Program-made: the position numbers and the translations under genes
In this document: piece after piece, positions 1-34,302 of the stretch
How the letters are laid out: every line of letters begins with the position of its first letter
Position numbering within the stretch: the first letter of the stretch is position 1
DNA from: Myxococcales bacterium
Lineage (GTDB): Bacteria; Myxococcota_A; UBA9042; JABWCM01
Length of the DNA stretch: 34,302 nucleotides
NCBI GenBank assembly: GCA_013360285.1
Contig: JABWCM010000027.1
Coordinates: 1 to 34,302 of the forward strand
Direction of reading: 5' to 3'
The notes under the pieces: model-generated
Seen by the model: the letters and a program-made list of their open reading frames with translations, nothing else
Told to the model about the DNA's origin: nothing
Databases searched by the model: none

Positions 1-63
1 AAAAACCGAGTCATATCGGGAATATGGCGCAGGTTTTTTTCTGGGCAGTGGGGCCAAAAGCAT
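1..63 (+). repeat. Right-arm copy of palindromic element A, cut by the window edge
   Basis: The first 63 bases match the right half of the full element at 18863-19024. The shared core TATCGGGAATATGGCGCAGG lies at 14-33 here and at 18938-18957 there. Outside the core the match is weaker but continues: an A-run with GAG before it, then a T-run and GGCCAAA after it. The terminal inverted repeat is not recognisable beyond about position 63, so this copy is partial or decayed. It belongs to a family with further copies at 17979-18039 and 20716-20805. Confidence 0.7.
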
Positions 64-361
64 CCGTCCAAGTTCGTTCAGCTATTTTTTCACAAACTCA
101 AACTGCAAAGCTGGGCATTTGACTCCCGCACAAACCCGTAACGCAAATGTAGCTTGGGACACGGGGGCAGAAACATCATCCCGCAGCAGGAGCGTACTCT
201 CGCAGGACCAAATGGTACCGCCTGGTTGACGTGTACTCGGACCGGTGGTACACCACGGACCGCACCTTTTTGGTCGCCGCATCTGAGCGGCTTGACCGAT
301 AATGTTAGTGATTACGTTTGCTTCGTTGCAGTGTCCGCCAGCGATGGGAGACTGATTCCAT
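64..361. other. Leader region upstream of nuoA, no gene seen
   Basis: About 300 bases precede nuoA. Short open frames on both strands here have no recognisable product and run into nuoA out of frame, so I do not call them. A GGGAG sequence about 12 bases before the nuoA ATG may be the ribosome binding site. A TTGACC hexamer at 292-297 has no convincing -10 partner, so I do not call a promoter. Confidence 0.5.
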
Positions 362-745
362 ATGCTCGACAGCCAGATCGAATACATCCCAGTTCTGATC
401 ATGCTTGCGATTTGTTCGGCGGCGATTGGTGGGATGTTGACGCTGAACTTCCTGCTTGGCCCAAAACGGAAAAATGCAATTAAAAATGCGCCGTTTGAGT
501 CGGGAGAAAAACAGATTCATTCTCCAAAGCGGCGATTCTCGGTGAAGTTCTACCTCGTTGGTATATTCTTTATCGTTTTTGATATCGAAGCCGTATTTTT
601 GTTCCCCTGGGCAACACTTTATCGACAATGGCTGCGTGATCCGGCTTTCGCCTGGGTGGCATTTGGCGAAATGTTTTTATTTCTTGGAATTTTGTCCCTA
701 GGCCTGGTGTATGTGTGGCGGCGCGGTGCTCTGGAGTGGGACTGA
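362..745 (+). CDS. nuoA: NADH-quinone oxidoreductase subunit A
   Basis: Small inner-membrane subunit of respiratory complex I, at the junction between the peripheral arm and the proton-pumping membrane arm. The 127 residues fit the family. There are three hydrophobic segments: about 10-32, 66-88 and 97-117. The hallmark loop KNAPFESGE lies between helices 1 and 2, and the acidic second helix carries FDIEAVFLFPWA. These make the assignment secure. It is the first gene of the nuo run. The gene normally next, nuoB, is missing: nuoC follows after a 109-bp gap with no open frame. Confidence 0.96.
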   Translation: MLDSQIEYIPVLIMLAICSAAIGGMLTLNFLLGPKRKNAIKNAPFESGEKQIHSPKRRFSVKFYLVGIFFIVFDIEAVFLFPWATLYRQWLRDPAFAWVAFGEMFLFLGILSLGLVYVWRRGALEWD

Positions 746-854
746 ATCATCACGAAACCGGGCATGCTCGTCTCCAACCATGGCCGGCGGCTAATCAAGT
801 CGTCGCCTTTGTCTGACACACAACTGATGCCAATTTCCAACCATTGAGTGACCG

Positions 855-1394
855 ATGAGTCAGCAGGTTCTCGATCAAATCGTCAAACGTTTCAGCGACT
901 CAGTATTGTCAACACATGCCCACCGTGGTGACGAAACGGTCGTGCTGCATCGCAATGCCCTGGTTGCAGTCGTACAGTTTTTGCGGGACGACCCACAAAT
1001 GGCATTCAATTTCTGCGTTGATATTACAGCCGTAGACCTGTCGGCCATGCCGGACTACGTCGGGCCGCGTTTCGAAGTGGTGTACCATTTTCACTCCCTA
1101 TCCCACAAACATCGAATACGATTGAAGGTACCGCTTGAAGAAGCCGACTTGGAACTGGATTCGTTGTCCCATCTATATGGCGGCGCAAACTGGTTTGAGC
1201 GGGAGGTATGGGATATGTTTGGAGTTAGATTCCGCAATTCCCCGGATCACCGGAGAATTCTTCTTTACGAAGAATTCGTCGGTCACCCGCTGCGAAAAGA
1301 CTACCCCCAGCGTGGTTACCAACCGCTTATCGACATGCCAACCTTGCCGAGGCCTGATGAAGAACTGCCTCCGCTTGCTTCTGAGGATTTATAA
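855..1394 (+). CDS. nuoC: NADH-quinone oxidoreductase subunit C (30-kDa subunit)
   Basis: Peripheral-arm subunit of complex I that packs against NuoD near the quinone site and binds no cofactor. The 179 residues match a stand-alone 30-kDa subunit, not a NuoCD fusion. The diagnostic segment WFEREVWDMFGVRF is followed by a HRRILLYEEFVGHPLRKDYP-type stretch. The C-terminus is proline-rich and acidic. nuoD begins 18 bp downstream, so the two are co-transcribed. Confidence 0.95.
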   Translation: MSQQVLDQIVKRFSDSVLSTHAHRGDETVVLHRNALVAVVQFLRDDPQMAFNFCVDITAVDLSAMPDYVGPRFEVVYHFHSLSHKHRIRLKVPLEEADLELDSLSHLYGGANWFEREVWDMFGVRFRNSPDHRRILLYEEFVGHPLRKDYPQRGYQPLIDMPTLPRPDEELPPLASEDL

Positions 1395-1411
1395 CAACCT
1401 ATCGCCACCGG

Positions 1412-2674
1412 ATGGACGACGGTAATATGAGCAACGCACTCCTGCTAAACGATAAAAGCCGAGGGAGCAAACCGGGATACGCACCGTCGGTGGACGAATC
1501 GGACCTCCACACCGAGCACATGGTCCTCAACATGGGGCCTTCGCATCCGGCAACCCACGGAACTACTAAGTTTATATTGAAACTCGAAGGCGAAACCGTC
1601 GCCGACGTCGATATCCACATCGGCTACTTACATCGTGGATTCGAAAAAATGTGTGAAAGCGGAACTTGGGCGCAGGTTCTGCCGTACACTGATCGATTAA
1701 ATTACTCTTCACCGCTATGCAACAATGTCGGCTACGTACTTGCCGTGGAAAAACTGCTCGGCATTGAGGTTCCTGACCGCGCTAAATATATCCGCGCGCT
1801 GGTTTGTGAAATGAGTCGGATTACGGACCATTTTACAGCTATCGGAGCGGGGGCGCTCGAATTGGGCGGCTATACGCCATTTCTCTATGGTGTTCAAGCA
1901 CGCGAAATGTTCTACGAACTCGTTGAAGAGCTTACAGGCGCACGCCTTACCACCGCATTTACGCGTATCGGTGGAGTCAAACACGACTTGACGTCGGATT
2001 TCTGGGAGCACGTGGACGCTGTCCTTCCAGAAGTTGAACGACTGATGATCGACGTCGATAAATTACTGACAAACAACCGTATCTTTTATGATCGTATGGT
2101 GGACGTCGGAACGATTTCCCAAGACGACGCAATTTCGTACGGCTTCACCGGTATTTGTTTGCGTTCGACTGGGGTCGGCTATGATGTCCGTAAGGATTAC
2201 CCGTACTTAATCTACGATCGACTGGATTTCGATGTTCCGGTTGGTCACCGTGGCGACAACTATGATCGTTACCTGTGTCGAGTAGAAGAAATTCGCCAGT
2301 CAATTCGAATGATGAAACAAATACGAGAGCAAATGGAGCCAGGTCCGATTGCAGTCGACGATTGGGGTGTTGTTCTGCCACCCAAAGACGCCGTTTACAA
2401 TTCGATTGAAGCGATGATTGCGCACTTCAAGTTGATCATGGAAGGTGTGAAAGTTCCACGAGGCGAAGTGTACAGTTATACCGAGGCAGGCAACGGCGAG
2501 TTGGGATTTTATCTGGTGTCCGACGGATCAGGTCGGCCCTATCGCCTTCGAATACGGCCTCCCTGCTTTGCGCTGATGAGCGGACTGAAGAAAATGATTG
2601 TAGGAAAGCTTTTGGCGGATATCGTGCCGACTTATGACACAATCAACATGATTGGCGGCGAAAACGACCGGTAG
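1412..2674 (+). CDS. nuoD: NADH-quinone oxidoreductase subunit D (49-kDa subunit)
   Basis: Core peripheral-arm subunit of complex I, related to the large subunit of NiFe hydrogenases, that forms the quinone pocket with NuoB. The 420 residues are of normal size. Visible signatures are NMGPSHPATHG near residue 42, the HIGYLHRGFEK block, the ELGGYTPFLYGVQAREMFYE region and a C-terminal RPPCFALMSGLKKM...DIVPTYDTINMIGGE. An in-frame ATG at 1427 is an alternative start; neither has a strong ribosome binding site. nuoE and nuoF, which often follow nuoD, are absent: nuoG starts 20 bp later. Confidence 0.96.
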   Translation: MDDGNMSNALLLNDKSRGSKPGYAPSVDESDLHTEHMVLNMGPSHPATHGTTKFILKLEGETVADVDIHIGYLHRGFEKMCESGTWAQVLPYTDRLNYSSPLCNNVGYVLAVEKLLGIEVPDRAKYIRALVCEMSRITDHFTAIGAGALELGGYTPFLYGVQAREMFYELVEELTGARLTTAFTRIGGVKHDLTSDFWEHVDAVLPEVERLMIDVDKLLTNNRIFYDRMVDVGTISQDDAISYGFTGICLRSTGVGYDVRKDYPYLIYDRLDFDVPVGHRGDNYDRYLCRVEEIRQSIRMMKQIREQMEPGPIAVDDWGVVLPPKDAVYNSIEAMIAHFKLIMEGVKVPRGEVYSYTEAGNGELGFYLVSDGSGRPYRLRIRPPCFALMSGLKKMIVGKLLADIVPTYDTINMIGGENDR

Positions 2675-2694
2675 CAAACGAAAAGGAAGAAAGG

Positions 2695-4356
2695 ATGCCA
2701 ACACTCAAAATCGACGGCCAGGAGATTCAGGTCGAAAAAGGCACCACGATCCTTCAGGCAGCACAACGCCTGGGGATCCGAATCCCTACTTTTTGTTACC
2801 ACCCGGGCCTCAGCATTGCCGCAAACTGCCGAATGTGTCTGGTCGAGGTTGCGAAGTCACCCAAACCTATGCCGGCGTGTCACGCCCAATGCGCCGACGG
2901 AATGGAAGTATTTACCAACACGCAGAAAGTGCAGGAAACACAGAAAGCAATTCTTGAATTTATCTTGCTGAATCATCCGGTTGACTGCCCGATTTGTGAC
3001 CAAGCCGGAGAGTGCGTCCTCCAGGACAACTATGCCGACTACAGTCTGTCCCCGTCGCGCCTGTTCACGAAAAAGGTCCACAAAGCCAAAGCGAAGCCAC
3101 TCGGCCCCAAAATTATTCTGGATGCAGAGCGCTGCATTTTGTGTACACGGTGTGTGCGATTCGGCGACGAAATAACAAAAACGGGAGAGCTTCGGGTAAT
3201 GAGCCGTGGCGAGCATAGCGAAATCACAACATTTCCGGGCAAAACGTTGGACAACCCGTATAGCCTGAATGTTGTTGATATTTGTCCAGTCGGTGCACTT
3301 ACCTCCATCGATTTTCGGTTCAAACGGCGGGTTTGGTTTATGTCAGCAACCCGCTCGGTCTGCACTGAATGCGCACGCGGCTGCAACATCCGAATCGATA
3401 GTTTTCAGAATAAAATTGAACGTTATGTTCCCAACTACAACCCTAAAGTGAACCAGTGGTGGATATGCGACTCGGGGCGGATGTCGCATACACGTTGGAC
3501 TGCAAACAGGGTGACGGAACCTCGCAACACGCGCACCGAGTCGTCCAAGACAGCCATTTCGACGCGCGATGTGGCCGACGAAATGGCCAAAGCACTGGTT
3601 ACGTCGGGCAAAGCAAGTGCTTTCGTACTCGACGCATCCATGCCCAACGAAGATGCATTTGTAGCACTTCGCCTCGCACGGGCCGTGGGATCCAGATTGT
3701 ATCTGGGCGGACGTGCACAAAATGGCCCCCAGGATGAATTGCTACGCCTTGCTGACAGAAATGCAAATCGGACAGGGATATCGGCAATTGCCGGACCGTC
3801 GCCTCTTCCAGGTCTTGCGGAGTTCCAGAAAGACGTTGCGTCCGGTGCGTTCAAAACCGTATTGTTTATTGGCGGCGAGCATGAGGGGCCGGACAAGTGG
3901 GCCAAATTGCTTGAGAAAGTCAGCGTAATCGGTGTGCTGGCAGACATTCGAAGCGACTTGGTCGACATTGCACACATCGTAATACCCGCAGCGGTCCCTC
4001 AGATGCGCGAGGGCACGGTGGTTAATTCCCACGGCCGTGTGCAGCGAATTCGGCAGGCGATTCGATTGGAACCGGCCGGTGTTGTATTCCCTTATTGGAG
4101 AATACTGAAAAGAATTGCAACAACGGCGGGCCTCGAAGCCACTTGGAACTCAGAACGAGCTATTTTTGGCGAAATTGTTGCCAGTATGCCGCAGTTTGCC
4201 GAAATGACTTACGACAAACTTGGTGATCTTGGTTTGCCGCTTGGTTCAAACGGGCTATCCGACGTGGATGTCGACGCAGCAACACGAAACATCGACCCAA
4301 GCGCACCTCAGTACCGAAAAACCAACATAAACAGCCGCATGCCCTGGCAACATTAG
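2695..4356 (+). CDS. nuoG: NADH-quinone oxidoreductase subunit G, short form
   Basis: Iron-sulfur subunit that passes electrons from NADH along the peripheral arm. Domains in order are: a plant-type [2Fe-2S] ferredoxin with C34, C45, C48 and C62; a His-Cys3 segment (LNHPVDCPICDQAGEC); a pair of [4Fe-4S] motifs starting at CILCTRC and ending at DICPVGA; and a molybdopterin-oxidoreductase-type Fe-S segment with C223, C226, C230 and C258 that resembles the N7 ligand set. At 553 residues it is shorter than usual family members (about 700-900), because the C-terminal molybdopterin-like region is reduced. An AGGAAGAAAGG ribosome binding site precedes the ATG. The partner NuoE and NuoF are not in the window. 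Confidence 0.93.
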   Translation: MPTLKIDGQEIQVEKGTTILQAAQRLGIRIPTFCYHPGLSIAANCRMCLVEVAKSPKPMPACHAQCADGMEVFTNTQKVQETQKAILEFILLNHPVDCPICDQAGECVLQDNYADYSLSPSRLFTKKVHKAKAKPLGPKIILDAERCILCTRCVRFGDEITKTGELRVMSRGEHSEITTFPGKTLDNPYSLNVVDICPVGALTSIDFRFKRRVWFMSATRSVCTECARGCNIRIDSFQNKIERYVPNYNPKVNQWWICDSGRMSHTRWTANRVTEPRNTRTESSKTAISTRDVADEMAKALVTSGKASAFVLDASMPNEDAFVALRLARAVGSRLYLGGRAQNGPQDELLRLADRNANRTGISAIAGPSPLPGLAEFQKDVASGAFKTVLFIGGEHEGPDKWAKLLEKVSVIGVLADIRSDLVDIAHIVIPAAVPQMREGTVVNSHGRVQRIRQAIRLEPAGVVFPYWRILKRIATTAGLEATWNSERAIFGEIVASMPQFAEMTYDKLGDLGLPLGSNGLSDVDVDAATRNIDPSAPQYRKTNINSRMPWQH

Positions 4357-4370
4357 GAGAACCGGTCGTC

Positions 4371-5408
4371 ATGCTGGAACTTATCTTACTATCTGTCGCA
4401 AAGGTGATGGGCATCGTAATGGTGTTTGTGATGGCCGTAGCGGCACTTCTAACTTGGATCGAGCGCAAACAGAGTGCATTGATACAAAACCGGGTTGGAC
4501 CCAACCGTGCTTCTGTCGCTGGACTTCGCCTTGGCGGAATTTTCCACTTGGCGGCCGACGCTGTAAAAATGCTGACAAAGGAAGATTTTGACCCAGAAAC
4601 GGACAATCCTTTGATGTTCCGGCTGGCACCGTTTCTGGCAGTGGTTCCGGTAATGCTCTTGTTTGCGGTGATTCCTTTTGGTCCGGGCGAACACTTTCTT
4701 ATCAGCAACGTTGGTGTTGGCGCATTGTTTATCCTGGCAGTCAGCAGCCTTGGCGTATACGGCTCGACAATCGGCGCTTGGGCATCCAACAACAATTTCG
4801 CGATGCTCGGCAGCATTCGTACGACCGCCCAGATGATTTCCTACGAAGTATCAATGGGGCTCAATTTGGTCGGAATCTTCATGATTTATGAATCCGTAAA
4901 CCTGCAAGACATCGTTATCGAGCAAGGAAGTTTGATTTGGGGATGGTTGCCGGCGTGGGGCATCGTCCTGCAACCGTTGGCGTTTATTCTGTTCATGACG
5001 GCGAGCATAGCAGAAACAAAACGTGCTCCGTTCGATCTTCCCGAAGGGGAAAGCGAAATTGTGGGGTATTTTGTTGAATTCTCGTCGATGCGGTTTGGAT
5101 TATTGGCGCTGAGTGAGTTTATAGGAATCGTGGCGGTTGGTGCCACGGCTGCTGTACTGTTTTTGGGTGGGTGGCAAATTCCGTGGGTTCAGGGGACCGG
5201 AGGGTGGCTTACAGTGGCACAAGTCGGAGCCATGATCTTGAAAACCCTTTTCGTGGTGTGGCTCCAGATGGCCATCCGATGGACACTGCCAAGATTTCGG
5301 TACGATCAACTGATGCGGCTCGGCTGGCAGTATTTGCTTCCATTGAGCTTGCTTAATATTTTTATCACCGGCGTCGTGCTTATGTTTGTCGAGCAGGGTC
5401 GAATATAG
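4371..5408 (+). CDS. nuoH: NADH-quinone oxidoreductase subunit H
   Basis: Inner-membrane subunit of complex I that forms the membrane end of the quinone channel. The 345 residues contain about eight hydrophobic helices. Family hallmarks are WIERKQSALIQNRVGPNRAS near residues 29-48, KEDFDPETDNPLMFRLAP, and the acidic loop ETKRAPFDLPEGESEIVGYF with conserved glutamates. An AGGAG ribosome binding site lies just after the nuoG stop. The following gap to nuoI is 233 bp, long for this operon. Confidence 0.96.
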   Translation: MLELILLSVAKVMGIVMVFVMAVAALLTWIERKQSALIQNRVGPNRASVAGLRLGGIFHLAADAVKMLTKEDFDPETDNPLMFRLAPFLAVVPVMLLFAVIPFGPGEHFLISNVGVGALFILAVSSLGVYGSTIGAWASNNNFAMLGSIRTTAQMISYEVSMGLNLVGIFMIYESVNLQDIVIEQGSLIWGWLPAWGIVLQPLAFILFMTASIAETKRAPFDLPEGESEIVGYFVEFSSMRFGLLALSEFIGIVAVGATAAVLFLGGWQIPWVQGTGGWLTVAQVGAMILKTLFVVWLQMAIRWTLPRFRYDQLMRLGWQYLLPLSLLNIFITGVVLMFVEQGRI

Positions 5409-5641
5409 AATTGAATAAAATACCCCGAAAACTGGACCGTGAGGGTTTGTGGAAAAACAGGCGGGACACGATGCCGGTGGATTTTGAGCGATTCGGGCAT
5501 TGCAGATTTCTTTCTATACTCATGATATGACTACATTTTTTCTTGCAAACTCGACTCGGATTCCATTACAAACGTTCTTATCCATATTAGAAAAAAACGA
5601 GCACGACACAAAATCGAAATCGAAGGTGAGGTAAATTGACC
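5409..5641 (+). other. Long nuoH-nuoI spacer
   Basis: The other nuo genes here are 14-109 bp apart, but this spacer is 233 bp and holds no supported open frame. It includes a TATACT hexamer at 5515-5520 that could be a -10 box. I see no good -35 at the right distance, so an internal promoter is only a possibility. The last bases give the GGTGAGG ribosome binding site of nuoI. Confidence 0.4.
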
Positions 5642-6163
5642 ATGGCGGCAACAGTTCGTCCGGTACAACGAAAAGAGTTTAAGTTTAGAGAAAGCAGTTA
5701 CCTTCCCGAAGTTTTGCGTGGCTTGGCGATTACAACCCGTCAATTTTGGCGAAATCTGGTTGGCCAAAGGGATATCGTTACACTTCAATATCCCGAAGTG
5801 AAAAAGCGTTATCCGAACCGATTTCGCGGCCGGCATCGGCTTATGTTGCGGGATGACGGTCAAGTGCGTTGTGTGGCATGTATGCTGTGCTCCACGGCAT
5901 GCCCAGCGAATTGTATTCATATTGTCGCCGCCGAACATACCAACACGTCGATTGAGAAATTTCCCCAAAAATTCGAAATTGATTTATTGGTTTGTATTTA
6001 CTGCGGATTTTGTGAAGAAGCGTGTCCTTGTGACGCTATTCGTATGGACAGCGGCCGCCATTCCTTGCCAACGTTTTCCCGCTCACCTCAAAACATAGGA
6101 AAAATTGATCTAATGGAAATCGGCTCCCTTTCCATTGCCAAACAGGGCGGCAAAAACGCGTAG
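5642..6163 (+). CDS. nuoI: NADH-quinone oxidoreductase subunit I
   Basis: Peripheral-arm ferredoxin-like subunit carrying two [4Fe-4S] clusters (N6a and N6b) that pass electrons towards NuoB and quinone. The two motifs are CVACMLCSTACPANC and CIYCGFCEEACPCDA, each with the expected CxxCxxCxxxCP spacing. The N-terminal amphipathic region (PEVLRGLAITTRQFWRNL) fits the family. I start at ATG 5642 because GGTGAGG at 5625-5631 is well spaced for it; the TTG at 5636 is too close. Length is 173 residues. It is the last nuo gene seen; nuoJ-N do not follow. Confidence 0.95.
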   Translation: MAATVRPVQRKEFKFRESSYLPEVLRGLAITTRQFWRNLVGQRDIVTLQYPEVKKRYPNRFRGRHRLMLRDDGQVRCVACMLCSTACPANCIHIVAAEHTNTSIEKFPQKFEIDLLVCIYCGFCEEACPCDAIRMDSGRHSLPTFSRSPQNIGKIDLMEIGSLSIAKQGGKNA

Positions 6164-6538
6164 GAATAGCCTAAGGGCATTTGCCGCCGTAACTCCGTTC
6201 CCAGATCTTTCATCACTCTTTGGCTAAAGGGGTCGATCCGCTAGCACCCCTAGGTCGTGGGCCGTCTCAATGGTTAGCGGGCCACGCGGATGACTCCGGG
6301 TATAGATGGTCCGCACACCCAGAATTCTCCGACTTTTGACCCACTCGCTGGAATGCCGGTGAGACGTCAAGACTATTCGTTCCCGTGCCCCCAAACATAG
6401 TTGGTCCACCATAATATTAAATTATTGGTTAATTGATTCGCACGTGGGTCGCCCGTAGCATACCGTTTGTTTAAATTACCGCCAAAGAATACAATATGGC
6501 GTTTGGACGTCGCACAAGCAATACTAAGTAAGGTCATC
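6164..6538. other. Intergenic region between nuoI and the pseudouridine synthase gene
   Basis: This holds 375 bases with no gene I can support. A 62-codon minus-strand open frame (6224-6412) has no ribosome binding site and no recognisable product. The right part is AT-rich (6412-6435) and leads into the candidate promoter at 6433-6461. I see no clear terminator hairpin after nuoI. Confidence 0.4.
6433..6461 (+). promoter_or_regulatory. Candidate sigma-70 promoter for the pseudouridine synthase gene
   Basis: TTGATT (6433-6438) and TAGCAT (6456-6461) are separated by exactly 17 bp and preceded by an AT-rich stretch that could act as an UP element. Both hexamers match consensus at four of six positions, so this is plausible but not strong. 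It lies about 78 bp upstream of the chosen start codon. Confidence 0.4.
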
Positions 6539-7492
6539 ATGTCTCCGTTCCGTCCCCTGTCGAAAACAGTTGAAAACTACGTCTTCTATGTTCCCCCGGA
6601 GTTAAACGGCGAACGACTCGACAAAGCGTTAGCACAACTGTGTCCAGACACTTCTCGAAACCTGATTAGGCGATTGATTGACATCGGGGCGGTTCGTGTA
6701 GACGGTAAGAGAATTCGGGTTGCCTCGCGACCCGTACGAGCTACCACACGAATTGACGTGACGGTTCAGAAAGCACTTATTAGGGAGCCACCCCACTTTC
6801 CACTCGACATCGTTCACGTCGGCGATGGGTTCATTGTTGTCAACAAACCGGCGGGCCAGCACGTTCAGGGCACTGCGGCAGGCGACGTCGGAACGATTTC
6901 CAGAAGCGTTCGGGATTGGATAATCGCCGGCGGTCAATCTACCCGGAACGCACACATTGGAGTGGTTCATCGTTTGGATTCCGCCGCATCAGGCATTGTC
7001 ATCGTTGCAACACGAGCTGAAGTCACTGCTGCACTGTCGGATCAATTCCGCAAACACACGGTTAAACGAGAATATTTGGCACTTGTTAGAGCTGTGCCAT
7101 CAACGTTGGGGGGGGCAATTACCTCACCATTGCGGAAAATTTCTGGTGGAAGGATGGCGATTGCCGATACACGACCATGGATAGAGGCGCATACCGACTG
7201 GGTCGTGGATGCGACTTATGGTCATCACAATTTGTCTTTATTGCGGGTGCAGCTTCAAACGGGAAGAATGCACCAGATTCGTGTTCATTTGGCCCACGCT
7301 ATCGGTCCAATCGTCGGAGACACGAAATATGGGATCGACTCCAGCGGATTGCTGGCGTTACACGCGGCAAGCCTAACACTTAACTTACCTGATTCGAATC
7401 GGACTCGGACGTTTGTCGCTCCACCGCCTGTTGGTTTTTTCGACCCCTCACTGATTCCGCTGATACGCTCCGACCACCACTGCGATGTGTAA
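6539..7492 (+). CDS. RluA-family RNA pseudouridine synthase
   Basis: Isomerises specific uridines in rRNA or tRNA to pseudouridine in the cytoplasm. The N-terminal S4 RNA-binding domain is visible as ERLDKALAQL...SRNLIRRLIDIGAVRVDG. The catalytic domain follows, with GVVHRLDSAASG carrying the presumed catalytic Asp147. Further hallmarks are the KREYLALV strand and LQTGRMHQIRVHL near the C-terminus. In the usual RLDxxTSG motif the Thr is Ala here. I prefer ATG 6539 with a TAAGG ribosome binding site over the upstream TTG at 6467, giving 317 residues. Which site it modifies (RluC, RluD or another) cannot be read from sequence. Confidence 0.9.
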   Translation: MSPFRPLSKTVENYVFYVPPELNGERLDKALAQLCPDTSRNLIRRLIDIGAVRVDGKRIRVASRPVRATTRIDVTVQKALIREPPHFPLDIVHVGDGFIVVNKPAGQHVQGTAAGDVGTISRSVRDWIIAGGQSTRNAHIGVVHRLDSAASGIVIVATRAEVTAALSDQFRKHTVKREYLALVRAVPSTLGGAITSPLRKISGGRMAIADTRPWIEAHTDWVVDATYGHHNLSLLRVQLQTGRMHQIRVHLAHAIGPIVGDTKYGIDSSGLLALHAASLTLNLPDSNRTRTFVAPPPVGFFDPSLIPLIRSDHHCDV

Positions 7493-7832
7493 AAAGCTAC
7501 ATGACCCATGAGAAGGTCAGCGGAAATAGATGAGTGACCCTGCAACGGCAGTTTTGGCCGGCTTGTCCGGTCCTGGCCCAGCGGAATATTCCCGATATTC
7601 CTCGGTCCGTCCCCGAATCATCCGACTCAAAATCGGCTCGACCTCGGTCACTTCCGGCTTGAAGCTGACCCTCTGAGCGACCGTTTTAGATCGTTTCGTT
7701 CTGGTAACAACACCACGCCAGGCTCAGGATATCACTTCACTTCTCTTCAACCGAGCTGCTTACCCATCCACGCCCGGAGTTTACGCCCATGTTATTTAAC
7801 CAACTTAGTTAACGACAAATCTGCCAATCAGA
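7493..7832. other. Intergenic region between two converging genes
   Basis: This 340-base region lies between the ends of the pseudouridine synthase (+) and porin (-) genes. No gene is visible. A GGAATATTCCCGATATTCC stretch at 7582-7600 recalls, in reverse, the TATCGGGAATAT core of element A, and CCTGGCC follows the same order nearby. It might be a decayed copy, but the match is too short to be sure. No hairpin plus T-run terminator was found. Confidence 0.35.
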
Positions 7833-9119
7833 TTAGAACTTTGTGCGAAGTTCAAGTTCGCCAAAGTGCATTACGTCATCGTCAAAATCTTCGGCTGGCA
7901 GAAAAACGTCGTAGGTGAGTCGTAATGTGAGTGCTTTCCCGGGTTTGAACAGCAATCCGGCGTCGACCTCGGTTCCCCAATACCCATCTGCACCACCGAC
8001 TTTCTCCGGTCGAAAAAATCCATGTCCGTCCAATAAAAAGACCACATTGGGATGAAGTTTCCAGGAGACATGGGCAGCGCCACCGGCAACATTGGTCCTT
8101 GGCCCGATCACGTCTGCGGTTCCCAACCACTTGTGCGCGGTCGGAAACAACTGATTCCACCCTTCGGCTTTGTCCGCCGTTTCGGGGTCATCTCCGCTTG
8201 CAAAAAAGCCGTGCAACGCCACTCGCAGCGCCTTATCGTCGAGAAACGAGAATCCGAATTCTGCGTCCCCCTGAAAGGCCAAAACGTCGACATTGTCTGC
8301 AACGCCTTCCAAACCTCTTTTTCCAAATTGCACCCCGGCTTCAACCCGATAGTCCACAACGTCCCCAATCGGACCCTTGGAACGCAACCCAACCGTAAGT
8401 TCCGTCGTGCCACCCCGAACAACAGGGTCCTCGTCTGTCTCCGGCGCAAGACGGAATAACGCATAGGCGTCGAGATCAAAGTCAGGACCTGCAAATTTTC
8501 CTAAACCGGCATAAATCCCCATGAAATAGAGATCGCCCGCACCAATTGATTCGTCCACCGGACCCTCGACAAACCCCTCTTTTAGAACGGACACAAAACC
8601 GTCCAGCCACGCCCCGTTGTCGTCTAAGTTCGCATGAAATCTCACGCCATCAAATGCTCTTCCGGTGTGATGCCAACCCACGGAACCGATAACCAACTCG
8701 TCTCCGTAAGACATTTCGAACCGCCCCACGTCAAACCGGTATCCTTGTCCGTTGACTACGATAACACCCTCATGCAGCCCCAACGTTGGATCAGTCAGTT
8801 CGTCACCACCAATATTCCATATACCGCTTGCTTGTGGAGCGACCCGTGCCATGACCGACAGATTCTCGCCTAAGGACACCGGCGCGGTGTTGAGTAAGAA
8901 TCTGCTCCTGAACGTAAACATGTCACTGCCATTCGACGCAGCGTCGAAACCTGGATTGAGCGTGTAGTTGTGTCTAAACTCGTACCGCGAAAACATATCA
9001 ACGCCCATTGTAATTGGCGGCACATCCGACGACGGGCTCTCGGCAGCAACCACGGATGTCGTTTTTGATAATATAAGAACCAAAATTACTAATTTTGAAA
9101 AAGTCAACGACCGTTTCAT
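7833..9119 (-). CDS. Outer-membrane beta-barrel porin, alginate-export family type
   Basis: Probable 428-residue outer-membrane channel. The N-terminus is a Sec signal peptide (MKRSLTFSKLVILVLILSK...VVAAES). The rest is alternating amphipathic strands, with a typical family ending (YWGTEVDAGLLFKPGKALTLRLTYDVFLP) and a C-terminal phenylalanine as expected for Bam-dependent insertion. The AAGGAG ribosome binding site is correctly spaced for ATG 9119 and abuts ATG 9128, so the shorter start is chosen. It is the last gene downstream of the nap operon, separated by 292 bp. Its substrate is unknown; anion or nitrate entry is a guess from context only. Confidence 0.75.
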   Translation of the reverse strand: MKRSLTFSKLVILVLILSKTTSVVAAESPSSDVPPITMGVDMFSRYEFRHNYTLNPGFDAASNGSDMFTFRSRFLLNTAPVSLGENLSVMARVAPQASGIWNIGGDELTDPTLGLHEGVIVVNGQGYRFDVGRFEMSYGDELVIGSVGWHHTGRAFDGVRFHANLDDNGAWLDGFVSVLKEGFVEGPVDESIGAGDLYFMGIYAGLGKFAGPDFDLDAYALFRLAPETDEDPVVRGGTTELTVGLRSKGPIGDVVDYRVEAGVQFGKRGLEGVADNVDVLAFQGDAEFGFSFLDDKALRVALHGFFASGDDPETADKAEGWNQLFPTAHKWLGTADVIGPRTNVAGGAAHVSWKLHPNVVFLLDGHGFFRPEKVGGADGYWGTEVDAGLLFKPGKALTLRLTYDVFLPAEDFDDDVMHFGELELRTKF

Positions 9120-9411
9120 CGCGCACATCTCCTTTCATATCTAATTCGCCAACCACCGCTGCCGGTATGATTGATATCCAGCAGCATCACCCATTCGTGA
9201 GGCGGGCAACTAAGCCACAGTTCTGTCATAACGAGATATCCACCACACATAACGAAGGGCGCTGTAAACGGTCGGCGTCCACGACGTCCAGCTTGACGTC
9301 AGTTCATTCCGACCCACTTCGTCAACATATGCCTGACTTTACGCCCACCGATGATCTTCTCGTTATGTCTCAGCACCTGAACATCACACAAACCAAGAAC
9401 ATCAATCACAG
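9120..9411. other. Spacer between the nap operon tail and the porin gene
   Basis: About 290 bases. No supported gene. GACGTC occurs twice, 12 bp apart start to start, near 9287-9305. I see no clear promoter for the porin, which may be read through from nap or have its own start. The porin ribosome binding site lies at the left end. Confidence 0.35.
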
Positions 9412-9726
9412 TTAATTCGTTGATTTTATTCTTATTATTCGATACCCATCGCCATACCTCATCACCGTGTCACACCACGAACACCCCTGGTAACCGTACC
9501 GGAGCTGAACGGCAACCACGTCATTGTGAACCAGTGCCTCGTGGGCTTCGCCAACGGTAATCGGCACCAGTTCACCATGATCACGGTGTCCACATTTGAC
9601 AGTGATTCGTATGTCCGTCCCGAAGTTCGCGACATCCGAAAAGAGTTGCCAGCAGGTGTCTTCGTCCAGGACATCACTCAACAGTTCTGGAATGCTCCCG
9701 TAATACTCTTCTAGTTGCTCAGGCAT
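9412..9726 (-). CDS. Small protein coupled to napF, function unknown
   Basis: A 104-residue cytoplasmic protein that I do not recognise. The ATG at 9726 follows the napF TGA by one base, so translation is probably coupled. The sequence is acidic at the N-terminus (PEQLEEYYGSIPELLSDVLDEDTCW). It contains KCGHRDHG and later GCSWCDTVMRYGDGYRIIRI; these Cys and His residues could make a metal site. It ends the tight nap gene block, so an accessory role in nitrate reductase or Fe-S assembly is plausible but unproven. A longer open frame reaching 9834 lies inside napF and is not preferred. Confidence 0.65.
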   Translation of the reverse strand: MPEQLEEYYGSIPELLSDVLDEDTCWQLFSDVANFGTDIRITVKCGHRDHGELVPITVGEAHEALVHNDVVAVQLRYGYQGCSWCDTVMRYGDGYRIIRIKSTN

Positions 9727-9727
9727 C

Positions 9728-10357
9728 TCATACTCCAAGCGGTGTGGGCAGGAATGGCATGATACGCACAGCATTTGTAGGAGCCGGGCAGACGTGCTGG
9801 CACACACCGCACCCCCAACACTTCTCGGCGTCAATCATTGGTTTTCCCATCTGCCGAAACATCGCACCCGGTACTGGACATTGCTCCGTACACGTTGAGC
9901 AAAACCCACCTTGCCACGCGACACATTCGTGGGTCACGATCTCAACGGCCCCAATCTTTGGTTGCGCAGTTAGTTGTAACGCTCCGGTTCGGCAAGCCGC
10001 GACGCACGGCCGATCCGGACAAACGCGGCACGGACCAATTCGGAAATCGACTACCGGGGTGTTTGCTACACTCCGATATCGGGTCCGCGGTGCGGCCCGC
10101 AGAACGCCGTATGGACATGCAGTAATACATTCGGAACAACCCGAGCATTTGCTCAAAAATGTAGCTTCGTCGCCGGCGCCTGGAGGTCGAAACATCGGAA
10201 TAAACGGGGGTCTTGATGTCAATACCTCCGTTGATGAACTCGATGAGTCCACGTTGCCCCGATCCGCCGCGTAATCCTCCCGTTTGCCCCAAATCCGACT
10301 CCACAATTCTCGTCGACTGAACCCACCGTTGCTCGTATTCGAGTCTTCCAGTGTCAT
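9728..10357 (-). CDS. napF: NapF-type ferredoxin
   Basis: A 209-residue protein with four [4Fe-4S]-type cysteine motifs: CSGCSECITACPYG, CRVCPDRPCVAACRTG, CVAWQGGFCSTCTEQCP and CWGCGVCQHVCP. NapF proteins are cytoplasmic and are thought to help cofactor or Fe-S loading of NapA before export. No signal peptide is seen; the N-terminus is hydrophilic with SRRELWSRIWG, typical of NapF. It lies directly after the napB-like gene, with an AAGGA ribosome binding site in the 8-bp gap. Confidence 0.88.
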   Translation of the reverse strand: MTLEDSNTSNGGFSRRELWSRIWGKREDYAADRGNVDSSSSSTEVLTSRPPFIPMFRPPGAGDEATFLSKCSGCSECITACPYGVLRAAPRTRYRSVANTPVVDFRIGPCRVCPDRPCVAACRTGALQLTAQPKIGAVEIVTHECVAWQGGFCSTCTEQCPVPGAMFRQMGKPMIDAEKCWGCGVCQHVCPAPTNAVRIMPFLPTPLGV

Positions 10358-10365
10358 AACGATCC

Positions 10366-11154
10366 TTATCTTAGCAATTCAGATCCAAAAGGAAGTTGTT
10401 CCATCGGTCGGTTTTCCAAAATCGCTGAGGTCGCGTGGCATTGAAGGCAGTTTTGGCGTAACGGATGAGTCGTTCGAATGCCGGGCGCACCTGATGGACC
10501 GTGGCAACTGTCACATTCCTGCCGCATCCACGTGGAATGGGGGACAACCGGAGGAGCCCCATCCCAGGCCCGCGGTGATTGATGGGCAGCCGCCAATCCA
10601 CTGAACTCATTCAGCGCGATCGGCTCGATGTCCGCCGGAAAACCATCCGGAAACGGCCCATTCGCCGGCACATGACACTGTACGCAGTTTGTTAATTTAG
10701 CATGGCTGACAGCAGGAGCCCGCAATGAGCCAACCACCAGGCCCTGATCGTGACAAGTCAGGCACGGTAAGTCCCCTCGGATGGGAATCGGGTGCGGCAC
10801 CATCGGTGGAGCACCATCGTACGCTCTTAAATTACTTCTCGCCAAAACATCGGTGTATGTTCGCTCTCCATCACGATTGCCGTCCTCTGAGGGGACTGCA
10901 GCGATTTTCCGTAAAGCTTCTGCTTGGGTCGTTGGAGCGGTGCGACTCTTTTCCCGCAGTTGTGCGTAGGATAACGCTGGTGCAACCAAAGCAGAATCGA
11001 CCTGCAACCGCGTCGGGTGCCCCTCCGCACCTTCGGTTGCCGATTCGCGAACACCGACAAAAAAACCAATAAACGATACCGCGATTACAGAAGCGGCCAG
11101 CACAACGACTGTCCGAGGATAGGTGGCGCCCCGCTCCACATCTTCTGTCCACAT
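10366..11154 (-). CDS. napB: Tandem tetraheme NapB-like cytochrome c
   Basis: NapB normally is a diheme periplasmic cytochrome that hands electrons to NapA. This 262-residue protein has four CxxCH motifs, at 131-135, 157-161, 214-218 and 236-240, arranged as two NapB-like units. Each unit has R-A-(Y/W)-D-G-A-P-P-(M/V)-V-P-H, then a first heme, an H-P or S-H segment and C-x-Q-C-H. So the protein looks like an internal duplication of the NapB fold. The N-terminus has one hydrophobic segment (about 16-34) acting as signal or membrane anchor. It starts 20 bp after the napA stop with a GAGGAGG ribosome binding site. The symbol reflects family membership, not proof of identical function. Confidence 0.85.
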   Translation of the reverse strand: MWTEDVERGATYPRTVVVLAASVIAVSFIGFFVGVRESATEGAEGHPTRLQVDSALVAPALSYAQLREKSRTAPTTQAEALRKIAAVPSEDGNRDGERTYTDVLARSNLRAYDGAPPMVPHPIPIRGDLPCLTCHDQGLVVGSLRAPAVSHAKLTNCVQCHVPANGPFPDGFPADIEPIALNEFSGLAAAHQSPRAWDGAPPVVPHSTWMRQECDSCHGPSGAPGIRTTHPLRQNCLQCHATSAILENRPMEQLPFGSELLR

Positions 11155-11173
11155 GAGAGCCTCCTCAATTCGG

Positions 11174-13570
11174 TCATACCGGCGCTTTGCGCAATCTTAC
11201 CGCACACTTTTTGTAATCGGGCTGCTTTGAGAACGGATCGTGAGCATCCAACGTGACGAGATTGACAAGGAGTCGCTCATCAAAAAATGGAACAAAGATA
11301 ACCCCTTTGGGTGGTGCTCCCCGTCCTTGAATCCACGCTCGCAGCGTGATCTGCCCTCGACGTGATTCCACGATCACCGAACTTCCGTTCCCGATCCCAA
11401 GCCGAGCCGCGTCCTCCGGGTGTACCTCGACATATGCCTGGGGCATCGCCCGATGCAACTGCGGCACCCGCATTGTCATTGTCCCGGTGTGCCAATGTTC
11501 GAGTACGCGCCCGGTGCACAACCACAGCGGATATTCATTATCCGGCACCTCCGGCGGGGGCTCGTATGGACGGAACCACACCAGTGCTTTGTCATCATTG
11601 GTAACCGAATGGTAGAACTGAATACGCCGCCCCTTTTCGACGAATGGGTCGTCAAATTCGGCAAACCGGAACCGGGTTTCTCTCCAGGATCCGTCTTGTT
11701 GCTGAACAACCGGCCACCGTAATCCGCGTGCCTTGACGTATTCGTCATAAGGAGCGAGATTCTTGTGCTTCATAGTTGTAAACAGCCGATATTCCTCAAA
11801 TAATCGTTTGTCCACATTCACGTCGTAATAGTGTTCCCATTGCCAAATGGGAACCTCATTTCCGTTTTCATCCACTGTGTGAAACAAAAATCGACCGTCT
11901 TTGTCCCGCATTCCTGGATGTCCCAGCTCCCACAGGCGCCGTGCCACCGCAATGGTTTGCCAACAGTCATCCCGGGCCTGTCCTGGAGGCATAACCATAC
12001 GAAACCACTGCTGTGTTCGTCGCTCCGAATTTCCGAACATCCCATTTTTTTCCACCCACAGCGCAGATGGCAAAATCAAGTCGGCTGCGGCGGTCGTGGC
12101 GGTCGGATACACATCCGACACGATCAAAAACTTGTCACCTGCGGACCTGTGGTTGAACAATTTCGGAAGATTGGGCAGTGTCTGGCCAGGATTGGTCACC
12201 TGTACCCAAATAGTGTGAATATCGCCGCCTTTTTCGGCTGGTGTCGAGAATTTTTCCCACATCAACACAGTGTGATACCCGGGCTTCGGATTGATTCTGC
12301 CATTTGGCACATTCCAAAACTTTTCCGTCTCTGCCCGATGAGCATCTTTCGCGATCAGGCGCCCACCGGGGAGCGTATGTGCCAACGTGCCGACTTCTCG
12401 AACGGTACCGCACGCGGATGGTTGGCCTGTCAAGCTGGTAGGTGCATCGCCCGGTTTGCCAAAGTGGCCGCTGAGCAAATGAATCCCGTGAACCAAGGAA
12501 TTGATCGCGGTTCCCCTGGTATGTTGATTCATACCCATGCACCATAGGCTGGTGATCTTTAGCGAAGGATTTTTGAATAAATCCGCCAGCATACGTATTT
12601 TATCGGCAGGAACACCAGACAGTTCTTCCACCCGTTGGGGCGTGTATTCTTCAATTTGTTTTTGATAGTCAGCGAAGCTGGTTTCTTTTCCCAGCAGTTC
12701 GGCGGGTTCGGAATCTGCCCTAAAATTACAGAAGTCCGTAACAAACTGTTTGTCGTAGCCACTTTCTTTGACCAGCAAATGAGCGATTCCATTAGCAATT
12801 GCCAAATCACCGTGTGGGCGCATTTCCAAGTAATCGTCGGCAAAATCCGTCGATCGTGTACGCCTTGTTCCAATGTCGATGATTCGAACGTTTTCGCCAC
12901 GAGAACGCCTGTCAATCACGCGTGAGAATAGTACAGGATGCATTTCGGCAGGATTGTTGCCCCAAAGGATGACAACGTCACATTTGTCCAAGTCGTCATA
13001 GCAGCCGGCAGGTTCGTCCACGCCGTAGGTCGAAAGAAATCCGGTGACCGCTGATGCCATGCAGAGACGTGCATTGGGGTCTACATGGTTGTTGCCCAAT
13101 CCACCTTTCATCAACTTGTTTGCTGCGTATCCCTCCGGAATCGTCCATTGTCCGCTTCCATACATCGCGAAGCCACTCGAGCCCTTTTGAACTCTCTCGG
13201 CGATGATTTGAATAGCTTCATCCCATGAAATGGGGTCAAACTTGTCTCCTCGCCTCAACAGGGGGGTTGTCAACCGGTCCTTGCCGTACAAAATCAATCC
13301 AACATGGTATCCTTTTACACACAACAGTCCTTTGTTGACTTCCGCAAGACGATCTCCAGCGATGGAAACCACTCGCCCCTCTTTTACTCCGACCTGAACG
13401 TGACACCCCGTACCACAAAACCGGCAGGGCGCTTTGTCCCACTTTACGCCGTCCGATGGTAAAGGCACCTCTCCGTGTGCGTCTCGAACTGACGTACCCG
13501 TGTGGGTCAACGTTGCGGCAGCAGTCGCCATCGCCGTCATTTTGAGAAAACTACGCCTATCGACTGACAT
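11174..13570 (-). CDS. napA: Periplasmic nitrate reductase catalytic subunit
   Basis: Reduces nitrate to nitrite in the periplasm using bis-MGD molybdenum and one [4Fe-4S] cluster. The 798 residues fit the family. A Tat signal (VDRRSFLKM) is followed by cluster ligands C49, C52, C56 and C84 within CRFCGTGC...LCVKGYH. The molybdenum ligand is Cys170 in DPNARLCMASAVTGF. MHPVLFSRV and MGMNQHTRGTAIN also match NapA. I start at ATG 13570 because GGAG six bases upstream suits it; TTG 13585 and ATG 13576 are poorly spaced. The start overlaps the napD stop by 14 bp. Distinction from related formate dehydrogenases rests on the napD/B/F neighbours. Confidence 0.95.
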   Translation of the reverse strand: MSVDRRSFLKMTAMATAAATLTHTGTSVRDAHGEVPLPSDGVKWDKAPCRFCGTGCHVQVGVKEGRVVSIAGDRLAEVNKGLLCVKGYHVGLILYGKDRLTTPLLRRGDKFDPISWDEAIQIIAERVQKGSSGFAMYGSGQWTIPEGYAANKLMKGGLGNNHVDPNARLCMASAVTGFLSTYGVDEPAGCYDDLDKCDVVILWGNNPAEMHPVLFSRVIDRRSRGENVRIIDIGTRRTRSTDFADDYLEMRPHGDLAIANGIAHLLVKESGYDKQFVTDFCNFRADSEPAELLGKETSFADYQKQIEEYTPQRVEELSGVPADKIRMLADLFKNPSLKITSLWCMGMNQHTRGTAINSLVHGIHLLSGHFGKPGDAPTSLTGQPSACGTVREVGTLAHTLPGGRLIAKDAHRAETEKFWNVPNGRINPKPGYHTVLMWEKFSTPAEKGGDIHTIWVQVTNPGQTLPNLPKLFNHRSAGDKFLIVSDVYPTATTAAADLILPSALWVEKNGMFGNSERRTQQWFRMVMPPGQARDDCWQTIAVARRLWELGHPGMRDKDGRFLFHTVDENGNEVPIWQWEHYYDVNVDKRLFEEYRLFTTMKHKNLAPYDEYVKARGLRWPVVQQQDGSWRETRFRFAEFDDPFVEKGRRIQFYHSVTNDDKALVWFRPYEPPPEVPDNEYPLWLCTGRVLEHWHTGTMTMRVPQLHRAMPQAYVEVHPEDAARLGIGNGSSVIVESRRGQITLRAWIQGRGAPPKGVIFVPFFDERLLVNLVTLDAHDPFSKQPDYKKCAVRLRKAPV

Positions 13571-13994
13571 GGTCATCTCCGTCAAAAAGTCCGGACTTCG
13601 ATGTGCGTCCGGCGTTGTCCACTTTCGTTAAATTACCTACCGTCGACGTCAACATCTCGTTCAAATCAATGCCAACAACATGTTCATAGCGCGAAGGACG
13701 TCCACGACTTCCACGTGCAGCGGCGCAGGCTGCCGCAAACGACTTTCGGTCAAAGGTTTCGACATCGGAAAAGTCGACAAAAACAAGGGAAGCGGCAACA
13801 ACACCACGCAGGTTCGTCAACCACACCCCAATCTCAGCGTCTTGCTCCAACGTGACCGATTCAACGACAATTGCCAAACTTTCGCCGACAAATGGGCCGA
13901 TTTCGACAAATGGATGTCGATTAAGCGCAAGTATTGCCCGTTTTTGTTCCTGTTTGTCTGGCGAAAGTGTTAGCTTCCAGGATGTTATCGGCAT
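13557..13994 (-). CDS. napD: NapD-type chaperone with C-terminal extension
   Basis: NapD binds the Tat signal of NapA in the cytoplasm and holds back export until the cofactor is loaded. The first part (MPITSWKLTLSP...GESLAIVVES...LTNLRGVVAASLVFVDF) fits the ferredoxin-like NapD fold. At 145 residues it is longer than usual: about 50 extra residues after DFSDVETFDRKSF are Arg/Ser-rich and have no family counterpart I know. It is the first gene of the nap operon and its end overlaps the napA start by 14 bp, so the chaperone and its client are translationally coupled. I choose ATG 13994 with an upstream GGTGG. Confidence 0.8.
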   Translation of the reverse strand: MPITSWKLTLSPDKQEQKRAILALNRHPFVEIGPFVGESLAIVVESVTLEQDAEIGVWLTNLRGVVAASLVFVDFSDVETFDRKSFAAACAAARGSRGRPSRYEHVVGIDLNEMLTSTVGNLTKVDNAGRTSKSGLFDGDDHVSR

Positions 13995-14132
13995 GTCACC
14001 ACCATTGCCCCCACCGTTCGTCTGAACAATGACACGCCAAAAGATCAATTTCAATACCTTATTATCTATTTACTTTTGGACAATAAAATCCTATTTATCG
14101 TTTGTCAGTCACTTCCAAAGGAGGAGTGAATC
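13995..14132. promoter_or_regulatory. Divergent promoter region of nap and the cytochrome module
   Basis: 138 bp separate napD (-) from the tetraheme cytochrome gene (+), so both operons start here. The centre is AT-rich. For the minus direction, GATAAT (reverse strand of 14061-14066) is a good -10 candidate, with no convincing -35. The palindrome at 14077-14092 lies just upstream of it, covering the -35 zone. No clear FNR box (TTGAT-N4-ATCAA) is visible. Confidence 0.55.
14077..14092. promoter_or_regulatory. Putative Rrf2-regulator operator between nap and cytochrome operons
   Basis: TGGACAATAAAATCCT fits GGAY-N6-RTCC with an AT-only centre. Read on the minus strand, its AGGAT-N5-TGTCC skeleton is the same as that of the palindrome over the start site of the Rrf2-family gene (17861-17876). 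It would overlap the -35 zone of the nap promoter. This is an inference from shared motif and position. No characterised Rrf2 operator is used as support. Confidence 0.4.
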
Positions 14133-14927
14133 GTGAGCAGAACAAAACTTCAGAAGAATAAACGTATTTGGGGGCAACAACCGATCTATTTCGCTCAGGT
14201 ACGACCGGCAGCGATTCATTTTGGAACTTTTTTTTCAATGATTGCCAATTATAAGGCGATTCTTGTCAAGAACTCTCACTTTAGGCCGCTAAAAACAATA
14301 CATTTGCTGAATTTCTTTGTTATCGCAGTTGCGATTCTCGATAGCGCATGCGGAGCGCCGGATGACACGATTGTAAGGAATGTCGCAGTGGCCTCCCCTG
14401 GCACCACAGAACTGTACCCGGAGACCATTTTTCTTCCTCCCGGAATCGGTACCTACGCGACTGGAAAAATTCTGGCCGACGGAACGGCGGAAACCATCCC
14501 ATGCATGACATGTCACGCCACCATCCCTACCGCCAAGACGCAGACGAATCCAATGGATCCAAAACAGTTTCATCAGGACATCAGTCTCGTTCATGGCAAT
14601 CTTGAGTGCCTGTCGTGCCATGACCGCGAAAACCGCAACGCCTTACGCCTCGCTTCCGGATCGCTCCTGGAATTTCGTGAAACGGTCCAACTGTGCGCGC
14701 AATGCCATGGGCTGCAGTATCGCGACTATACGCACGGCGCACACGGAGGAATGAATGGATACTGGGATCGAAGCACAGGAGAACGAACAAAAAACGGGTG
14801 TATTGTCTGTCATAGTCCGCACAATCCCAAAATTCAGCCAGTCGTTCCGGTGCTGGTGCCAAACGACCGCTTCTTGGATCACCCGATGGGCGAAACCACA
14901 ACGGATTCAACCTACAATGGGCATTAG
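14133..14927 (+). CDS. Membrane-anchored tetraheme cytochrome c
   Basis: A 264-residue periplasmic cytochrome with four CxxCH motifs at 124-128, 159-163, 188-192 and 223-227, plus extra histidines (HGAHGG, SCHD, CHSPHNP) able to ligate hemes. One hydrophobic segment (about 57-73) is signal or anchor. An LDSAC sequence at its end could be a poor lipobox. The GTG start has a strong AAAGGAGG ribosome binding site; this leaves an unusually long N-terminal lead before the hydrophobic segment, so ATG 14239 is an alternative. It heads the plus-strand operon with the ferredoxin and NrfD/DsrP genes and takes the place DsrJ has in DsrJOP, although DsrJ is a triheme protein. A likely job is passing quinol electrons on to NapB. 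Confidence 0.8.
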   Translation: MSRTKLQKNKRIWGQQPIYFAQVRPAAIHFGTFFSMIANYKAILVKNSHFRPLKTIHLLNFFVIAVAILDSACGAPDDTIVRNVAVASPGTTELYPETIFLPPGIGTYATGKILADGTAETIPCMTCHATIPTAKTQTNPMDPKQFHQDISLVHGNLECLSCHDRENRNALRLASGSLLEFRETVQLCAQCHGLQYRDYTHGAHGGMNGYWDRSTGERTKNGCIVCHSPHNPKIQPVVPVLVPNDRFLDHPMGETTTDSTYNGH

Positions 14928-15004
14928 TGGTTAGTTAACAGCTTAGATAGGCAAAGTGTCCGTCAAACCAAGGGCACATCCAACGGCAATCTAGGAGTCG
15001 ACCG

Positions 15005-15925
15005 ATGGAAGCAGAAAACAAACCAACCGGAATTTCGCGGCGAACGGTCGTGAAAGGTGCAGCGGCAACACTGGGTGCAGCGGCCTTTGCGCGGGCCATG
15101 GCTCCCATAATGAACTGGTCAGAAACAACGAGTTTAGACGAATTTGTTCAAAAACACTATCGAGAACTTAATTCGCAAGAAATGAACGATGTTTTACGAC
15201 GACTAGAGAGAGAAACCAAGGAAAACTACGGTGCTGATGTCACGATCAACGATATAAAGCCGATGCAGGGGGTCGTGTTTGGTTATGCACTCAATCTGTC
15301 GATCTGCATTGGATGTCGAAAATGTGCGGAGGCCTGTCATAAAGAAAACAACCATGATCGCCCGTCTCACAACGCGTACATTCGAGTGCTGGAGCTGGAC
15401 CAAGGAAGTATGAACTTGGAAAACGCCAACACGACGTATACCCATCCCGTGCCGGCGCCGGGGAAATACTACATGCCGGTTCAATGCCAACAGTGTGAAA
15501 ACCCGCCGTGTGTCAACGTGTGTCCGGTGGAGGCGACCTGGCAGGAGGCCGACGGGATTACGGTAGTCGATTACAACTGGTGCATCGGTTGCCGTTATTG
15601 CGAAGCTGCATGCCCCTACCATGCACGACGCTTTAATTGGAGAAAGCCGGAAATTTCCGCGACCGAGATCAACCCCAACCAGGCTTACTTATCTAATCGA
15701 ATTCGTCCTCAAGGCGTCGTAGAAAAATGCACTTTCTGTCTCCACAGAACCCGAGTAGGACGACTTCCAGCATGCCTTGAAGCCTGTCCGACCGGCGCAC
15801 GAGTCTTCGGAAATCTGCTGGATCCCAACTCGGAAATACGATGGGTGCTCGAAAACAAACGGGTTTTTGTGCTGAAAGAGGAGCTTGGCACAAAACCCAG
15901 GTTTTTCTACTTTTTTGACGTTTAG
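15005..15925 (+). CDS. Tat-exported ferredoxin-like subunit, DsrO/NrfC type
   Basis: A 306-residue periplasmic electron-transfer subunit. The Tat signal is ISRRTVVKG followed by an Ala-rich stretch. Four [4Fe-4S] motifs are visible: C101/104/107/111 (CIGCRKCAEAC), C161/164/169/173 (CQQCENPPCVNVCP), C193/196/199/203 (CIGCRYCEAACP) and C242/245/257/261 (CTFCLHR...CLEACPTGA). This is the pattern of the DsrO, HybA and NrfC group. A TAGGAG ribosome binding site precedes the ATG. Set between a tetraheme cytochrome and an NrfD/DsrP protein, it probably relays electrons between them on the outer face of the inner membrane. Confidence 0.88.
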   Translation: MEAENKPTGISRRTVVKGAAATLGAAAFARAMAPIMNWSETTSLDEFVQKHYRELNSQEMNDVLRRLERETKENYGADVTINDIKPMQGVVFGYALNLSICIGCRKCAEACHKENNHDRPSHNAYIRVLELDQGSMNLENANTTYTHPVPAPGKYYMPVQCQQCENPPCVNVCPVEATWQEADGITVVDYNWCIGCRYCEAACPYHARRFNWRKPEISATEINPNQAYLSNRIRPQGVVEKCTFCLHRTRVGRLPACLEACPTGARVFGNLLDPNSEIRWVLENKRVFVLKEELGTKPRFFYFFDV

Positions 15926-15991
15926 AGACGAAAAATCCGGGTCCGTCAACCTTGAGGTGACGGTCCACGATTTCGCCAGGAGGAAGGTGCT

Positions 15992-17263
15992 GTGGAAACA
16001 GAGAGCCAACCGGTTGTACATTCGGAACACCGAATCAACTACCCCAAATTCTTGTGGCGGCTGATCGTTCAAGCCACCGAAGGACGTCCGCTTTATTATG
16101 CGTGGATGACATTCTTAACCGCATTGGCGCTTGTTGGAGCCAACGCGTGGGCTCAACAAATAGAATCGGGAATGATCACAACAAATATGACCGATCAGGT
16201 GTCGTGGGGCCTCTATATTGCAAACTTTACTTTCTTGGTGGGGCTGGCCGCCGGCGCCGTCATGATGGTGATTCCGGCATACGTTTACCGAGACCGAGAT
16301 ATGCATGACGTCGTGATTGTAGGCGAACTTTTGGCCATTGCAGCAATCACGATGTGTTTGATGTTTGTAGTAGCCGACCTCGGCAGACCGGACCGATTCT
16401 GGCATATGATTCCCGGACTTGGCAGGTTCCATTGGCCGATGTCGATGCTCACGTGGGACGTTATCGTACTCAATGGCTACCTTCTCCTGAATCTGCATAT
16501 TTGCGGTTATCTCTTGTACACCCGATTTCTGAACCGTAGACCCAATCCCGCGTGGTACGTACCGTTTGTTTTCTTGTCGATAGTGTGGGCCATTTCTATC
16601 CACACCGTTACTGCATTTCTTTACCAGGGATTAGGTGGACGTCCGTTCTGGAACACCGCATTGTTGGCGCCAAGGTTCATCGTCTCCGCCTTTGTGACCG
16701 GACCTGCTTTTATCATTTTAACCCTACAGATCCTGCGGCACACACTGGGGCTTCAAGTAACGGACAAACCTATCGCTACCTTGATGGGTGTCCTTCGGAT
16801 CACGGTTTTGTTGAACTTATTTATGCTCGCGTCAGAGTTATTTACGCAGTTCTATACCGGTGGCACGCATGTTACTGCTGCAGAGTACTTGTTTTTTGGC
16901 ACCCACGGAAAAAACGAACTTGTTCCGTGGATTTGGAGTTCGATCACCATGAACGTGATCGCGGCGATGTTGTTGCTTCATCCCGGCGCCGGAACGAAGC
17001 GCTGGCTGCTCAACACAGCATGTGTGCTGGTATTTTTTGGAGTTTGGATCGAAAAGGGTATGGGACTCATCGTTCCTGGTTTTGTGCCAAGTACATTGCA
17101 CGAACTGGTCGAGTACGCTCCGAGCATGAATGAATGGAAAATAACGGTTGGCGTGTGGGCGGCCGGGTTGTTGGTTTACACAATCGCATTAAAAGTTGCG
17201 TTGCCGGTACTCACGGGAAAAATTTCGCTGTCCGGCACATCAAACACCGCAGCCAAACCGTAA
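15992..17263 (+). CDS. NrfD/DsrP-family quinol-interacting membrane protein
   Basis: A 423-residue polytopic inner-membrane protein with about ten hydrophobic helices. Family features include WGLYIANFTFLVGLAAGAVM, VADLGRPDRFWHM and, later, FLYQGLGGRPFWNTALLAPRFIVSAFVTGPA. This matches the DsrP/HybB/NrfD branch, which oxidises or reduces menaquinol and carries no heme. The GTG start has an AGGAGGA ribosome binding site. With the two upstream genes it forms a complete quinol-to-cytochrome module. Because the neighbouring nap operon has no napC, napG or napH, this is the most likely electron entry for nitrate reduction. The direction of electron flow is inferred. Confidence 0.88.
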   Translation: METESQPVVHSEHRINYPKFLWRLIVQATEGRPLYYAWMTFLTALALVGANAWAQQIESGMITTNMTDQVSWGLYIANFTFLVGLAAGAVMMVIPAYVYRDRDMHDVVIVGELLAIAAITMCLMFVVADLGRPDRFWHMIPGLGRFHWPMSMLTWDVIVLNGYLLLNLHICGYLLYTRFLNRRPNPAWYVPFVFLSIVWAISIHTVTAFLYQGLGGRPFWNTALLAPRFIVSAFVTGPAFIILTLQILRHTLGLQVTDKPIATLMGVLRITVLLNLFMLASELFTQFYTGGTHVTAAEYLFFGTHGKNELVPWIWSSITMNVIAAMLLLHPGAGTKRWLLNTACVLVFFGVWIEKGMGLIVPGFVPSTLHELVEYAPSMNEWKITVGVWAAGLLVYTIALKVALPVLTGKISLSGTSNTAAKP

Positions 17264-17396
17264 TCGTATCGCTCCTCGGTTCATTCCGCCCGCCGTCGGT
17301 TTGTTTTGTTGCCCCCTCGACATTTTGGATGCGTTCGCGACATGCCCAAAGTTGCCGACCATTGCACCAAAGCCGGAGTTTGTAATGGCTGGTAAA

Positions 17397-17828
17397 TTAA
17401 GGCTGGATGTGTTCACATAATGGAAATGAGTCGTCGGACTGTTCAACCAATTCCGCCAGAGTCGTCGTGCCAAACGACCTTTCAATCGCCAACATCGCAT
17501 CGTCGAGCCGCCGATGTAATGAACAGAGTTTTTCTCCATGCCCCGGAATTCCCAGTGGGCATCTGGTGATACGCGGAATCGGTCCAACACAATTGATCAC
17601 CTCCAGCACCGGTATTTCACTCGGATCTCGACTCAAACGAAATCCTCCGTGAAGGCCACGTTGTGAACGGACTATCTTTCCTCGAACCAAACTTTGCATG
17701 ACTTTGGACAGATAGCCTGGCGAAACCCTTGTCGCATCAGCGATGTCAATCGCTGTCTGTGGCTGCTCGGGATTTTTGGCCAAATGAACAACCGCGCGTA
17801 ACGCATATTCTGTGGTTTGGGATAACAT
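17397..17828 (-). CDS. Rrf2-family transcriptional regulator
   Basis: A 143-residue DNA-binding protein. The N-terminal winged helix-turn-helix is typical: MLSQTTEYALRAVVHLA, then DIADATRVSPGYLSKVMQSL and the wing RSQRGLHGGFRLSR. The effector region has Cys80, Cys90 and Cys102 with His97 and His105 (RCPLGIPGHGEKLCSLH), able to bind an Fe-S cluster as in NsrR or IscR relatives. The spacing differs from NsrR, so NO sensing cannot be assumed. It converges on the NrfD/DsrP gene. Palindromes over its own start site and in the nap divergent promoter suggest autorepression and control of nitrate reduction. Confidence 0.9.
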   Translation of the reverse strand: MLSQTTEYALRAVVHLAKNPEQPQTAIDIADATRVSPGYLSKVMQSLVRGKIVRSQRGLHGGFRLSRDPSEIPVLEVINCVGPIPRITRCPLGIPGHGEKLCSLHRRLDDAMLAIERSFGTTTLAELVEQSDDSFPLCEHIQP

Positions 17829-17860
17829 TTAAAAGCCTCACTGGTGAATTACACTCTAAC

Positions 17861-17876
17861 AGGACATATTTATCCT
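17861..17876. promoter_or_regulatory. Putative operator over the Rrf2-gene transcription start
   Basis: AGGACATATTTATCCT is an imperfect palindrome of the form GGAY-N6-RTCC. It lies directly downstream of the candidate -10 and covers the expected start site, a classical position for autorepression. On the minus strand its AGGAT-N5-TGTCC matches the site at 14077-14092. Confidence 0.45.
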
Positions 17877-17904
17877 CTATTACAGCGATTTATGAACCTG
17901 TCAA
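17877..17904 (-). promoter_or_regulatory. Candidate promoter of the Rrf2-family gene
   Basis: On the minus strand a perfect -35 TTGACA (17899-17904) is followed after 16 bp by TAATAG (17877-17882). The -35 is strong but the -10 matches consensus at only three positions, which would suit a regulated promoter. It is about 50 bp upstream of the ATG at 17828. Confidence 0.5.
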
Positions 17905-17978
17905 GAGTGAAATTGCAGCAATTGAATGTGGTGGATTCGTAAAGCCCCCGCATGGCTTCGATGTGTCGCATTGTAACG

Positions 17979-18039
17979 ACTCAGGATTTTTCCGAACGAT
18001 TCGGCGAAAATCCTGCTTGCCCCAAATTCCCCTAAAAAC
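17979..18039 (-). repeat. Left-arm copy of palindromic element A
   Basis: In reverse orientation these 61 bases match 18871-18934 of the full element: TTTTAGGGGAATTT at one end and CGGAAAAATCCTGAG at the other, with a less conserved middle. Only the left half is present, so element A halves seem to exist as separate units. It lies in the 260-bp spacer between the Rrf2 gene and the Tat-signal gene. Confidence 0.7.
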
Positions 18040-18091
18040 CGGGTTAATAAACAACCAATTTCGAACGAGACTGCACACCGATATGACCACA

Positions 18092-18652
18092 TCAGCCGAC
18101 AAAGTGGAGTCGATTGGTATCAAACAAGGCGACACGTTGTTCGTGAGTATATAGTTCAGTCGCACCTGACTGCAGAGCCCCCTCGGTTCTACGCAACGCT
18201 GCGGCAATCATCCGCGCAAGTCGCTCAACCTGCGCCGGCGTAGCTGAATTTCCAGCTCCATTGTTCATTAAAATCAACTCAAAGAGATCCGTACGAGCGA
18301 TCCCGGCCGAATTTGACGGATTACGGCGACATACGTCAATTCGGAGTTGATCGTGTAACGTGTGCTCCAACTCGATCACCACGGCATTTCCCTGCACGTA
18401 GGTGCGAACGATGGTCCAACCGTCGTAGATCAACGTTCCTGTTCCCAGCGGCGAGAAAACCCGTTGCATAGGATATGACAATGCTGACCGAATCGGCGAT
18501 GAACCGAAGTCGCCAGGCAGGGGCTGAGAGGTTCCCGACCAGGCTGTGGCGACCGGGATGGCGGTTGCCATGGCGGATCCGGCGGCACACGCCGCCAAAA
18601 ACGCTCTGCGTGACACCCGACCCTTCACTTTCGACTCAAACTCCGGTTTCAT
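18092..18652 (-). CDS. Tat-signal secreted protein of unknown function
   Basis: A 186-residue protein that I do not recognise. It has a clear twin-arginine signal: VSRRAFLAACAAGSAMATA followed by a small-residue cleavage region. The mature part is about 140 residues, with no metal motif or known domain visible and one cysteine (VDVCRRN). The ATG at 18652 is preceded by AGGAGG; the TTG at 18667 lies within that sequence and is rejected. The gene stands alone between two element A copies. A Tat signal suggests folding or cofactor binding before export, perhaps linked to the periplasmic redox genes nearby, but that is a guess. Confidence 0.75.
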   Translation of the reverse strand: MKPEFESKVKGRVSRRAFLAACAAGSAMATAIPVATAWSGTSQPLPGDFGSSPIRSALSYPMQRVFSPLGTGTLIYDGWTIVRTYVQGNAVVIELEHTLHDQLRIDVCRRNPSNSAGIARTDLFELILMNNGAGNSATPAQVERLARMIAAALRRTEGALQSGATELYTHEQRVALFDTNRLHFVG

Positions 18653-18862
18653 TCCTGCCTCCTGCAAACCATCGTTGAAGTGTACTTGTCACATCGGAAC
18701 ACTGTCAATTGTTGCATTTCTACAGCAACTATCGAGCGGTTCAAATCAAATATCAACAGCCGTCACTGCATCCACACAATCCAACGATAAAAACACGAAT
18801 CCAAATAACATCTCTGCACCGCGGGTTGACGATAACTCGCCGAATCGTTCTACTAGGCCCCA
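18653..18862. other. Spacer upstream of the Tat-signal gene
   Basis: About 210 bases between the start of the minus-strand Tat-signal gene and the left end of element A. No gene is seen and no clear promoter hexamer pair was found on either strand. Confidence 0.35.
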
Positions 18863-19024
18863 AGGTGGCTGGTGTTTTTTAGGGGAATTTTTCGCCAGCC
18901 GAATCTCAGCCGGATCGTCCGGAAAAATCCTGAGTTATATCGGGAATATGGCGCAGGGATTTTTACGGGTGAGACGGCCAAAGGCGGCCAGGACAAAAAT
19001 TTCATCAAAAAACACCAGCCACCT
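18863..19024. repeat. Full palindromic element A (MITE-like, 162 bp)
   Basis: Perfect 18-bp terminal inverted repeats, AGGTGGCTGGTGTTTTTT at 18863-18880 and its complement at 19007-19024, with weaker complementarity continuing inward (GGGGAATTTTTCGCC against GATGAAATTTTTGTCC). The 12-bp palindrome CCACCTAGGTGG spans the right end (19019-19030). No transposase is encoded. Half copies occur at 1-63, 17979-18039 and 20716-20805. The structure fits a miniature inverted-repeat element or a BIME-like repeat. No clean target-site duplication is visible. Confidence 0.75.
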
Positions 19025-19116
19025 AGGTGGCTCCTCGGAGCGAGGAAGTTTTGTCTCGTGGCCGCCATTACATCAAAATACGCCCAAATCGGTTACCTCC
19101 CAAATAGGAGAAATCA

Positions 19117-20676
19117 GTGGAAACCCTGCAAAGTTACGTGAATAGTCAATGGCGGCATGGAGATGGCGAGTGGGAAGATGTATTAAACCCTTCCACCGAA
19201 GAGGTTCTTGCGCGGACGTCGACTCGTGGAATCGATATGGACGCCGTACTCCATCACGCGCGCTCCGTTGGTGGGCACACGATTCGTAACATGACATTTG
19301 CTGAGCGCGGCGAAATGCTCAAAGCGGTCGCACAATTGATCCACCAGAATCGCGAAGAATTGATTCACTTAGCGATGATTAACGCGGGAAATACCCGTTC
19401 CGACGCAAAATTTGACATTGACGGCGCGTCCGGAACCCTTGCGTACTACAGCTCACTTGGAAAAAAGATTGGTAATATTCGATATCTAGTCGACGGGGAA
19501 GACGAACAACTCGGCCGCGACGCAAGATTTTTCGGTCGTCACATACTCACTCCGCTTCGTGGTGCGGTAATTGCCGTCAACGCCTACAATTTTCCCGCGT
19601 GGGGATTTGCCGAAAAAGCGGCAGCGGCGTGGTTGGCCGGAATGCCCGTTGTCGTCAAACCGGCGGTAAGCACGGCCCTCGTCGCAGCAAAACTCATCCG
19701 GCTGGTCGTCGAGGCGAAAATCGTTCCTGACGGTGCGCTTTCGTTTATCGCTGGCCCACCGGGAACATTGGTGGATCACATCAAAACACAGGACGTGTTG
19801 GCATTTACGGGTTCATTTCGCACCGGCTCCATGTTACGCAATTCGGCCAGCATAACGGAACACAACGTTCGGGTAAATATGGAAGCCGACAGCATCAACG
19901 CGGCCGTACTCGACCCACAGACCGACCTCGATAGCGAAACCTACACCGTGTTTATCAATGACGTTTTTCGCGACATGACACAAAAGACAGGCCAAAAATG
20001 CACCGCTATCCGAAGGGTGTTTGTACCCGACTCGCTTGTTGAAGTCGTAGTAGAAGATTTGGTTGCGCGGCTGAAAACAGTAGTAGTAGGAAATCCGCTT
20101 GCCGACGGTGTCACCATGGGTCCGCTGGTTTCTCAGGATCAAAGAGATCGTGTCCTACGGGGCGTTGCCGTGCTACAGCGCCACGCTCGCACGGCGTTTG
20201 GTAACTTAACAAGCAGAGACAGGATCGGTTCTCCTCCTGGACGAGGTTATTTTGTCGACCCTATCTTACTGGTCGCGACGACACCGATTCAAACTTCGGA
20301 AATCCATCACCTAGAGGTGTTCGGGCCTGTAGCAACGGTGATTCCGTATTCCGGCAACGCAGAACACGTGGCAAATGATGTCGCACAATCTGCCGGTGGA
20401 CTCGTGGTGTCTGTATACTCCGACGACCGGCGATTCATAGAAGAGTTTGTGCTGAATGCCGCACCATATCACGGAAGAATTTACATCGGAAACTCAAAAG
20501 TCGCTGATGTGAGCCTCGGTCCCGGAGCGGTTCCACCACAGTTGATACACGGCGGACCGGGACGCGCCGGCGGCGGCGAAGAACTGGGTGGCGTGCGAGG
20601 ACTGCACCATTTTATGCAACGGACCGCAATCCAAGGCTATCGACCGTTACTTGAGAAATGTTTCAGCGGCGAATGA
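19117..20676 (+). CDS. PaaZ/BoxD-type aldehyde dehydrogenase
   Basis: A 519-residue NAD(P)-dependent semialdehyde dehydrogenase of the PaaZ/BoxD group, which oxidises ring-opened CoA semialdehydes in aerobic phenylacetate or benzoate breakdown. The first residues (METLQSYVNSQW) are typical. Catalytic Glu256 (VNMEADS) and Cys295 (TGQKCTAIRR) are in place, and AVNAYNFPAWG marks the substrate and cofactor region. Unlike full-length PaaZ (about 680 residues) there is no C-terminal MaoC-like hydratase domain, so it resembles BoxD. The GTG start follows TAGGAG by six bases. No other paa or box gene is in the window. The gene is flanked by inverted copies of element A. Confidence 0.85.
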   Translation: METLQSYVNSQWRHGDGEWEDVLNPSTEEVLARTSTRGIDMDAVLHHARSVGGHTIRNMTFAERGEMLKAVAQLIHQNREELIHLAMINAGNTRSDAKFDIDGASGTLAYYSSLGKKIGNIRYLVDGEDEQLGRDARFFGRHILTPLRGAVIAVNAYNFPAWGFAEKAAAAWLAGMPVVVKPAVSTALVAAKLIRLVVEAKIVPDGALSFIAGPPGTLVDHIKTQDVLAFTGSFRTGSMLRNSASITEHNVRVNMEADSINAAVLDPQTDLDSETYTVFINDVFRDMTQKTGQKCTAIRRVFVPDSLVEVVVEDLVARLKTVVVGNPLADGVTMGPLVSQDQRDRVLRGVAVLQRHARTAFGNLTSRDRIGSPPGRGYFVDPILLVATTPIQTSEIHHLEVFGPVATVIPYSGNAEHVANDVAQSAGGLVVSVYSDDRRFIEEFVLNAAPYHGRIYIGNSKVADVSLGPGAVPPQLIHGGPGRAGGGEELGGVRGLHHFMQRTAIQGYRPLLEKCFSGE

Positions 20677-20715
20677 CACGGTTAGCCCCAATGTCTTTCG
20701 GGACCATGACCGCGG

Positions 20716-20805
20716 CCACCTAGGTGCGTGGTGTTTTTTGATGAAATTTTTGTCCTGGCCGCCTTTGGCCGCCTCGCCCGTAAAAATCCCTGCGCCATAT
20801 TCCCG
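20716..20805 (-). repeat. Inverted right-arm copy of element A
   Basis: Ninety bases that match the reverse complement of 18941-19030 with about four mismatches, including the CCACCTAGGTG end. The copy stops exactly where the left arm would begin, at CCCG before the 21-bp array. Together with the full element upstream, it brackets the aldehyde dehydrogenase gene as facing inverted repeats. Confidence 0.85.
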
Positions 20806-20827
20806 GTCGCTCAACAGCAGTGTGGCA

Positions 20828-21058
20828 CTTCTCGATAGAAGGTCGGATCTTCTCGATAGAACTGGCGACCTTCTCGCGAGAAGTGGCGACCTTCTCGGGA
20901 GAAGACGTGATCTTCTCGATAGAAGTGGCGACCTTCTCAGGAGAAGATCGGATCTTCTCCCGAGAAGGCGTGATCTTCTCCCGAGAAGGCGTGATCTTCT
21001 CCCGAGAAGGCGTGATCTTCTCCCGAGAAGTGAGGAACTTCTCCGCCGAGCAGGCGCC
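20828..21058. repeat. Array of eleven 21-bp palindromic units
   Basis: Units start at 20828 and recur at exactly 21 bp through 21038; the last is degenerate. Each unit is a 14-bp palindrome, CTTCTC-N2-GAGAAG (or CTTCT-N4-AGAAG), plus a 7-bp spacer drawn from a few types (TGGCGAC, GCGTGAT, GTCGGAT and relatives). Because 21 is divisible by three, frames stay open on both strands and give heptapeptide repeats (LLPRRRD or TPSREKI), but no start, ribosome binding site or family supports a gene. Twenty-one bp is two helical turns, so all palindromes face the same side of the DNA. Confidence 0.9.
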
Positions 21059-21146
21059 AAGCACCTCGTAAACATCAGTTATTCGATGAAATTTTGTCTT
21101 GGGTTCGGACCGCATGCCCACCGGCTGTTCGTAAACCAAACCCGTA

Positions 21147-21165
21147 TTGGGAGAAATCCCGGTTC
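21147..21165 (-). repeat. Short repeat tip shared with 27744-27762
   Basis: On the minus strand this reads GAACCGGGATTTCTCCCAA, which differs at one of 19 positions from 27744-27762. A related AACCCGGATTTC tip bounds element C (32531-32714). It may be the end of a decayed element of the C family. A TTCGAGTC sequence here looks like a tRNA T-loop, but no tRNA can be folded. Confidence 0.45.
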
Positions 21166-21168
21166 GAG

Positions 21169-21402
21169 TCAATCGTGGTTTGGGGAGTGAACCTCACATG
21201 GAGCATCGATCCACTCGCCCCCCGGATACGCAGCATCCTGCGTACGTTTGGCAAAACGTAATGCGATTTCGTCGTGCGCGACGTCAAGAATGTTCAAGAG
21301 TTTGCCGTTGCGGTAGGTTCGAAGTGTGCCATGCGCGACCATAATCCCTATACAGACTGGACCAGAAATATGATCGACGTGTTTGTGGGCGAAACGACTC
21401 AC
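21169..21402 (-). CDS. Small ORF coupled to argG, function unknown
   Basis: A 77-codon frame whose GTG start shares one base with the argG stop (TAGTG), so it could be made by translational coupling. I do not recognise the product (MSRFAHKHVDHISGPVCIG...). It has mixed charge, no signal peptide and no membrane segment. There is no independent ribosome binding site. It could be a real small gene or chance read-through; only comparison with relatives can decide. Confidence 0.4.
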   Translation of the reverse strand: MSRFAHKHVDHISGPVCIGIMVAHGTLRTYRNGKLLNILDVAHDEIALRFAKRTQDAAYPGGEWIDAPCEVHSPNHD

Positions 21403-22667
21403 TATTCAATGTATCCGTCGCGAAGTTCAGCTAGGTCAACCTGACCAGTCGGATTCGATAAAGCTTTCGATTTTCTATAGTTGTATAGTTTTAGCCGCAG
21501 CGCATTGATCTTGATGAATCCCTCTGCATCTCTTTGATTGTACACGGTTTCTTCGCCGAAAGTCGCGTACTGGGGATTGTACAGCGAGTTGGGTGCTTTT
21601 CGACCGAGAACCGTCACGGTTCCCTTATACAGCTTAAGCCGGGCCACACCCGTCACACCCTTCTGAATCGAGTTGTGGAATCCCAACAAATGCTCCATTT
21701 CCGGGCTATACCAGTACCCGTAGTAAACCAACTCGGTGAATTTTGGCACCAACGAGTCACGCAATCTTAATGTTTCACGATCTAATGTTAACGATTCCAC
21801 CGCGTTATGAGCTCGAAACAAAATCGTAACTCCCGGGGTCTCATATACTCCCCGGCTCTTGATACCGACATACCGGTTTTCGACCAGATCCACTCGACCG
21901 ATGCCATGGCGCCCACCGATTTGGTTTAACGTACGAATCATTGTGGTCGGATCGAGTTCCTGCCCGTTCAAAGTCACCGCGGCGCCGTCACGAAAACCAA
22001 TCTCGATCATTTCTGGAGTATTCGGAGCGTTTTCCGGTGAAGTTGTCAATAAAAACATATCTTCCGGCGGTGCAGCCCATGGATCTTCTAAAATTCCACC
22101 TTCGTACGAAATGTGCATCAGGTTACGATCCATCGAATATGGCTTTTCGACCGTAGATGTCACCGGAATTCCATGTTTTTGGGCGTATGCAATCAAATGC
22201 TCACGACTTTTGAATTCCCACTGCCTCCAGGGTGCGACCACCTTGATGTCCGGTTTAAGTGAGTATGCGGTCAATTCAAAACGGACCTGGTCATTTCCTT
22301 TGCCGGTGGCCCCGTGGGCAACAGCGTCGGCTCCTTCGCGTTCGGCTACCTCAACAACGCTCTTAAAAATGCACGGACGCGCCAAGGACGTTCCCAATAG
22401 GTAATAACCTTCGTAGATTGCGTTGGCCTTAATCGCCGGGTAGACAAAATCTCGGGCAAATTCGTCCTCCAATCGAGCAATATGCAACTTGGACGCACCC
22501 GTACTGAGTGCTTTGGCCTCCAAACCATCAAGTTCCTCGGCTTGACCCACGTCGGCGGTCACGCAGATCACTTCACATCCGTAGTTCGCTCGAAGCCAAT
22601 GTAACATCACGGATGTATCGAGACCACCGGAGTAAGCAAGAACAATCTTTTTTAACGACTCGCTCAT
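21402..22667 (-). CDS. argG: Argininosuccinate synthase
   Basis: Joins citrulline and aspartate with ATP in the penultimate step of arginine synthesis in the cytoplasm. The ATP-binding PP-loop AYSGGLDTSVML is at the N-terminus. Other family blocks are YYLLGTSLARP, AHGATGKGNDQVRFEL, SMDRNLMHISYEGGILEDPW and RGVYETPGVTILFRAH. I start at ATG 22667, six bases after AAGGAA, rather than at ATG 22673, which abuts it, giving 421 residues. No other arg genes are next to it. A candidate promoter lies at 22713-22741. Confidence 0.95.
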   Translation of the reverse strand: MSESLKKIVLAYSGGLDTSVMLHWLRANYGCEVICVTADVGQAEELDGLEAKALSTGASKLHIARLEDEFARDFVYPAIKANAIYEGYYLLGTSLARPCIFKSVVEVAEREGADAVAHGATGKGNDQVRFELTAYSLKPDIKVVAPWRQWEFKSREHLIAYAQKHGIPVTSTVEKPYSMDRNLMHISYEGGILEDPWAAPPEDMFLLTTSPENAPNTPEMIEIGFRDGAAVTLNGQELDPTTMIRTLNQIGGRHGIGRVDLVENRYVGIKSRGVYETPGVTILFRAHNAVESLTLDRETLRLRDSLVPKFTELVYYGYWYSPEMEHLLGFHNSIQKGVTGVARLKLYKGTVTVLGRKAPNSLYNPQYATFGEETVYNQRDAEGFIKINALRLKLYNYRKSKALSNPTGQVDLAELRDGYIE

Positions 22668-22712
22668 CTTCATTTCCTTGAGCCCCGAACTGGCGGGGGA
22701 AAAATCGGCCGG

Positions 22713-22741
22713 AGAATACGGCTACACAATTCTGCCGTCAA
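22713..22741 (-). promoter_or_regulatory. Candidate sigma-70 promoter of argG
   Basis: On the minus strand TTGACG (22736-22741) and TATTCT (22713-22718) are exactly 17 bp apart. They match consensus at five and four of six positions. The predicted start leaves a leader of about 40 bases. I see no clear ARG box. Confidence 0.55.
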
Positions 22742-22785
22742 TCGAACACCGTACCGGGTCGGTCAATGTTGAATCATGTTCGCTT

Positions 22786-22916
22786 AGAGGGTGTTTGGGT
22801 AAAAAATTACGTTACTCGAAACATTGGCCTACTCCGTCGGCCGTGCCTCGGTCGGCCCGACCGACTCGTTACGGCCACGGTTTCGCTCACCGGCAATTTT
22901 TTCCCAAACACCCTCT
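22786..22916. repeat. Palindromic element B (131 bp)
   Basis: The two ends are inverted copies: AGAGGGTGTTTGGG followed by an A-run and TT, at 22786-22809 and, complemented, at 22893-22916. Complementarity continues through CTCGAAAC...TGGCC and GAGTCGG-like parts, so the whole element can fold into one long hairpin. It has no coding capacity. It reaches the first base of the SAMDC-like gene's TAA stop and may act as its terminator or be a MITE. Its sequence is unrelated to element A. Confidence 0.75.
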
Positions 22917-23713
22917 TACAACACGTTGAGCCACCCTTTGGACCGCTGCACTTCCGGCTCCCGTTCGCGACGTAACTTAGAGTAATCTACACCCCGGGCA
23001 ACCAGCGTTTCGGCAACATGTTCGCCGGGAAACGCCGCTCGTAAGGCTCCGGAAACCAAGTTCAGATCAAAAAAACGGCACGAAAACAAGTCAAAATAAG
23101 CGGTCGATGTTTCGGGGAACACATGCAACGCAACGTGACTTTCCGCAATCATCGTCATAGCTGAAATCACGGCTTGTCCGTCCGCAGCTCGTCCACGAAT
23201 CACGTAAGGACGCATGATCGGAGTCATCTGGACGCTTGGAGGCAGTCGATCAAATACGTCAAAGATGGTATCCATCGTCGTCGGGCCAGAGTAGTTACGA
23301 ATGTCCATCATCAAATGGGGACCAAAATCACGGTCCTCGTTGACGGGACCATTTTCCATGGCGTTCGAGTTACGATCGACAACGTGATCAGTTGTGGTTC
23401 GACATGGGAAGCCGCTTTCAAGCAAATAACTGAGTTTTTTTGTGTCGAATGGCGATGGATAAATCAGGTCGGCAAAAAATGTCTCCCGAAAACTGAATGT
23501 GTGGAGTGTAAAGTGCCCTCCGGCAAGGAAAACAAACGCACTGATTCCACAATCCTCGGCAATAACCCCGTTGTAATACGGCAAGACAAACGGCGGCATA
23601 GCAGGTTGAAGTTTCAGCGAATCGGGAATCTCTTCGAGCAACTCTTGAACCAGTCGAATATCATCGAATCGGGACCGGAAACCTTGAAAACCATCCATTG
23701 TGAAGTGTCGCAT
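22916..23713 (-). CDS. Two-domain S-adenosylmethionine decarboxylase-like protein
   Basis: SAM decarboxylases make the aminopropyl donor for spermidine and mature by self-cleavage at a Glu-Ser pair to form a pyruvoyl group. This 265-residue protein has two tandem SpeD-like domains. The second has IAESHVALHVF...FSC: Ser192, His197 and Cys212 show the S-x4-H-x14-C spacing of bacterial class 1B enzymes. In the first (LAGGHFTLHTF), Gly66 and Pro86 replace Ser and Cys, so it should not cleave. I choose ATG 23713, six bases after GGAGG; the GTG at 23734 lies upstream of that site. No spermidine synthase is nearby. Activity is likely but not certain. Confidence 0.8.
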   Translation of the reverse strand: MRHFTMDGFQGFRSRFDDIRLVQELLEEIPDSLKLQPAMPPFVLPYYNGVIAEDCGISAFVFLAGGHFTLHTFSFRETFFADLIYPSPFDTKKLSYLLESGFPCRTTTDHVVDRNSNAMENGPVNEDRDFGPHLMMDIRNYSGPTTMDTIFDVFDRLPPSVQMTPIMRPYVIRGRAADGQAVISAMTMIAESHVALHVFPETSTAYFDLFSCRFFDLNLVSGALRAAFPGEHVAETLVARGVDYSKLRREREPEVQRSKGWLNVL

Positions 23714-23875
23714 CACATTCCTCCATGACCGCACGCATCGCAGTTACCGTGTTAGGTATTGCCCACAAACCCAGGGGCGCTCGCGCCGCAGGGGGCCGCG
23801 AATCATAAACGGTGAGTTGCTCCGTCGCAACCCGAACGGACGGAGTGTTGCAAAAACAACATTTGCACCTTTTGG

Positions 23876-25339
23876 TCACCCTTTTATACATCCAATGGGC
23901 CGTAACTTTGCAACAGTTTTTGCTAAATTAGCACCATGAACAGCGGAAACAACCTGCGACACGTTCTTATACGCCTCCGGCATCTCCTCACCGAGTGTGC
24001 CACGGCCCGTTGCCATCACCACGATGCCTTTGTCGCGTAACTCACGCTCTACGTTTCTTTTTCGGGCGCTTTTTAAAGCTTCGTGGCGGCTCATAGCTCG
24101 ACCCGCACCGTGGCAACAACTACCAAAACTCTCCATCAATGCTCCCATCTGCCCAACAAGAACGTAGGAGGCGGTACCCATATCTCCGGGGACAATAACG
24201 GGTTGTCCCACGTGTTTGTAAGCAGTCGGAGTATCTTTGTGACCGGCAGGTAGCGAACGGGTTGCGCCTTTGCGGTGTACACACACCCGCTTGAGTTCAC
24301 CGTCCACGACGTGATCTTCCATTTTTGCGATGTTGTGAGCGACGTCATACACGACACGTAACGAATCCTTACGTGAGTTACCCTCCCCAAAAACCGTCTC
24401 GAACACGCCGCGGACTTTCTGGGTAATCATCTGGCGATTGGCGAAGGCAAAATTGGCGGCACTGGCCATTGCACCCATATAAGCCTTCGCTTCCGGGCTG
24501 TGGAGAGGTGCGCAACAGAGTTGTTTATCCGGCAACACAATGCGATATTTGGTCGCAGCGTCCATCATCGTCTCAATTGCATCTTCGCATACTTGATATC
24601 CAAAGCCACGTGACCCGGTGTGTATCAGCACAACCACACAGCCCTTTTCAAGCCCAAACGCACTCGCAGCAGACGAATCGTAGATCTTGTCCACAATTTG
24701 TACTTCACAGAAGTGATTGCCACTTCCCAGAGTCCCAACCTGGTCCGCACCACGTGCAACCGCTTTTTCGCTGACCTGTGAAAAATCGGCGCCCGCGATA
24801 CATCCATTTGTTTCCGTGTGTTCCAAGTCGGCAGGTGCGCCGAACCCTTTGCGGACCATCCACCCGGCGCCTTGCTCCGCAACCTGGCGAAGTTCGTGGG
24901 CGGACAATTTGACGTCCTTTCGTCCTCTACCTACTCCGGTCGGAATCGCCGCAAATAGGCCAGAAATGAGCTGATTCAGTATTTTTGGAGACACATCTGT
25001 GCCCAAAATTCGACTCGCCAGCAATCTCACCCCGCAGTTGATATCGTAACCAACTCCTCCAGGCGAAATTACTCCCGACTCAACGTCAAACGCTGCAACC
25101 CCACCGATGGGAAATCCGTACCCCCAATGGATATCCGGCATGGCAATCGAATGTCCAACGATCCCAGGCAATTGGGCGACATTGATGACCTGTTCAATCG
25201 CTTTGTCGACCGCGATCGTTTTCATCAGTTCGTCGGTAGCAAAAATCAACCCAGGAACCTTCATTGCACCCCTACGTGGTACTCGCCACCGCCACTCGTC
25301 GATTTTTTCCAGCCCCGAAGCGGTGAATTGGGTTGTCAT
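23876..25339 (-). CDS. rtcB: RtcB-type RNA ligase
   Basis: GTP- and Mn-dependent ligase that joins RNA 2',3'-cyclic or 3'-phosphate ends to 5'-OH ends, used in tRNA splicing or RNA repair. The 487 residues fit the family. Signatures include MPDIHWGYGFPIGGVAAFD, GGVGYDINCGVRLL with the metal Cys, GTLGSGNHFCEVQ, HTGSRGFG and the guanylylated-His region CCHGAGRAMSR. The start overlaps the stop of the upstream membrane-protein gene by four bases (ATGA). Archease and RtcA, common partners, are not in the window. Confidence 0.95.
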   Translation of the reverse strand: MTTQFTASGLEKIDEWRWRVPRRGAMKVPGLIFATDELMKTIAVDKAIEQVINVAQLPGIVGHSIAMPDIHWGYGFPIGGVAAFDVESGVISPGGVGYDINCGVRLLASRILGTDVSPKILNQLISGLFAAIPTGVGRGRKDVKLSAHELRQVAEQGAGWMVRKGFGAPADLEHTETNGCIAGADFSQVSEKAVARGADQVGTLGSGNHFCEVQIVDKIYDSSAASAFGLEKGCVVVLIHTGSRGFGYQVCEDAIETMMDAATKYRIVLPDKQLCCAPLHSPEAKAYMGAMASAANFAFANRQMITQKVRGVFETVFGEGNSRKDSLRVVYDVAHNIAKMEDHVVDGELKRVCVHRKGATRSLPAGHKDTPTAYKHVGQPVIVPGDMGTASYVLVGQMGALMESFGSCCHGAGRAMSRHEALKSARKRNVERELRDKGIVVMATGRGTLGEEMPEAYKNVSQVVSAVHGANLAKTVAKLRPIGCIKG

Positions 25340-27186
25340 GGTGCCCCCGCGCCCTTGTTTTTGATGGCTTCGTCGGACGATTGGTCATAACGTCGATAGT
25401 GGGACAAAGCGGCCGTGGTATTGCCCAGACGAGCCTCCATGTTTCCAAGCGTCAAATGGTCGCTCATTTGACGATCAGTTGGAGCAAGATCCAACAAACG
25501 GCGGCGGATTTGCTCACCCGGACTCTGATCGGGCGGTTCCCAAACACCACGCAGCCAGGTTTCTCGGTGTGCCTTTGCTTCCGTCCACGGATCGGAGGGC
25601 ATCAGTAGTGCGCGTGTCAGCCCAATGCCCAGCAGCAACGCAGTAGCCACTTGAGACAGTTGAACCGGCCACGGCGAAGCGCCAACAAACCGAAAGAAAG
25701 CAATAAACACGGACGCGATTACCAAAACCGCAAACGGAACAATGCTGGAAAGTCCAGTCAACCCAATGAGATTGCCCGCGTTTTTTACTACATACCCGTC
25801 GCGTATCAGCGGGATAACCACTTCAGTCAAAGGATTGTAAAATTCGAAGGGGAACCCTTGACTTACTAAAGAAGAGCATAAAGTTACAACAACCGAAACA
25901 AATACAAACGCCATTACGACAATGTGTTTTACCAAAATGGGGCGACTCGCGGAGATCCACTGGGCAATGACAAACACCATCGGCGGAACAATCCCGACAA
26001 TATACCTCGGACCGAGTGTCCACCCGCCACGCCACAATGAGTGTGACGAAATAAACACACAATACGCACAGATCATAGCCACGGACACAGCAAACATCAC
26101 ATGATTGACCGAATTCGGATTCGTGGGTGAGTTTTTTTTCAATAGATAACGAAGTATCCACCAAAAACAGCCTACAGCAGCAAGCAACAACCACGGAGAA
26201 AAAAAGAACAAACCGTTATAAGGAACAAAAAAGCTCCCCCAGAACGCCTCCCAAGTCGGCCCTTGCAGTCCGAGGAACCCTGGTGCAATGTCTTTCACAA
26301 AGTGAGGATTTTCGAGACTCGAATAGGGTGTACGCCATGGACGGCCGAATGCCACCGTATGGAAGGACATAACCGCGAAAATGGGTAAAACTGAACCAGT
26401 CAACACGGCAAACCAATGGCGCCACTTCGTGCCAACAACGCTCACGAGATACAGTGCGACCGTCGCCGCAGCGAACAGTGTTGGGTACTCCATTGCCACA
26501 CTGGTTGCGAGCAACGCGCCTGCGCCAACAAACCAACGCGAACGACGCGCGCCGGCGCATGAACTTGCCTCAGCAACACACATGAAAGCGCCGAACAGCG
26601 TAAGAGAGGCCAACTGATGACCAGCAAACATCTGACCATAGGTAAAAAACATCGTGCCAAGACCGAGACCAACGGTGCACAGCAACGCAACCGATTCTTT
26701 GATCCCCCTTCGCACCAAAAACCAATGAAATAGCCACAGAAATACAATCGAGGGAATAACGACGCACAGCAAACGAAGCCAAAAAATCGCCACGGTTTTG
26801 TCCACGGTATCACCAATACTATGAAGAACCGCAAAAACCGGAACACCCAAGAAGCTAGTTCCCGGAGCCTTAGCCGAATACAATATTCCCGCACAGTTGG
26901 GGGGCGATTCTTTGGGATCGTCGCAAACCAACGCCTTGTCGTTCACATACCCCCACTGCTCAAATGCCGCGCCGACATCTCGCCACTTTCCGTCGATTTT
27001 GTCCCGACGCCCCAAAGCCATACTGCCGTCTTCGACCATCGCTCTGGTCATATAGAGGCGAACGTTTTCGTTTGGATTGTTGATTTTCGGGAAGTAGGGG
27101 AACAAATAAACAAATGACAACGATAGCAGCAATAACGAAATACGAGTCGCCCAGGATCCGAAGACCACGGGCTGATGATTACTCAT
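25336..27186 (-). CDS. Polytopic membrane protein, GT39-like glycosyltransferase type
   Basis: A 616-residue inner-membrane protein with roughly 11-12 hydrophobic helices and a soluble tail of about 90 residues resembling a TPR unit (HLTLGNMEARLGNTTAALSHYRRY). The first periplasmic loop is large and contains RDKIDGKWRDVG and PPNCAGILYSAKAPGTSFLGVP, in keeping with lipid-linked sugar transferases of the GT39/ArnT type, though I cannot place it in a subfamily. I choose ATG 27186 with AAGAGG upstream, which overlaps the preceding gene by eight bases; ATG 27204 has no ribosome binding site. It also overlaps rtcB, so three genes form one unit. Confidence 0.7.
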   Translation of the reverse strand: MSNHQPVVFGSWATRISLLLLSLSFVYLFPYFPKINNPNENVRLYMTRAMVEDGSMALGRRDKIDGKWRDVGAAFEQWGYVNDKALVCDDPKESPPNCAGILYSAKAPGTSFLGVPVFAVLHSIGDTVDKTVAIFWLRLLCVVIPSIVFLWLFHWFLVRRGIKESVALLCTVGLGLGTMFFTYGQMFAGHQLASLTLFGAFMCVAEASSCAGARRSRWFVGAGALLATSVAMEYPTLFAAATVALYLVSVVGTKWRHWFAVLTGSVLPIFAVMSFHTVAFGRPWRTPYSSLENPHFVKDIAPGFLGLQGPTWEAFWGSFFVPYNGLFFFSPWLLLAAVGCFWWILRYLLKKNSPTNPNSVNHVMFAVSVAMICAYCVFISSHSLWRGGWTLGPRYIVGIVPPMVFVIAQWISASRPILVKHIVVMAFVFVSVVVTLCSSLVSQGFPFEFYNPLTEVVIPLIRDGYVVKNAGNLIGLTGLSSIVPFAVLVIASVFIAFFRFVGASPWPVQLSQVATALLLGIGLTRALLMPSDPWTEAKAHRETWLRGVWEPPDQSPGEQIRRRLLDLAPTDRQMSDHLTLGNMEARLGNTTAALSHYRRYDQSSDEAIKNKGAGAP

Positions 27187-27574
27187 GAACTGCCTCTTCG
27201 ACATTTACAACGCAGAGTGCCGAAACAGAACCAAACTCTTCGTCCAGTATCACTCGTTTTGATCGTAAGTTATTTCTCCATTCGTCTGGTGGCATCCCAT
27301 GGGAAACGATACACAACCGGGACGAACGTCCAAACAATTGCTGGGGAAAGATATTGGACGCAATGGCAATACGATCTCCAAAAAACCCAATTTCTCGATA
27401 GTAGTGCCCCGGGGTCACGACAACGGTGTCTCCTCTTCGTGTCGCGTTGGCTACTGCCCGACCGGCAGCGGCCCAATCCCCGCCCTGCCATAGCGAAAAC
27501 AGCAGTACCGCACCGGCGGTCAAAGCAACCACGCTCCAACCGACATGAACGAATTTCGAATTTGGAGGTAACAT
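27179..27574 (-). CDS. Small membrane-anchored protein upstream of the GT39-like gene
   Basis: A 131-residue protein: one N-terminal membrane segment (HVGWSVVALTAGAVLLFSLW) followed by a periplasmic domain with GGDWAAAGRAVANATRRGDTVVVTPGHYY. That domain recalls the extracytoplasmic C-terminal part of GT39-type proteins, so this may be a detached accessory domain of the neighbour; this is a weak resemblance. The ATG at 27574 has an AGGAG ribosome binding site; the TTG at 27628 is rejected. It overlaps the next gene by eight bases. Confidence 0.6.
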   Translation of the reverse strand: MLPPNSKFVHVGWSVVALTAGAVLLFSLWQGGDWAAAGRAVANATRRGDTVVVTPGHYYREIGFFGDRIAIASNIFPQQLFGRSSRLCIVSHGMPPDEWRNNLRSKRVILDEEFGSVSALCVVNVEEAVHE

Positions 27575-27743
27575 AAGACTCCTGGACTTTGACGCGCCAA
27601 GACTATACGAGGGTCGTTCAGTGGTCAACGGGGTGACCGCCGAAGCCCCGAGGACCAGAACACTATATTACTATTATTCTCATCTATGTTACTTTTTTGC
27701 CGTGCACAAACACATCGGTACTACAGCGCGTTCGCTGCGACAC

Positions 27744-27762
27744 GAACCCGGATTTCTCCCAA
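27744..27762 (+). repeat. Short repeat tip related to element C
   Basis: GAACCCGGATTTCTCCCAA matches 21147-21165 (reverse strand) at 18 of 19 positions. Its AACCCGGATTTC also matches the right tip of element C. Whether it is part of a larger decayed element is unclear. Confidence 0.45.
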
Positions 27763-27862
27763 ACTTGTCCACAAATGGGCATTCTACATCCAACATAACT
27801 CGCCGGTCAGAACCCGTATTCTTGAGCTTGTGAGCAGCTATAGTCAGAAATCCGAGCCAGTT

Positions 27863-27891
27863 TTGAATCACGAGTCCGGAATCGATATAAT
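27863..27891 (+). promoter_or_regulatory. Strong sigma-70-type promoter of the giant lipoprotein gene
   Basis: TTGAAT (27863-27868) and a perfect TATAAT (27886-27891) are separated by 17 bp. The start would be near 27898, leaving a leader of about 57 bases before the ATG at 27955. It is the best consensus promoter in the window. Confidence 0.7.
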
Positions 27892-27954
27892 GTACACCGA
27901 CTCTGGCGACGGATCAGAACCTAACCCGTCCTGCGAACCCAAGGAGATCCCGTT

Positions 27955-30900
27955 ATGTCTGTTTCCCCTTCCGCAAACCGAATCCACACGATCTTTGTGA
28001 TGTGTGTGACATTGACACTCGGTTGCAGCAAAACCGGAGACTCTACAAACGGGGGAACGGCACTTCCCGACGATGCGGGGGAATCCACGGACACGTCCGG
28101 GGGATCACCTGGAAGTGGTTCCGCACCGGCGGTGAACATCATTGAGCCGTACGACAGCGACATTTTTCGATCAAAAGAGTCCATCGCTCTGAAAGCCAAA
28201 GTCACAGATTCGGATCAAGCTCCGAGCACAGTGGATGCGACCTGGGTTAGCGACCGCGACGGAGTGCTCTGGAAAGGAAAGCCGGATGACGCCGGCATAG
28301 TTTCGTTTGATTGGACGACGGCAACTTCCGGATTGCACCAAGTGACAATTCAGGTCTTTGACGCCAATTCCAACGCAACCGCCGACTCGATTCAGATACG
28401 GGTCAACGACGCGCCATCAGCCGTGAAGATTGCGATTGAACCTTTCCAACCAAAAACCCAGGACAATCTTGAAGTAATAATACTTGAAACCAGCGTTGAC
28501 CCTAACAAAAGCGACAGCGTGACGTATCTATACGCGTGGTGGAAAGACGACTCGATTGTATCCGGACTGACCGGCCCCAAAGTCTCGCACGTCAATACAC
28601 GCCGTGGTGAAACCTGGCGAGTAGCAGTCACTCCTACCGATACTTACCACATGGGGCCGACGACCAAAGTTGAGGTCGAAATCCAAAACACCCCACCGGT
28701 GTTTGGAGCTGCCCAGGTTTTGCCGTCGGTTGGAAACTCCCAAACAACGTTTCGATGCCACGGACAGCAGTGGAGCGACCCGGATAACGATCCCGAAGGA
28801 TCTTCCATCGTTTGGTTGGTCAACGATCAGCCAATTCGTGCTGAACAGGAAGACACCCTGACACCGAACCACTTCAAAAAAGGCGACGTCGTTCAATGTG
28901 TTGTCACCCCACACGATGGCATCGAATCCGGAACACCGATATCAAGCCAGAAGATAACGATCGACAATACGCCTGCGTCGGTCGAAGGCGTGACATTGTC
29001 CCCGACGGACGGAAACGTTACAACACTTTTCCAGTGTAATTACAGCACCCTGTCGGACCTGGACGGTGACGACATATCGGTTGAAATCGTTTGGACGTTG
29101 AACAAATCGGTGCTCCCGGGCACAACCAGCACACAACTCATTCCAAAAACGATCGGCGCAAAAAAAGGCGACATTTTGGGTTGCCGAGCCGTGCCCGTTG
29201 ACGGCACGTCGAAGGGGTCACCTGTCGACAGCAATACGGTAAAACTCGCCAATGCCACGCCTAGTGCAACATCGGTTCTGATAAAATCGACCGCAATTGA
29301 CGGGAAAACAACGGAAATCGACACATTGACCTGCGAAACGGCAGGCGCTAGTGACCCTGACGGCGATCCTGTAGGAGCCATTGTTTCTTGGTATGTGAAC
29401 GATAGCGTTGTTAAATTATCGTCTGGAGAACCCAACGAATCACCAACTCTGGCAGGTAATTCATTTGACAAAGGAGACAAAGTCTGGTGCGCGGCCACCG
29501 TTTCCGATGGTCAACTTCAATCCGCCCCCATTGAGAGCAAAAACAGCATTTGGATAGTCAATCACCCGCCGTCTTTGTCTGCGGTAACAGCGTATCCTTC
29601 TAGTCCGACAAAAAACACGCCACTGGAATGTTCGTGGTCGGGGTGGTCTGATCCCGACCCAGCGGATTCCGAATCCATGTTGTCCGTATCCGATCCGATG
29701 GACGACGGCATACCAACGGTTCAGATCCAATGGCTTGCCAACAATGAAACTATTCCTTTGGCAAACAAAAAAACATTTGTACCTGTCGACCTCGCCCCCG
29801 GTTACGCGGTAACGTGCCAGGTCACACCATACGATGGGCAGGACTATGGGCTCCCTATCGCATCGGCGCCCGTTACAGTAACAAACCATCCTCCCACCAT
29901 TGCAGGTGTAATCATCACTCCCGACCCGGCATACAGCGGCTCCACACTCGCGTGCCAACCTTACGGGTGGTCCGACGTGGATGGAGACGCAGAAGGAACC
30001 CTTTTTGCCTGGTACAAAAACGGAATTCCGATTCCCGGCCAACAAGGATCGACCCTTGCCAGTTCTTTTTTTGCAAAGGGAGACAGCATCTACTGTGAAG
30101 CAACACCTTACGATGGATTCGACGAGGGCGCGTCCCACGTTTCCGTTCCGCCTACTGTCATTCAGAACCAAGCCCCGTCGATAAACGCGGCTCAGCTAAG
30201 CCCTGCCTCAGGTAATAAAAACACTGTTTTCACCTGCTCTCCTGAACAACCAAAAGATCCCGACCCATCGGATGCAATCTTTTACGTTTACGAGTGGTTC
30301 TACGAAGACGGTACACCGGTCGACAATCAGGAGTCCAATACGATTCTCGGAAACATATTTTTACCATCTACAGCGTTTTATTGCGTTATCACGCCAACCG
30401 ATGGCCTAGACTACGGTGAAGCAAAAACGAGCAATCTTAGCACCATCATCAATAACCCGCCCAAGATCAGTGGGGTTGTTTTGGGCCCAACAAACGCCAC
30501 CAGCATCTCGCAACTACAATGCGAACCGATTGGGTATTCGGATCCTGATGGTGATTTACCGGTATTTTTCTACAAATGGTTCAAGAACGGCAAACATTTG
30601 GAGGGTATGGAAACGGCAACATTGCCGCCCGGTCAGGTTAAAAAGGGGGACGTCGTATATTGCCAGGTAGTACCCAGTGACGGAGTCACAGCCGGTGTTG
30701 GCGTAGCCTCCAACTCGCTGACAATCGGTAACGGAGCCCCCACAACACCGCTAGTGGCTGTTACACCAGCGACCCCTGCCGCGGGTCAACCTCTCGTTTG
30801 TAAAGTTCTATCTGGAGGCGTCGACCCCGACGGCGGCCCGGTAACTTATGATTTTGCGTGGATGGTCGATGGAACGTTGGTCGTTGGATTGACTACCGCG

Positions 30901-32481
30901 ACCGTTGACGGTACGCAAACCACGGGATGCGGTCAGTGGACATGCTCCGTAGTCGCCAAAGATGCCGATGGTGCATCAAGCGCAGCCGGTACGGCATCCG
31001 TAAGCCTCGCAAGCGGAAAAGCATTGATATTTGGTGGGTTGGACAAAGCGTTGGCCACGAATGCGACATCATTGAACACATCCGCGTTGGTCACGGTCGA
31101 CGTCTGGGTGAATCCAGCGCTGTTAATTGAAACCACCATTGTCGAACGTATGAATGGGAAAGTCGGTCAAGCGGGAAGCAACGGATATGCTTTGCGGATG
31201 GACAACACAGGCACCGTGAAGTTTGTCGTTCTAAATAATGGTACGGAACACATCACCGCAGCGTTCCCTGGCACACCGAAGTTGGTCCCCGGATTATTTA
31301 CGCACATTGCTGGCACATACGACGGGGCGAAGTTGAAAGTTTGGGTCAACGGCGTCTGGAGCGGAAACAAAAATTTGGTAGTGTCTGACTTCTACAAAAC
31401 AACTGGAGATTTGATTGTCGGAAATAGTGCCTTATTGCCCAACAACGGGTACGTCGGAACACTGGATGAGGTCCGGATAAGCAAAGTGGTTCGTTATTCT
31501 CAGGACTTCGTAGCACCCAGCTCATTTAAACCCGATACGGATACCATAGCGTTGTATCATTTTGAGGAAGGAAGTGGACTCATCGCCTACGACAGTGCAA
31601 AAGCGAATAACTTGGTCCTGTTCGGGGCGACGTACGGCTCAGGTAGTTGTATTGATTCCGGTTCCGCCCCCAGCGACCCATTGGTTCAAATTCTGCCGCA
31701 AAACCCCAGTGATTCTGATGCGCTCGTCTGCAACGCTACTGGATCAATCGACCCGGACGGAGACGTGGTAAGTTACGCCTATTCGTGGTTACTTAATGGC
31801 GTTCTCCAACCGCTTCTGAACACCAATACCGTCGCAGCGTCATTGACCACCGATTGTGATAATTGGACCTGTGTTGCTGTTGCCACGGACGGACAACTGA
31901 CGAGTGACCCTAATGAGGATACGGTGACTGTCGCCCCTGCTGGGGGAAACAAAACGGTGTACGCATATGACGCCAACTCGGGCCAAAGCACGTTCTATGC
32001 GTTTACGGATGATGAGGTCTATGCTGCGACATTTTCTTTTTCTGCTTCGGAATTCCCGATCAAGATCAACAAAGTGCATTTCTACGGCAAACCTCAATAC
32101 GGCGCATTTGTAGATATTTGGGCGGTCGACAACGCGTACATCAACACACCGCCGGCCAAGAAAGTTCAGATCAATCCATCGGGGGTAGGATGGCATACGG
32201 CATCTTTGGGGCACACGTTTACAACTCCCACCAAATACATCCGTGTTGGAGTGGAGGCCACAGCATACCTTGGAATTACTGGGTATTACCGCGCAAACGG
32301 TACAGGAATCCATCTCATCAGGGGTTGCCAAACGCTCCTGCCGAATTTGGGCTGTATCGACTTTTCCGGAAATCCACTACCAACGACTTGGCAAGACGCG
32401 TTCGACTTCACAAAACAATCAACGCACTGGGAAATTCACATCGAAGTGGAGACAGCGGAGTCGAGTGGAATGTGTTTGTAG
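27955..32481 (+). CDS. Giant Ig-repeat probable lipoprotein with LamG domain
   Basis: A 1508-residue surface or periplasmic protein. The signal peptide ends in LTLGC with Cys24 as the likely lipidated residue; the lipobox is slightly off consensus. After a Gly/Ser/Thr-rich linker come about ten Ig/PKD-like units of 85-100 residues up to about 1015. Most have a W/Y core, an SDPDGD-type calcium-like loop and two cysteines that could bond (as in LQC...VYCQVVPSDG). A LamG-like lectin fold (about 1021-1229) follows, with TLDEVRISKVVRY and ALYHFEEGSG. One more Ig unit (1240-1330) and a C-terminal beta-rich domain finish it. It is monocistronic. A role in adhesion or binding of sugars is inferred. 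Confidence 0.8.
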   Translation: MSVSPSANRIHTIFVMCVTLTLGCSKTGDSTNGGTALPDDAGESTDTSGGSPGSGSAPAVNIIEPYDSDIFRSKESIALKAKVTDSDQAPSTVDATWVSDRDGVLWKGKPDDAGIVSFDWTTATSGLHQVTIQVFDANSNATADSIQIRVNDAPSAVKIAIEPFQPKTQDNLEVIILETSVDPNKSDSVTYLYAWWKDDSIVSGLTGPKVSHVNTRRGETWRVAVTPTDTYHMGPTTKVEVEIQNTPPVFGAAQVLPSVGNSQTTFRCHGQQWSDPDNDPEGSSIVWLVNDQPIRAEQEDTLTPNHFKKGDVVQCVVTPHDGIESGTPISSQKITIDNTPASVEGVTLSPTDGNVTTLFQCNYSTLSDLDGDDISVEIVWTLNKSVLPGTTSTQLIPKTIGAKKGDILGCRAVPVDGTSKGSPVDSNTVKLANATPSATSVLIKSTAIDGKTTEIDTLTCETAGASDPDGDPVGAIVSWYVNDSVVKLSSGEPNESPTLAGNSFDKGDKVWCAATVSDGQLQSAPIESKNSIWIVNHPPSLSAVTAYPSSPTKNTPLECSWSGWSDPDPADSESMLSVSDPMDDGIPTVQIQWLANNETIPLANKKTFVPVDLAPGYAVTCQVTPYDGQDYGLPIASAPVTVTNHPPTIAGVIITPDPAYSGSTLACQPYGWSDVDGDAEGTLFAWYKNGIPIPGQQGSTLASSFFAKGDSIYCEATPYDGFDEGASHVSVPPTVIQNQAPSINAAQLSPASGNKNTVFTCSPEQPKDPDPSDAIFYVYEWFYEDGTPVDNQESNTILGNIFLPSTAFYCVITPTDGLDYGEAKTSNLSTIINNPPKISGVVLGPTNATSISQLQCEPIGYSDPDGDLPVFFYKWFKNGKHLEGMETATLPPGQVKKGDVVYCQVVPSDGVTAGVGVASNSLTIGNGAPTTPLVAVTPATPAAGQPLVCKVLSGGVDPDGGPVTYDFAWMVDGTLVVGLTTATVDGTQTTGCGQWTCSVVAKDADGASSAAGTASVSLASGKALIFGGLDKALATNATSLNTSALVTVDVWVNPALLIETTIVERMNGKVGQAGSNGYALRMDNTGTVKFVVLNNGTEHITAAFPGTPKLVPGLFTHIAGTYDGAKLKVWVNGVWSGNKNLVVSDFYKTTGDLIVGNSALLPNNGYVGTLDEVRISKVVRYSQDFVAPSSFKPDTDTIALYHFEEGSGLIAYDSAKANNLVLFGATYGSGSCIDSGSAPSDPLVQILPQNPSDSDALVCNATGSIDPDGDVVSYAYSWLLNGVLQPLLNTNTVAASLTTDCDNWTCVAVATDGQLTSDPNEDTVTVAPAGGNKTVYAYDANSGQSTFYAFTDDEVYAATFSFSASEFPIKINKVHFYGKPQYGAFVDIWAVDNAYINTPPAKKVQINPSGVGWHTASLGHTFTTPTKYIRVGVEATAYLGITGYYRANGTGIHLIRGCQTLLPNLGCIDFSGNPLPTTWQDAFDFTKQSTHWEIHIEVETAESSGMCL

Positions 32482-32530
32482 CGTACACAAAGGCCGATAA
32501 ACACACAAACACAACGGCGCCGGTACTTCG

Positions 32531-32714
32531 TTAACCCGAATTTCTCACGAGCTTGCGGGCGAGAGTGTCAAATCGCCGGCAAATTCGAGAATGGTGGGCT
32601 CTTTTTGCCCGGAAACATGGCAGCGCCATATTGAGGACAACAAGGGTCTACCATCCTCGAAGATGCTCGCAGATCGGCGCTTGTAGCCTCAAGCCTGTGG
32701 GAAATCCGGGTTAA
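32531..32714. repeat. Palindromic element C (184 bp) between convergent genes
   Basis: The ends are inverted copies: TTAACCCGAATTTCTCAC at the left and, complemented, TTAACCCGGATTTCCCAC at the right. Complementarity resumes further in (TTCGAG-A/G-ATGGT) and ends in a perfect small hairpin, ATGGC-AGC-GCCAT, at the centre (about 32618-32630). So the full 184 bp can fold back on itself. It lies between the lipoprotein and TPR genes, where it could stop transcription from both sides. No coding capacity. Confidence 0.65.
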
Positions 32715-32765
32715 GCATGTGCGGCGGGAGTAAGTATCTAAACACCGTCGCACACGGACGTGACA

Positions 32766-33686
32766 TTATTGTGGGTTGTCTTTCTGAATGAGCCGCTCCA
32801 ACTCGGTTTTCGCGGTTTCAACAAACGACTTCTCGCTGGGAAGAGGTTCTGCAACCTCAAGATACTTTTTCCAGTGGGTAATGGCCTGTTCCGTCTCCCC
32901 ACGTTCCTCATAAGCAAAGGCGAGATTGTATAGCGCCTGCGGGTAATCCGCCTTGATTCCAATGGCGTGTTTGTAAGCATCCACTTCTTTGTCAATGTCG
33001 CTTAACTTATTGTACGCAATTGCAATATTGTACCACGCCTTGTGGTAATTTGGCTTTTTCTCAATCGCTTGTTTGTAGGCGGCGATTTCTTTTTGTCTCA
33101 GTTCTTGTTTTTCGTCGTCGGCAGCCGCCAACTCGGCTTTTTTGCTGTACGCGATTCCAAGGTTGAAATAGGCATCCGCCATATCTGGATCAATAGTGAT
33201 GGCTTTTTCGTATGCCGCGATAGCCTCATCAAAACGGCTTTGCTTTGCCAATAAGATCGCGAGGTTGACTTGTGCGTCCACCGCGTTTGGCTCGAACGCC
33301 AGGACCTTATTGTACATGTCGATTGCTCCCGCCACATCGCTATTGTCTTCCCGCGCTATCGCAAGATTATACAAAGCTTTGGTATATTTCGGATCTAGTT
33401 CAATCGCTTTCTGATACGCCTGTGCTTCTTTTGCATAGTCCTTCTTCTTGCTGTACGCAATCCCTAGGTTATACCATGCTTCTTTGAAATCTTTCTTTTG
33501 CGCCACAGACTGCTCATAAGCCTCAATAGCTTTTTCCAGGAGCCCCGCGTTAAAATAGTCGTTCCCCAGCTTAAAGTACTCGTCTGCGCTTTTGGTTTGA
33601 GCGACCACATCAGAGACACCAACGAACACAGCGATGGAGTTAGAAAACACCAGCCCAAGACAAAGAAAGAGGGTTCGAACACACAT
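32766..33686 (-). CDS. Secreted TPR-repeat protein
   Basis: A 306-residue protein with a Sec signal peptide (residues 1-29, ending VVAQ) and seven consecutive TPR units from about 33 to 275. Each has the usual A-x-Y-N-L-G-x-A-Y...A-x-x-x-Y-x-x-A-I pattern. The fifth carries an extra charged stretch of about ten residues (AADDEKQELRQKE). TPR proteins hold partners together; the partner here is not evident. No ribosome binding site is obvious; the start codon lies in a perfect inverted repeat, ACATAA-AC-TTATGT (33683-33696), which may affect its translation or bind a regulator. Confidence 0.88.
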   Translation of the reverse strand: MCVRTLFLCLGLVFSNSIAVFVGVSDVVAQTKSADEYFKLGNDYFNAGLLEKAIEAYEQSVAQKKDFKEAWYNLGIAYSKKKDYAKEAQAYQKAIELDPKYTKALYNLAIAREDNSDVAGAIDMYNKVLAFEPNAVDAQVNLAILLAKQSRFDEAIAAYEKAITIDPDMADAYFNLGIAYSKKAELAAADDEKQELRQKEIAAYKQAIEKKPNYHKAWYNIAIAYNKLSDIDKEVDAYKHAIGIKADYPQALYNLAFAYEERGETEQAITHWKKYLEVAEPLPSEKSFVETAKTELERLIQKDNPQ

Positions 33687-34302
33687 AAACTTATGTCAAC
33701 CTGAATTAAGTTAAGATCTAGACACCGCGTTTAGCCGCCAATGGACCAAAACGTCCAACCTTCAGGTGGACGGTAAGGAATCCCCGCTTTGATGTCAACT
33801 TTCCGATGCCCGATGGTGTATCCGTTCGCCAATCCCGATATAACGACATGCTAATTCAAATTCTCCTGCCACTGGATTTGGGATACAATAAATGAGCAGC
33901 AGTGCTGCCTGTGTGTGGTGTTTGACGTCTAACAAAGAAACACCGAGTCGGTTGATGGACAATATCCCCGCAATTACATTTGGTCCCAAACCAAGATTGG
34001 AGAGCATGGTATGTAGTAGTCCTTGTCAAATCCAAAACGGAACCTGGTCGAGATACGTCCTGATATTTCTGATGTGTCCGACTTTTTTGTACTGCAAACC
34101 AGCCAGCGATCCGGAATACCCCTATGGCGTATCTCCTCCCAGTCGAACGATTGTCGCCTCTGGACCCTTGCCGTCAGCTCCCAAACACAAGCAGGATATT
34201 TCCAAGCCTCAATCATCTGAGATGCAGCACTCAGCGATAAAAACCGACGATTCAAATAAAAATTCCACTCAAAATGCTTCTCAATGGGATGGTTTGACCA
34301 AG
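33687..34302. other. Right-end region without a recognisable gene
   Basis: About 616 bases. Two adjacent minus-strand open frames (33974-34255 and 33795-34007) overlap in different frames, as a frameshift remnant would, but neither resembles a known protein and neither has a ribosome binding site. A short plus-strand frame (34023-34220) lies in the same place. I see no RNA gene or repeat here. Confidence 0.4.

Follow-up and report, generated by a model that had tools for sequence, protein, structure and literature searches.

A Myxococcota nap gene cluster with a DsrOP/NrfD-like module as predicted quinol dehydrogenase in place of NapC and NapGH

In textbook periplasmic nitrate reductase (Nap) systems electrons are delivered by NapC or NapGH, and in Shewanella the quinol dehydrogenase for Nap is CymA. 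A 2026 review distinguishes four nap operon types, napEDABC, napDAGHB, napAGHBFLD and napCMADGH (PMC13223375), and the cluster described here matches none of them. With NapC- and NapGH-dependent systems it shares NapA, NapB, NapD and NapF and, as predicted, nitrate reduction in the periplasm fed from the quinol pool, whereas its feeder consists of a tetraheme cytochrome, a DsrO-like and an NrfD-like protein, its NapB is duplicated to four haems and an additional gene of 104 codons is present.

The feeder has counterparts in other respiratory systems. A DsrO-like ferredoxin and a DsrP-like membrane subunit are shared with DsrMKJOP, but the present cluster has no DsrJ-type triheme cytochrome and its partner is NapA. 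E. coli NrfBCD follows a similar logic, combining the quinol oxidase NrfD, the four-cluster ferredoxin NrfC and a multiheme cytochrome with a periplasmic reductase; here, in contrast, the cytochrome carries four haems, the NrfC and NrfD equivalog models score far under their cut-offs (120.7 bits against 377.6 and 25.6 against 347.6) and the terminal enzyme is NapA, not NrfA. An 11-gene cluster of Thermosulfurimonas and Dissulfuribacter likewise has nap adjoining NrfD, 4Fe-4S and cytochrome genes, but it includes NapGH and NapM and lacks NapB, and its NrfD locus, which was proposed to act on nitrite, contains a Hao-like multiheme cytochrome (PMC5276818). In 2023, a cluster of the multiheme-4Fe4S-nrfD type was reported downstream of nap in the Oslofjord Planctomycetota MAGs OFTM8 and OFTM33 (PMC10732223). 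Both carry the present cluster (L097 and L110), although that report concerned these two MAGs only and read the genes as serving respiratory electron transfer in general, not as a Nap quinol dehydrogenase.

The window, meaning the whole stretch of 34,302 nucleotides that was analysed, belongs to a Myxococcota MAG with no other member in its order. Profile searches and coordinates place napD-A-B-F on the minus strand and the three module genes divergently on the plus strand, exactly where the first-pass annotation had put them, and the gap of 138 bp that it gave between the NapD start (13994) and the cytochrome start (14133) is exact. The features are as follows:

9412..9726, minus strand: conserved 104-aa protein, last gene of the nap unit (synteny)
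9728..10357, minus strand: NapF-type four-cluster ferredoxin, cytoplasmic (TIGR00402, NapG/MauM similarity)
10366..11154, minus strand: NapB with N-terminal membrane anchor, internal duplication and four CXXCH (PF03892)
11174..13585, minus strand: NapA, Tat-exported molybdopterin periplasmic nitrate reductase (NF010055, PDB matches)
13557..13994, minus strand: NapD chaperone (syntenic orthologues match PF03927)
13995..14132, no strand: 138-bp divergent intergenic region between the NapD and cytochrome starts
14133..14927, plus strand: tetraheme cytochrome c, membrane segment at its N-terminus (four CXXCH)
15005..15925, plus strand: Tat-exported four [4Fe-4S] ferredoxin of DsrO/PsrB/NrfC type (RR signal, four cysteine clusters)
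15992..17263, plus strand: predicted NrfD/DsrP-type integral membrane quinol-interacting protein (PF03916, NF045798)
17397..17828, minus strand: Rrf2-family regulator (PF02082, 105 bits)

A good Shine-Dalgarno sequence precedes the cytochrome start, and promoter-like matches in the 138-bp gap were no better than in shuffled sequences (chance level). The Rrf2-family gene is possibly a regulator of the cluster, genes of this type being found near it at a number of other loci.

The catalytic subunit is a NapA with Tat signal, [4Fe-4S] cluster and Mo-Cys ligand (motif NARLC), passing the NCBIfam model NF010055 (PRK13532; 908.7 bits, cut-off 904) and scoring 869.7 bits with TIGR01706, under the cut-off of 930.6; its best PDB matches are the Cupriavidus and E. 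coli enzymes (736.8 and 735 bits). NapB exceeds the Pfam cut-off for the diheme family (PF03892, 31.7 against 25.1 bits), yet it is built of two repeats of the form RA-DGAPP-VPH...CXXCH...CXXCH and thus has four haem motifs in total, a duplication that had been overlooked when it was taken for a two-haem protein; all four motifs occur in 84/84 orthologues. The window NapD itself has no Pfam match, and 5 of 12 aligned orthologues match PF03927, down to 6e-8. For the NapF-type ferredoxin, conserved across the cluster's loci, all scores lie under the cut-offs (63 bits with TIGR00402 napF, 84-88 bits with NapG/MauM models), and its sequence contains neither a signal nor a membrane segment, with no hydrophobic stretch. 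Directly after its stop follows the ATG of the 104-aa gene, which the first-pass annotation had not listed. Of 100 loci, 61 carry an orthologue at the corresponding position, with a Y, a W-x-D-T and an R that never vary. The protein matches no Pfam family, and a PDB fold search with its confidently predicted model (pLDDT 87) returned nothing at E<0.05 (best E 0.056).

Among the module proteins, the NrfD/DsrP-type subunit has about nine hydrophobic segments, matches PF03916 with 131 bits and the DsrP model NF045798 with 431 bits (cut-off 350), as do 14/14 relatives tested with the latter model, and it belongs to a family for which channels have been proposed (PMC8076601). The ferredoxin falls short of the DsrO cut-off (NF045797, 186.1 against 200 bits) and has PsrB (2vpw) as its best PDB match. 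The cytochrome contains four CXXCH, found in 93/94 orthologues, and four further invariant His; it is lipoprotein-like in several relatives, its structure prediction is of low confidence (pLDDT 68), and its profile retrieves generic multihaem matches only from the PDB. It was rejected as a divergent NapC on its haem spacing (35/29/35) and on a profile comparison with NapC/NirT limited to 36 columns, in which only two haem motifs align; PF03264 gave no match to the window cytochrome at E<=0.001 and weak matches in 13/30 relatives. DsrJ was likewise rejected, with four haems instead of three and no DsrJ model matched. The label "DsrJOP-like" given earlier to the module thus holds for O and P and not for J; dsrA was not found in the source genome, and DsrM and DsrK are absent within the window.

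We consider it highly probable, on comparative sequence evidence, that the cytochrome, the DsrO-like ferredoxin and the DsrP/NrfD-like protein together make up a menaquinol dehydrogenase dedicated to Nap, replacing NapC and NapGH. Neither NapC nor NapH is encoded within the window, as had been noted at first reading. In the rest of the source genome NapH is also absent (best 25.8 bits, cut-off 213), whereas two NapC/NirT-family matches are present: an NrfH, encoded immediately ahead of NrfA (L001), and a CymA-like protein adjoining an OmcA/MtrC-like cytochrome (L002). Since the cluster contains neither quinol dehydrogenase and the genome's NapC-family proteins are these two, this Nap system falls outside both the NapC and NapGH classes.

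The presence of these two proteins allows for another reading, which we regard as unlikely, that NrfH or the CymA-like protein is the true quinol dehydrogenase for Nap while the module does something else. About half of the Myxococcota carriers of this NapA encode one or the other, and NapC-family matches are enriched in napA carriers, at 31/60 against 92/319 in the remaining genomes. These matches, however, are mostly NrfH adjoining NrfA (28 of the 40 loci inspected), and the enrichment can be explained by the co-occurrence of nitrate and nitrite respiration. Also, by HMM searches with a first-look filter, on which absence calls in these draft genomes are based, no NapC/NirT-family protein was detected in 29/60 carriers, or in 24 of the 46 with a completeness of 90% or more, and these keep both Nap and the module; single-contig genomes (G008 and G151) are among them. 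NapH exceeded its cut-off in only 3 of the 60 carriers, in one of which (G313) it lies beside a second, different NapA, was missing in 57, and was not found over cut-off in 17 further genomes, most of them named. Haloferula rosea, a cultured carrier, gave no NapC-family match whatsoever. No NapC or NapGH elsewhere in the genome therefore accompanies this nap consistently across relatives. Mutual substitution of NapC and NrfH has, moreover, been judged unlikely (PMC12285233).

The link between Nap and the module was surveyed with NapA as the entry point: 379 Myxococcota genomes contain 60 NapA orthologues at 65-74% identity. The synteny seen at the source locus is conserved in these relatives: orthologous NrfD adjoins NapA in 54 of the 60, divergently in 27 and co-directionally in 27 (NrfD then NapA, gaps of 27-400 bp). 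Among the six others, four have NrfD on another contig and two are MAGs of 73-77% completeness. As both orders are equally frequent, the link survives rearrangement, and a third arrangement, cytochrome-DsrO-NapA-17-haem NapB-like-NrfD, interleaves the two sets in two further genomes (L184 and L185). Linkage in two orientations together with interleaved operons led us to reject the possibility that Nap and the module are chance neighbours. The same cluster occurs in records of Planctomycetota, Verrucomicrobiota, Acidobacteriota and Sumerlaeota, 80 loci of this cross-phylum collection having been chosen by best NrfD match, which does not make an unbiased sample.

Nor does the module occur as often without nap as with it: 54 of the 70 high-identity NrfD matches (>=56%) in the 379 genomes are linked to NapA, the remainder being partners separated by contig breaks, fragments, seven copies adjoining large multiheme cytochromes, one orphan and one at a contig end, where the contig stops within the module. 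The nap-linked NrfDs fall into one clade of 59 rows (SH-aLRT 100) containing 52 of the 53 nap-linked rows. Five copies accompanying multiheme cytochromes and one orphan lie in the same clade, so the module is not confined to Nap, and pairing of related modules with multiheme cytochromes is what would be expected of an exchangeable quinol:cytochrome module. NapA distances correlate with those of NrfD (Mantel r 0.50) about as they do with those of the bona fide partner NapB (0.52), which reflects species history in part.

This linkage also bears on a second alternative, a very improbable one in our view, that a bc1-type complex or alternative complex III reduces NapB through cytochrome c while the module serves another acceptor. 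A second NrfD-family gene of ActC-like length (C203, 24% identity) is present in the genome, NapB is reported to be reduced via Qcr in Campylobacter jejuni (PMC6195509), and there is a proposal for Caldithrix (PMC5317091), but near-perfect linkage of the module to NapA and the interleaved operons would be left unexplained. Similarly improbable is a module whose substrate is nitrite or some other acceptor in the periplasm and which shares no more than its regulation with Nap: a nitrite role was suggested for the Thermosulfurimonas NrfD locus beside napMADGH (PMC5276818) and related Myxococcota modules accompany octaheme and larger cytochromes, two of the above seven also adjoining napAGH-type clusters (L178 and L179), but neither the cluster of the window nor its orthologous clusters contain a multiheme terminal reductase, NapA being the sole reductase, and NrfHA is encoded elsewhere in many carriers.

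For the dedicated menaquinol dehydrogenase, as first proposed from this single locus and now supported by comparative genomics, we infer quinol oxidation and carrier order from the proteins encoded, as well as any translocation of ions by the NrfD-like subunit. Menaquinol would be oxidised at the NrfD-like protein, the periplasmic ferredoxin would relay the electrons through its four [4Fe-4S] clusters, and the membrane-anchored tetraheme cytochrome would hand them to the duplicated four-haem NapB. From there they would travel through the NapA [4Fe-4S] cluster to the Mo site, where nitrate would be reduced to nitrite. In the source genome NrfHA could next convert nitrite to ammonium.

With Nap and a three-gene feeder encoded together in the source bacterium and in no fewer than four further phyla, much of the microbial world probably has a wiring of nitrate respiration that departs from the models. 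For a wide range of bacteria, cultured isolates among them (Myxococcus and Archangium relatives, a Rhodopirellula relative and Haloferula rosea), the cluster offers an answer that is concrete and can be tested, and it predicts marker genes of nitrate respiration in genomes without napC or napGH, which otherwise seem incomplete. It also raises the question of whether Nap may be coupled to energy conservation via an NrfD-type subunit. More tentatively, and with somewhat less than even confidence, we suggest that such wiring makes up a third main class of Nap systems, widespread in a number of phyla that include Myxococcota, Planctomycetota and Verrucomicrobiota, and that its four-haem NapB receives electrons from an NrfD-type quinol dehydrogenase which may translocate ions. 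In that case, the conserved 104-aa protein would be a novel factor for the maturation or assembly of Nap, and periplasmic nitrate reduction could itself conserve energy, unlike the NapC-driven route.

The gene content read from this DNA by the first-pass annotation was confirmed: the minus strand carries a complete nap unit from which a three-gene module runs divergently, the reported 138-bp spacing being that from the NapD start to the cytochrome start, and neither napC nor napGH is present in the window.

Features of the nap unit and the divergent module
9412-9726, minus: gene for a 104-aa protein, closing the nap unit
9728-10357, minus: NapF, member of the nap unit
10366-11154, minus: NapB, Pfam score above cut-off, two NapB-like repeats
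11174-13585, minus: NapA, equivalog PRK13532, 908.7 bits against a cut-off of 904
13557-13994, minus: NapD, member of the nap unit
14133-14927, plus: membrane-anchored tetraheme cytochrome of the module
15005-15925, plus: Tat-exported four-cluster ferredoxin, DsrO model 186 bits, below the cut-off of 200
15992-17263, plus: NrfD-family membrane protein, DsrP model 431 bits, above the cut-off of 350

NapA retains the Mo-ligand motif NARLC, and its best solved relatives are the NapA proteins of Cupriavidus (736.8 bits) and E. coli (735 bits). NapB has four CXXCH motifs because it consists of two NapB-like repeats; this tandem duplication, of which no description was found in the literature located, recurs across phyla, with four CXXCH in all 84 complete orthologues examined. 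Four CXXCH are likewise found in 93 of 94 orthologues of the tetraheme cytochrome, together with four more invariant histidines, a pattern that fits bis-His ligation of every haem. The 104-aa family, which has no assigned function, ends the nap unit in most relatives; its invariant residues are Y, W-x-D-T and R, and the protein is predicted to adopt an alpha/beta fold without a PDB match.

Elsewhere in the window, Complex I genes (30 kDa, 49 kDa, NuoG-like, NuoH, NuoI-like; 855-6163) lie upstream of the nap region, and an alginate-export-type outer membrane porin (7833-9128), possibly an anion porin, adjoins nap; a minority of relatives have similar porins close to the cluster. A 21-bp tandem array of about 9.6 near-palindromic units (CTTCTC-CGAGAAG) occupies 20828-21030. 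Near-identical peptide strings, EYGAGIFTGE-AKGGQDKNFIKKH, are encoded in opposite orientation at about 18870-19080 and 20650-20790, and therefore seem to represent a dispersed inverted repeat flanking an aldehyde dehydrogenase gene.

The pairing of nap with the module, proposed from a single contig, proved to be conserved in relatives. Among 379 Myxococcota genomes searched with NapA, 60 carry a close NapA (65–74% identity), and 54 of these have the orthologous NrfD no more than about 4 kb away, either divergently (27) or co-directionally upstream of NapA with gaps of 27–400 bp (27). Of the six carriers without this linkage, four carry the orthologous NrfD on a different contig; the remaining two, 73% and 77% complete, gave no NrfD match. 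When genomes of 84,980 species were scanned, a close NapA accompanied 73 of the 80 best NrfD loci, which came from Myxococcota, Planctomycetota, Verrucomicrobiota, Acidobacteriota and Sumerlaeota; in the other seven (loci L115, L119, L124, L148, L152, L164 and L169) the contig breaks off within the module or less than 450 bp upstream of it. Having been ranked by similarity of NrfD, these 80 loci are a biased sample; the fair test is the census that started from NapA. Pairwise distances of NapA correlate with those of NrfD (r=0.50) as strongly as with those of NapB (0.52), neither value being reached in any of 2000 permutations; shared species history accounts for part of this.

The genome of the window (7.15 Mb in 430 contigs, completeness 93%) is the sole representative of its order among those compared. 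The absence of NapH extends to this whole assembly (best match 25.8 bits, cut-off 213); that of the NapC/NirT family does not, two matches being present, namely an NrfH directly upstream of a pentahaem NrfA (L001) and a CymA-like protein adjoining an OmcA/MtrC-like multihaem cytochrome (L002). No dsrA was found in it, and a second NrfD relative (contig C203, 24% identical) would, judged by its length, be ActC-like.

Across the carriers, neither the NapC/NirT family nor NapH accompanies this nap consistently: 29 of the 60 yielded no match to the NapC/NirT family at E<=1e-5, 24 of these 29 being at least 90% complete and including the one- or two-contig genomes G008, G151 and G356, and NapH exceeds its cut-off in only three, in one of which (G313) it adjoins a second NapA, 49% identical. 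Seventeen further genomes, mostly named isolates, had no NapH above cut-off, and Haloferula rosea had no NapC-family match. NapC-family matches are more frequent in NapA carriers (31/60) than in other genomes (92/319). Since NrfA adjoins 28 of the 40 such loci inspected in carriers (that is, NrfHA), and most of the rest either are CymA-like proteins with very large multihaem cytochromes next to them or are located at contig ends, this enrichment is best taken as a sign that nitrate and nitrite respiration occur together. It is possible that NrfH feeds Nap where present, but this cannot account for carriers lacking it.

The module is not strictly Nap-specific. Orthologous or related cytochrome-DsrO-NrfD modules also adjoin multihaem cytochromes of 7 to 33 haems (e.g., loci L175-L180, L182, L186, L188, L192 and L193). 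A tree built from 74 NrfD sequences places 52 of the 53 nap-linked rows in one 59-row clade (SH-aLRT 100). The other rows of this clade are five linked to multihaem cytochromes, which nest among the co-directional nap rows, an orphan, and one of undecided linkage. The simplest reading is of an exchangeable quinol:cytochrome unit, with one clade dedicated to Nap and occasionally redeployed. At locus L181, an NrfD-clade module (65% identity) lacks both nap and any large multihaem cytochrome within 18 kb.

In a third arrangement, seen in two genomes (L184, 6428-13788; L185, 3864-11455), DsrO and NrfD are separated by NapA (45–51% identity) and a NapB-like cytochrome of 17 haems, giving one apparent operon in the order cytochrome-DsrO-NapA-NapB-like-NrfD. 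Such interleaving is difficult to account for unless the gene products function jointly, and it constitutes a second nap design, in which the NapB-like electron carrier is very large. Loci L178 and L179, with a napA-type gene (41% identity) and NapG/NapH-like genes divergent from cytochrome-DsrO-NrfD-octahaem cytochrome, resemble the 11-gene cluster of Thermosulfurimonas, where an NrfD locus near napMADGH was suggested to serve nitrite (PMC5276818).

A May 2026 review recognizes four nap operon types, every one with NapC and/or NapGH (PMC13223375). Other Nap feeders reported or proposed earlier are Qcr in Campylobacter (PMC6195509) and, in Caldithrix, a Rieske/cytochrome b pair (PMC5317091). 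The tunnel biofilm MAGs OFTM8 and OFTM33, both among our loci (L097, L110), were noted in 2023 to carry, downstream of nap, a cluster of multihaem-4Fe4S-nrfD type (PMC10732223); a role as Nap quinol dehydrogenase was not proposed there. The variant is widespread and, in the non-subscription literature searched, largely unremarked. In a cultured planctomycete, nitrate induces napAB and is consumed (PMC10945688).

As far as genomes allow, these results support the proposal that the module feeds NapB and NapA. Electrons would most likely pass from menaquinol to the NrfD-like protein, then through the four [4Fe-4S] ferredoxin and the tetraheme cytochrome to four-haem NapB, and from there via NapA to nitrate, a path sharing the logic established for E. 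coli NrfBCD and for PsrBC (PMC12285233). Ion movement has been proposed for the NrfD family (PMC8076601), and if the NrfD-like subunit does move ions, Nap with this module would conserve energy.
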